This document shows positions 1-64,000 of a DNA stretch of 64,000 nucleotides, piece after piece. A model generated the notes under the pieces. That model had not been told where the DNA came from. It did no database searches and saw only the letters and a program-made list of their open reading frames with translations. Made by a program: the position numbers and the translations under genes. Position 1 is the first letter of the stretch. Every line of letters starts with the position of its first letter. This DNA is from Coffea arabica (Eukaryota > Streptophyta > Magnoliopsida > Gentianales > Rubiaceae), in assembly GCF_036785885.1 (NCBI RefSeq), contig NC_092320.1, forward strand, positions 13,145,557 to 13,209,556. The letters run 5' to 3'.

Positions 1-509
1 AAATTATGCATCACCTGTATTCCCTAAACTTTTTCCAAGAGCCCAGTGAAAAAGCTTAACATTGAAGATACCTCATACTTTCCTATAATCTAAGAACAAC
101 AGAAAATAATAATACAACAAAAAACAAAACAAAAAAATGAAAAAAAAAGGATCAAAACTGTATGTTTCTTGTGCTCCTCCTCTAATTTCAAACCAAAGCC
201 ACAATTGCAAATGATCAAGATATGCCTATTTCACAGCAGGATGCAGCAAAAAGCTGCTGTCTCTCCTGAGAAGTACTCCTTCCGCATGCCTAACCAATCA
301 ATGATTAATGCAACACAAACCCACGTAAAAATCTCCTTTTAAGGCTAAAATCAAGTGTCCCTTTTCCTTTTGCCATTAGAATGACAATTTTACGCTAAAG
401 AAACAAGAATTGAACCCTGAACCATGAAAATTTTTTTCAAGACAAATTTTGGTTTCTTAAAGCAAATCGAAACAAGCCCAGATAAAGAAAACTGAAAGCA
501 AGTAATTAC

Positions 510-690
510 CTGTTCTCAGGACTGATAAATCGGAGGGTTCACTCCAACCACAGCTCATGAATTGGGAAAAATTGCAGCATTAGGTACCAACTCTCGTGGA
601 GCCATGCCCATCATCTAATTGCACTCAAATCGTGGACTCGGGTCACCAAATTGTGGGCTTTTCTAACTCAAAACACTTATGGCCTTTGAC
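510..690 (-). other. possible non-coding first exon of a minus-strand gene leaving the window on the left
   Basis: On the minus strand the text reads into CAG followed by GTAATTAC, a good splice donor at 509/510, and the sequence beyond it (1-500) is AT-rich and intron-like with several pyrimidine tracts. The block is less AT-rich than its surroundings but holds no long reading frame, so if it is an exon it is probably 5' UTR. The right limit is a guess. Nothing else in 1-1190 looks like a gene. An unrelated low-copy intergenic stretch is equally possible. Confidence 0.22.
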
Positions 691-1192
691 GGGATAATTA
701 AACAGAGGGCAGGGACAGCCCAATAGGTGTTGGGTTGACGAACCCTGGAGTGTATTAAGATTGGAAAGTAAAGAAATAGGTGTCATAAAATTTTGCAGTT
801 TTTATTAGTATCTTCTAGAGCCCTATAGTTTTTTTTTAAAAAAAAAATTCCAACAGGGGAGGATGGGACCTAAGAAGCTGTGTAAGAGTAAGGGTATTTG
901 AATTCAGAACTTCTAATTATAAGATGGAAGTGGAATATTTTTTAATTTGGGTTAATACATAATAATAATCCAATTTTTGGGATAGTTAATTTGTTCTTCT
1001 TTTTTTTTTGAGTTAAGTTTTTCTTACATTACACATTCTATTGGAAGGTACTTGTAAACTTTTACTTTTACAAAAATGTTTTCCTCCTATTGCAATTCCT
1101 GTTTGTGGGCTAAAAAGTCAAAACCAAACGAATTGATATTGGAAAAACACTCTAGTAAGAGGATCATGACTCGTGAGAACATATGGAAGATA

Positions 1193-1755
1193 CTCCGTCC
1201 GTCCCATTTTGATAATTCTATTTTCCTTTTTCATCTGTTCTAAAGTATAGTCCATTTTCTAATTAAAGAATGTAATTATCTTTTAATTTCTCTAAAATAT
1301 CCTTATTCAATATAAATTGTTATTAGTATAAACTACCTTATGTAAAATAGATTGTTAATCTACCCCGCCCTCCGGGGCTTGGTCTGGCGCTTGAGATTGC
1401 TGAAAATGGAACCTTAAGTCTCTGGTTCGAACTTTGCTGCCCACAAGTTGTGGAGGGTAAGGAATAGTCTGCGGGGGTACACTTCCTGCGGGAGACCCTT
1501 AAAAAAAAAAAAGATTGTTAACCTACCCCATATAATACATTTAGATTTAATCTGAAATAATATAAAATGAGGATTCATTCTTTCTTGACCATCAATTCAA
1601 GTTTTCATGAATAATTAATATAAAGTTATACTTTATTTAATGTAAGGGTATTTTAGGAAAATAGCAACCTAATTTTGTTTTTCCAACAAAGTTAACTGCT
1701 TTTTCTTAAATTGTGTGAAAGAAAAACGAGAACTATCAAAATGGGATAGAGGAAG
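1193..1755. mobile_element. Stowaway/Mariner-like MITE, split by a SINE
   Basis: The left end reads TA then CTCCGTCCGTCCCATTTTGA. The right end, reverse-complemented, reads TA then CTTCCTCTATCCCATTTTGA. These are matching terminal inverted repeats of the common plant CTCC(C/G)TCCGTCCCA type, flanked by TA, the target duplication expected for Tc1/Mariner-class MITEs. The interior is AT-rich and has no coding potential. A SINE (1367-1511) has inserted into it, so the MITE is the older of the two. Confidence 0.75.
1367..1511 (+). mobile_element. tRNA-derived SINE with 18-bp target-site duplication
   Basis: The body of about 145 bp contains a tRNA-like internal promoter, with a B-box GGTTCGAAC at 1424-1432 and an A-box-like stretch near 1378-1392. 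It ends in an A tract of 12. It is flanked by AGATTGTTAAYCTACCCC at 1349-1366 and 1512-1529, one mismatch in 18, the hallmark of LINE-mediated insertion. It has no coding capacity. It is nested inside the MITE at 1193-1755. Confidence 0.85.
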
Positions 1756-1895
1756 TAATATTTTTAAACTAAGGCTCATAAAAACTATTTCTTTTGCTTT
1801 GAAAACAAATTAAAGTAGAGGGTTAAAGATAGGCTTAAAGCTCTCACACCTCACACCTAAGTGCAATGTTAAATGGCATTTCATGGATTCACTAA

Positions 1896-2892
1896 GGGCC
1901 TATTTGGAAGTGAATTTTTTGGCCAAGTTTTTTAACTACAAGTTTTTTAACAACTTTAGCTACAGGAACCCAAAAAAACTTATCAAAATTTTTAACTTAC
2001 ACATTTTAAAATATCTAATACACAAAAAACTTCTATCTTTCTTCTTCTTTCTCCCCCATCCCATCCACCATATCTTCATCGCCGGCCACCATCTCGGCCG
2101 CTGTTTCCGGTGTCGGCTACCTATTTTGGCGCCAGCGTTCCCAAATTTTTTTTTCCTTCCTTTCTCCCTCCCTCTCTCCTTCCCTCCCCTCCCTGGCCAA
2201 ACTCTCCCGACCTATGCAGTAGCAGCAATTACTTTCCTCCTGCTCTGGTTTTTCTTTCTCCCTCCAGTCACGCCAACGCTATGGCTGACGGAGGAACAGG
2301 GGAACAGGGAAGGGGGGAGGCGGGAAACGGGAAATGGGAAGGGGAACATGGGAGGAGGAAACGGGAGGAGGGTGGCGAGACAGAGGGGGTGGCATGTAGA
2401 GAGGAGGTGGCAGGGGGAGGGGGTGGCGGGGCTGCAGGGGAAGGAGCACAGGGGAAGGGGAAGAGGCAGGGCAGAGGGGCTAGCGGGGACAGGGCTGGCG
2501 GGGAGAGGGGGTGGCGGGGTAGAGGGGGGTGGCGTGCAGAGGGGAGGGGGGAAGGGGCAGAGGGGCTGGCGGGGGAAAGGAGTGGCGGGGAAAATGTAGA
2601 GGAGAGGAGAAGGGGAAAGGGAGGAGAGGGGTGGCAGGAGGGGGAAGGAAGAAGAAGAAGAAGAAAGAGAGGAAAGAAAAGAAAAAGGAAAAAAAGAAAA
2701 AGAAAAAAAAAGAAAAGGAAAAAAAATTCACCTTACAAAAACTTTTACAAAATTTTTTATCTTACAAAAACTTCAACAAAAAAATTTTTTACCTTATAAA
2801 AACTTCTATAAAATTTTTTCAAAAACTTCTACAGTGTACTACGTTAGAGTTTTAGATAAACTCCTAAAAAAACTCAGGTTCCAAAAAGACCC
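1896..2892. mobile_element. probable non-autonomous DNA transposon with a G-rich core
   Basis: The ends read GGGCCTATTTGGAAG and, on the other strand, GGGTCTTTTTGGAAC, a hAT-MITE-like terminal inverted repeat. The subterminal zones carry repeated CTTACAAAAACTTC-type motifs on both sides. The interior is first pyrimidine-rich (about 2040-2270) and then extremely purine/G-rich (about 2280-2730), which creates long open frames on both strands with low-complexity Arg/Gly/Glu/Lys or Pro/Phe translations. I treat none of these as genes. No clean target-site duplication could be matched, so the class is uncertain. Confidence 0.5.
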
Positions 2893-3454
2893 GAGTTCAA
2901 GGGAAGGAGGAGTTAATTCATGATACTTCCAAGAGTACCATCTCTAAAAAAATAATAATCTAACGGAGACATTTGAAACTACAAGCTGTTCAGCAATTAG
3001 ACATCCATTTTCCAATCCCACTCACTTAGTGCGAAGAATTAGGCCCGGCAAGCAGTGGACGCCTGTCAAAATAAGCAAAACCCCTGGTGTTTCAACTGAT
3101 TATATTAGCCACACAAAATGCTGCAATGCCATTCTTGAGTAACAAGTCAGCTCCTCCATTCGAAAAATCACCAAATGTTTCCTTTGTGCTTCACTGCTTA
3201 GTTTACACGTACTAAGGTTTCATCATTCATTGTAAAATGCACCAACTTTGTCATTAGCTCACCAACAGCAATAAATAGCTGAAATTGCATGCAATTAGAC
3301 ATGTAGAAACTAGACCTTATTCTACCTCGGAGGATTCTACCAGCACCTTGTAAGTTACAACCGCATCACTCTTGACCGACTTTGTCTATCATTTTCTAGC
3401 GACCAGACATAAAATTAGACGATCTTGATTAGCAATAGACTTCGGTTGTGAGAA

Positions 3455-3889
3455 ATGGCACCAATCAAGTCCTTAGCATTAGTTGCATTTCTTCTTGCAT
3501 GTTCTGCTCTTATATCTGAGTGCAGGGTGGCGAGGAAAGACTTGGGAGTGGATCTTGGTGGTGGTATAGGAGTTGGAGTCGGAGCAGGAATAGGGTTGGG
3601 CATAGGAGGAGGTAGTGGTGCGGGTTCCGGGGCTGGTTCGGGATCTGGTTCTGGTTCAGGTTCCCATTCTAGCTCGAGCTCATCATCAAGTTCATCAGCT
3701 TCTTCTTCAGGGTCGGGGTCTGGATCAAGTGCAGGATCAGAGGCGGGTTCATATGCAGGATCTAGAGCTGGGTCCGGGTCTGGATCAAGTGCAGGCTCCG
3801 AGGCTGGTTCATACGCAGGATCTAGAGCTGGATCTGCATCGGGGCAAGGACGTGGTCGTGGTTCAGGATCTGGTGCTGGGCATAATTAA
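3455..3889 (+). CDS. secreted Ser/Gly-rich low-complexity protein (copy 1 of a tandem pair)
   Basis: A 144-residue single-exon protein. Residues 1-23 form a hydrophobic signal peptide ending about SEC. A short conserved basic/acidic motif RVARKDLGVDLGG follows (24-36), then a Gly/Val/Ile segment (37-52), a Ser/Gly/Ala-rich region with a run of serines (72-80), and two perfect 20-residue repeats (87-106 and 107-126) built from SAGSEAGSYAGSRAG. The tail is Gly/Arg-rich. This layout matches plant secreted glycine-rich, cell-wall-type proteins, and no enzymatic domain is present. The start is the first ATG before the signal peptide. A polyadenylation-like AATAAA lies at 4005-4010. It is paralogous to the gene at 6293-6829, which has the same signal/RVARKDLG/Ser-run order. 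Wall structure is inferred from composition and secretion only. Confidence 0.8.
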   Translation: MAPIKSLALVAFLLACSALISECRVARKDLGVDLGGGIGVGVGAGIGLGIGGGSGAGSGAGSGSGSGSGSHSSSSSSSSSSASSSGSGSGSSAGSEAGSYAGSRAGSGSGSSAGSEAGSYAGSRAGSASGQGRGRGSGSGAGHN

Positions 3890-5142
3890 AGACTCTAGCT
3901 TTGTTCAAGATTATTGAAGAGGAAGTGGCAGAGAGTAAAGATCCTCATGCAAAGCCTATTAGTAACAGTTAAATTTGTAGCAGATAATTATCGTCTTGCA
4001 TCTAAATAAATTATGAGTAGCACAACCGCTTTTCTACCACCTATTGTAAAAGTAGATGTGTGTGTCTTGAACTCTTGCGTCAGTTGTAATCATTAGTTAT
4101 GGAATGTTTAACAGCTTCTCTTTTTTTTTTTTCCTCCAAGTTTATGTTACCTCATCTCGTACAATCTTAGTTTCTGTTGGTATAATGTTCAATGAGGTTC
4201 TAATATATATACCTGTTTAATTAAGGCGTAATACCAGTTGATCAGATCTCAAAATAATCATCAAATAAAAAATGATGAAATTAAACTATATAAGAGATAA
4301 AGCATGGAAGAAAAGAGGTGGAAGCTAGTTATAACTTCGTACTGCTATTTACAAGGACAGTCATGAAAACGAGACTTCGGAAGACGAAAACAAGATACTT
4401 GGCCAATCTGGGAAAATGAATCATTTAGGTACTAGGGACAAGGGGTGGATACAGGAGAATCCCAATAAGAAACAGAACAAATTCGGCTCCTGAATTTATG
4501 TTGTTGTCTTTTCAGTACCAGGAGATCTAAAAGATAAATCATAAATGTGCTTAAATTTAGTGTTCTTGGCATATTCTCCCATCGTGATCTTTATAATGAT
4601 GGAGATCACTATGAGCTACACACATAAGGATATATTTTCTGATAGAGGAACAGTTGCTCTTCACTATTAGTCATGACAGGAACTGACGTCTGAGAATATC
4701 TTGGAATATTATTAACTAGGTTTCGTAAGGAATCCTCCAATGATTAAAAAGTCGACACCAAAAAAAAAATATATATATATATCAGATTTAACAGGTGAAC
4801 CGCACCCGAAAAAACAAAAAATCAACCAAGACTCTGGCATATGCATTCGTCGTAGGTAAATTGTTTGGGATAAACATGTACCACTTTTCTTGGGTGTCCA
4901 GGTCATCTGTTCTAGCAGTTTCTGAATCGTTTGATACTTCACCCCACACTATTTAGAAGTTAATTAGAGGATTATGCAGCCCCTTGTTTTTCTTTTAAAA
5001 GTGTACATTTAATTAATTAATGTAATGATTTTAGTGACTTCACACATCTTCTTGGTTTGGATGGTTATCCTTACTTGCAATATCAGGCAACACCAATATC
5101 AAGCTCTCGATTCTAATATTGAATAATTAATTTTTATGATGC

Positions 5143-5291
5143 TCTCGATTGTTTTTACATTCTGATTATAGATTTTTTTTATCACCAAAAAAATTAAAAT
5201 TTATAATCATTCAAAGAGTAGCATTACTTGTTCTGATTATCTCTATAAATAATTTCTATAATCAGATTATATAAAATCTAAAGCAATCGAG
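5143..5291. mobile_element. small palindromic MITE-like element
   Basis: The ends CTCGATTG and, reverse-complemented, CTCGATTG are followed on both sides by T-rich text and a shared TGATTATAGA block, giving an imperfect inverted repeat around an AT-rich loop. A target-site duplication was not resolved. The rest of 4011-6150 shows AT-rich intergenic sequence, a short AT microsatellite near 4770-4782, and no supported gene. Confidence 0.4.
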
Positions 5292-6158
5292 AAGAAGGCC
5301 TATATATAGAATTTAGAAAACAAAGCCCCAATTGTTTTGTCTAAAACAGACAGTTTTTAACATATTTAAGAACATAAATGAAGGTAATATATCAAATCTA
5401 CATTTTCCCTTCCCTTCTTGAACTGATTGGAGTTTGTTTATCACTTTATCCCCATTATTAAGTGTGCCAAAATACTTCTAGATCATTGATCAATCAACTT
5501 CCAAAAAATCAACCCATAGCATGATATAACAAGCCAAATTAAGCTTGTCAATTGACAAGCCTCCATCTGAGAGGTTGACTTTGCGCCAATCATTTTCAAC
5601 GGATTGCTTCTCTTACTGCACCATTTATAGCACTATAAAGGCATTAGAAGGACAATTATTGATACTAATACCAATTGTTAATGGAATTGTTACACCTCAC
5701 CCTCCATTCAGGAGTTTCTTAATCTCTTGTTCTTTATCATCAATTTTCAAATTATTTTCGGGGGAATAATCATCCAATCTCAAGAAAACGAGTTTGACAA
5801 ACAATTATCCTTTTACATTGTTTAGTCCCTTTCCATAGCACATTTTTTCATCCTTAACTAAAAATATTATACTATTTAGTGCATGCAAATACATCAAAAA
5901 CTCTCCACTACGTTAGTGGAATTGTGGGTCGGCAGTCGGCACCATAACATGATAAAATGGCCGTCGCACATGACACTCCCTACAGCTTTTGCATTCCATG
6001 CGTTAGCTTTTCTCGTCCACAAACTTTGCTTCGTTTTCGTTCAACGTAAAATCTTCATCTTCAACAGTATTCTCAATAATATAATTAATACAATTGTCCC
6101 CCACTTCTTTTCTTTTGCAAGTTTGGAACTTTTCTCACCAACTTTGCTTCTTGTACAA

Positions 6159-6168
6159 CTATAAATAC
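6159..6168 (+). promoter_or_regulatory. TATA box of the second Ser/Gly-rich gene
   Basis: CTATAAATAC matches the plant TATA consensus closely. It lies about 125 bp before the ATG at 6293, leaving a plausible 5' UTR of about 90-100 nt with no intervening upstream ATG in a long frame. Confidence 0.6.
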
Positions 6169-6292
6169 CTCAATTTTTGATGAATGTTAGCACCAGAGAA
6201 CATCCAAGCATTAGTAGCTATAGACAAGAGAATTGTATCATTCACATTGTTTAGAAGCTAAATTGTAATTTTAGCCAAATTTAGCATCAAAG

Positions 6293-6829
6293 ATGACTAA
6301 GTTGAAGGCATTGTTAGTTCTTGTTTGTTGGCTTATTTCAGCTCTCGCTATGGTGGCTGAAAGCCGAGTAGCGAGAAAGGACTTGGGTTTGGACTTGGGG
6401 TTACCCATAGGGGTAGGGATTGGAGCCGGAGTAGGGATTGGTTTAGGAGGTGGGAGTGGCTCAGGAGCTGGAGCTGGCGCAGGTTCTGGCTCAGGATCTA
6501 GTTCGAGTTCGAGTTCGAGTTCAAGTTCGAGTTCATCAGGTTCCGGTGGTGCAGGCTCAGAAGCTGGCTCGTCAGCAGGATCATATGCTGGATCAAGAGC
6601 TGGTTCGAGGTCAGGCTCTGGTGGTGGAGGCTCAGAAGCAGGCTCATCGGCAGGATCATCAGCCGGATCAAGAGCTGCTTCAGGATCAGGAGGCAGTCGA
6701 GGAGGAGGATCTGGGCGAGGGTCTGGTTCAGGCCATGGTGAAGGTTATGGCGAGGGTTCAGGAAACGGAGGTGGCCATGGTGAAGGAGGTGGATCTGGAT
6801 CAGGTTATGGTGAAGGAAATGGAAAATGA
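6293..6829 (+). CDS. secreted Ser/Gly-rich low-complexity protein (copy 2 of a tandem pair)
   Basis: A 178-residue single-exon protein. Residues 1-24 are a signal peptide (hydrophobic LLVLVCWLISALAM core). RVARKDLGLDLG (25-36) repeats the motif seen in the upstream paralogue. A Gly/Val/Ile stretch, a Gly/Ala/Ser segment and a run of 14 serines (69-82) follow, then repeats of the AGSEAGSSAGSYAGSRAG kind (86-104 and again 113-128), and a C-terminal Gly/His/Glu/Tyr tail with GHGEG and GYGEG motifs (147-176). That tail is absent from the 3455-3889 paralogue, which is 34 residues shorter. The serine run is encoded mainly by alternating AGT/TCG/TCA codons, so replication slippage could change its length. 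A TATA box at 6159-6168 supports expression. The likely destination is the apoplast or cell wall; function is not known. Confidence 0.82.
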   Translation: MTKLKALLVLVCWLISALAMVAESRVARKDLGLDLGLPIGVGIGAGVGIGLGGGSGSGAGAGAGSGSGSSSSSSSSSSSSSSGSGGAGSEAGSSAGSYAGSRAGSRSGSGGGGSEAGSSAGSSAGSRAASGSGGSRGGGSGRGSGSGHGEGYGEGSGNGGGHGEGGGSGSGYGEGNGK

Positions 6830-7159
6830 ATACATGTCAAATGCATATATGTTAAAGAAGGAAATAAAGTGGTAGTCATGCAGTACTTGGACTCGTGTAT
6901 TTTGTTTTAGACCTTGTGTAACTAAGAATGATCATTGCCTGCACTTTAAGTAAATTGAAGAAAGTTGAATGGTGTCGTATGTTTTCTTCCGTTTGTAGTA
7001 AAATCTATGAAATCCCTAGCTACAAGGGTAACAGCAATAAAATTATTGTCATTTTGTCACTGTATCAGTCAATTTCAGTTAAACTCCCATGCATGTCAAT
7101 TGCAATAAACTCGTTGATGAGGGAAAAAATAGTTTTCCTTGTTACTGTTTAAGACAAAA

Positions 7160-10100
7160 TACTGAGCATGGTCATAAATCTTTGTTTCTTGATGCCCTAC
7201 CAAAATATATGCTTGCTTGCTAAACATCTCTCTTTTATTCTCTGATGGTTTTCTTCATTCAGGTCCGTCCCCTTCTTCTGTTGCTATCGTTTCCTCACTC
7301 TTACACAAGAAATTACTAAAGTTTTTCTGAACTTTTAGTTTCATCAATGTGCATATTCTTAGATATCAAACTAAGTTTTATCAAGTTTCTGTTTAGGAGA
7401 TTTTAATTAATTAGGAGGATTTCACCCCTCTTGTGAAGGATGTTGTGAGTCTGAAAGAGTTTGAAAATGAAATTTAAACAAAATTCGAAAGTTGATTTAA
7501 ACTCTTTGCGTGTCGAAATATGACTTTCTTACGTATTAAGGACGGTTAAATTATGAAAATAGTATGTGAACATTTTGCTACGACTACGAGAGATGCAGTT
7601 GAAAAAAGAAAGCTAAATCCAAACTACGAGAACCGAAAATCAAAATCAATTTAGAATCCTGAGAGAGTTTCCAACATATCGTTATGGAATGTCAATTTAC
7701 AAGTAGATAAATTGTTAAAACTATTATTTATCTTTGACACCGGTTTTCAATTTTCTAGGTTTGTAAAGTAGTAGATGATTAATTCTTCTACGGACTATAA
7801 ACTGGACTTAGCCATTTGCAAGGATCATGAGTCTGTGAATTTGTTGGTCAGAAAAAAGGAAAAGAAAAGAAAAAGAAAAAACGTAAGGACGTTAATAGCT
7901 CTATAAAGAGTGCAACCGAACAGGTAAATAGCAAATGGAAGATAAAGCTAGCAAAACAAATGTTTTTTTTTCTATATATATATATATGTTCGTGTATATA
8001 TATGAACTTATCTGCGTCAACTTTTTTTTGAAAGAAAATGCTTTTTTGATAGAACACTATTATTGAAAGTATTTTTGTTTTGATAGGATACTATTTTTGA
8101 TGACCATAATGAAGTAGAGACGTGATTTTGACTGGTGCTTAGCCACCACCGCATTAATATTTGAGTTTAATGAGTCAGCCTTTCACAATTCAAAGTGTAA
8201 ATATATGGTTCCACTCATTGATTATCTTTTTTATGACTGCTTATTTTGTCTTCATTCTTCATGTTTCTGAAGTATCTGATATGCTTGTGAGTTGTGACAC
8301 CTCGTTATTCTTAAGTCCTATCCTACGTGACTATTGATTTGAGTAATTATTTTCCTAGCTGCGGCCAATGAGATTTTCTTTTTTCCTGCAATTTCCTAAA
8401 TAAAGCAATTCTACCCTTATCACAAGTCTCATTAGCAATTTTAAGCAACATTGTAGCTTCTATAATCAGGGTAAACTATTACTTATGAATGTTCAACTAT
8501 ATACTTCTTTGCAAATTTTGTCCTCAATCATTGTGTAAGCAGCTTATCGCCAGTCTCTCCTTTGCTAAATCTGGTTCTTAGATTCTTGTTTCTAGTTTTT
8601 CTGTTTTTACTTTTCACTAGTTTGCTCTTATTGTTAGTGAATATATATACACACACATACATATACATATATATATGTGTATGTATATGTATGTGTCTAT
8701 ATACATATATATATATATATATGTATGCGTGCATGCATGTATGTATTAGTGATGTTACAGTCCTCGAGGACATGGATATCTTGATCACGGCCAGAAAATT
8801 CGCACTACCAGTTTTTTTTCCACTTCGTTGCCTCAACCTTCTTTTGACAACTTAGTGCGCTAAAGACGTGCAAGATTGATTGGAAGAGTCTTGAATCTCA
8901 CCATTTTTAGCACCACTTCTGCTACACTTTTGGAGGATGCCCTTCCACTCGTCAAAACTCTTCTCGCGTAAAACCTTTCTATACATAAGGTCGCGCTGTT
9001 ATGGATTGGGAACTCTACACTGACAGCAAATTGAATCATTCATAAGTTGACTTCATTTCCTCCACTCTACCTTGTTGATTCATCTCTATTTGCAATTTGC
9101 AAAGGAAGACTGTGCCTCGTACACAAGGAGCAAGGGCAGCTTCTTGTTCCTTGTGCTGATTGAACAAGTTCTTGAATTACCAAGAGCTGCGGTGCCGTTG
9201 ATAGCTCATTTGGTTGTTATGGTTTCTGATGCCATCCTTTCTACTACAAGCTAGACATCGGATGTGAACTTCTCACATAACCAAATAGGAATTTAATGAA
9301 TGTGATGTAAACTTGAACTTAGATTTGTCATGGCTTAATTAAGTTGATGAGTGTGGGTATCATGGTTTATAAATATATGCACTGATTTCGAACTTAGAAT
9401 AAAAATTGTCTGGATAACGAAGCAAGCTTAATCTTGGAACAATTTCCATAAAGACTTGTATTTTCAGTTCCTGTAACTCAGTCAACAAATCCTTCTGCTT
9501 TCTAGGGGTTCCATGTTACTTTTCGTTGTTCTCTTTTCCTTCCAAACAAGAAGAAAAAGTTTTAGTTCCTTTGCCGTGTAAGAAGACCGGCAGCATTTCA
9601 GTATTTCTCCCTGCGTTTGAAACATATTGAACGATTTCATCTACTAATTCTGCCCTTTTACCTGATGTGGCCAACAAAGGTATGGCAAAGGAGGAAAAAA
9701 AAAGCCATACCTAAATAAAATGAACCCAAAAAATAGTAGCTGTCACTCGTAAATATACATACATTTTTTTTTATATATATATAATTATGTATTTCACGCA
9801 AGATTAACAAGTAAGCTTGACAATACGTACTCAATAAAGCCTGAAACCTGGACTTACTTCTCTGATTAGCGGGTAATATACCTTGAACATTTACCATTTG
9901 CCTGGAAAGGAGTTTCGGCTCAAGATCACCCTGTTTAAACAAACACAGCCAGATCAGATGTCATCAAGCTACAATTCTATATCTTCTCAACAAGTTCTTT
10001 GCCAATATGTAACGATGAATGATGTCCTTTCATCAAAAACTGAGGCTTAATCCAGAAGACGCACTTTTTTATAGCTGCTACGCCAAGCAAACTCGAGGCT

Positions 10101-13100
10101 GCAAGCTCGTGGAGAGTAGGCATCATAATTATAGTTGTATTCATCGTTAATTATCATGTCCATTTATTTGGCTGCAATTTTAATTGTTGCGAGTTTGACA
10201 AGCCATCAATTATATTGATGCAACATGCAGTGAAATAAGTACTTTACAGTACGTACGTGGGGGAGAGAGAGTGGAGACTCTGCTAATATTCTCTATTAAC
10301 TTGGCAGTGTTGTACTGTGACGTACTTTTTTGTGGTTTAAGAAAAAAATAATAAAACTAACAACCCCAAGTCTATACTATGGCGTATTAGTGTTGTATTA
10401 ATTTCCATGTCACAATAATATTACACTAACAGATTAATTAGGTTCATCTGCAATATTCAGAACTCAGTTCAGTTTTAATACTGAAAGGTGTTTCAAGAAA
10501 ATTTATAATAAGCTTTTGTCACTAAATTTGCTAGTAGTGGAAGCTGATGACTTATAATTAGCAATGTTTAGAATGGCTTCCATTAATTGAAATCCATGAT
10601 TTAAAGAAATCGTGTATATATATATATATAGTTACCCGTAGAATTAATGTGAACTAATTGATTACCTAAAATTTTGAAATTGATTGACAGATTTGAATTG
10701 TAAATTCCTGTGTATAGGGTCAAATCATACGCAATAAATTGAGGGTTATTACAACTAGTCGAATAAGTTTAACAAGCAGGATGAGATGATGAGATATAAA
10801 ATTTTTTTATAGTGAACCACAAATAGTTAACATCACGTCAATTTTTTGCTGTTCTATACATCAATAAGTGGCAATAGCATTTCCCATCGTTGTGATTTCT
10901 TAAGTTAAGAAATAGTTAAGAAGTGTATTAGATTATTAGTAAAATAAAAAAAAATTCACAGTCTAAACCTAAACATTATTGACTTTTAATTATTGCAACA
11001 GATGGGCAAATTCATTTGGCTAACAAAGTTCGAGTACGTAATAGAATTTTTTGAATATTGAGAGATGTATAGAATCTTGAAGGGAAGTGACTGATTAGCA
11101 ATATATAAACTTAGCCGAAGTATCGATTAAGGATCGCGGCCAGGCTGCTCATCCTGATAACCATATATTTATTAGATTGAGCAAATCATAATCCACATAC
11201 CCAACGGTTCATGCTTCTAATCAATTAAGAAAACAATAATTACGAGGGAAAATTGTTTAAAACATCCCTCGTATTTAGTTAAATGAATTTTGCCGTCCTT
11301 CACTTTAAAAATTGTAACTTTACCTCCCTAACAATACCAAGTCGATAAAATTTAGTTCCAACCCAAATTTTGTTTTATCAATTTTACTCTAACTTTGTCA
11401 TATGACTCATACATGATCATTTTCTTTGGAGCAAAAAGATTAAATTTCATTTGTAATTAAATAAATGATATGATCTATATCCATTTTTATCCCTAAAAAA
11501 GTAGGATTGGCCCGAATCATATTAATTTTTTCCCATAAAAGTAAAATTTGATCCAATCCATATTCATTTTTATCACTAAAAAAAAGTGGAATCTAACCTT
11601 TTTGTACATCAAAATAATTGTATGTGGATCACTTTATGATTTCAAACTAAAAAGTGATTAAAAACTTAGGTTGAAATCAAAATTTTACTAACTTAAATTT
11701 GTGAATAACGTATAATTAATATTTTAAAAATAAATGAAGAAAAAAATTCATTTGATAAAATATGAGCGATATTTTCAACTATTTTTCCTGTACATAAGAC
11801 AACCATTTTCATCGACAATAATAATGTTAGTACAGCGAAGCATTCACGTAGTTGCACTCGACTGCCGTGTGTTGACAGAATCGATGAGTGGTCAAGCATT
11901 TCTTCGTTGAACAAAATAAAAGGGATCCAGTTCACAACTCTTGAGTACAAATTAATGGGCGTGTTCATATGGTGGTGGGAAGTGGGAACTCGATTTTCCT
12001 GTAGTATTATAATTGGAGTTGCTTGTTAGGTTTGGTCTAGTCAAAAACTCTTTACTTGCAAGCAAATACATAATTAATCTCACATTCTATCTTATTTTTT
12101 AAGATTAATTATTTTAATACCACCACCACACCCACCCACCAAGAATAATATATCAATCCATTGACCATTAACTGGAACAACATTTATTTAGAAAAACAAT
12201 AGCCATTATTTACTTTAGAAAAACTCCGAGATAAATGGACCAAATGTTTGTGGCTTTGCTTTGGAACTCCACTCCACATCCATCTTACATACATAAGCAT
12301 CTGCTAAACACAAAATAAGCCCTCTATCTTACAAGTATTGCTGTAGCATGGACTTTTACCGTTTCTTTTGGTTAAATGGAGTTTGTGTCTAATCAATATT
12401 TTACATTGGTACCTGTGGTAAGAGCTAGTGAATAGAAAAAGGAACTTTAAAAGAACTCTACAAAAAAAAAAAGTGAAAATGAACACAATTTTAAGATTTT
12501 GTTTTTTTTTGGGTATTACAGACAAAGAATTCACAATAATGAGAGAGCAATACATATAAATTACGATTCAACGATATTACAAAATAACAGACAAATGGTG
12601 GGATAAATACTAACATATAAGTGATATAACTAAAAAAAAAAAAACTTGTATATATCGCGATTTAAATCTAGATTGAGATGATTTCAAATAAAATAATTTG
12701 TTTCACGAATTTCAATCATTTTTTTTTATCTTTACAGTAATTATCTCAAATAAACTCTTATTCAAACAAACCCCTAGATCTCTAAGTGTCGTCGAAACTT
12801 CTGGTCACGGGACGAAAACCTCATCGATACAAATATACACGTAAAAGAAGATAAAGAAAAAAATACATTTTGTTTAACATACATTTATGTGAATGAATGG
12901 ATAAGCCTTGCATGTCCTGCAATAAAAGCATTTATGAATGCGTGCATTGAAATTTTGCCAGTGAATTTACCCCCCCCCCCCCCAAAAAAGCCATCAATAA
13001 TCCCCGTGGTACAGTTATAGCTGTAAAGCCAAGCTGGCAAGGAGTGCTGCAGACTACATAGTACCAACTATCACACTATACAGAGGGGATGGATTAGAAA

Positions 13101-16100
13101 TTAACATCGATTGTGTACTACTTAACGTCCTCTTCAGCGTGATCTAAAAGTCAGCATGTGTTTTGAACTCGACTGTAAATTTTTCTTAGATAGTATGTGT
13201 ATGCGTGTTTATCTACTGTTGTTGGTGGATTAGAAATTAGCAGAGACTGTGATGAGGGAAGGGATGGAGAAGTCAAATGCAGAAAAGAGCACCGCCCATA
13301 TCCTCCAAACCTGGAGAAGTGGGGACCAACACCGCCTGGCATTTTCCGGTTCCGCGTTTTTTCTCTGGTATCGTCTCTGTCCAGAGCCAGAAACCGGTCG
13401 CCTCGAGTGCTCCTTGTAATTAAGTAGTTTTGATTAAACTGAAATTTAAAAATAAAAATATGAAATTTGAATTCACCGAGTTATTTGACTATTAAATATT
13501 AAATTAATATATTTAAATATATATATATCACATTAAGTGATAAATTATATTATTTAGAGCAAATTTTATCTAAAGAATTTAGTATGACTTTTATGTCCTA
13601 TTTTTTTTTGTTATCAAATATGTTTGAATATATTAAAATTTGAATTCATTGAATTTAAATACTAAATTACAAGCAGGGGCTTGATGTCACGGTTGACGCG
13701 GGATCAGCCAATGAGATGGCCCCATGCTGTAGAATGAATGATTCCACTAAAAATGGTTTTTACAAATTAAACTTTTTTTTTCCTTTAAAAATAAAAGTCT
13801 TTCTTTAGCTATTGCACTCTTTTGAGGAGTATTGCCACAAAAATCGACGGCACAAATCACGACATGCCTGTACTACTTATAATTTATGGAAGTAAGAGAA
13901 AAATCATATACAAATAGAGGAGATAAAAAAATATATATATAAAACTATGACATGAACACGCATCATATTGTAAATTATCATTCTATTTTAGGTACATGAC
14001 GACAGTTGTTTGCGTAACTCCTTGACATGTTAATTAAAATTTTGAATTTTTTGGGCAAATTTTTTTTTTTTTTATGTTTTTAGGATGTTGACCGGCGGAT
14101 TATTAGAGAAAAATAATTTGATTGATATTTCTTTTCCATTTCACGCCTTCGAGAAACTGACGTATTCATCAGTTACCACGCCATAAGAATTTTTTAGAAT
14201 TGAACAGGTATGGCTATTCCAGAATTTATACCCCTCTATGTTGTTGATGAAAAAGAGTTGGGCAGATGAAAGGTGCAAGGCACTGAAGTTTGTAAAGGAA
14301 TAAAAAAAAATACTTAGCACGGAAGTTTTGATCTGCACTCAAAAACTTTAAAAAGTAACAGACAAGTGACATTTGACGTCCAAGAAGAAGTCCAAAGGCA
14401 TGTTGAGCATTTGGTTGGAACCCAATTATTTTTATCTCTCTCTCTCTCTGATCAGATTGAGTCAAGTGAAGATAACTATCTGTTATCTGGATGTCTATCC
14501 ATGAACGTGAGGAAGTGATACACACTGCAGAATCCGATTGAGATTGTGCAAGTAAAATTGCTAAATAGTCCCTGAAGTATTTAGCATATAATCTCAACCC
14601 TACAAACATTTGGAACTTTTTGCTGCCTTTTACCAATTTGATATTTTGCTTGGGCATTTGAAACATCCGTAGATTTTCTTCCAAAAAGTTAAACATTGCA
14701 AACAAATTATAGGTGAAAGAAAATTAGGGGATATAAGCTTGTCAATCAACCCCAGACTCCCCATTATGAAAAATTTGCAAGTTGGGTAGGAAAAAGAAAT
14801 AATAATATCTAACATCTCAATTCTCATATATGAAGTTTTAGCAGATATTGAAGTTGATTTGAAATGGATTGTTGAAGGCCTTTGCATGTGTTCAATTCCA
14901 GAGTATACCAATTGGCTACATGATGGTGGTGGAGGGGATTTTTTTTTTTTTTTTTTTGGTAAGAAAGAACATGCCTAAAGGAACAAATTGGACTCAAATA
15001 GAAAGAAGTTGGGGGCGCAAGGATGTATGAACAAAAGCTTTAGGACTAAGTAAAAATCAGGGAATACTTTAAGACAAATTTAACCATTTGGCCAAAATAT
15101 ATGATAGGATCCTACAAGATCTTTTGGGATTGGAGCCGTTTATTGAAAAGTACTTCACTTAATAGAAGAGATTTTTAATACAAGAGCTTATTATTTGGAT
15201 ACATTAATTGTTCAGTAAGTACTTATTGTATTAGATAATATGTAATTTTAAATAACTAAATTTGTTAAAATATAGTATAAAATAATACATTTATTTACTT
15301 CATAATATAGGATAAAATAATTAAATTTAATGTTTTATTTTTTAAAACACAAAAATTATTCCAAAAGTACAAAATTTTAGCTTGCTAGAAGCCTAGAAGA
15401 GCTTTTAACACCAAACATCTCAAAAGTTTTATGGAATTATGTTTACCAACCATCTCAAAAGTGTTTTTAGCAATTAAATGTGCTTTGTTTTATCAAAAAT
15501 ACCAAACATTTTAGAAGTGTTTTTTTTTTTAACCAAAGCACCGCAACGCAAACGAGGCCTAAAACGCCTACGAAGTATCAAGTATCAAATCTAGGAGAAG
15601 TGTTTTGAAAGTCTTCAAGTGGCATCTTAAATAAATAATGAAAATTACGAACTTGACAATCACAGGCCGCAAAAGTCCAAGCTCAAATTTGTCAATCACT
15701 GACTTTAAGTAAATTTTTAACTAAAAATTGTCAATTTACTTACTTTAAGTGAATGCTTAGCTCAAAATAATTCCATATACATACGCATAAAACACCAAAA
15801 AAAAAAAGAAAAATGAAATGAAATTTACACATAGTGTGAACTTGAGCCACGTAAGAATTTAATTTACACGTAAACGTGTATACTTTGCCAAGTGGAGCTT
15901 ATTTGGAAACAGTCTAGGCTTAGGTGTTAAATTTTCCAAATACAGTTTAAATACAAGAATTTTGCTGTGTAAATTAAGTAACGGACTCTCACGTCATCAA
16001 CAAATAACTAATAACGAATAACAGAAAATGTTAGAATTTTTCTAATGGATACTCTATAACATATCTAATATTCACCTAATATATCATATATACACATATT

Positions 16101-16120
16101 AACAATTATTATTTTTTCTT
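7160..16120. other. gene-poor AT-rich intergenic stretch
   Basis: No intact gene is supported. Visible content is simple sequence (an AT/AC microsatellite at about 8640-8730, a 15-C run at about 12970, several poly-A/T tracts) and scattered hAT-like MITE debris such as 15150-15560. There is also one exon-like block on the minus strand (9858-9930). Open frames here are short and low in complexity. Confidence 0.6.
9858..9930 (-). other. isolated exon-like block of unknown origin
   Basis: On the minus strand an acceptor (TTTAAACAG) precedes 73 nt open in one frame (starting GDLEPKLLSRQM), followed by a strong donor AGAGAA then GTAAGT. I do not recognise the peptide, and no neighbouring exons in phase were found. 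It may be a remnant of a decayed or captured gene, or chance. Confidence 0.2.
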
Positions 16121-16129
16121 AAATTTATA

Positions 16130-16290
16130 GAATTAATCTTTCATATACTGGCAGTGTGACAGTGTATACACTGTCAGCGTTAGATGAATGATAACTATGC
16201 AAAATTTGAATTTGAAATTCGATTTTTGCACACATGTCATGAATCCAATGGTGATATTGTATACACTTTCAGTGTATATAAGATTTACTC
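16130..16290. mobile_element. 161-bp MITE, family A copy 1, 9-bp target duplication
   Basis: The element contains the palindrome-rich TATACACTGTCAG and TATACACTTTCAGTGTATA blocks seen again at 25056-25375, and ends AGATTTACTC. It is flanked by AAATTTATA at 16121-16129 and 16291-16299. It sits inside a larger repeat (about 16040-16400) that recurs in inverted orientation at about 23690-23890 without this insertion, which serves as an empty-site comparison. A 9-bp duplication suggests a Mutator-like source. Confidence 0.7.
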
Positions 16291-16741
16291 AAATTTATAC
16301 ATTTTTTCTATTTAATCTTATCTACCCTTTCTTATATTTATTTACTTTTTAATTAATCTTATATTTTTAAAAATATAATATCTAAAATATACCTTAAGGG
16401 TACCCGTTGTACATGCTCTTTTTATACGCAATTTTGTGTCTCGAATAACCACATATTTCCTTTAGCAGAAAATTTCCCCCAACATTTTCAATCATTGTAG
16501 CGCGTACAGCCGTAGTCCCAACAGCTAGTCTTTGCAGTAATACACTTATACAACACACAGAACACACACTGATCATTACTTACCTGTTATCCTAATAGTC
16601 AAATCCATTACAGCGTTACAACACAGTCAATGCACTGCTATCTTTACTCGTTCTCACACATTTTCTCTTTTTCCATTTAACCGTGTAAACCAAATGCTAC
16701 AAATAATATATATTAATATATATATGCCCTTCCTTGTACGC

Positions 16742-16819
16742 CAAATAAATTTAGTATGTTTTAAAATGGGTAAAAAAATTCAAATAAATTTAGTATGTTT
16801 TTAAATGGGTAAAAAAATT
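16742..16819. repeat. two-copy 39-bp direct tandem repeat
   Basis: Two nearly identical 39-bp units (16742-16780 and 16781-16819), each containing TTTAGTATG and GGGTAAAAAAATT, directly abut. They differ by about one substitution. No coding role is seen. Confidence 0.75.
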
Positions 16820-17109
16820 TTAAGTTTGTTTAATTATTTTACCAATTCAAAGGTCATGTCTCCAACTACTTAGTTAAAAAAATTCAAAAAAAGTAATTAT
16901 TCTCACGAGTTAGCCAACAATCATTAACGAGTAGTTAGTATATCTTTGTATGTGTGTTTCACATAAATATTAATATATATATATACCAAATTATTTTAGT
17001 AGTCTTTCTAAAATAAATGTAAAATTTGAGTTCATTTAACTATTTTACAAATCAAGTTGTCTTATCTCCAGCAACAAAACAAGAAATTCAAAAGGTAATT
17101 CCAGCCAAT

Positions 17110-17262
17110 TACCCTTGTTTGGATTGTGATTTTTTGTAGAAAATTTTTTATATTTTTCGTAAATATATTTTTCAATCATTTTTTTACATCACATTCATCA
17201 AAATCGTTAAAGTACATTTTTCTATACAAAAAACTTCTAAAAATAGCAATCAAAACGGGCAT
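17110..17262. mobile_element. short hAT-like MITE
   Basis: The left end CCTTGTTTGGATTGTGATTT pairs with the reverse complement of the right end (GCCCGTTTTGATTGCTATTT), a typical hAT-type GTTTGG terminal pattern around an AT-rich palindromic interior. Target-site duplication was not confirmed. Confidence 0.4.
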
Positions 17263-18041
17263 AACCTACATAAAATATTTCATTTGCTTTTTGAGAAAAA
17301 TATAGCAATTAAGTTTATATAATTAATGTTATCAATAAAACCGTCATGTTTCTAATGACTAAACTAAGAAATTCAAGAAGGCAGATCAGTCAGATCACAG
17401 ATTACCTACAAAACAAGCCCATAACCTCATAAATATTTTGAGAATATTTTCGTCATGTTTTACTTAATATAAAAATATGCTTGATAATGATAATTTTTTT
17501 TTGAAGGACTGATAATAAAATTGAGCTCGAAAAGAATTCTTTTTTTGTAAACGCCATAAGATGATAATCATAGTGGCTTGACGTCATAATCTTTATTATT
17601 ATCATCTTAATTCACACGTCCATTATGTATATAAGTTGTCACGTACATCATATATGCATTCTTACGTATAATATACCATCCTCTCCGTAGGGGGGACAAG
17701 TAATCCCAAATCTAAAATACCGCTTCTGTTCCCCTGCTCCCCGTCCCTTCCTTTCGTCGAAATTCCCTCACTGATTGGCTGTCCTCTGTGCCTGTCCCAT
17801 TCCCCACTGACCCTTTTCCCTCTCTTCGGAATGAGATCCTACGCAAATACCTTCCCATACCAAAAATGAAAAAACCAACAATATAATAAAAAGAAAGAAA
17901 AAAATAAATAAAAAGGAAAAGTTTCTCATTTACCATTTCTCATTTTCCAGTTCGATTAGTTTATTTCCTCCCTCGCATCCAGCCGTCCTTCCTTTAACGC
18001 GTTCACGCGTAGACTTGTCTCCTGCTTTTGTGGTCTCCCAC

Positions 18042-18055
18042 ACTATATATATATC
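18042..18055 (+). promoter_or_regulatory. TATA box of the epimerase gene
   Basis: ACTATATATATATC lies about 220 bp before the epimerase ATG. It is followed by CT-rich sequence (CTCACCACCATCCCCC and later TTCTTCTCC), typical of a plant transcription start and leader. Confidence 0.5.
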
Positions 18056-18267
18056 TCACCACCATCCCCCTCCCCTCCTTAACAGGTGCAGGCCTTTCTT
18101 CTCCGCCATCTCTGCATCTGTTTAAAATTTTTGGCTTTTTTTTTTTCAAGAAAATACAATAATCCCAATTTCACTTCCATTTCTCTTGATTCCAGCAAAA
18201 ATATTTCGAGAAAAAAAAATCTTTTTCTGCCACTGATAACAAATAAATAGTTAGCAAGAAACAAATA

Positions 18268-19569
18268 ATGCCGTCATTGGAGGAAGAACTTTTCCCATCA
18301 ACGCCGGGGAAGTTCAAGGATAGAGGAGGAGCCCATAGCATGAACCGGCAGTTCTACAGATGTTTCGCTTCGACGAGTACCATGTTCTTATGGGCTCTTT
18401 TCTTGATTGCTCTGACTGCGTCGTACTTGAGTTTCCAATCTTTCGTGGACTCCGGCTCCCGTTATTTCTCCTCCGCTTGGGGTGGCCACCATTGGGAGAA
18501 ACAAGTTAAGAGCTCTGCCCAGATCCACCGGGCCAACGGGTTTTCCGTTCTCGTCACAGGTGCAGCCGGTTTCGTCGGGTCCCACGTCTCCCTCGCTTTA
18601 AAGAAACGGGGAGACGGCGTCGTTGGGTTCGACAACTTCAACAACTACTACGACCCGTTGTTGAAGAAGGCCAGAAAAGCGCTTTTAAACTCGCACAACG
18701 TTTTTATCGTGGAGGGAGATGTCAACGACGCTAAGTTGATAGCGAAGCTCTTCGACATTGTGGAGTTTACCCACGTGATGCATTTGGCGGCTCAAGCCGG
18801 CGTCCGATACGCCATGGAGAATCCTCATTCTTATGTTCATAGCAATATAGCCGGCTTGGTCACCCTTTTAGAGGCTTGCAAGAACGCCGATCCTCAGCCG
18901 GCTATTGTTTGGGCCAGCTCCAGTTCTGTTTACGGGTTGAATGAAGACGTTCCCTTTTCCGAATCGGATCGTACTGACAGACCCGCTTCTCTCTACGCCG
19001 CAACCAAGAAGTCCGGTGAAGCTATTACGCACACTTACAATCATATCTACGGGTTGAGCATTACCGGGCTGAGGTTTTTCACGGTTTACGGGCCCTGGGG
19101 AAGACCCGACATGGCGTACTTCTCCTTTACCAAGGGTATCCTGCAAGGCAAACCGATTACGATCTACCGGGGCAAGAACCGGGTGGACTTGGCCCGGGAC
19201 TTTACGTACATTGATGACGTGGTGAAAGGGTGCGTGGCGTCGCTGGACACTGCCAAGAAGAGTACCGGGTCGGGCGGGAAGAAACGGGGCCCGGCTCAGT
19301 ATCGGATCTTCAACTTGGGGAACACGTCGCCGGTGACGGTGCCGATGATGGTGGGGATACTGGAGAGGCATCTGAAGGTTAAGGCTAAGAAGAATTACGT
19401 GGATATGCCTGGAAACGGTGACGTTCCGTTCACTCATGCGAATATAAGCTTGGCCCGGAGAGAACTCGGGTATAAGCCCACAACCGATTTACAAACCGGG
19501 TTGAAGAAATTTGTTAAGTGGTATCTCGCATATTACGGCCACAATCATGGCAAGTCTGTAAAGCTATGA
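18268..19569 (+). CDS. GAE: UDP-glucuronate 4-epimerase, Golgi type II membrane protein
   Basis: Interconverts UDP-glucuronate and UDP-galacturonate, the sugar donor for pectin, in the Golgi lumen. The 433-residue frame is uninterrupted, as is usual for plant GAE genes. A short cytosolic N-terminus (1-36) precedes one membrane anchor (about 37-58) and a stem. The SDR-type Rossmann domain starts near 92 with the NAD-binding GAAGFVG (98-104). D122 follows the second strand, and the catalytic set is S217-S220 with Y243 and K247 (YAATK). RFFTVYGPWGRPDMA (269-283) is the substrate-loop signature of this subfamily. The C-terminal region (350-420) carries the usual family text. Codon use is GC-richer than the neighbourhood, as expected for a conserved housekeeping gene. 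The first ATG is used because it supplies the conserved N-terminus. The pyrimidine-rich leader and TATA box at 18042 fit. All expected key residues are present, so it is judged functional. Confidence 0.96.
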   Translation: MPSLEEELFPSTPGKFKDRGGAHSMNRQFYRCFASTSTMFLWALFLIALTASYLSFQSFVDSGSRYFSSAWGGHHWEKQVKSSAQIHRANGFSVLVTGAAGFVGSHVSLALKKRGDGVVGFDNFNNYYDPLLKKARKALLNSHNVFIVEGDVNDAKLIAKLFDIVEFTHVMHLAAQAGVRYAMENPHSYVHSNIAGLVTLLEACKNADPQPAIVWASSSSVYGLNEDVPFSESDRTDRPASLYAATKKSGEAITHTYNHIYGLSITGLRFFTVYGPWGRPDMAYFSFTKGILQGKPITIYRGKNRVDLARDFTYIDDVVKGCVASLDTAKKSTGSGGKKRGPAQYRIFNLGNTSPVTVPMMVGILERHLKVKAKKNYVDMPGNGDVPFTHANISLARRELGYKPTTDLQTGLKKFVKWYLAYYGHNHGKSVKL

Positions 19570-20541
19570 CAGGAGTAAAATTCTTTTCAAAATTTTTTTT
19601 TTTGGGAAAAATTTTTCTGCTGTATTGTAGTTTTTTTTTTTTTTTTTTTTTTTTAATTCTTCTTGTCATGGGAAGAAGAAAGGAATGGAAATGGATAATC
19701 CATGTAAGCAGGATAAAAGGAAAAGAAAGATGAATAGTAGTTACGTTATTCTTTTCTTGAGGAAGAGGAGAGGTGAAGATTGACTCCTTTTTCCTCGGTT
19801 AGAGCTGCCGGTACTTTTTCTCTCTCTCTCTCTCTCTTTTTTTTTTCCCCCCCTCTGTAAAGGATAACAAATTTCACATTTTGGCTGGCCCAGATTTTGC
19901 TTTTCGATCCTTTTTCTCTTTTTTATTTATATTTCTAAAATTTACTAACTGAATGATATAATGCACAGCTTTTTAGCTGAGCTTACATGATCGCTCATTT
20001 TATCTCAGTTTGATTTGGATTCTTGAATTATTTTACTATAATTGCGGCGGAAAGTTGGCTTTCTCTCATGCGTGTGTGGCCTCCGGCCTCGACTGTATTA
20101 GTTTGAATTTTCATCTTGGCTGAAAATAATTAAGTTGTTTGAACGTTGTTGAATAGCTACTCTTTAACTAATAAGTTGTTTGAGGCACAGTTTGTTTACT
20201 TACGTATGTTGACACCCTTTGTTTAATTAAACACTTCATTAAATAGAATTTTGAAGAACAAGGAACTATGCTTAATTTGAGCGCTATAGTTGGACAGCTT
20301 ATTCGTACTTTTGAAGAATAAACAACTAATATGTTTATTGCGCCGTTAAAATAGTTTACTTATAGTAATAGTTAGGGAAGAGTCGGAGAAGAGTTTTTAG
20401 AGTTTTTTCCATTGAATTTAATTCAGGTTTTGAATCGTGAGTATTATAGTAATTGGGACAGTTTATTCGTAAATTTGCGTGTAGTTTTTTGGTACTTGGG
20501 GGTTCAATTTAGAGTGAAGTGTTAGTTTAAAGTAAAAGTAA

Positions 20542-20858
20542 GGGTTAATTCCACTTTGTCCCCCCCAAACTTTGAACGATTACCCACTTTAGTCCCTAAA
20601 CTTCAAAATGGGATACTTAAATTCCTAAACTTATAAATGCCTCCCACTTAAGTCCCTAAATTTATAAAATGGGACACTTAAATCTCTAAACCCTTATAAA
20701 ATGAGACACTTCGACCACCAACGACATTCAGGATTTGTTAACAATTTTCCTTAGATAGGGGGTATTTATAAGTTTAGGGACTTAAGTGTTCTATTTTGAA
20801 GTTTAGAGACGGAAGAGGGTAATCATCCAAAGTTTGGGGGACAAAGTGGTATTAACCC
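20542..20858. mobile_element. Tourist-like (PIF/Harbinger-type) MITE
   Basis: Terminal inverted repeats GGGTTAATTCCACTTTGTCC (left) and GGGTTAATACCACTTTGTCC (right, reverse-complemented) flank a 317-bp element rich in internal TTTAGGGACTTAAGTG-type repeats. A TAA trinucleotide borders it on both sides (20539-20541 and 20859-20861), the target duplication typical of Tourist-type elements. Confidence 0.75.
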
Positions 20859-22271
20859 TAAAAGTAAAGTGTAAAAATCAACCACATCTCTAGTATGATG
20901 ATGGGAATAATTTAAAATTAACAGACATAATTTTGATAGTAACAGGTTGCATAATTTTTCATTGATCTCAAGGCGGTCAATCAACATTAAATTCAGAGTA
21001 AAATAAAAAAAAATTAACCAATCAATCAAAATATTAAACAAAGTTAGGGTAGCGTAGCGTAGCGTGACGGTTTTTTTTTTTTATTTTTTTTTATCAAAGA
21101 AAAGAATTCCTTTTTCGTAATTGGGGAGATTAGATTAGGTCAGAAAGAATTTTCTAAGGTCGAAAGAGAAAGCTCCATCCTCTCATCAGTCGTCACAGCA
21201 AAAGAGACCGACAGCTAAGTTTGGATTGCATTAGGCCTTGCGACAGCTGAGCAATGAGAAAAAGAGGGAAAGATACCGTGAAAGACGGGTGTATGCAAAA
21301 GGGTCCCACACCATGTGACTGATGTGTAGGCTTCTCTTTATCTCAGCCGTTGGATTGGATGAAAACTGGGGTCTGCGTCCCATCCAAGGGTCCAACTGTA
21401 AAGGTTTTTAAAGAAACGAGCTGAGTAATTGATTGTTTTGTTGATGTTGGATGATGGATGATGCTCTTCTAGCTCGTGGCCTTTTCTTGCCGACACTTGT
21501 GGTAGATTTGGTTTTTTGATCGGCTGTTAATTTTCTTCATTTTCATCTCAGAAATTTTCATCTCCAACATTTGATACCAAAAACAAGCAAGTAGTAAATA
21601 GTAAATAAGGTGTTCTTGTCCTAAATGGGATGGCTCTCTCGGGTTTTGATAAGTCAAAATGATAGTAGCAAATAAATAATATATTCATCTCGTATATCAA
21701 ACTATTTAAGTTCAAAAAATTAAACTTCCATTTTTAAGTTCAATACATGATTGCGATTGATACGCATAAATCTAGCATATCTTTTAAATTACTTTTTTTT
21801 TTTGTTTTTTTGGTCAATACACATTTTTGTTTCTTCTTTCTTTTGCGAGTATGGTCCAAGCAGGGCGTGAGTCAAGTACTGATTTTTGTACTATTCTTTT
21901 GTAGCTGGAGTATTGAGATTTGGCCATTGCAGTGTCCTTATCAACTAGTAATTATTTATTCAGCTAACAGGTGTTAAATGCCGCGCCTCTTCGATTGGAA
22001 TTATAGTAAGTAATGGATATGATGCATACAAAGCATGGCAAAAACCTAATTATGTCACCTAAGAAACTTGGAATTTATGTCCATTCAACGCAGACTTTGC
22101 CTCCACCGACAGTTTGTGATGGTCCCTTGTGTCGATGGTTTTTAGTTCTTTGAAAAATAATTGTGCACGCTGCCACTATATTACAACTTTCGACTTTTGC
22201 CAATAATGAAAATCATGTAACTGAGAGTTTAAAGGTCATGAAAATCATTTAACTGAGTAACTTTAACCGTT

Positions 22272-22472
22272 CCGTGTGAATGGTCCAGCGGTAGCGCCTT
22301 TCACCGGTGACCCTTAAGGTTTCAAGTTTGAGTCTCCGCTCCGTTGGGTTCCTCTGCGCACTTATCGCGTTCGGGTCGGATTGGAGCGCCGGACCCGGGT
22401 CGCAGGGGATTAGTCAGGTCCCGTAAGGATTGATCCGGACACCCCTGTGTCGACAAAAAAAAAAAAAAAAAA
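22272..22472 (+). mobile_element. Au-like tRNA-derived SINE with 13-bp target-site duplication
   Basis: The roughly 200-bp body has a tRNA-like head (GGTCCAGCGGTAGCGCC) and a degenerate B-box region (GGTTTCAAGTTTGAG). It is much more GC-rich than its surroundings and ends CCCTGTGTCGAC followed by an A tract. AACTTTAACCRTT flanks it at 22259-22271 and 22473-22485. The head and the GTGTCGAC-A(n) tail recall plant Au-type SINEs; that assignment is from memory of the family. Confidence 0.8.
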
Positions 22473-22783
22473 AACTTTAACCATTAAATTTGGGTTAAAG
22501 AACTAGGGTAAGTAAAAGGGAGGATAGCAGGGATGGGATAGGCTTAGCCTCTTATTGGCCAAAGATGACCCCTACTAAAATAGTCTAAATCTTACTACTA
22601 TATTGGGCAAAGATAACCGATGGTCTATAACCCATACATCGATACAGATGATCTACAAGTAGTGATAGAGTATTATTTAAAATAATTATTATAGATGTGA
22701 TGTATGTGAAATAAAAAATAATTGAAAATATAAAAAGGTGAATTGAGAAATGTGTTTATGATGCAAGCGAAATATTATGGATT

Positions 22784-23565
22784 AATTACATGTATCTCCT
22801 CTGAGGTTTGACCATATTACCAATCAATCCCTGTAATTTATCCAAATAACGGTCTCACCCTTTGAATGATCAAACATTTAACAAAAACCCCCTTAATGCC
22901 GAAAATGCCCTTTTTGAGGCCATATTGCATTAAAAAAAAAACATATTTTTATTTATTAACCTTCAAGTAATCCAAAAAAATAGAAAAAAGTTTTTGCTTA
23001 TTATTTTATAAAAATCATATCTTTGCTTCCATAAATAGTTTTGAATCAATAATTATTTTAAATCTTAAAAATGAATATTAAAAATTAGATAACTTGAAAG
23101 AAAAATAAAAAAGAAGTAATTATTTTAAATCCTCAAGCATGGTTCGAATTTGTGGTTCAAGACATGTTGCGGAGAGCACAAGGCATGTTTTCCTCAATTT
23201 GAACCATACTTCAGGAATTAAAATAATTTCTTCTTTTTTTATTTTTCTTTCAAGTTATCTAATTTTTAATATTCATTTTTAAGATTTAAAATAATTATTG
23301 ATTCAAAACTATTTATGGAAGCAAAGATATGGTTTTTATAAAATAATAAGCAAAAACTTTTTTCTATTTTTTTGGATTACTTCAGGATTAATAAAATAAA
23401 AATATGTTCTTTTTTTAATGCAACATGGCTTCAATAAGGGCATTTTCGGCGTTAAGGGGGGCTTTTGTTAAATGTTTGATCATTCAAAAGGTGAGACCGT
23501 TATTTGGACAAATTACAGGGATTGATTGGTAATATGGTCAAACCTCAAGGGAGGTAAATGTAATT
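22784..23565. mobile_element. 782-bp foldback element, near-perfect long hairpin
   Basis: The left arm starts AATTACATGTATCTCC and the right arm ends GGGAGGTAAATGTAATT. The two arms stay complementary for about 370-380 bp, including the inner ATCCTCAAGCATGGTTCGAA and TTTGAACCATACTTCAGGA segments, leaving a loop of only about 40-50 bp around 23160-23205. There is no coding capacity. The target-site duplication is unclear. Transcription in either direction would give a long double-stranded RNA. Confidence 0.8.
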
Positions 23566-23689
23566 GACCCAAATATTATTTGGTATAATTTGACAATCCA
23601 AACACACTCCTATAGATTATCTACGATGATCTACAAGTAGTGACATAGATGATCTACAAGTGCCGAGCAAATATTTAAGTCTCGATCCC

Positions 23690-23890
23690 TCTGACGGATA
23701 CTCATAGTGCACTCGTTAAAATATATTTCAAATGTTATATTTTTAAAAATATAATATTAACTTGGAAAAGTAAATAAATATAAGAGAGAGTAGATAAGAT
23801 TAAATAGGGAAATTATATAAATGTGAAGGAGAATAATAATTATTAGTATATGTGTATATATGTGATAGGTTAGGTGGATGTTACATATCG
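23690..23890. repeat. dispersed repeat, inverted copy of the 16.04-16.40 kb repeat
   Basis: Reverse-complemented, this stretch matches 16040-16400 over GGATACTC, ACATATACTAATAATTATTA, TCTTATATTTATTTAC and TATTTTTAAAAATATAA in the same order, but lacks the family A MITE present there. It is probably a non-autonomous transposable element of unknown class. Confidence 0.55.
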
Positions 23891-25055
23891 TTCGAAGAAT
23901 CCTAATATAGGACTCAGAATAAACGAGGGTTTTTTTCTTTTTTGTTAAGATTGGACGAGAATATGAACAAGCGAGAATATGTTTGTGTGTGTGTGTGTGT
24001 GTTTTTTTTTTTTTTTAAGATTGGGCGAGAATATGGTTGGTTTAGACTCAACATGCCATTTGAACAAATCATAAATAAAGACAATGCAAAGAACATGTCA
24101 AGCTGCCTAATTCATCAACTAAAACTCAATTAACTTTCTTCCTGACGATTTCTTGTCACGTAAGGTTCGTACAATTTGAATTGGTAAAAAACAATTTGTA
24201 ATTGCAAACATAATAAATAATAATTATGCACGCAATCAGATCAAAGTCATAAGTCCTACGTATGTAGTAATTATATCAAGAAACTTCTCAAGTAAACAAA
24301 TACGAAATAGATCAATGCTCGTGAATGGAATGACGTGTACCTACAAGAAGTATGTAATTAATTTGAAGCTGGCAAAGAATATTAAGCAAATGGCTAAATC
24401 TAGAAAGATGGATACCGCACTGAGTGAAATTAACATTTAACGTAGTAAATGCCACATAAAAGAAAACAAGTTATGGTTTTGTTTTAAAAAGCAAAGTTAG
24501 GGTTTTGTTTTATTGCGCATGTTTTCTTGCACGAGGTTCCGTTGATTCCATAATTAGGGAGTATTATTAATGTATGAAATGTAAGATAATATCAAATTTT
24601 AACGTGATTAGTTGGGTTGGGTGACTAAATCATCTGCATTTGCTTCAGGTCCCCATATATGTTCGATTTAGCAGATGCTAGACGGCAAATTTTGCCTCGC
24701 GAAATTTGTCTCTGCGTGTGTGTGTGTCGTGGAGGGAGCTTTTAGTAGGGGTGTCAATCGGATTTTCTGAGTCTGAATTTTGATAAGTTCAAATTCGGCT
24801 CACAAATTATATAAATTTTTGGGTTTTGGACTTTTGGATTTCGGATTCAAATTAAAAAGTTCATGATCAATTCACACTATTATATGAGTTTCGAACTCAC
24901 ATCGGAATCGATCCAAACTTATAATTAAATAGATAATTATATATAATATATATTTTATAATTATAAATTACTATAAATTTATATGTAAATTGTTATCATT
25001 TTATGTCATAAATATGTATAATTATAAATTATAGATATTGTTATAAATATATTAT

Positions 25056-25207
25056 GGATTAATTTTTTATACACTGACAGTGTATACACCATTACCATTA
25101 GATAATGATAACTCATCTGAATATAAAATTAAAATTAAAATTTTGCTCATGTGTCATACATCCAACCGTAATAGTGTATGCGCTGTTAGTGTATGTAAGA
25201 TTTACTC
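25056..25207. mobile_element. MITE family A copy 2, 9-bp target duplication
   Basis: The same family as 16130-16290, with TATACACTGACAGTGTATAC near the left and AGATTTACTC at the right end. ATATATTAT flanks it at 25047-25055 and 25208-25216. The next copy has inserted directly into the right-hand target duplication. Confidence 0.65.
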
Positions 25208-25217
25208 ATATATTATA

Positions 25218-25375
25218 AGATTAATCTTTCCTATACTGATACTAGTGTGTATACACCATCAGCATTGAATGAATGATAATTATACAAAATTTGAATTTGA
25301 AATTCAACTTTCGCACATGTGTTATAAATACAATGGTGATAATATATACACTATCAGTGTATATAAGATTTACTG
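25218..25375. mobile_element. MITE family A copy 3, 9-bp target duplication
   Basis: It carries ATTAATCTTTCCTATACT, GATGGTGTATAC-like and TATACACTATCAGTGTATA blocks and ends AGATTTACTG. TATATTATA flanks it at 25209-25217 and 25376-25384. It is closer to copy 1 than to its neighbour copy 2, so the pair arose by two insertions, not by a local tandem duplication. Confidence 0.65.
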
Positions 25376-25521
25376 TATATTATATATATAATTATACTCA
25401 TGTATGGACTGGATCTTAATTGATTTTGAGCCTAGTATGACACAAATTTGGCTCACATCTTATTTGGGTATAATATTTAGGCCCAAAATTTGCCCTGTCT
25501 AATTACAACTTAGGCTTAGTG

Positions 25522-26634
25522 TATACCTGGCAATTATGCCCAAAACCTAACAACCCACCCAACCCACCAACTAATTTCAGAGGTTGGGTTGGGTAATTTG
25601 GGTGTTGGGTCAATTTGGGTTGGGTAATAAAAATCCAAATATATTTTGGGCGGATTGGGTATTTGTGTTGGGTACCCATTACCCAACTTCCACTTTCATT
25701 TGACAGAGATGTAAAACTTGTTCTTATACTATTGTCTTCTCTAGTTTGTGCAAATTATAAATATTACTACCCAAATTTCTGGTTAGCATCAAATTTGACT
25801 CTCAAGCGGATTAAAGTTTTTCTAGAATAAAAGAAGAATAATTTAAGTCTTGGCATTCTTCGTTAAACTTTTACTAGAATTATATTTCATGTTACACTAT
25901 GAATTAGGTGACACCCATAATAAGGATCATAGGAATGGCCAACTAATCATGAAGGATATATGGCGTAATATGGAGTATAACACAAAAATGTTGAACGGAG
26001 GATCAAATGCCAAATTCTACTCATGATATATTCAAAATAAATTTCAGATGCAAATTCGGAAGTTATCTTTTAGGATGCAACATGATTCATTTTCTGTTTA
26101 TTTCTAATTCCTAATTTTTCCATTTTACAACGGCTCAGATGTGTTATCATGCATGATTCTTTTTTGTTTATTTTTTGGGTCAAAATTTCAGTTTATAACT
26201 TTCTTTAAAGTGTGATTGGATCCAAGTAGTTTAAACAGTTAGTATGTGTGTGTATTTGTGAAAATATATTAGTGTGTATTTTAATGTGTTTGTTTGTGTA
26301 AAAATAGCGTATTTCAAAAGAACTTAAAAAGTGAGTGTGTGTTTGTATCTGTGAGTGTTTTAGTATGTGAAAATATATCTATCTATGTGAAAATGTATTT
26401 ATGTGTGTGAATTTTTTTTTTGTATGTGAAAATATATTTGAGAGAGTTTATGTATCAAAATCTATTATTTAATATATTGGGCCATATTTGGGTAATGGGT
26501 TTGAGATAACCCAATATGACCCAACCCAAAATTAACCCAACCTAATATTGGGCGGATTGGGTGTAATCCATTTAAATGAAAATCCAATATCAATCCGTTC
26601 AAAACCTGTCCAACCCGCCTAATTGCCAGGTATA
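25522..26634. mobile_element. non-autonomous hAT-like element, 1113 bp
   Basis: Perfect 15-bp terminal inverted repeats TATACCTGGCAATTA sit at both ends, and an 8-bp target duplication GCTTAGTG/GCTTAATG (25514-25521, 26635-26642) flanks it, as hAT elements make. Subterminal zones are packed with TTGGGTTGGGT and ACCCAACCC motifs in opposite orientation at the two ends. The interior (about 25700-26440) has no transposase-like frame. Confidence 0.8.
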
Positions 26635-27502
26635 GCTTAATGTATTTTTTCGGGCCAAACGGGCCAGACTCAAGCTAGTCTGGTCACATTGGCTGCCTAG
26701 GCTTTTTGGGGTAGACCACTTCAGAGAGCTACTCATTCCCGAACCTTTTTTTCTTATATTTTTTCCAAAAATTGATTCATGATTTTCGTTTGGTTTGAAC
26801 AGAATATTTATACAATTATTGGGTTAATCAGCTCCATCTTTTACTTTATACCAAACATGTCATGCCATATCCAATGTCTACTATGTGCAATTAACTCATC
26901 ATGTTAGTATAATATTATTTTGAAAAAGTTATTTTTTAGTTAAGTCAATCTGTTCTTTTGTACTTCTTTTTTCATGTGTTTTTCACTTGATAGTGTGACT
27001 TTTTGCCCAAGCCCAGACTGGTCTAGATGGGCACTGGGTCAAATATAGCGGATGGACCCAGTTTACGCAGGCATCGGGCTTTTCCTTGGGATGGGATCTT
27101 GGCAAGCTCATAGATATTAAGGGGGTTAAATCGTAATTCAACCTTTTTATCTACCTTCCCATAATTATTCTAGGTAAAACTCGATCTTTATTTTCTCTCT
27201 TTATAGATTTCTCTTTTTTTTTTTTTAGAAGATTTTGGTCTACAAGGGGAAAAAAAAAAAGTCCCAAACTCAAAGTCATCTTTGATTGTCAGTTATAAAG
27301 ATTCAAAGCACGAATGCCTAAACACGTTCATTCAATACTTAGCTAACATTTTATTAAATTTCAATCAATAAATTGTGTAACATAACCGAATAAAGCATTA
27401 ATTCTCAACTCTATCTTATATCACTTTAAAATAAAGGAAACTTGAATTCCCTGCAAATAATCTACTTCTCCGGATTAACAAGTCAAGGCAATTTACATTG
27501 AA

Positions 27503-28015
27503 ATGGCAAAGCTCGACCTCTCCTCCACAACATTGGCTGCATTGATTGTTGGCGGAGCCCTGATGGGCATGGTTCATCCGGGGCTAGCCCAAGAACTAAA
27601 AGTAGCGGCACCACCAAAAGAACACCATCATCCTCATCATCATAAGAACCATAGTCGTGCTCCTACAGCCGGAGCTCCGTCGGCCGGGTTGCCGGAGGAG
27701 GCATATTTGGACAGCACGCCCGAAAGTATTCAAGACTACATAGATAATTGTACCGAAAATGTAAGTCCGATATGTGGTGAAGAAATTGTAGGTTCTTTGT
27801 TTGGAACAAGAAACGTTTCAATCCCTTGTTGTTATCAGCTCCTTAACATTGGAATGGAGTGTCATACTGCCGTGGTCAATGTGTTTGCTGGCCTGCCTGA
27901 TGTCAAGCAAGGTGCACCAATTATTAGGGCAAATAGTCACAAGGTTTTCAATGCGTGCGTCAAAGAAGTTAGGAAGAACCGCAAACTTAAGGCCAAGGCC
28001 ACTGCTGAGTGCTGA
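27503..28015 (+). CDS. secreted prolamin-like cysteine-rich protein (ECA1 / egg-cell-secreted type)
   Basis: A 170-residue single-exon protein. Residues 1-29 are a signal peptide ending GLAQ. A His-rich linker (40-50, HHHPHHHKNH) and an Ala/Pro/Gly stretch follow. The Prolamin_like domain (formerly DUF1278) covers about 75-155 with C83, C91, adjacent C109-C110, C120 and C152, plus an extra C170 as the last residue. The CC pair after two single cysteines is the family signature and implies three internal disulfides. Families of this fold include gametophyte- and egg-cell-secreted peptides involved in fertilisation, so reproductive expression is a reasonable inference but is not shown here. The His-rich insert is unusual for the family. 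An AATAAA-type signal lies at 28151-28156. It stands alone, with no partner gene nearby. Confidence 0.85.
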   Translation: MAKLDLSSTTLAALIVGGALMGMVHPGLAQELKVAAPPKEHHHPHHHKNHSRAPTAGAPSAGLPEEAYLDSTPESIQDYIDNCTENVSPICGEEIVGSLFGTRNVSIPCCYQLLNIGMECHTAVVNVFAGLPDVKQGAPIIRANSHKVFNACVKEVRKNRKLKAKATAEC

Positions 28016-29384
28016 CCCTTGATTTTGGGCTGCTCGAAGATTTGATTTGTTTAAATACATCGGCATGCATGCAAACAAGGTCTGCAGAATTGGTTTGTGA
28101 AGTTTAAAAAGCAATAAGCTGTTGATCAAAGTGTTCCAATATGGTTCTCAAATAAAGAAAAATATGTGCTGCATTTGAATTTAATGTTATGGTAATTTAT
28201 TGTTGGCGAATCACTGTGGAATAAAAAAAAAAAAAAAAAACTAGGGTGCTTGAATTTCTGTATTCATTAATATTTGGGATAATCTCAAAACCCTCCCCTG
28301 AATTTTTTGATAATTGCAGTCACCTCCCCCAAGGTTTGAAAAAAATTACAATTTCCATATTTATCTTAACTCGTAAAATTTATTTTTTAGCGAGCTTCTT
28401 ATTCTGTTTTTTTTTTTTTTTGCTTGCATCTATTGTTACTTGCTCATGTTTGTTTTTTCAAGACTAGCATTCACTTGTTTTCTCCAACCCACCCCCCTTA
28501 TGAGTTTCTTGGGATGTTGCTATTTGCTAATGTATAATGATTTTGCAACAAGTTTCATCTTGTATTAGTACAATAGTCAAAAGCGTTTGTTTTAATAAAA
28601 TCCTACTCATAAGAATAGAAGGGAATCGAAAAAAAGAAAAAAAGGCAATTAACTACTAATTGTACCCATTGACAATTGCAGAAATAAAATCATCATTTTA
28701 AAGTGCTTCTGAATTTCTCAATTTGACGTCAAAATTCAATTGTGTTTCTAATAGCTATCTCAAAAATACACTCACCTTATCATCTAAATTGATGTTCCTA
28801 TGCATTAAAATTTCGATTAATCACAACTTCAGATGGCATGCGAGTAAATTACTCTTCTAAATGTGGGATTCATGCAAAGATTAGAGAAAAATATTGTAGA
28901 AATGTTCTTTTCAGTATTCTCAGTTATATGCAAAACCGCAAGAACATGATACGTTCAGCTTCATAAGCGATGTAGAGTTAATTATGAGTGATCTTATTTT
29001 GTTACAAATTTTGGTAAAATGTCAAGGGAGGAATACAAATTAGGAAATTAATGAGAGTTCACATGGCAAAATAATTTTAAACGCAAAAAATAAATAAAAA
29101 GAAGGAAGAACAAGAAAAGTTCTCCTTTTTACTAGCAGCATTGTTTAGTTGAGATACGGTGCCGTTGTCAACCAGTATATACTATATACCGCTGATATTC
29201 TTTTTTTTTTTTGGTCAAAACATACCGCAGATATTCACTTTCACAATTTTCGTTCTTCCCCCGGAAAGCGCATATCCAAATAAATCCAACACGAGTAAGT
29301 AATTTTCCGAATTTCCAAATCCAAAAAGCCCCTCGGAAATTCGTTACAGAGCTGAAAACTAAAATTAAAATCAGAAAAAAACAA

Positions 29385-32300
29385 ATGAGTCGAGCAATTT
29401 TCAAATCGACGTTGTTAGTAGGCATCAGCTGCTCCACTCAGCTGAGATTCACTATTAACGGTGCCAGTTTCCGAGCATGTCGAAAATCTCCCTCTTCTTC
29501 TTCATCTTCTAGGGTTTCTTCAATGGCCACTTCCGAACGTTCAGATGCTGCTGCTGCTTCTTCTCCTTCTTCTTCATCCCCTGCCTCTCGTTCCTCTGCC
29601 TCCGCTATCGATTTTCTCACTCTCTGCCACCGCCTCAAGGTAATTGCGATCATCTGTACCTTTCGCCTGTTTTTTTTTCTGCTCCTTTTTTTTTTGTTTC
29701 ATTTGGATGCATTATTTACGCTTCACACATTTCATATCAAAGCGGGTTGAATTGCGTTTGATATGCCAGTGCATTGTTCAAAATATCTTGGAAATTTAGT
29801 ATTTTGGGGAGATAAAGTGTATTTCAAGGTGCAAGGAGATATGCTTGCCTCCAGAACTTTGGTTTGTTATTGAAACGAAAAGGATTAAGTAGTAGTGTTT
29901 TGAATAGGGCCAGTATTATGTTTTTTTCCGTTGGTCTGTTGCATCCCATGCTTTTTGAAGTTTATAACTGTGATGGAAGTGTACTGATGCTTAGACGACA
30001 AAGAGAGCTGGATGGGTAAAGAAAGGGGTGGAGAATCCAGAATCAATTGCTGATCACATGTATCGGATGGGAGTAATGGCTCTAATTGCTGCTGATATTC
30101 CTGGTGTCAATCGAGACAAGTCGGTTATTTGTCATGTTTTTTTTTTTTTTTTTATAAAAATTTTCGACTTTATTCAGGCTTGAATACGAGAAATCATTTA
30201 AAAGTTTAAAGTTTTGTTGTTATGCAGGTGCATAAAAATGGCGATTGTGCATGATATTGCTGAAGGTAAGAATGAATTTTAGCAACTCAGATTAATATTT
30301 TCTGATCGATTATCTATTTAGTAATTCTAAAATGAGTAAAAGTTTGTAATACAATCCAGTATGGCTTTGAGTGAGTTAATGTTGCTTTCTCAATAGTATG
30401 AAATTCTCAATCTACTTAGTGAAGTGGCGGAGCAACTTTTAGCAGTACTATGTTTGCATATGTACGTGTGAACTAATGTCTGTTTTGTACTTTGATGATT
30501 AACATCTTGCATTTGTTTCTCTTTGTAAATTATGGACAGAATCCAAGCAATAATATCTTTTTGGAGGCATTCTAAGTATTGTCACCTTTTTGGTGCCTTT
30601 GTAATGGCATGTCATTTTAGAAACCTTAATTGCTCTTGTTTTTCTATTCCTACCTATTTGAGGTTAGAGAAGGTTTTTTCTGTATATGGTTGAAGATCCA
30701 ATATTATACTTCAATTAATTACTGAAGATGTATACGTTTATGATTCAACTTTAAGACTATCAACTTCAATTTTGCAGCCACTTATTTCGGCTTATCATGC
30801 ATAATCAAGAAATCAAACTACGAAATCAGAATTGAACTACAACATTGTATCATAATACATCTCTACTTGATCACTCGAATTGAAAAATAAACGAGCTACT
30901 CTATTGGGATGCTGACTTGTACAATATGCGTTATCAGTTTGGATTTTTGTGCCTAGTTATTGAATTAACTATGCCCTCATTTACATTCCTACTGTGCTAG
31001 AATAGCATCTTGATGTTCTTTAGGTAAGCTCAAGTGGTTAAAATGACCTAGTCATCTATTCGGTACAAGGAAAACATATAGCTATATGCAGTAGCAGGCA
31101 TCAATAGATTAGAGTTATTTTTTGTTCTAAGTTATATAACAACAATAATATCCACATAGTAAAGTGATAAGAATTAGCCACATAAATTATCAATAAATAA
31201 AACAAGAGGATGTAAAGAACCGTATGTGCTCTATAACCCATTAAAGTACCATTATCAATTTGTTTTCTTGCAAATAGAAAAACTCCCAAGTAAACTAAAC
31301 TCCCTAAAATAGACTTATAATAATCAATTTTTTTATTCAAAATGGTTATTAAATTACTCGTTAATATACAATTCTATTGAATTTCTACCAATTATCAGGG
31401 ACCAGACAAAATGTTTAACAACCCAATACCTTAAATGTATAATTTACTTTGGTCAGTGGGGCCACATGGATAAATTAGTGGCCTAAAAATAAATTTTTTT
31501 AAAAAATTATATGCCTCATACATAGCTCAGCCACGAGCTAGATAAATGAACTATTAGATCATAGGTGTTTCTGTCATGTTATGTTGCCATATTCTGAGTA
31601 TATTTTTCATTTTGCACCTCTTATCTGCAAGCCGTGGACCTTATTTATTTCCTCCAATAGCTATTGTTGGTGACATCACACCTTCAGATGGGATTTCTAA
31701 GCTTGAAAAGAGTCAGAGGGAGCAAGAGGCGCTGGAGCACATGTGCAAATTACTTGGTGGAGGCCCACAAGGTATCTTGTTCTGCCTCGCTCTCCTTCCC
31801 TTCCTGTTTGCAGTGTATTTGCGTGTAAAGACTCAAAAGCATGTCAAACTCATTTCTTGCTTTATGATTTTACTCATTGCAGCTAAGGAGATAGCTGATT
31901 TGTGGACTGAATATGAAGAAAATACTTCATTAGAAGCTAAGGTGGTTAAGGACTTGGACAAGGTAAGACAAGATTTCATTGAGAGTAGGAAGAATCTAGG
32001 ATCTTCAATGATTTTGATAATTGTTAAATGGATTCTACCTCATTTTGCATTTACCCGTGATTTCTTGCACCGTCATTATCTTCTATCTGTCTCCCCCTCC
32101 CCCCCACAAACTGTCTTTGCATGGTTGTACATCCTTCACATATGTAACCCATGGACAGTAGCAAGGCCATCTGATCACTGTTCTTTTATTCAGGTGGAAA
32201 TGATTCTTCAAGCCTTGGAGTATGAAAATGGTAAGCCTTGTATGCTTGTATCTATAAAGTACTTGGTCGCTTAGCTATAGCAGAATTTTAATAGCTCAAT

Positions 32301-34552
32301 ATTATATTTATTGTTCTTTTTAATTTTAACATTGTCCTTTGAGTGTTTATAAGAATGCAAATATTGCTTATTCTGGGTGATCTTTCAGGCGTGTAAAAGT
32401 AACTACTTGAATCTTGGTACTTTTCATCTCCTTTCAGTTAGTCCCCAATGCTCCATCTTGAATTTGTTGTATCAAGTTCTGGACTGCATGAAATTAGGTA
32501 ATTGTTAAAAAAAAAAACACAAAATAATAATAACAAGAGAAGTTGGAGATGGTATGAGGATGATTTAGCAATCTCATTCCTTCATTGTAGACAACAAAAG
32601 TTTAATTTGAGGACTTGAGATAGGAAATACACATTTATCCTTCAAAATTGAACAATTGCATGATATGCAGCACCACAGTGCATTGAAAATTTAATGTTTT
32701 TCTCTAAGTTGAGCCTACATAACGATAAAAGTTCACATCCTGAAAGCCAAAGCACTTATTCTTTTCTCCTTTCCTTTTCCAATAAATTAATGATGTTTTA
32801 TGGGGCCGGAATAACCACCATGCTGACTCATATCCTGCATTAAAATATATTGTATTTTGTGATTAGGCTTCAAGGTCTGGCACAGAGCTGTCTTCTTCTT
32901 CGTCTTCCTCTCTCAGTTTATTTTTTCAAGAGTTCTCCTCAAGAAATGATTTTGCATATCTGGTTAGGAGAAAAGCGATTAAGCCTCCCACACAAATTTA
33001 ATTTGGGCAGCTGCAATTTGAAAGTAGAAAATGAAAGTCCTTAGGCTGCTTGCTCTTGATCTTGTAGCAAAATACTCTCGACTCTTCTGTTTTTGTTGTT
33101 GAAGGTTTTCTGTTTTATTTGTCCTACATCTTTTTTCTCTTCAATTTATCATTAATTGCCAAATTCCTTGAAATGTCCTTATATTTACCTTTTTCTATTT
33201 CATAAATCTGCCTAGTTTCGAAATATTCTGACAATCTTTTGAATAAAAGGTAATTTAGGCAGGCAGAGACCTAAAAAAAGTGGGGTGCAGCTTATTAGCT
33301 GTACCATCTTTTACACCAAAAACATGATGAGCCTGTGATGAATGCTTCCTTTCTTAACATCATATGTTTTCTATGCTTTTGATGCCTTTTCTTAATTCCT
33401 TGATGTGGATGGATTGAATAGTGGATGGCATCTAAATTGAATTATTTGTGTTGGTTGTGTGGCAGGGAATTGGAGTTTGATTTTGTGTCTGTTAACATTA
33501 TGGAGTAGGAAACCAAATCTGAAGAACTTTTCCATACAAAAATGTTTGATTTATTTATCTAGAAATGGGGGTAGGTAGTAACTAATGCCCGAGGATTATA
33601 TGTTAAGGTTCAAAAGTGGATGAGATTATGAATTTGATCCAATCTGAACTGTAGAACTGCTTGTACGTATTGCTGTCTTGGCTGGTAAGGGGTTCAAAGG
33701 AGATTATTCGTTTGGTTTTCACTAAAAGATATTAGAGTTAATAGATTCTGAAGGCCTATACTGAATTTGTGATAGAATGAGCATGGCTTAGCTGCTGCGA
33801 AAGATGCTGAAGCTTGACCGCGAGTTTGGTAGCGTTTGTTGAACTCAATGTTCAGGCTAGGCTTAATTCTTAAATGTGGTTGTGTTGCTGCTTTTTCCTA
33901 CGTTCTAATGTTGTCTGGAATAAGTAGGTTTTGCTCTGGAGTTGAGTTTCCAGTATGAAGCATTTTGTAATTGTATTTGCTTGTAATTTCATCTTAATCT
34001 GCTTACCCTGGATTGTGCTATCTAATGCATGTCTTCATGTTTGGAGAAACTTGTATAGAAACTGAAAAGAGATTCTTGTATTATGCAGAGCAAGGGAAGG
34101 ATTTGGACGAGTTTTTCCAGTCAACAGCAGGTATGTTGTATTGGCTCATTCAAATAACTTTGGTTCCAATTCTTGTGATATTTGTTCCATTTGGATACTG
34201 ATATTTTACTCACTAAAGTTTTTACTGGAAGAACAGGATGCATTTTCTATGGTTTGCATTTTGTTGCTGAATTTCTGTTTTCCCTCAATATATTGTCAGT
34301 AATTGTTTTAGACTGATCGCATTTCCATGTAGTTTATAAACATGAAATCTCTAGTTTGTTGGAGGTTCTTGGCATTTTTCTCCAAATTTAAATGCCTCAC
34401 TTTCTCGAGTTTCAGTAGTGTACATTGGAAGAACTATAGAGCGTGAGGAACAATAGTTAATTTGTCTGCTGTTCTTTCTCGCAGGGAAGTTCCAAACGAA
34501 CATTGGTAAAGCTTGGGCTTCGGAAATTGCATCAAGAAGAAGGAACCATTGA
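29385..34552 (+). CDS. HDDC2: HD-domain phosphohydrolase, HDDC2/YfbR-like 5'-deoxynucleotidase (8 exons)
   Basis: Exons, joined by canonical GT-AG introns: 29385-29639, 29995-30119, 30228-30265, 31661-31771, 31883-31962, 32194-32230, 34089-34130, 34485-34552. All junction phases agree and give 251 residues. Family members remove the 5' phosphate from deoxynucleoside monophosphates with a divalent metal. The HD metal site is visible: H106 (in ESIADHMYRM), H135-D136 (in AIVHDIAE) and D182 (in EIADLWTEYE). GDITP follows the HD pair, as is usual. Residues 1-47 are Ser/Arg-rich and could be an organelle transit peptide; a second in-frame ATG at 29523 (MATSERSD) would give a cytosolic 205-residue form. 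The last exon is short (22 complete codons plus a split one, ending SRRRNH) and is the parent of the tandem array at 41.8-52.5 kb. Intron 6 (32231-34088) is long and featureless. Confidence 0.92.
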
Positions 34553-34790
34553 CACATTAAATTTTTCTTGTATACTGTCACAATCTCCTATTACTTTCAA
34601 AAAACTAATTCTAATCAAGGCAGGCTGACGCAGGCTTTTAAGGTCCTCTGCATCAGTAATGTTACTCAGCGAGATAATAGCACTTGGCTGAGTAAACACA
34701 GAACTTGGTTTTCTTGTTATTGCTTCCAGACTGACCCGATGTATCGCTTAGGATGGCCAATGTAGCCAAAGGCTCTTGTTTGTGCAGTTA
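34553..34790 (+). other. 3' UTR region of the HD-domain gene
   Basis: The sequence after the TGA (TTTTTCTTGTATACTGTCAC, then CTATTACTTTCAAAAAACTA, then AAGGCAGGCTGA, then CTGCATCAGTAATG) recurs in diverged form at about 52489-52720 after the last unit of the tandem array. That repetition marks how far the duplicated gene tail extended. Confidence 0.6.
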
Positions 34791-35736
34791 AAAACGGCAT
34801 ATTATGCTCTTCATGCATGAACGACAACAATTTGTCTGGGATAATATTCCATCAATAGTTTCTGTTAGAACTTAAATGCTGTAGATGCTTATACTGTTCA
34901 TTTATGGTAATCTTTTCCAAGTTTGGCTTGTATAGCTGATGTTTGCTTGAGAGCTTGAGAATATTCATTTATTTGCCTCACCCTTCACTGAAGGTGGAAA
35001 TTGGTGGCAGTTGGTTTAGAATTTAAGCCTGCGAATCAAGTAACATTTGCTGGGGTTAATCATATGTTCTTGAATCTTGAAGGGGTGTGCAAAAATAGGA
35101 AAAATGTTGTTGAGGCTCTTGGCACCAGTCCTTTGCTCTAACCAGCTGAGTATGCTGAGATGGAAAAAACCGTGAAGATAGACCGAAATATTAGTAGGTC
35201 GGCGCATCATCGTGACCAACATTGCTATGATTAATTTTCTTGCAACGTTACTGAGAAATTCCTTATGATGGTGGTCGTATGTATAGGTACATAGATGACC
35301 AATTCAAGATGGGGTATATCGAGAAGGATTCCTTTGTTTGAGCAGAATCAGAAATTTTGGATGCTATTAGAAGTTGTGTAAACTGAACTAAATGCCACAA
35401 ACCACAGTGTTCCTTTACTTGTGCCTACTTAAGGTTTTGATTAAACAAAATTCGAAGTCAAAAAAACCAGTAACATAACTCGTCACCGTTTCAACAACAA
35501 TCAAACTCTTAATGGTTGAGACTCTAGAACTTAGAACGCAGAGGTTCTGAGTTCTAATTCCCCTACTTTCTTCTCGTTTTTTAAATTTTATTTCTCTTCT
35601 GCTAGAAAAAATTTACCTTAGTATAAAACTTTTTTTATTCAATCTTCACAAATTGCTAGTAGCCTCTATAAATTTTCTCTTATAAAGCAAAATTATTTTT
35701 ATGATTGCCAGTGAATAACTAATGAACCCACCATCT

Positions 35737-35868
35737 GTCGAGTAGGTTTTGATCTAGGGATTAAAGTTGAAATCTTGAGAATTAAAGGTTTATAGTTTAA
35801 ATCTTCCCTCCCCCTCTCCATTTCTTAACTTCTATCTCTCTCTTGCTAAAAAATTTTTAAAAAAAATG
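35737..35868 (+). mobile_element. SINE-like insertion with 20-bp target-site duplication
   Basis: AACTAATGAACCCACCAYCT occurs at 35717-35736 and again at 35869-35888, with one mismatch. The enclosed 132 bp ends in an A-rich tail (AAAAAATTTTTAAAAAAAATG). The body begins GTCGAGTAGGTTTTGATCTA and has a TATAGTTTAAATCTTCC zone resembling a degenerate B-box. A related head-and-tail arrangement, without clear duplications, lies at about 35500-35620. The long flanking duplication is strong; the SINE identity is less certain. Confidence 0.55.
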
Positions 35869-36239
35869 AACTAATGAACCCACCACCTACCTAAAGAGGA
35901 ATTTGACTTATAAATCTTCTACAATTCAAATTGGAAATGAAGCAAACTCGAAGTATACTTTTGGGACTACTATTTTCATTTTCTAAATATTCTATTTTTC
36001 TTCCTTCCGCAAGGAATTCTCCGTTTTCTTGTTTTGTAGTAAATTATTTATCTCTAGGCATTCATCTTGACAATGCTTTTTCTTTTTTTTTTTTTAATGT
36101 TGTTTGCTCTCATGTTCAATTTTCTGAATCTAATTTTAAGCGAAAATCTTCACTGGTTGGATCAGTATTATTTCTTTACACTGGCATTGTGGATTCTCAT
36201 TTACATCAGTTGATACCTGACTGTTGGAAACAATGAATT

Positions 36240-37410
36240 ACATGTCACAATTAATACTAGAATACAAGTGATACAAAACTTATGAGGAGTGGGAGTGATG
36301 GACTATTGGAATTGGTTCGGGCACGAAGAATTTAGCCATTAAAGCTACACATAGCAGTCTGGCTCAATAAGCTAATTCTGTAGAAATAAAATGGATCTTG
36401 TTTGAGGGCATAACATGAGCTGAAATCTTAGCCGTTTGTTGGGAAGACTTTGGGTTGTGATGCTTTTAATTGAAATGATTGACGGTGTTGATTAGGCAAG
36501 AGTCAGCGTATTGTGGTGCAATTGGTAGGAGAATTAAGTGTTCGAAAATTTTCAAGAAACTCACCACTTATCACACATTTTCATATTTCTTAAAACTTAA
36601 GGATTAAAACTTGCTTCCAATGATATTGGAAACAGTAAAATGTTTATATGATGGCTGCAAATCATAGCTAGAATAGATTAAAAAAAAAACCTAACCAAAA
36701 ATATGAGGTACCCATAATTGGAACCGCTAATATTTGACATTATATAAAACCTAGGAATAAAGATAGAAAATAATTACTCGTTAAACAACATTGATTGGAA
36801 CTAAAGACTATTAATCAAAGAACCAAGCATGTTGTTTAGACTTAGACATACACATACGTGAATTCATGCCATAATTGATGTAAGTTTTAATAATAAGCTT
36901 CTCAGATAGAAAGCATATTAGTTAAGGGAACTAATCAAGAGGTTCAAAACTGTTGAGGCAAATTAAGGGGGCATCCAGCATCGGCAAATTAAGGGATTGC
37001 CATAGCTATTTCCTTGAAATCCTTTAAATAAGGATATTTTTTACCTTTAAACGAGAGTTAGAATCAACTCCTCTGTGTGTGTATATATATATCAAGGGTG
37101 TGATTAATTACATCTGACAATTTACTGAATACAAATGATACAAAATCAACACAAAAAAAATTAGCTTTTTTTTTTTTAAAAAAAATCAACAAGAAAAGAT
37201 TACGGTTATATCACCTGTTTGCCATGGCTTTAAATCACTAAATTTTCATCGTAGGATTAGTTGACCGTGTACTAAAGAGGTTGGACCTTCGGATGAGCTT
37301 ACCAAAATGGCATCGAAAGAGACGTTGGAGGCGTCTTCAAACGCGAAAGAAATTTCCCGGCAGAGCAACTGCGGTATCTGAGCTTCAATGGTCTTCAGAC
37401 TCCGAAAAAA
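36240..37410. other. intergenic stretch without supported genes
   Basis: AT-rich sequence with a GTGTGTATATATATAT microsatellite near 37075-37091 and poly-A/T runs. No splice-consistent coding exon or transposon ends were recognised. Confidence 0.5.
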
Positions 37411-37413
37411 CCA

Positions 37414-38151
37414 ATGTTTTGAAACTCGAATCGTTAATTGAACTGGTGGAGTGTTTGGATCAGAATTCAACTGGTCGGATTTGTTCAACTTTGATTCAAT
37501 AATTTTTTTAAAAAATAAGTTATGTAAATAGATATGCACAAAATAAGACATGCATTGCACTAATTTAAGACTTTATGTGATGAAATGTTTAATATTTTCA
37601 AAGAACTTGCGTTTTTACAAATAAAATTTTTAAATTATAAATTAAAATAAAATTATAAATTAAAATAAATAAATTTCATCTTAATTTTAATTGAATTTAC
37701 CAAAAAAATAATCGTAAATTCAACCCAAAAATACCACAATATTCTAAAATTATACAAAATTCACGTCTACGAAAATTAAACATTGTGAGTTTAAATTTTA
37801 ATTCACATTTTTTATATTTAAAGATTTCAACTTAAAAAAAAAAGAAGATTGGAGTTTGGAGAAAGTCAAGAAAATAGAAAATAGAGATACAAACTTGATA
37901 AGAGGCAAAAAATGAGAAGAAAGTGAGTGGATGTGATATTTAATAATTAGTCTTTAGAGTTAAGAAAAATCTATTTTTTTTAACAAAAAAAAAATCGCCG
38001 GTTCAACAGTTCAATTCGGTTCACACGGTTCACAAGATTCGAACAGTTCAATCCGATTTTTAAGTCTAATTAACCTAAAGTATGAATCGGACCGGAGCTA
38101 CAACCGGTCGAACTGACCGGTCCGACCAGTTCGATTCGATTTTCAAAACAT
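37414..38151. mobile_element. DNA-transposon derivative with GTTTTGAAA terminal inverted repeats
   Basis: The left end ATGTTTTGAAACTCGAATCG, followed by GAACTGGT, matches the reverse complement of the right end (ATGTTTTGAAAATCGAATCG, then AACTGGTCGG). The subterminal zones repeat GGTTCGAAC- and CCGGTC-like motifs. The interior is AT-rich and non-coding. A target-site duplication was not clear, so the superfamily is left open. Confidence 0.55.
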
Positions 38152-38626
38152 TCTCGAAAACATCCAAAAATTTTCATCACATTAGCTTTGTGATGATGGA
38201 GATATATTCATTGGTTAGGAGTCAATTTTCTCTACATTTATTCCACACCGTTTTCACTCTCAAAATCCTAGAAGTTCAAAAGAATTTGGCTCCTCTCTAT
38301 CTTCTCCTCTCCGCCTGATTGATTTAAGGTATGTAATGAAATGGTCTACAATTTCTAGGATTGTTTGTGTGAAATTTCCCTCCCTCTTTATAAGTTGGAC
38401 ATCTAATCAGTTGCCTGAAAATGCATTCTGCATTTTTCTGTATTGAATTGTTCTAAAATAATCCGAACAATGCTAACAAAATTGTAGACATAATTTGAGG
38501 AAGCTTGAGTCGTGTTTAATAGCGTTGTTCTAAGAAATTATTTCAGAAGTTGAAATGTTTTCCAGAAATTAATCGAATTTTCTTCTTGTAAACAAGAAAG
38601 ACCAGAACCAGCGAAAGTTGTATATA

Positions 38627-39250
38627 GAACTGTAAACGAGCCGAATCGAATCGAATATCTCATGTTTGAACTCTGTTCGTTAAGCGATTCGAACAATATT
38701 CGTGTTCGTTCGTTAATTTTCGAACTCCAAACATGTGTTCGTGTTTGGCTCGTTAAGCAAAATTCATATTCGAATTCGAGTTCGTGTTCGTGTTCGGCTT
38801 ATTTAACATAAACGAGTCGTTCGTGAACATGCTCGAAATGCTCGAATCCAAATTATTTTAAACCTTAAATATGCCATATAAATCATTAATCATTCTAAAA
38901 AACAATTAAAGCACTAAGTGACTATATAGCTAACATTAATATAAAAACAACAAATAAAACAAAGCAATTTGCCATCCAAATATAAAAGTCCAGCCATAAA
39001 ATTAACCCTAAAATTTGTTAAATGATAATTATGTCCATGTTCGCGATCGTTCACTAAAACTCGCGAATATGCTCGTGTTCGCGAACGTTCATTAAAACTT
39101 GCGAACACGCTTGTGTTCGCTCAATTATTAATCGAACAAAAAAATTCGTTCAAACTCGGTTCGTTTAAGGTTTCGGACGAGCTTTTCAAGAACACGAATG
39201 AGTCGAAACGAACTGAACTACCGAACAGCTTGGTTCGTTTAACAGCTTTA
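38627..39250. mobile_element. non-autonomous Mutator-like element with 10-bp target duplication
   Basis: GTTGTATATA flanks the element at 38617-38626 and 39251-39260. The ends read GAACTGTAAACGAGCCGAA and, reverse-complemented, TAAAGCTGTTAAACGAACC, imperfect inverted repeats. Subterminal zones are dense in GTTCGTGTTCG and GAACACG motifs. The flanking length suits Mutator-like transposition. A diverged relative (CTGTAAATGAGTCGAGTC) is seen near 55077-55200. Confidence 0.65.
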
Positions 39251-39426
39251 GTTGTATATATCCAGCAGAGAGGAGAAAAGAGAATAGAGAGGAAGAATGA
39301 GAGAAAGTGAGCTACTAGGAAAAGTCTACTGTGAGCTTTGAGTGTACTTTCCAAACTAGGAGCACTTGGTACTTATAGGCGTAAAAAAGAATATATTGGA
39401 GAAGCAAATCTAGGCCGTTAGAAGAT

Positions 39427-40050
39427 AAGGGATAAAACAAACTTTCTGAAACAAAAAGAGTTTGTGCCTGATCTTATTCAGATGGAAAGGGTCAAATTTA
39501 ATTCATGGTTTCAAATTGAATTCAAAAAGATAGAAGCAAAACTAGACCAGACCGTGCTTAACTCGTGCGCAGGGGAGGGGCAAAGGGATAAAACAAACGT
39601 TCTGAAACAAAAAGAACCTGATCTTTTCCAGATGGAAAGGGTCAAATTTAATTCTTGGTTTCACGGTAAGGTAAGATAGAAGCAAATCTAGACCGGACCG
39701 TGCTTAACTCACGTGAAGGGAGGAGGGGACAAAGGGATAAAACAAACTTTCTGAAACAAAAAGAACATTTGTGCTGAGAGCAGATCCACTGTCCAATTTT
39801 TTGTCCAATGTGAAACTACGTCTGCTGATGTAAAAAGAAGTATAAGGCAGCCAAACAGCCACCTATTTTTAGTTGCCACATCAACAGATGTAATAAGTGA
39901 AACTACGTAGTTTTACACTGGACAGGAAATTGGACACAAAAAATTGGACAGAGGATCTGCTCTCATTTGTGCTTGATCTTATCTAGATGGAAAAAATCAA
40001 ATTTAATTCTCGGTGACCGGATCGTGCTTAACTCACGCGTAGGGAGGCGG
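39427..40050. repeat. three-copy tandem repeat of about 150 bp, third copy split by a MITE
   Basis: Units start at 39427, 39583 and 39732 with AAGGGATAAAACAAAC. They share CTGAAACAAAAAGA, GATGGAAAGGGTCAAATTTA and CCGTGCTTAACTC in order, with spacings of 156 and 149 bp. The third unit continues after the inserted MITE (39776-39964) with GATCTTATCTAGATGG and CGTGCTTAACTCACGCG. No coding frame is shared among the copies. Confidence 0.75.
39776..39964. mobile_element. 189-bp MITE with 9-bp target duplication
   Basis: Terminal inverted repeats GAGAGCAGATCCACTGTCCA and GAGAGCAGATCCTCTGTCCA (right end, reverse-complemented) flank a short AT-rich interior with CTACGT repeats. ATTTGTGCT is duplicated at 39767-39775 and 39965-39973. 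Nine-base duplications point to a Mutator-like origin. It interrupts the third unit of the surrounding tandem repeat. Confidence 0.8.
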
Positions 40051-40955
40051 GGTAAATCCATCAATTTGCACTGAATAGGCATAATTTGACTTTCCTCTCA
40101 TGCATACGAACCCACATTAATTATCAACTTAACCAAGTCCAAATAGGAAATTAAGCATTAAAAAGTGATTGAAAATCTCTTTAGTTTTCTAACGTGCACA
40201 AAACCTTTTGAAATACTCAACTATTTACAACATGGTCAACAAGCGCCCATGTCTAATTATTAATCATATTCTGAACTGCCGTCTTCTTGGATCCCTTTGT
40301 TTCCAAACCTTATTCCACTTCTTGTCCCTGTTTATCTGTTGTCCATCTTAAGTTCATAAGCAGACTTGTTAGAGTAGTGGCCTCTGGCTTCATGCTTGCA
40401 GATAGGCGAATCTTCATTGTACCCGTCTCATCTCACCCGAAGGTAGTTTTCCAGTGGCCCAAGTTTCCATCCTCACTCTGCTAACCTGTTGTCTTTCACT
40501 CGTCTCCTCTCCTCTATTTCTGGTATTGCTTTGTGGATTCTCCAACTAGTGGGCGGTCTACCGTCCAGCAATCGACTCTCCAATCTCCATTTAGTCCCTT
40601 TTGCTAAAATTGTGCCCCTTGCCTTAATAATCGACGTGTGTGACTCTCCAACTTTTTCTTGGAATTTAGATCAACACTTTGTTGCTTTTGTTTACTGTTC
40701 AGCATTTTGGCCCACAAATCATCCTGCTGCTTAATTATTCTCAAACCCAGTTTAGCTAGCAAAGTTTTGTTATGCATCACCTCTGATGATCTTGCAAGAT
40801 GAACTGATAGGAAATTATGTTATGTTCTATATTTTTGTGTTAATGGTATAATCCAGACAAAGATTATTTGTATTATGAAATTAGAACTGATTGGTTTCCA
40901 TTAGTTAACTTCAGATTGCCGTTACAACTAGAATGCAATTATGGTATAGGAAAAT

Positions 40956-41085
40956 GAAGTAATTTGGGATACGTAAGATTTCAATAATTGTGAATAAGGA
41001 AGTAATTTGGAATACGTAAGATTTCAATAATTGTGAATAAGGAAGTAATTTGGCATATGTAAGATTTTAATAATTGTGATTTGAA
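40956..41085. repeat. three-copy 43-bp tandem repeat
   Basis: Units beginning GAAGTAATTTGG at 40956, 40999 and 41042 contain TACGTAAGATTTCAATAATT (diverged in the third). No gene function is apparent. The interval 40051-40955 has a few short frames with no recognisable domain. Confidence 0.75.
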
Positions 41086-41331
41086 AAAGATCTTACTATA
41101 GTTATATATGTAATAATCTTGATAGAAAGCATAATCATTTTTAAAAAAAATCATTAAGATAAAATTAATTATTTTTTAAAGTCATTTCAAAATTAGAGAT
41201 AATTTTTAAACAAATAATATAATATGATTAGGATTTAATATAGGTAAAGTCCAAATGACCCGTAACCTGTTAATTCGCATTAATTAGGCATGCTACGTAG
41301 GTGTGATAAACAAATTTGATTAAAATAGTTA

Positions 41332-41333
<2 letters not shown>

Positions 41334-41386
<53 letters not shown>
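41334..41386. repeat. AT dinucleotide microsatellite left of the satellite array
   Basis: An uninterrupted AT run of about 53 bp. A second AT run (52634-52661) lies just past the right end of the tandem array, inside the copied 3' UTR. Confidence 0.9.
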
Positions 41387-41389
<3 letters not shown>

Positions 41390-42169
41390 TTCTTATATAA
41401 TTGAAACCACTCGGTACTTGTTTAAATTCAATAGAGATGAAAAAAATATTTAATAATTAAAAAATTCAAAATTTTATATAAAAAAAAAGAATGAGGAGTT
41501 AGAAGCATTATAGCTTGACCATGCTAAAAACTTTTTCTACAATTTATATACATATATAGATAATTGATCTCAAACTCCCATCTTTTATTCTCTCAAAAAT
41601 CCCATTTACGCCGAAGAAACAGAGAAGAAGATCCCCAATTCCACGAGCTTCGGTTGGAAGTGGAATCTTGAGTTAATTCTTTTCATCAAGTTTCATCGTT
41701 TTCTTAGAAGAAAGAGGATGTAGATGAGGCACGTTTCTCTTTTGAATTTTCTTTATTTATTTTTTTTAGTAGATAAGATTACATTAACAAACCAAAAGTA
41801 TTTATAGGATAAGCCTATGATCAAATGGTCATGCCGTCAGCTGGAGAATTACATAGGTACTTTTCTAAGTTAATACATTTTCTTTCTTGTAGGTAAGTTC
41901 CAAACAAAACAATGGTAAAGCTTGGGCTTTTGAAATTGTATCAAGAAGGAGAAATTGGCAGTTTTGACTCATTCTTGTATAGGGCCAAAAGTTAAACCAT
42001 TTTCTTTCTTATAGGGAAGTTCATTTTTTTGCTTTTTTTGGAAGTAGATAATATTACATTGTCATTAACAAACCAAAAGTATTTACAGGACAAGCGTCTG
42101 CTCAAATCCTCATGGGATGCGGTTGAGAATTAAATAGGTCGCTTTCTAAATTAATACACTTCTTTCTTG

Positions 42170-44640
42170 CTGGAAGTTCCAAACAAAATATTGGTAAAGC
42201 TTGGGCTTCTGAAATTGCATCAAGAAGGAGAAATTGGCAGTTTTGACTCTTTCTTGTGTAGGGCCAAAAGTTAAACCATTTTCTTTCTTATAGGGAAGTT
42301 CATTTTTTTGCTTTTTTTGGAAGTAGATAATATTACATTGTCATTAACAAACCAAAAGTATTTACAGGACAAGCGTTTGCTCAAATCCTCATGGGATGCG
42401 CTTGAGAATTAAATAGGTCGCTTTCTAAGTTAGTACACTTCTATCTTGCTGGAAGTTCAAAACCAAACATTGGTAAAGCTTGGGCTTCTGAAATTGTATC
42501 AAGAAGGAGAAATTGGCAGTTTTGACTCTTTCTTGTGTAGGGCCAAAAGTTAAACCATTTTCTTTCTTATAGGAAAGTTCATTTGTTTTGCTTTTTTTGG
42601 AAGTAGATAATATTACATTGTCATTAACAAACCAAAAGTATTTACAGGACAAGCGTCTGCTCAAATCCTCAGGGGATGCGCTTGAGAATTAAATAGGTCG
42701 CTTTCTAAGTTAATACGCTTCTTTCTTGCCGGAAGTTCCAAACAAAACATTGGTAAAGCTTGGGCTTCTGAAATTGCATCAAGAAGGAGAAATTGGCAGT
42801 TTTGACTCATTCTTGTGTAGGGTCAAAAGTTAAACCATTTTCCTTCTTATAGGGAAGTTCATTTTTTTGCTTTTTTTGGAAGTAGATAATATTACATTGT
42901 CATTAACAAACCAAAAGTATTTACAGGACAAGTGTCTGCTCAAATTCTCGTGGGATGCGCTTGAGAATTAAATAGATCTCTTTCTAAGTTAATACACTTC
43001 TTTCTTGCTGGAAGTTCCAAACCAAACATTGGTGAAGCTTGGGCTTCTGAAATTGCATCAAGAAGGAGAAATTGGCAGTTTTGACTCACTCTTGTATAAG
43101 GGCAAAAGTTAAACCATTTTCTTTCTTATAAGGAAGTTCATTTTTTTTGCTTTTTTTGGAAGTAGATAATATTACATTGTCATTAACAAACCAAAAGTAT
43201 TTACAGGACAAACGTCTGCTCAAATCCTCGTGGGATGCGCTTGAGAATTAAATAGGTCGCTTTCTAAGTTAATACACTTCTTTCTTGCTAGAAGTTCCAA
43301 ACAAAACATTGGTAAAGCTTGGGCTTCTGAAATTGCATCAAGAAGGAGAAATTGGCAGTTTTGACTCTTTCTTGTGTAGGGCCAAAAGTTAAACCATATT
43401 CTTTCTTATAGGGAAGTTCATTTTTTTGCTTTTTTTTGGAAGTTGATAATATTACATTGTCATTAAAAAATCAAAAGTATTTACAGGACAAACGTCTGCT
43501 CAAATCCTCATGGGATGCGGTTGAGAATTAAATAGGTCGCTTTCTAAGTTAATACACTTCTTTCTTGCTAGAAGTTCCAAACAAAACATTGGTAAAGCTT
43601 GGGCTTCTGAAATTGCATCAAGAAGGAGAAATTGGCAGTTTTGACTCTTTCTTGTGTAGGGCCAAAAGTTAAACCATTTTCTTTCTTATAGGGAAGTTCA
43701 TTTTTTTGCTTTTTTTTGGAAGTTGATAATATTACATTGTCATTAAAAAATCAAAAGTATTTACAGGACAAGCGTCTGCTCAAATCCTCATGGGATGCGG
43801 TTGAAAATTAAATAGGTCGCTTTCTAAGTTAATACACTTCTTTCTTGCTGGAAGTTCCAAACCAAACATTGGTAAGGCTTGGCCTTCTGAAATTGCATCA
43901 AGAAGGAGAAATTGGCAGTTTTGACTCTTTCTTGTGTAGGGCCAAAAGTTAAACCATTTTCTTTCTTATAGGGAAGTTCATTTTTTTGCTTTTTTTTGGA
44001 AGTTGATAATATTACATTGTCAATAAAAAATCAAAAGTATTTACAGGGCAAGCGTCTGCTCAAATCCTCATGGGATGCGGTTGAGAATTAAATAGGTCGC
44101 TTTCTAAGTTAATACACTTCTTTCTTGCTGGAAGTTCCAAACCAAACATTGGTAAGGCTTGGCCTTCTGAAATTGCATCAAGAAGGAGAAATTGGCAGTT
44201 TTGACTCTTTCTTGTGTAGGGCCAAAAGTTAAACCATTTTCTTTCTTATAGGGAAGTTCATTTTTTTGCTTTTTTTTGGAAGTTGATAATATTACATTGT
44301 CATTAAAAAATCAAAAGTATTTACAGGACAAGCGTCTGCTCAAATCCTCATGGGATGCGGTTGAGAATTAAATAGGTCGCTTTCTAAGTTAATACACTTC
44401 TTTCTTCCTGGAAGTTCCAAACCAAACATTGGTAAGGCTTGGGCTTCTGAAATTGCATCAAGAAGGAGAAATTGATAGTTTTGACTCTTTCTTGTGTTGG
44501 GCCAAAAGTTAAACCATTTCCTTTCTTATAGGGAAGTTCATTTTTTTGCTTTTTTTTGGAAGTTGATAATATTACATTGTCATTAAAAAATCAAAAGTAT
44601 TTACAGGACAAGCGTCTGCTCAAATCCTCATGGGATGCGG
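42170..44640 (+). repeat. nine-unit higher-order block, left copy
   Basis: Units 2-10 carry private variants in a fixed order (AAAATATTGG; GCGTTTGCTC; CTATCTTGCTGG with GTTCAAAACC; CTCAGGGGATG; GGTGAAGC; AACCATATTC; GGCCTTCTGA twice; GTGTTGGGCC). The same order recurs exactly 3,636 bp to the right. Boundaries are accurate to within about one unit. Confidence 0.85.
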
Positions 44641-45805
44641 TTGAGAATTAAATAGGTCGCTTTCTAAGTTAATACACTTCTTTCTTGCTGGAAGTTCCAA
44701 ACCAAACATTGGTAAGGCTTGGCCTTCTGAAATTGCATTAAGAAGGAGAAATTGGCAGTTTTGACACTTTTTTGTATTGGGCCAAAAGTTAAACCATTTT
44801 CTTTCTTATAGGGAAGTTCATTTTTTTGCTTTTTTTGGAAGTAGATAATATTACATTGTTATTAACAAACCAAAAGTATTTACAGGACAAGCGTCTGCTC
44901 AAATCCTCGTGGGATGCGCTTGAGAATTAAATAGGTCGCTTTCTAAGTTAATACACTTCTTTCTTGCTAGAAGTTCCAAACAAAACATTGGTAAAGGCTT
45001 GGCCTTCTGAAATTGCATCAAGAAGGAGAAATTGGCAGTTTTGACTCTTTCTTGTGTAGGGCCAAAAGTTAAACCATTTTCTTTCTTATAGGGAAGTTCA
45101 TTTTTTTGCTTTTTTTTGGAAGTTGATAATATTACATTGTCATTAAAAAATCAAAAGTATTTACAGGACAAGCGTCTGCTCAAATCCTCATGGGATGCGG
45201 TTGAGAATTAAATAGGTCGCTTTCTAAGTTAATACACTTCTTTCTTGCTGGAAGTTCCAAACCAAACATTGGTAAGGCTTGGCCTTCTGAAATTGCATCA
45301 AGAAGGAGAAATTGGCAGTTTTGACTCTTTCTTGTGTAGGGCCAAAAGTTAAACCATTTTCTTTCTTATAGGGAAGTTCATTTTTTTGCTTTTTTTTGGA
45401 AGTTGATAATATTACATTGTCATTAAAAAATCAAAAGTATTTACAGGACAAGCGTCTGCTCAAATCCTCGTGGGATGCGCTTGAGAATTAAATAGATCTC
45501 TTTCTAAGTTAATACACTTCTTTCTTGCTGGAAGTTCCAAACCAAACATTGGTGAAGCTTGGGCTTCTGAAATTGCATCAAGAAGGAGAAATTGGCAGTT
45601 TTGACTCTTTCTTGTGTAGGGCCAAAAGTTAAACCATTTTCTTTCTTATAGGGAAGTTCATTTTTTTGCTTTTTTTGGAAGTAGATAATATTACATTGTC
45701 ATTAACAAACCAAAAGTATTTACAGGACAAGCGTCTGCTCAAATCCTCATGGGATGTGCTTGAGAATTAAATAGGTCGCTTTCTAAATTAATACACTTCT
45801 TCTTG

Positions 45806-48276
45806 CTGGAAGTTCCAAACAAAATATTGGTAAAGCTTGGGCTTCTGAAATTGCATCAAGAAGGAGAAATTGGCAGTTTTGACTCTTTCTTGTGTAGGGC
45901 CAAAAGTTAAACCATTTTCTTTCTTATAGGGAAGTTCATTTTTTTGCTTTTTTTGGAAGTAGATAATATTACATTGTCATTAACAAACCAAAAGTATTTA
46001 CAGGACAAGCGTTTGCTCAAATCCTCATGGGATGCGCTTGAGAATTAAATAGGTCGCTTTCTAAGTTAGTACACTTCTATCTTGCTGGAAGTTCAAAACC
46101 AAACATTGGTAAAGCTTGGGCTTCTGAAATTGTATCAAGAAGGAGAAATTGGCAGTTTTGACTCTTTCTTGTGTAGGGCCAAAAGTTAAACCATTTTCTT
46201 TCTTATAGGAAAGTTCATTTGTTTTGCTTTTTTTGGAAGTAGATAATATTACATTGTCATTAACAAACCAAAAGTATTTACAGGACAAGCGTCTGCTCAA
46301 ATCCTCAGGGGATGCGCTTGAGAATTAAATAGGTCGCTTTCTAAGTTAATACGCTTCTTTCTTGCCGGAAGTTCCAAACAAAACATTGGTAAAGCTTGGG
46401 CTTCTGAAATTGCATCAAGAAGGAGAAATTGGCAGTTTTGACTCATTCTTGTGTAGGGTCAAAAGTTAAACCATTTTCCTTCTTATAGGGAAGTTCATTT
46501 TTTTGCTTTTTTTGGAAGTAGATAATATTACATTGTCATTAACAAACCAAAAGTATTTACAGGACAAGTGTCTGCTCAAATTCTCGTGGGATGCGCTTGA
46601 GAATTAAATAGATCTCTTTCTAAGTTAATACACTTCTTTCTTGCTGGAAGTTCCAAACCAAACATTGGTGAAGCTTCGGCTTCTGAAATTGCATCAAGAA
46701 GGAGAAATTGGCAGTTTTGACTCACTCTTGTATAAGGGCAAAAGTTAAACCATTTTCTTTCTTATAAGGAAGTTCATTTTTTTTGCTTTTTTTGGAAGTA
46801 GATAATATTACATTGTCATTAACAAACCAAAAGTATTTACAGGACAAACGTCTGCTCAAATTCTCGTGGGATGCGCTTGAGAATTAAATAGGTCGCTTTC
46901 TAAGTTAATACACTTCTTTCTTGCTAGAAGTTCCAAACAAAACATTGGTAAAGCTTGGGCTTCTGAAATTGCATCAAGAAGGAGAAATTGGCAGTTTTGA
47001 CTCTTTCTTGTGTAGGGCCAAAAGTTAAACCATATTCTTTCTTATAGGGAAGTTCATTTTTTTGCTTTTTTTTGGAAGTTGATAATATTACATTGTCATT
47101 AAAAAATCAAAAGTATTTACAGGACAAACGTCTGCTCAAATCCTCATGGGTTGCGGTTGAGAATTAAATAGGTCGCTTTCTAAGTTAATACACTTCTTTC
47201 TTGCTAGAAGTTCCAAACAAAACATAGGTAAAGCTTGGGCTTCTGAAATTGCATCAAGAAGGAGAAATTGGCAGTTTTGACTCTTTCTTGTGTAGGGCCA
47301 AAAGTTAAACCATTTTCTTTCTTATAGGGAAGTTCATTTTTTTGCTTTTTTTTGGAAGTTGATAATATTACATTGTCATTAAAAAATCAAAAGTATTTAC
47401 AGGACAAGCGTCTGCTCAAATCCTCATGGGATGCGGTTGAGAATTAAATAGGTCGCTTTCTAAGTTAATACACTTCTTTCTTGCTGGAAGTTCCAAACCA
47501 AACATTGGTAAGGCTTGGCCTTCTGAAATTGCATCAAGAAGGAGAAATTGGCAGTTTTGACTCTTTCTTGTGTAGGGCCAAAAGTTAAACCATTTTCTTT
47601 CTTATAGGGAAGTTCATTTTTTTGCTTTTTTTTGGAAGTTGATAATATTACATTGTCATTAAAAAATCAAAAGTATTTACAGGACAAGCGTCTGCTCAAA
47701 TCCTCATGGGATGCGGTTGAGAATTAAATAGGTCGCTTTCTAAGTTAATACACTTCTTTGTTGCTGGAAGTTCCAAACCAAACATTGGTAAGGCTTGGCC
47801 TTCTGAAATTGCATCAAGAAGGAGAAATTGGCAGTTTTGACTCTTTCTTGTGTAGGGCCAAAAGTTAAACCATTTTCTTTCTTATAGGGAAGTTCATTTT
47901 TTTGCTTTTTTTTGGAAGTTGATAATATTACATTGTCATTAAAAAATCAGAAGTATTTACAGGACAAGCGTCTGCTCAAATCCTCATGGGATGCGGTTGA
48001 GAATTAAATAGGTCGCTTTCTAAGTTAATACACTTCTTTCTTGCTGGAAGTTCCAAACCAAACATTGGTAAGGCTTGGGCTTCTGAAATTGCATCAAGAA
48101 GGAGAAATTGACAGTTTTGACTCTTTCTTGTGTTGGGCCAAAAGTTAAACCATTTCCTTTCTTATAGGGAAGTTCATTTTTTTGCTTTTTTTTGGAAGTT
48201 GATAATATTACATTGTCTTTAAAAAATCAAAAGTATTTACAGGACAAGCGTCTGCTCAAATCCTCATGGGATGCGG
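45806..48276 (+). repeat. nine-unit higher-order block, right copy
   Basis: Units 15-23 repeat units 2-10 with identical spacing at a 3,636-bp offset. Only scattered differences are seen, for example TTCTCG for TCCTCG near 46860, GGGTTGCGG for GGGATGCGG near 47149, and ACATAGG for ACATTGG near 47224. The near identity implies a recent block duplication. Confidence 0.85.
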
Positions 48277-49079
48277 TTGAGAATTAAATAGGTCGCTTTC
48301 TAAGTTAATACACTTCTTTCTTGCTGGAAGTTCCAAACCAAACATTGGTAAGGCTTGGCCTTCTGAAATTGCATCAAGAAGGAGAAATTGGCAGTTTTGA
48401 CTCTTTCTTGTGTAGGGTCAAAAGTTAAACCATTTTCTTTCTTATAGGGAAGTTCATTTTTTTGCTTTTTTTTGGAAGTTGATAATATTACATTGTCATT
48501 AAAAAATCAAAAGTATTTACAGGACAAGCGTCTGCTCAAATCCTCGTGGGATGCGGTTGAGGATTAAATAGGTCGCTTTCTAAGTTAATACACTTCTTTC
48601 TTGCTGGAAGTTCCAAACCAAACATTGGTAAGGCTTGGGCTTCTGAAATTGCATCAAGAAGGAGAAATTGACAGTTTTGACTCTTTCTTGTGTTGGGCCA
48701 AAAGTTAAACCATTTCTTTTCTTATAGGGAAGTTCATTTTTTTGCTTTTTTTTGGAAGTTGATAATATTACATTGTCATCAAAAAATCAAAAGTATTTAC
48801 AGGACAAGCGTCTGCTCAAATCCTCATGGGATGCGGTTGAGAATTAAATAGGTCGCTTTCTAAGTTAATACATTTCTTTCTTGCTGGAAGTTCCAAACCA
48901 AACATTGGTAAGGCTTGGCCTTCTGAAATTGCATTAAGAAGGAGAAATTGGCAGTTTTGACACTTTTTTGTATAGGGCCAAAAGTTAAACCATTTTCTTT
49001 CATATAGGGAAGTTCATTTTTTTGCTTTTTTTGGAAGTAGATAATATTACATTGTCATTAACAAACCAAAAGTATTTAC

Positions 49080-50750
49080 AGGACAAGCGTCTGCTCAAAT
49101 CCTCGTGGGATGCACTTGAGAATTATATAGGTCGCTTTCTAAATTAATACACTTCTTTCTTCCTGGAAGTTCCAAACCAAACATTGGTAAAGCTTGGGCT
49201 TCTGAAATTGCATCAAGAAGGAGAAATTGGCAGTTTTGACTCATTCTTGTATAGGGCCAAAAGTTAAACCATTTTCTTTCTTATAAGGAAGTTCATTTTT
49301 TTACTTTTTTTGGAAGTAGATAATATTACATTGTCATTAACAAACCAAAAGTATTTACAGGACAAGCGTCTGCTCAAATCCTCGTGGGATGCACTTGAGA
49401 ATTATATAGGTCGCTTTCTAAATTAATACACTTCTTTCTTGCTGGAAGTTCCAAACCAAACATTGGTAAGGCTTGGGTTTCTGAAATTGCATCAAGAAGG
49501 AGAAATTGACAGTTTTGACTCTTTCTTGTGTTGGGCCAAAAGTTAAACCATTTTATTTCTTATAGGGATGTTCATTTTTTTGCTTTTTTTTGGAAGTTGA
49601 TAATATTACATTGTCATTAAAAAATCAAAAGTATTTACAGGACAAGCGTCTGCTCAAATCCTCATGGGATGCGGTTGAGAATTAAATAGGTCGCTTTCTA
49701 AGTTAATACACTTCTTTCTTGCTGGAAGTTCCAAACCAAACATTGGTAAGGCTTGGCCTTCTGAAATTGCATTAAGGAGGAGAAATTGGCCGTTTTGACA
49801 CTTTTTTGTATAGGGCCAAAAGTTAAACCATTTTCTTTCTTATAGGGAAGTTCATTTTTTTGCTTTTTTTGGAAGTAGATAATATTACATTGTCATTAAC
49901 AAACCAAAAGTATTTACAGGACAAGCGTCTACTCAAATCCTCGTGGGATGCACTTGAGAATTATATAGGTCGTTTTCTAAATTAATACACTTTTTTGTTG
50001 CTGGAAGTTCCAAACCAAACATTGGTAAAGCTTGGGCTTCTGAAATTGCATCAAGAAGGAGAAAGTGGCAGTTTTGACTCATTCTTGTATAGGGCCAAAA
50101 GTTAAACCATTTTCTTTCTTATAAGGAAGTTCATTTTTTTACTTTTTTTGGAAGTAGATAATATTACATTGTCATTAACAAACCAAAAGTATTTACAGGA
50201 CAAGCGTCTGCTCAAATCCTCGTGGGATGCACTTGAGAATTATATAGGTCGCTTTCTAAATTAATACACTTCTTTCTTGCTGGAAGTTCCAAACCAAACA
50301 TTGGTAAGGCTTGGGCTTCTGAAATTGCATCAGGAAGGAGAAATTGACAGTTTTGACTCTTTCTTGTGTTGGGCCAAAAGTTAAACCATTTTCTTTCTTA
50401 TAGGGAAGTTCATTTTTTTGCTTTTTTTTGGAAGTTGATAATATTACATTGTCATTAAAAAATCAAAAGTATTTACAGGACAAGCGTCTGCTCAAATCCT
50501 CATGGGATGCGGTTGAGAATTAAATAGGTCGCTTTCTAAGTTAATACACTTCTTTCTTGCTGGAAGTTCCAAACCAAACATTGGTAAGGCTTGGCCTTCT
50601 GAAATTGCATCAAGAAGGAGAAATTGGCAGTTTTGACACTTTTTTGTATAGGGCCAAAAGTTAAACCATTTTCTTTCTTAAAGGGAAGTTCATTTTTTTG
50701 CTTTTTTTGGAAGTAGATAATATTACATTGTCATTAACAAACCAAAAGTA
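49080..50750 (+). repeat. three-unit higher-order repeat, two copies at 838 bp
   Basis: Units 27-28-29 and 30-31-32 (cores at 49193, 49472, 49752 and 50031, 50310, 50590) show the same order of variants: GCACTTGAGAATTATATAGG with TTCTTGTATAG; GTGTTGGGCC with the GTTGATAAT type; GGCCTT with GACACTTTTTTG. Each step is 838 bp. Confidence 0.75.
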
Positions 50751-52439
50751 TTTACAGGACAAGCGTCTGCTCAAATCCTCGTGGGATGCACTTGAGAATT
50801 ATATAGGTCGCTTTCTAAATTAATACACTTCTTTCTTGCTGGAAGTTCCAAACCAAACATTGGTAAGGCTTGGGCTTCTGAAATTGCATCAAGAAGGAGA
50901 AATTGACAGTTTTGACTCTTTCTTGTGTTGGGCCAAAAGTTAAACCATTTTCTTTCTTATAGGGAAGTTCATTTTTTTGCTTTTTTTGGAAGTAGATAAT
51001 ATTACATTGTCATTAACAAATCAAAAGTATTTACAGGACAAGCGTCTGCTCAAATCCTCGTGGGATGCACTTGAGAATTATATAGGTCGTTTTCTAAATT
51101 AATACACTTCTTTCTTGCTGGAAGTTCCAAACCAAACATTGGTAAAGCTTGGGCTTCTGAAATTGCATCAAGAAGGAGAAATTGGCAGTTTTGACTCATT
51201 CTTGTATAGGGCCAAAAGTTAAACCATTTTCTTTCTTATAAGGAAGTTCATTTTTTTACTTTTTTTGGAAGTAGATAATATTACATTGTCATTAACAAAC
51301 CAAAAGTATTTACAGGACAAGCGTCTGCTCAAATTCTCAGGGGATGCGCTTGAGAATTAAATAGGTCACTTTCTAAGTTAATACACTTCTTTCTTGCTAG
51401 AAGTTCCAAACCAAACATTGGTAAAGCTTGGGCTTCTGAAATTGCATCTAGAAGGAGAAATTGGCAGTTTTGACTCATTCTTGTATAGGGCCAAAAGTTA
51501 AACCATCTTCTTTCTTATAAGGAAGTTCATTTTTTTTCTTTTTTTGGAAGTAGATAATATTACATTGTCATTAACAAACCAAAAGTATTTACAGGACAAG
51601 CGTCTGCTCAAATCCTCAGGGGATGCGCTTGAGAATTAAATAGGGCCAAAAGTTATACCATTTTCTTCTTGTATAGGGCCAAAAGTTAAACCATTTGCTT
51701 TCTTAAGGGGAAGTTCATTTTTTTGCTTTTTTTGGAAGTAGATAATATTACATTGTCATTAACAAACCAAAAGTATTTACAGGACAAGCGTCTGCTCAAA
51801 TCCTCAGGGGATGCGCTTGAGAATTAAATAGGTCGCTTTCTATGTTAATACACTTCTTTCTTGCTGGAAGTTCCAAACAAAACATTGGTAAGGCTTGGGC
51901 TTCTGAAATTGCATCAAGAAGGAGAAATTGACAGTTTTGACTCTTTCTTGTGTTGGGCCAAAAGTTAAACCATTTTCTTTCTTATAGGGAAGTTAATTTT
52001 TTGCTTTTTTTGGAAGTAGATAATCTTATATTGTCATTAACAAACCAAAAGTATTTACAGGACAAGCGTCTGCTCAAATCCTCGTGGGATGCATTTGAGA
52101 ATTAAATAGGTCGCTTTCTAAGTTAATACACTTCTTTCTTGCTGGAAGTTCCAAACCAAACATTGGTAAAGCTTGGGCTTCTGAAATTGCATCAAGAAGG
52201 AGAAATTGGCAGTTTTGACTCATTCTTGTATAGGGCCAAAAGTTAAACCATTTTCTTTCTTGTAGGGAAGTTCATTTTTTTTTCTTTTTTTTGGAAATAG
52301 ATAGTATTACATTGTCATTAACAAACCAAAAGTATTTAGAGGACAAGCGTCTGCTCAAATCCTCATGGGATGCGCTTGAGAATTAAATAGGTCGCTTTCT
52401 AAGTTAATACACTTCTTTCTTGCTGGAAGTTGCAAACCA

Positions 52440-52720
52440 AACATTGGTAAAGCTTGGGCTTGAGAAATTACTTCAAGAAGGAGACATTGACACTTTTTGA
52501 CATTTTCTTGTATAGTGTCTCAACTCTCAGCCTCCTATGATTTTCAAAGAACTAGTTCTAACTTCTAACCAAGGCAGGCTGAATATATAGGCTTCTTAAA
52601 CTCTTGTGCATCAGAAATAGCACTCAGCAGAAGAATATATATATATATATATATATATATTTTACTTGGGTCAGTAAAAACAGAACTCATATTCCTGTTC
52701 TTTTTCTGGAGTTACGCCAT
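52440..52720 (+). pseudogene. HDDC2: terminal copy of the HD-domain gene tail (last exon plus 3' UTR)
   Basis: After the last array core the homology to the parent gene runs on: TCTTGTATAGTGTC, CCTCCTATGATTTTCAAAGAACTAGTTCTAAC, CCAAGGCAGGCTGA, GTGCATCAGAAATAG and ACTTGGGTCAGTAAAAACAGAAC correspond in order to 34568-34715. An AT run (52634-52661) has expanded inside it. The exon part carries the extra base seen in all units, and no upstream exons are present, so this is a truncated, non-coding copy. Confidence 0.85.
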
Positions 52721-52736
52721 CATCACTTAGTTATGT

Positions 52737-52835
52737 ACTCTGTCCCTTCCACAACCCATCATCTTGTGGTACGTAAGTTATGGACTCTGTCCCTTCCGCA
52801 ACCATTTTGAGGCCATCCGCTTGTGGTACATAAGT
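52737..52835 (+). repeat. two-copy direct repeat of about 47 bp
   Basis: ACTCTGTCCCTTCC(A/G)CAACC and CTTGTGGTACRTAAGTT occur twice in order (about 52737-52780 and 52784-52835), the second copy slightly longer. Confidence 0.6.
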
Positions 52836-52839
52836 TGTA

Positions 52840-55350
52840 TCCAGATGGGTCAAGATCTTCAAAATTTGCTTGACATAATAATGCCTGAATCTTTACAAGA
52901 AATGTGAGTCCATAGTGTCATCACGCTACCTATCATAATTAGAATAGATAATAAACCTAACCAAAATCATTTGATGATTGCATGTGAATTGCTAGAAATA
53001 TGTGAAGCGTATAGCTAACGCAATCATAAAAGTTTCATAAGGGTATTGGAGCAAGCTACAATGAGACAAAAATCTTATCAAAACCAAGATTTTCTAAATC
53101 GTGGGATGAAAATTCCCATCCAGTATCTTACTTGTTCTAAAAAAGACTTCTTGATTCTGTTCATAAAAAAAATGGAAAGCTATCAAGAATTTTATTCTAT
53201 TTTATTATAAAACAAAAAAATAAATAAAGCGTTTCAAGACAATAAAGATCGAGAAAATTGACTCGAGAACAATTTTCATTACTAAGTTTTGTTGTCAAAT
53301 TTGGACCTAAACATTAAAGTAAGAAGTGATGGAAACAATGTAAACTGTGAATCCAAAAGATTTTGTTAAAAATGAATTTTAATGATTCACCGGTTGGGAT
53401 GGCAGAACAAATCAGAGATCAATTCATCTTTACCATTTCCTCCAAAACTCAGAAAGCCAAATTCTCCAAAGTTCAGCACCTACGGCTGAAGAAAGCCGGT
53501 CACGCAACCACAAAAGGTGCGTAGACACGAGGGAATGGCCTTAGAATTGGAAAATTTTGTTAGCTTGGGTGTTGGGTCTTGAAGGTTAAGGACTAAAATA
53601 GCATACATGAGTAGATGGATTTTGTTGTGACTTAAATTTTGGCGATCTATTTAACGTCATTTAGTTGCAGTTCTTCTGAAGGATGCTTACAATTAGCATA
53701 CACTTGGAAAAAAAAAATTCATCCACTTATACAAAGTTGGTTTTTTTTTGAATTTTGTATCTAGTAAATTTTATTTATTTGAAAAATTATCACACAATAT
53801 ATAAAGAAGAGTGTAGAACAAAGTTAAATAAACAAACTAAATGATAGAAACAGAAAAAGCAATATTGAGGTATTTAATTGGGGAAAAGAGTTTTTCTTTA
53901 AAATATAAATAAAATAGAATTTATTAGGTGCTTGGGCCGGCAAAAAAAGGAATATTGAAGTTTGTATTTGAGGAAAAAAGAGTTTTCCTTAAAAAAAAAG
54001 GAAATTTATTAGGTATTTGGGTGGGATCAAATTGAGTTTAACCCATTTTAGTCCTGCCCATATTGGTCCTGCGACTAATATGGAACTATTTTATTAGGCA
54101 TTTTCTGTTTTCTCTCAGAAAATTGTCATAACTTCGATTTTCTCTGTATTTTCGTGTTTTTATGGTGAATTTGGATCTACTGCAATGATATCACAAGTTA
54201 GAGAGTTAATCTTGAGCAGATTCTGACCAGTTAGAGAGTTAAAGCTCTCCACTGTTGTGTTTAGCAGGTTTACTCCGTCAAACGTTTCCCTTCAAGAGAG
54301 GAAAAGTGAAGGGTCAAAAGTTCATCTGAGAATCTTGATTGAATACTCTCTTCCAAAGCTCAGTTCTCAATTATTTCTCACCTTAGGAGCTGCTTATTTT
54401 CTCTTTTTCTGAAAAAAATTTGAAGGTCTTGATTTTGTACTTCTATTATGCGATGACTATGCATTTTGAGTTTTGCATAATTATAATTCAGTTCTGCAAT
54501 TGCTTCTCGTGTAAATCTGGCACTTCATTCTTCAAATACTATTTTTTTTTTCCAAAAGCCGCAAATTCTTCAAATACTATTTAAACCGTGGATTTACGTA
54601 TTTTTTACTCTGGAAATAAGTTTGGGAGTACACAACTGTATAACGTCCTTTACCAAAACTAGTCTATTGGGAGACATACAATTCTGGATATTTTTGAGAA
54701 ACATTCCGGAATACTGGGTTAATTCGTATTGCTTTATCGCGTGTGATTGTCACCGCACCCAGTAAGCTAGCAGACCTTTCTAGCATGCGTACAGGATCAA
54801 TTGCTTGTAGTAGGCCCATTCTGGGGAACGGAATGTCATGTGCTTAATTTGTTATAGCCTTTAAGAAGATGACTTCTTGTTTTCGATCTTTTCTTTCTTG
54901 AGGTGAACTGATCAACAAGTGCCGACTACACAAGGGAGGGTAACAAACACTGTACAAATTACAAATTGATTATCCAAAAAACAAAAACTCTTAATATGAC
55001 TATGATCCTACCTTTTATTATTCTATTCTATTATAATTATGTTATAAAATAAGAATTAGATAAGTCCAACTAAAACTGTAAATGAGTCGAGTCTGGTTGA
55101 GTTTTTATCTAGTCGATTCGAGTCTTGATTCAATTTTATCAAACTCGAACTCGAAATCAATCGACTCAATTTTAACAAGTTGAGTCAAGGTTGAGTTCGC
55201 GCCCATTGAGTTCAATTATCCCCTTCACCCCCATTGAAAGTGAAAGTGTTATGTTTTTCATTTCATCTATCCCAAAATGTACATGTCAGTTTCTAAATAT
55301 AGCAAACAAACACCCACCCACTTTCTCTTCCTATCCTTCAGTCACTTATT
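52840..55350. other. intergenic stretch, no supported gene
   Basis: AT-rich sequence. A diverged direct duplication of about 75 bp (AATATTGARGT ... TTTATTAGGTRYTTGGG) spans about 53861-53937 and 53952-54022. A short frame of 42 codons begins at 53399 but has no recognisable content. GAGTCGAGT-rich sequence at 55077-55200 resembles the ends of the Mutator-like element at 38.6 kb. Confidence 0.5.
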
Positions 55351-55358
55351 AATGGTAA

Positions 55359-55387
55359 CTAGGAGGTATAAAACGCGCGATGCGCGT
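55359..55387 (-). mobile_element. Helitron-like 3' terminus 1
   Basis: Read on the minus strand: a GC hairpin ACGCGC-ATC-GCGCGT (55373-55387), then TTTATACCTC and the terminal CTAG (55359-55362), followed by T. A hairpin about 10 nt before CTRR and insertion next to a T are the defining 3' features of Helitrons. The element body would extend to the right. The 5' TC end was not identified. Confidence 0.6.
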
Positions 55388-55786
55388 AGGTAATTAAAGA
55401 CAATATGCCCTGTCAAATATGTCAAATATGCGTTGGTAATAGTGCTTAGCATACCCAATTGAATGTAAAAAAAAGTTGAAATTATAAGTTTAATTACACT
55501 AATCATTGGCAGAGGAAAATGGAGTATGCAAAGCATACATTATATTAGAGTGTGGTATAATTGTAATTATATTCGAATTGATAAAAGAAGAATCCTTCAT
55601 TCAAAGGCTGGAAATTGGAACAAGCTTCAGTACAGCATACACTGATTATTTATACAAACATTTGACAGAACAGAGAAAGCAGGGAACAACAAAAGAATAA
55701 AAATTGATAGATGATATCTTTGTCCATTTAATAAATGTATAGATAACAAGATGAGGATCACTAAAAGGCTAGAAATTTGATCCTTT

Positions 55787-56108
55787 TTAAGCCTGGCTCT
55801 TATAAGGAATGGCCTTGATCACTATCTAATGACACACTGCAGCAAGAGCAGCTCCAATGAAGGGTCTAACCTAGACCCACTGAAAACGAGAGATAAAATA
55901 GTTATTTAGCTAAGAATATGAATAGATACTGGGAAAGTGAAGACACAATCATTATAGGCTTAGATACATGATCATTCCATCCAAGGTCTCTATTGAAGAT
56001 GATGGCTACACCAAGACTTCTTGCAGGGTCGATGCCAGTGCCCGTAATAGGGATGCTGGCCAATTGAACCAAGAAAACTGCAAATCCAATTGGAAGAGGA
56101 GCCAAAAT
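55787..56108 (-). pseudogene. PIP1: PIP1-type aquaporin fragment (last two exons), disrupted
   Basis: On the minus strand, 56108-55968 is an open 47-codon exon with intact acceptor (TTCTAG) and donor (GTATCT). It encodes the [13 protein letters not shown] helix and [13 protein letters not shown], the second pore motif of plasma-membrane aquaporins. The pore Asn of NPA is Asp here. After a short intron, 55879-55787 gives PFIGAALAAV and IVIKAIPYKS, the PIP1 C-terminus. This exon has a TAG in place of the Trp before VGP, a Gly to Arg change, an apparent 3-base loss, and a second TAG in place of the Gln of the YHQ motif. Earlier exons (first NPA, loop B) were not found in 56.1-59 kb. Intact introns show a DNA-level copy, not a retrocopy. 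It lies about 430 bp inside Helitron-like terminus 1. Confidence 0.88.
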
Positions 56109-57370
56109 CTAGAACATAAAAAAGAAAGAGATTTGTAAACAATGTCCAAAATTGTTTGATTTCAATGAACCTAATGATCTTTACCAATGTGTTTGATTGC
56201 CAGAATCAAGCAATAGAACAAGACACTAAAATTTAGCAACCAAGTACAAATAGATCATGATTAAAATAGTCCCATCTTTGGGATCAAGTCGCATGTTCCT
56301 AAAATCCAAGCTCTAATTTTAGGTTTTTGTACAGAATTTCTACATCAGTATGAGCCATATATACTTGGATGCTTTAGCCCATTAGAATCCAAATGACAAA
56401 AGGACTATCTTTCCAAGTGGAGGCAAACAAATGAAACATACAATACTCTAGCTGTTACTGTAATTTAAAGTGGAGGCAAATAGTTATACCAGTGTGATAG
56501 TCATAACAGGTGCTTTCTTTTTAAGTAGCTTTGGATCTGCAAATTTTGAAAGGATCTACAAGTGTAGGAACCGAACATCATAGGCATTTGAAAAAAAATA
56601 TTAAGGTAGTGAGTGAAATAAATAAAAAGATTACCAATTTGTATTTGTATTTGTATTTGGAAAGATAAAAACTGGAAAAAGCAATTACTTCTTTGTAAGT
56701 TAAAAGATCAACTTAAATCCCAGGCTAACAAGCACATAGAAGCCCTTTGCACAATTTAAAAGTAATGAAGACATACTTCATCCTTCTTGACATTATTCGC
56801 CACTATAAAGTCGAATGCAAGTACAAACCTATTCAACATCCTCTGTGCCACCATGAAAGTGGCAGAGGACTTTTAAAAACCCAGGGTTCAAAACCATTTA
56901 GGTGGCGTTTGGTAATTGCAATCAAACATATCTATGAATATGCGTATCTTTTCCTACATATTATCATAATTTCCACAGTATTATTTGAGCACCATATTCT
57001 AATTTTCATCTTCCGATTGGGATATAACCAAAGAATCATAGTGCTTAGGTAAACTCACATATTTTTACTTTGGTTCACATATTTTGAATAAGTCTAGCTA
57101 CCAGAAGAACACTGTGGAAAGTATAATAAGTCAGTTTTCTAACATGAGAGCACCTACATACAAAAATATTAAACAAGTTCTATGCAGTGTAAATAAAAGT
57201 AGTAATAAGAATATAGAGATCTGTAATGTTTGCTGGAATAATAAGTTGAGTGAGTTTAGCTTATTCATGTGTCCAACAGAATCAGGAAATGGGACTCCAC
57301 AGATGGGACAATCTTAAACATGAAGTATAGCCAGTCAACAGCTTAATGATAAAATGCTATTGAAACTTAC

Positions 57371-57450
57371 CCCAGACAAAGAAGATAACACTTCCTGTGG
57401 CCACTTCTTTGACGCAAGCTAGATATTTCGTCTCTACAAGAAGAAGGGAG
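57371..57450 (-). other. isolated 80-nt exon-like block
   Basis: On the minus strand a strong acceptor (TTTTCTTGCAG) precedes 80 nt ending CTGGG before GTAAGTTT. The block is open in two frames (LPSSCRDEISSL or TKYLACVKEVATG-like after a stop). I do not recognise the product. It may be a captured exon in the same orientation as the aquaporin fragment. The rest of 56110-59100 is AT-rich with no further supported coding exon. Confidence 0.3.
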
Positions 57451-59104
57451 CTGCAAGAAAATGAGATATTAGGTAGATGCTGATGAAAAGGCGAAAAGTA
57501 ACAAGGACAATTCAATTCAATGTTATCCAAGCACCAAAATCCACAGCAATGCAAACAATGAGCTATAATGCACATTTAATTTCACCTTAACAGATAAGTA
57601 AGCCCAACTTCACAAATTCATGGACGGTTGGTTCAATAAGCAAAAGTTTAGTAATTTTACCTAGCAAAAAAGGTTCATCAAAGTTTTTATTCATGATACA
57701 TCAGCTAAAAAAGAAAAGAACAGACAAACACTTTCAGAAGAAAAGAATAGACAAACAATCCCTGAAAGTCAAGCCCCTGACATATTACTGATGATCTTTG
57801 ATGATTTCTACATTAATAGGTTCACCAAACAGAAGAACCATGTACATATTTAGACAGCATAAGGTATCAAACTAAGGGAAGTAAACATGTTTTGCTTCTT
57901 TTTCTTCTAATCAGTGTTGTCAAAACATTTCATTTAAAAGCTGTTAGTCTTGCTGATTTTGAAACTTGTTATTGTCAAGAATTGATATGATAAAAGTTGT
58001 TTTCTTAACAACTCAGCACTTTGTCCTGACCACTGAGATTCATACATCACAATGCATTTCACTTCCTAATCAGACTATAAAATTGGAGGCAGTTCTGCAA
58101 AGAATATCTAGCTGAGCAAGCCACAGCTCAAGTTCATATCACACTCATCATGATAGTTGCATTTTGATAATTCTTAATGGCAAGCGTTGATACCGTACAA
58201 GCAAAACTTTCTCTGAGGCAAATATTACAAGCATTTATGCAATCTGATAACTCAATGAACTGTTGGTTTACGTATCTTCTTTAGAGCACATGGATGATAG
58301 TAGACCTAATAGATTAGTCCACATAACACATACCTAGAATAAGTACCAGCTTTTGCGCTGTAGCTCAACAAACATGAATCCCAAGAATGTGTAATCCTAA
58401 AGAGAAGAACCCAGTAGCATCTAGTAGATACAAAAGCTGATAAGCAAAAGACAATCCTGCAAAGAAAAAACATGTCAATTAGAGGAAACTAAATTCATAT
58501 CATTGTCATAGTTTATGGAAGACAGTCCAAAGAATAATTACAACTCCATCCAAAAGAAAAAAATTCCCACTCCTTACCAAGCATGCCTTTTGGTGCCATT
58601 TTCAGTAGAAAACTATTAAATTCATGACGCGTCTTCTAGTAGTAGATGCTTTTCACCAGAACTATTCCTAGAAGTTGAGAAATTTTCACATCCATCAAAT
58701 TAGTCTATGTTGTCAAATCTTTCCTCACTCTCACCCCATAAGCTCACTTGAAGTGCAGCTTCCCTTTCTCTATTGCATAGATGATACAATTTGGACCTAA
58801 AATACGACAACACAACCTACACAATATTTGTCCAACTCAGAACACAGTAAACATGCTCTACTAAAAACAGAAAAGCCAGAAGCTTGCTTGAGAGTAAAAA
58901 ATGAAGGATTTTTGACAACAGAAACATATCCAGCATTAAAAAATGACCAATCAAAAGTAATGAGAACAACCGATAAAAAAAAGAACTTATTTCAAAATTT
59001 ATGAATTGTCGAGTAGACAAAATTCTGCTCCATTCTGCTAAAAATAAAGTAACTAAAAATAATGTAACTGAATTTAAGGAGTACCAAAAGAAAACGAAAC
59101 AATT

Positions 59105-59189
59105 ACACTACAATGGAGAAACAGAGAAGTCTTTCGATGAGTAAACATACACCACTACAATGGAGAAACAGAGAAGTCTTTCGATGAAG
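59105..59189 (+). repeat. 47-51 bp direct duplication over a start codon
   Basis: CACTACAATGGAGAAACAGA, followed by GAAGTCTTTCGATGA, occurs twice, at about 59106-59140 and 59153-59187. The second copy reads on into the MEKQRSLSMKP frame; the first runs into TGA within its duplicated segment. Confidence 0.8.
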
Positions 59190-59549
59190 CCCGCTAGATT
59201 TCTAGTGTTTCCTCTCACAATCTCTTCCTCTTTAACCTTTCTCGCCGTCTTTTCCATTTAGGTTCTCAAAGCTGCCCCTCCATTTCAACGCCAACAGTCC
59301 CCTCCTCTTCATCTCTCCTTCAACCAAACTCCTCTGCAGAGTTCCGGTCCCTTCCAACCAGTTCCTGTGGTCTCGAAAAATCTAGATCCTCATGTTTTCC
59401 AGGGAGATCTTTCAGCAAAAAGCATCAATTTCTTCCCGACAGGTGGAAACGTGGACATTTCGGCTTCCGACGATGCAAGTGATCCGAGTACAGCAACAAT
59501 AGCAGCTAATGAAATCCAAATACAAGTAGCTAAGAATTCATCCTCATAG
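59160..59549 (+). pseudogene. N-terminal fragment of a type II membrane protein with an in-frame stop
   Basis: From the ATG at 59160 the frame encodes MEKQRSLSMKPARFLVF, then a hydrophobic segment (about residues 13-33), then TAG at codon 34 (59259-59261), probably a mutated Trp codon. The same frame then stays open for 95 more codons of polar, Pro/Ser-rich stem-like sequence to TAG at 59547. A short basic tail, single anchor and stem is the N-terminal plan of Golgi glycosyltransferases and related wall-polysaccharide enzymes, but no catalytic domain follows, so the family is not assigned. The long frame after the stop suggests recent inactivation of a real coding exon. It lies on the strand opposite to the aquaporin and peptidase pieces. 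Confidence 0.5.
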
Positions 59550-59579
59550 TCCAGGATTTTGTTAATAAAGAGTTTCTTA

Positions 59580-60490
59580 AAGCCAATACCTACAAAACAA
59601 AACAAACCCAGTTACTGAATTAAAACAAAAAATAAGACAAAAAAGAAGAATTTTAATGAAAATTGAAGAACCCAGATGGAGTTTGAACTTTGAGTAGCTT
59701 ATGCCGAGAGAGTAACTGAGAGTAACCACTTTAGCTTGAAGACTTGGAGTAAGATAGCCGCCATCAAAACATCAGCCACCAAAATGGACACAGCGAGGTG
59801 TGCCACTGGAGCTTTCATCATCTATAGGGTTTTTCATACTGAGACTGTATCTGAGAAAATAACATACTATATATCCATTAAAACATAAGAGTAAAGAAAA
59901 AAATTAAAGAGGGAGGAGTCATAGAGTCACCTATTTTGCACATGGCCAACTATGGTGGTAGAGGAGGGCGTTGCTTCGTTTACAGATTTTGAAGCTTCAA
60001 ATGACTTTTGGAAAACAAATAGTTCAGTTCTCTTAGCAATCAAGTGATTAATCAGGCAAAAAAGGAATGAAAAGAGGAAAAGAATAAGAAGGGAAAAAGG
60101 AATATCAAAGAATCAGAAGGAAAGAAAGAGGAGATGACAGCAATTTGGAAACGAAGAGGAAAAAGGAATAAGGAATGAGAGATTAGAAATCTGTTGAAAG
60201 GAAGATGACATAAAAGATTAGAAATCTGAAGATGAAAGGGAAGACGAAAGAGGAAACAGGGAAGAAGGCATGAAGCGGCGGGAGAATTATGAGAATGATA
60301 AATGTCTTAACCCTAGAAAAAAATATGAACCAAGAAAAGGACCCATATGCCCATATCATTCCAAAGCACAAGAGAAGTAGAGTTGTAATTTTGCAACTGC
60401 CTTCAATCCTGGCACGTGAACAGCACGAGGGCCGACGAAAACGAGGGCCGACGAAAAAAGAGCCTCAGACCAAAACCCCCACTCGCTCTT
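59580..60490. other. purine-rich stretch without supported genes
   Basis: From about 60050 to 60290 the plus strand is strongly A/G-rich (GAAAGAAAGAGGAGATGACAG-like). A G-box-like CACGTG occurs at 60414-60419, and the 15-bp unit CGAGGGCCGACGAAA is repeated near 60426-60455. No complete gene is visible. Confidence 0.45.
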
Positions 60491-60497
60491 ATCAACA

Positions 60498-60527
60498 CTA
60501 GGAGGTATAAACCGCGCTCCGCGCGGT
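60498..60527 (-). mobile_element. Helitron-like 3' terminus 2
   Basis: On the minus strand: hairpin ACCGCGC-GGA-GCGCGGT (60511-60527), TTATACCTC, then CTAG (60498-60501) followed by T. The last 14 bases TTTATACCTCCTAG match terminus 1 exactly, so both belong to one family. The element body would extend rightwards, past or around the peptidase fragment. The 5' end is not seen. Confidence 0.6.
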
Positions 60528-60529
60528 AG

Positions 60530-62940
60530 AAATAAAAGCTTATATGCCAAGGTCATGATTAATAGTTGGGAATATGAATATCAAATGAGAAAAATACCTA
60601 TTCATTTACAGCTCAAGATTAATAGCTGGAAATAATATATGAATAACATGCCTATATATTTATGACCATATTTATTTTTGCATGTATTTGACAACCAGCC
60701 CTTCTGCCCTTTTTTTTTTTCAATTTCCTTCTATTTTGGTCTTTACAATAAAGGTGTTGGAGTGATACAAATTTGAGCATTACTGTGAAGTAGCTAGAAG
60801 TTGGAGAATACCAAATTTTTGGAGTGTCTAGATGAATGATTACTGATTACTTTATGCTTTTTGGACAATAAATTTTACCGGATGTCTTTTGGAAGACCTG
60901 TAACATGCAGCCTTTGCTGCTTAGCTAATTTTAAGGTCATTTCTATTTTTTCCTAGAGAAAATTATTCTTTTGATTGTTAGGGTAGCTAGTTGAACCTTT
61001 TCTTAAATTGTTTAATTGGTGAAATTGGCTTTATTAAATTGATTAGCAAATAAAGAAAGAAAACAAAAACATAGTGGGGAAGCTCAAGGGCCTCGAAGCA
61101 ATCCTAGGCCATGTCTATATTTTTAGACTGCGCAATCTTAAGCATTGTCTGAATAAAAGTTTCAAATTCTATCCATATCCTTGACGTTTTTTCCTTGGAT
61201 ATCAATGAATTAGTACTTATCAACAAACCATTGAATTCACAATTTGGCATACGCAAATTCAAACATGGATCGCACCACTTAATGCAATATTAAGCAAGAA
61301 CATGTTGGCACCTCCTTCTACCCAAAAAAAAAAAACATTTTTCCTGGGACGAGGGAAAAAAATTCAAAGATATCAGTTGAAAAAAGGAATGAGGTTCACC
61401 TTCAATCAGAATGCCTAAAAAAAATGTCACCTTTTAAAAGATCAATATAACATTCTAGCTTGCCATGACTTAGCAAACAATCCGTGATTTAAAGTCCAGA
61501 AGGGAAAAGTACCAAGAAAAAAATGATAGCATAGTGTCCACTAACACAATAGCCTAACACAAATTAACTAAGGAACCATGAATATACATAGAAACAGATC
61601 TCACAATTATCAGGGATTCACTCTGAGTCTAATACCAATAATAACTGGATTGGACTCAATAGACCCCATAGCATCTACTTGGTCCATCCCACTTCAGTCT
61701 CAAAAATCACGGAGCAATGTCAGAAGCACAGGCTTCTTACTATAACAACAAACATAAACAACAAGGAGTCAGCAATCTCAAAAAATGTAGGAGCCAACAA
61801 AAGCAACACGGAAAGATCCAAGTAGCGGGAATCACCTTTGATTAACAACGTAATCTTTAGCAACAACAGAAACACCATCTAAAAGCGCCTTTCTCACTGG
61901 TAAAATATACGCAACAACTCCTATCATATCTATTACAAATCAGTCAACCAAAAGACGAGTTAGTTTGTCACAATATCAGTTCAGAGACAAAATGACTACT
62001 CTATAAAAAAAAAAGGACAAAAAAAGGAATCCAATGACTCAATTATAGAGGCATGGCCATCAACCAAATGTTGCAAAAGAGGTAAAAGGGTAAATATCAA
62101 GATTAGGCAGAAGGATCGGTTCGTCAAGCTTACCAAAACGCACTAATTACAGAATAAAAGCAACCAAAGCAGAAGGATTAAAGTGCAAAATTTAAAAAAA
62201 AAACTACTTTTAGTTCTAGAATAAAAGTGCAAAATTAAAGCTGAAGGTATTTAGAACCAGTGCTTGATGATCGAACTAAAATTTGCATATTGTTGGGCTA
62301 CTCCATACTTCACTTTTATGACAATTTATCATGCAAGCAATAAAATTAAACTTATGTACAAGATCAAGGTACTCAGAACCAGTACTGTGATTGAACTAAA
62401 ATGTAGCATGATAGATTATGGAACTTAAAAACTTCTAAATATAATTTTCTTCTTGTTTAAGGTTGTCATGATTAAAAGGTTCAATCGGTAACCCAGTCCA
62501 TATATAGAATGTGGTTTACTCATGCACATGCCAAGCAAAACTCGCACCTTCAGGGAAGAATTCATAAAAAATTTCAGTCCAAAAAGTAAACATTCTATTG
62601 GTAGCCCTTTCCATCTACAGAATGTCATTCAATCATACATAAGAAATATGCAAGCAAAACTCGAACCTTAAGAAAAGAACTTATGAAAAAAATTCATAAT
62701 CCAAAAAATTAAACAATAATACCTTTGTTGATTTTGTATTGCTGGTTGCTATCTCTAGTTTTATTTTCATTGTCTTAGCTGCAAAAGTTTAAAATCAAGT
62801 GGCCATGAGCCAGGTAGCTATCCGGCCACTTAAAAGTATCTCCCAAAGACATGCATAAAGTCATTTCACTATAATACACCAAGAAAGAAAGAAGTTCAGC
62901 ATTTAACAACAGTTATAAAATAAATTCATGATCACAAAAG
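60530..62940. other. AT-rich stretch between Helitron-like end and peptidase fragment
   Basis: No coding exon or splice-consistent block could be supported. The C-terminal exon of the peptidase, expected just below 62947, was not found. An acceptor-like TTTTGCAG on the minus strand near 62780 is followed by non-matching sequence. Diverged duplicated phrases (CAAGCAAAACTCG and CAGAATG near 62505-62665) suggest an old local duplication. Confidence 0.4.
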
Positions 62941-62946
62941 ACTTAC

Positions 62947-63903
62947 TGGTTTCACTTCTCCTTTCCAAAAGACGTGCACAGCCAAAAATTCAATGACAGC
63001 CGGTACAATATACAAGAGTGCAGCCTGAATAAATAACCATTAAAAAGGATCAACAAAATGAGAAGTATGGACCCTCACTGGAACAAATTTACAGTTCTCA
63101 AATGTATCTATCTACTTTCAAAGGTAAGGACATGCATAAAACACCTACCTGTGCAGCTTGAAACCAATTCATGATAATTATTGTCGGGATCAAACCAACA
63201 GAGTATCCTACAAAAGCACTCTTGAAATATTGGTTCTGCTTCCCCTAAGAAACTTTAAAGTGCAATGCCAATGCCACAAATTCCTGAGATATATAAATTA
63301 CAGATGCAGATTTTACTTAGCACACTTCCGAGTATTTCTTCATACAATTTAGAACCATGCACACATCACAAGGGATCACCAACCAAACAAGAAGCTTAGA
63401 GATGAAAATGAAAAACTACACAATTATTCCAAATAGTAAAAAATGCAATGCTGTAGAGAGGGTTGGATTAAAAATGATGAATCTCATCACCGGATACATG
63501 TGTTCCCTTATAAGCAGCCGAGGAAGAAAAACAATTGAACATCAAATTCAAAAACTTAGCTATGGACTCTCAACATAGCAGCCAAAATGAGGATGACAAA
63601 CTGACAACAACTATTAGAACAATTAGAATAAAAGCCATACCAAGAATTACTGTATCCCCAAGAGCTAGCATTGAAAACAGACCTGCAGAGTCAGCCGTTG
63701 GGAACAAAAACTGTAGAAAGTATATATTATTACACTTAGTTACAAACTATGATAGACAGAATCCAAGTACAAGAATTTCTGTTAAAGATATACAGAACGC
63801 AACATGACACACTTACCTCGATAGGAGCATCAAAAGATTTAACAACACTAATCATTACTTGGGTAAAAAAGACCCAGAAAATGTCATATACAAAAAGTCT
63901 AGC
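62947..63903 (-). pseudogene. SPP: signal peptide peptidase (SPP) fragment, four exons, disrupted
   Basis: Minus-strand exons with GT-AG borders: 63903-63817 (LFVYDIFWVFFTQVM, the YD catalytic motif), 63710-63641 (LFPTADSAGLFSMLALGDTVILG), 63283-63149 (ending FKSAFVGYSVGLIPTI and MNWFQAAQ) and 63024-62947 (AALLYIVPAVIEFL to KGEVKP). SPP is an intramembrane aspartyl protease of the ER. Damage is clear: the GxGD motif reads ALGD, the PAL motif reads AAL, and the third exon has TAG where VSRGK is expected. Its first codons are also two bases out of frame with the previous exon. Exons upstream of YD lie beyond the window, and the last exon is missing. It is to the right of Helitron-like terminus 2 and in the same orientation. 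A live gene with compensating splicing is unlikely. Confidence 0.87.
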
Positions 63904-64000
63904 CTGCAAATTTAAAACATGTCTATTACATCATAGTAAACAAATGGTAGGATAGTGCAATCTAGAAGATGCATCAATTAGAGCGGGAATACTGATAAAA

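Follow-up and report, generated by a model that had tools for sequence, protein, structure and literature searches.

Satellite DNAs usually show no trace of their origin any more, and tandem arrays under concerted evolution have diverged outer units, as does the array described here. A 2018 study, as cited in PMC7004042, described the tandem amplification of a single-copy gene segment into a satellite. The locus presented here, from Coffea arabica, shares this feature and differs from that case in that the amplified segment is the exon tail of a partial gene copy, the organism is a plant and there is one array of 10.7 kb. Excerpts of the same article describe plant satellites derived from tandem repeats of LTR retrotransposons, in which short local arrays grow in a satellite-like manner, as here; in contrast to those, no retrotransposon was recognised in the coffee unit, as judged without a dedicated repeat library, and no dispersed copies were found. 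The homogeneous centre of the array and the duplication of a block of units are shared with the concerted evolution by unequal crossing-over and gene conversion outlined in excerpts of two reviews (PMC5615363; PMC10048060). Compared with these accounts, the coffee locus holds the gene, the partial copy and the right-hand native edge within about 20 kb, together with an array-free homoeologue.

The window, that is, the whole stretch of 64,000 nucleotides that was analysed, contains the array and the gene to which its units are related. The reading favoured here, to which a probability of about three in four can be given, is that the array is a satellite, confined to this locus, that arose from a pseudogene fragment of the 3′ end of the HDDC2-type gene. 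The features on which the analysis draws are as follows.

29385..34552, + strand: HDDC2-type gene of intact appearance with an HD domain, eight exons in our own model, 251-residue translation; most likely the ultimate source of the exon part of the unit
34485..34552, + strand: exon 8, the last coding exon and the amplified one, with a cgcag acceptor and a TGA stop; the 38 array matches start at 34472 or 34485
34553..34751, + strand: 3′ UTR of the gene and start of the downstream DNA; matches the second copy past the array from 34565 on
40954..41759, + strand: left flank of the array, with no counterpart at the colinear position of the homoeologue, whose alignment ends at 40953
41760..52505, + strand: tandem array of 39 units, mostly 279-280 bp, GC 34.5%
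41782..42062, + strand: unit 1, left edge, TAGG acceptor kept; non-gene left part off consensus, right part array-like
42063..44580, + strand: units 2-10, paired with units 15-23 at a 13-unit spacing and 0-1.1% different from them
45700..48216, + strand: units 15-23, second copy of the block of units 2-10
51569..51756, + strand: unit 36, 188 bp, in which an internal deletion took out the exon
52316..52505, + strand: unit 39, right edge; left part array-like, diverged and gene-like from mid-exon on, TGA retained
52506..52730, + strand: 3′ UTR of the second partial copy, outside the array; the homoeologue has it from 52548 onward

A preliminary description of the locus had claimed about 38 direct units of 279-280 bp, and this was confirmed by two approaches. 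Tandem Repeats Finder reported 41782-51644 with a period of 280, 35.3 copies and 95% matches, with adjoining rows reaching 52515, and anchoring of the units yielded 39 head-to-tail starts over about 41760-52505, separated by 278-281 bp in 37 of the 38 intervals and by 188 bp in the other. The mean pairwise identity was 94.6% among 37 units, with unit 39, which continues into non-repeated DNA, left out. The array is satellite-like rather than a classical abundant satellite: it consists of many head-to-tail copies and has no coding capacity, with a net frame-changing gap in every one of the 38 exon-bearing units and none of the 29 open frames of at least 100 codons listed in the window lying inside it, whereas abundant, long arrays are represented by this one locus in 1.198 Gb according to a pattern search. 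The neighbourhood of the array contains genes.

Unit 1 departs from the consensus by 7-33% over its left 120 columns (18 of 104 ungapped positions in its left part) and by 0-7% elsewhere, and unit 39 mirrors it. When units were compared at a lag of 13, nine successive pairs differed by 0-1.1%, and six of these nine also pair in the tree. The diverged outer edges, the duplication of this block and the deleted unit together suggest turnover by unequal exchange.

The gene upstream encodes a 251-residue protein, listed by databases as 5′-deoxynucleotidase or HD domain-containing protein 2, which equals the Coffea arabica protein P0001 apart from a 9-residue gap and has relatives in the PDB by sequence. 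The earlier proposal that the unit derives from an exon of this gene, in the same orientation as the array, was borne out by self-comparison and by the shuffling test set in advance. The unit aligned with 34440-34720 at a score of 136; scores from 1000 dinucleotide shuffles averaged 43.9 and peaked at 78, so that none came up to it and the unit shares significant identity with a gene; the consensus unit and the gene exon are about 89% identical. Exon 8 is matched by 38 of the 39 units, unit 36 being the one without it. Of the 38 matches, 30 stop at 34545 and are 84-92% identical, seven extend to 34571 or 34583 with 79-82%, and that of the last unit extends to 34670 with 74%. The units had also been described as carrying the acceptor and the early 3′ UTR along with the exon, and both points need qualifying. 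The acceptor is degraded, reading GCTGGA in 27 of the 39 units versus CAGGGA in the gene; among the exon-bearing units TAGG is found in unit 1 only and TAGA in six others. As for the UTR, only eight of the 38 matches extend beyond the stop codon (34552), and what follows the exon in the unit, tested alone against the gene 3′ UTR, gave a non-significant score (164 of 500 shuffles as high), its link with the UTR being provided solely by unit 39. That the unit is a composite was likewise upheld, while the estimate that two thirds of it are unrelated to the gene was too high: because a second copy of the acceptor region, 34 columns long, is present inside the unit, the gene-related share somewhat exceeds one third. 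Neither intron 7 nor the rest of the gene matches the 112 bp that precede the exon in the unit, and the gene's own intron 7 was rejected as the origin of the non-gene part (score 24, 409 of 500 shuffles as high); an intron of other origin may be its source.

The relationship between gene and array became clearer at the right edge, where the match to the gene 3′ UTR continues past the array to about 52730. The local alignment score of this DNA with the gene UTR is 137, reached by none of 500 shuffles (maximum 75), and 143 of 179 ungapped positions are identical; the divergence in the UTR is 19-21%. Because the UTR match continues beyond the right edge, the array appears to have grown within a second partial copy of the gene 3′ end. 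An extra, frame-changing base relative to the gene exon is found in all 38 exon-bearing units (unit 12 has two extra bases, and the alignments give eight units a further gap of 3 bases), and this indicates that it was a pseudogene piece that was amplified. These observations bear on the idea, implied by the preliminary description, that the intact gene 7 kb upstream served as the direct template, its last exon having been fused as an exon-tail fragment to other DNA, inserted downstream and amplified there. The exon origin from HDDC2 holds, and the 89% identity, the common orientation and the short distance would all fit such a direct route. However, the gene-like 3′ UTR extends outside the array and is present on the homoeologue, which lacks the array, and the exon-bearing units share the frame-changing gap, all of which is better accommodated by a separate, older copy; direct amplification is thus unlikely. 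A separate, frame-broken partial copy is the most likely template and the gene is most likely the source of the array at one remove. A tblastn search for a second HDDC2 gene turned up none of its exons 1-7 in 294 kb of C11 and in 50 kb of C12; apart from the gene and the array, it hit only the homoeologous gene on C12 and, on C11, a stray fragment.

The window fits the canephora-like homoeologue. Its counterpart keeps the UTR part of the second copy and has neither the exon of that copy nor the array; several other stretches of neighbouring DNA are also missing from it. Because the UTR part is found on both, the second copy existed before the two coffee subgenomes separated. In its left part, unit 1 is 17% different from the other units, which exceeds the 2.8-13.1% divergence of the homoeologous stretches measured here, and loss of the array from the homoeologue therefore seems likelier than its never having had one, as far as can be read from stretches of 101-179 ungapped positions under the assumption of equal neutral rates.

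Under the pseudogene-fragment reading, the last exon, a few intron bases and the 3′ UTR of HDDC2 would have been copied to a place some kilobases downstream, with orientation unchanged, ahead of the canephora/eugenioides split; the homology is observed, and the direction of copying is the probable one. Next, the partial copy would have had the frame-breaking extra base seen in the units and would have adjoined non-gene DNA. A small internal duplication and a deletion could then have produced the composite 279-bp founder, as the second acceptor copy of 34 columns suggests. The pattern of differences among units is consistent with amplification and homogenisation of this founder to 39 units by unequal exchange with conversion, including the recent block duplication at the 13-unit spacing, although other routes such as rolling-circle amplification followed by reinsertion would leave a pattern not separable from it here. 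Finally, the array would have been lost from the homoeologue. Legible at the same time are the source gene, the partial copy, the right-hand native edge, the array and a homoeologous locus without it. The published HiFi assembly of C. arabica comprises 1,198 Mb in 132 scaffolds and is accompanied by assemblies of both diploid parents, according to the part of PMC11018527 that describes it. With these elements legible in a crop for which both parental diploid genomes are available, existing data can serve to test in which order the events of a satellite's birth took place. No principle is changed by this locus, as tandem amplification of single-copy DNA and homogenisation by unequal exchange are already established ideas; the array shows, in a good state of preservation, one way in which satellite DNA can arise.

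The preliminary description had called for a genome-wide search with one unit, and pattern searches with parts of the unit indicated that the satellite is confined to this locus. In 1,197,963,845 bases in 131 contigs, searched with patterns that allow up to 3 mismatches and are blind to remoter copies, all 38 matches of the non-gene pattern fell inside the array and no second array was found. The exon pattern also had 38 matches, of which 35 were in the array, two in the homoeologous genes and one in a stray fragment of 144 bp, inverted and 29 kb from the array. The 3′ UTR of the second copy matched four places, namely this locus, the homoeologue and the two genes. A separate DNA search of the genome listed three places without the array itself and is a poor counter of repeats, so the counts given here rest on the patterns. 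The unit was absent from the plasmid and viral contigs searched, which carries little weight as these collections are not of plants, and no known RNA family reached its gathering score in the window. Literature on this array was not evident among the matches listed, and a report under the name HDDC2 may exist.

The confinement of the unit also bears on the possibility that the array is a tandem repeat from within a transposable element, a Helitron, a foldback element or similar, with a captured gene fragment. Satellites are known to arise from mobile elements, as excerpts on oyster Helentrons (PMC7492417) and legume LTR retrotransposons (PMC7004042) describe, and the absence of several neighbouring stretches from the homoeologue would agree with this. 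Against this, the non-gene part of the unit lacks dispersed copies at up to 3 mismatches, the right flank is common to the homoeologue, and no element ends emerged when 39500-41760 was compared with 52500-56000, which showed no excess similarity in direct or inverted orientation (49 of 50 shuffles as high in each). An origin within such an element is accordingly improbable. Equally doubtful is a bolder extension of the pseudogene-fragment reading, in which the array would be a still-moving satellite seed, a pre-split repeat wiped out in one subgenome and turning over in the other, shedding fragments such as the 144-bp piece and capable of acting on the parent gene through siRNAs from its exon copies.

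The array codes for nothing and is probably without function; no sign of a benefit to the plant was found in this analysis. The alternative that it is a putative functional source of small RNAs acting on HDDC2 through the shared exon draws on 23 consecutive bases of the gene exon, AACATTGGTAAAGCTTGGGCTTC, which are unchanged in 12 of the 39 units, and on satellite siRNAs reported in several plants (excerpt of PMC5615363). However, the diversity of the exon part is 0.042 versus 0.046 in the rest of the unit and ranks 86 among 279 circular windows, so no added constraint is seen on it, and the HDDC2 gene looks intact; this role is very unlikely, and the array is probably a neutral satellite found beside its source. 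An assembly artefact is hardly credible, since the few identical units (3 and 16, 4 and 17, 13 and 21) stand against the 34 units 2-35 with their 31 different sequences, graded edges and an assembly that is apparently the C. arabica HiFi one, to whose published size its own is close. According to an excerpt of PMC11018527, the HiFi assembly was built from 20-kb DNA fragments, which exceed the 10.7-kb array in length. Even so, the number of units may not be exact.

The two junctions of the array are not alike. The right edge enters 3′ UTR-like DNA, whereas the left flank and the 112-bp part of the unit match no part of the gene, and the left junction lies outside what the partial-copy reading explains. 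Further exons of a second HDDC2 gene were rejected as an identity for the left flank, which had no match to the gene in the DNA alignment and none to the 251-residue protein with tblastn over the C11 and C12 stretches given above. An inverted repeat scan of 36900-40460 returned a pair of 30-base inverted arms at 39775-39965, which look MITE-like.

The tandem array described earlier is present at 41760-52505: TRF reported a period of 280 bp with 95% matches, and 39 unit starts were located, 37 of whose 38 intervals measure 278-281 bp. The 37 units with regular intervals have a mean identity of 94.6%, and unit 36 is reduced to 188 bp, with the exon gone. The preliminary finding, which derived the array from the last exon of a neighbouring HD-domain gene, is sound, and we put at roughly three in four the probability that the array is a pseudogene fragment turned into a satellite confined to this locus. 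A piece comprising the last exon and 3′ UTR of the gene would first have been copied, giving a partial second copy, and a frame-broken pseudogene fragment within that copy would then have been doubled and amplified in tandem. Unequal exchange with conversion would have homogenised the units, and C12, the homoeologous contig, would have lost the array after the split. The array is probably neutral. Its chief use is as a case in which the source and its partial copy can be read together with one native edge and a homoeologue free of the array.

Probable ultimate source gene of the array
29385 to 34552, forward strand: HDDC2-type gene, eight exons
34485-34552, forward strand: exon 8, the last exon of this gene

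The encoded protein of 251 residues is the same as a Coffea arabica protein (P0001) except for a nine-residue gap. The C. canephora protein (P0004) has a shorter start and one stretch spliced differently and otherwise agrees, and the C. eugenioides protein (P0002) differs at several residues. We infer that C11, the contig bearing the window (C11:13145557-13209556), is the canephora-derived homoeologue and C12 the eugenioides-derived one. At E values of about 1e-7 to 1e-6, a sequence search with the largest open stretch of the gene found PDB relatives named HD domain-containing protein YGL101W and HD domain-containing protein 2. The exon pattern recovers two HDDC2-type genes in the genome, one each on C11 and C12. 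Across 294 kb of C11, tblastn gave as further coding matches only 38 array rows and a stray fragment, and 50 kb of C12 yielded its own gene only.

The likeness between unit and gene reached a score attained by none of 1000 shuffles. The preliminary description had each unit carrying the last exon and the early 3′ UTR; the exon was recovered in 38 array matches by self-comparison (28 spanning 34472-34545 and two 34485-34545), but just eight of them pass the stop codon. The exon part amounts to 63-75 bp, depending on the limits used, and the part unrelated to the gene to about 110 bp. The stretch after the exon runs into the 3′ UTR in unit 39; taken alone, it showed no significant match to the UTR of the gene (164/500 shuffles as high). 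Compared with the gene exon, a net gap changes the frame in all 38 units that carry the exon: one extra base (two in unit 12), joined in eight units by a 3-base gap. The acceptor position reads GCTGGA in 27 of the 39 units, TAGG in units 1 and 36 and TAGA in six. The unit junction contains a second copy of the acceptor region, 34 columns long (unit 1 scored 52 against the consensus, 0/1000 shuffles; the consensus scored 33 against itself, 7/1000).

The last unit shows one unbroken alignment with the gene that starts at 52413 and extends as far as gene position 34670, and the right flank outside the array (52505-52730) aligns with 34565-34751 (score 137, shuffle maximum 75, 0/500), with 143 of 179 ungapped positions identical. 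This continuity through the last unit and into the flank indicates that the array lies within a second, partial copy of the 3′ end of the gene. Beyond 52730, no homology was detected (206/300 shuffles as high). The left flank and the 112 bases of the unit upstream of the exon matched neither intron 7 nor the rest of the gene (409/500, 206/500, 100/100 and 49/100 shuffles as high), which counts against the partial-copy reading for that part of the unit.

C12 is colinear on both sides of the array, matching 40441-40953 at 85% and 52548-54106 at 92%. On C12 these flanks are separated by 1.57 kb of different DNA, which contains an inverted repeat of MITE type, and no significant unit match was obtained in 50 kb of C12 apart from the exon of its own gene. 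C12 keeps the 3′ UTR of the second copy from 52548 onward, without its exon, and a genome search with this UTR matched four places: the array locus, C12:11876426 and both genes. Its presence on C12 indicates that the second copy predates the split of the subgenomes, which one source dates to 4-6 million years (PMC11018527). Homoeologous differences are 3.2-3.8% in three introns, 2.8% in exon 1, 5.5% and 7.2% in two flanks and 13.1% in one stretch; the divergence between the gene and its second copy is 19% (101 positions) in one subgenome and 21% (144 positions) in the other. Since the left part of unit 1 is 17% different from the consensus (18/104), the first doubling would be older than the split and the array would subsequently have been lost from C12, provided that rates were alike, in a comparison confined to the two subgenomes.

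Across the array, unit 1 departs from the consensus by 7-33% in the left 120 columns and by 0-7% elsewhere, and unit 39 has the opposite pattern. Units 2-10 pair with units 15-23 at a spacing of 13, with differences of 0-1.1%; a tree built from all units but 36 (38 in total) recovered six of the nine pairs, and 7 of its 32 inner branches were well supported. Among the 34 units from 2 to 35 there are 31 distinct sequences, with a mean substitution distance of 4.7% and a maximum of 8.2%. Edge divergence, spaced pairs and unit diversity are the remains that unequal exchange with conversion would leave. Variability is about equal in the exon part (0.042) and the rest (0.046).

In a genome-wide pattern search the non-gene part was confined to this locus. 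A 30-base pattern from it, searched with up to three mismatches through 1,197,963,845 bases in 131 contigs, gave 38 matches, none of them outside the array; the diverged unit 1 is not picked up by this pattern, and copies diverged further would escape such pattern counts. The HiFi assembly of C. arabica is described as 1,198 Mb in 132 scaffolds (PMC11018527). A 38-base exon pattern likewise gave 38 matches; 35 fall in the array, two are the gene and its homoeologue at C12:11871913, and the last is an inverted fragment (C11:13226981):

C11:13226944-13227087, inverted: stray unit fragment of 144 bp with 99% identity to the consensus, located about 29 kb to the right of the array and about 17.4 kb beyond the window end

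Apart from the exon of the gene, this is the sole other unit match in 294 kb of C11 (E ≤1e-4), and the colinear place on C12 has nothing corresponding to the stretch around it.

From 54106 to about 49.8 kb past the window end, some 60 kb of C11 lack a counterpart at the colinear C12 place; the two contigs match again from C12 joined position 15335, where a 2.1-kb C12 stretch matches C11 in four successive places, three full and one partial. A 3.5-kb segment (36924-40440) is likewise absent from the homoeologue and has a MITE-like inverted repeat at 39775-39965. Downstream of its gene, C12 carries a piece of HDDC2 intron 7 (C12:11877984-11878187; 96% identity with the C12 gene over 177 bp and 93% with the window sequence over 206 bp), adjoining a 153-bp local duplication (90%), and this piece points to a second copying of the 3′ region of the gene. 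Elsewhere in the window, an imperfect palindrome of about 800 bp (22771-23577) matches its reverse complement at 90.6% identity, and two neighbouring open frames at 3452-3889 and 6275-6829 encode small Gly/Ser-rich proteins with internal repeats.
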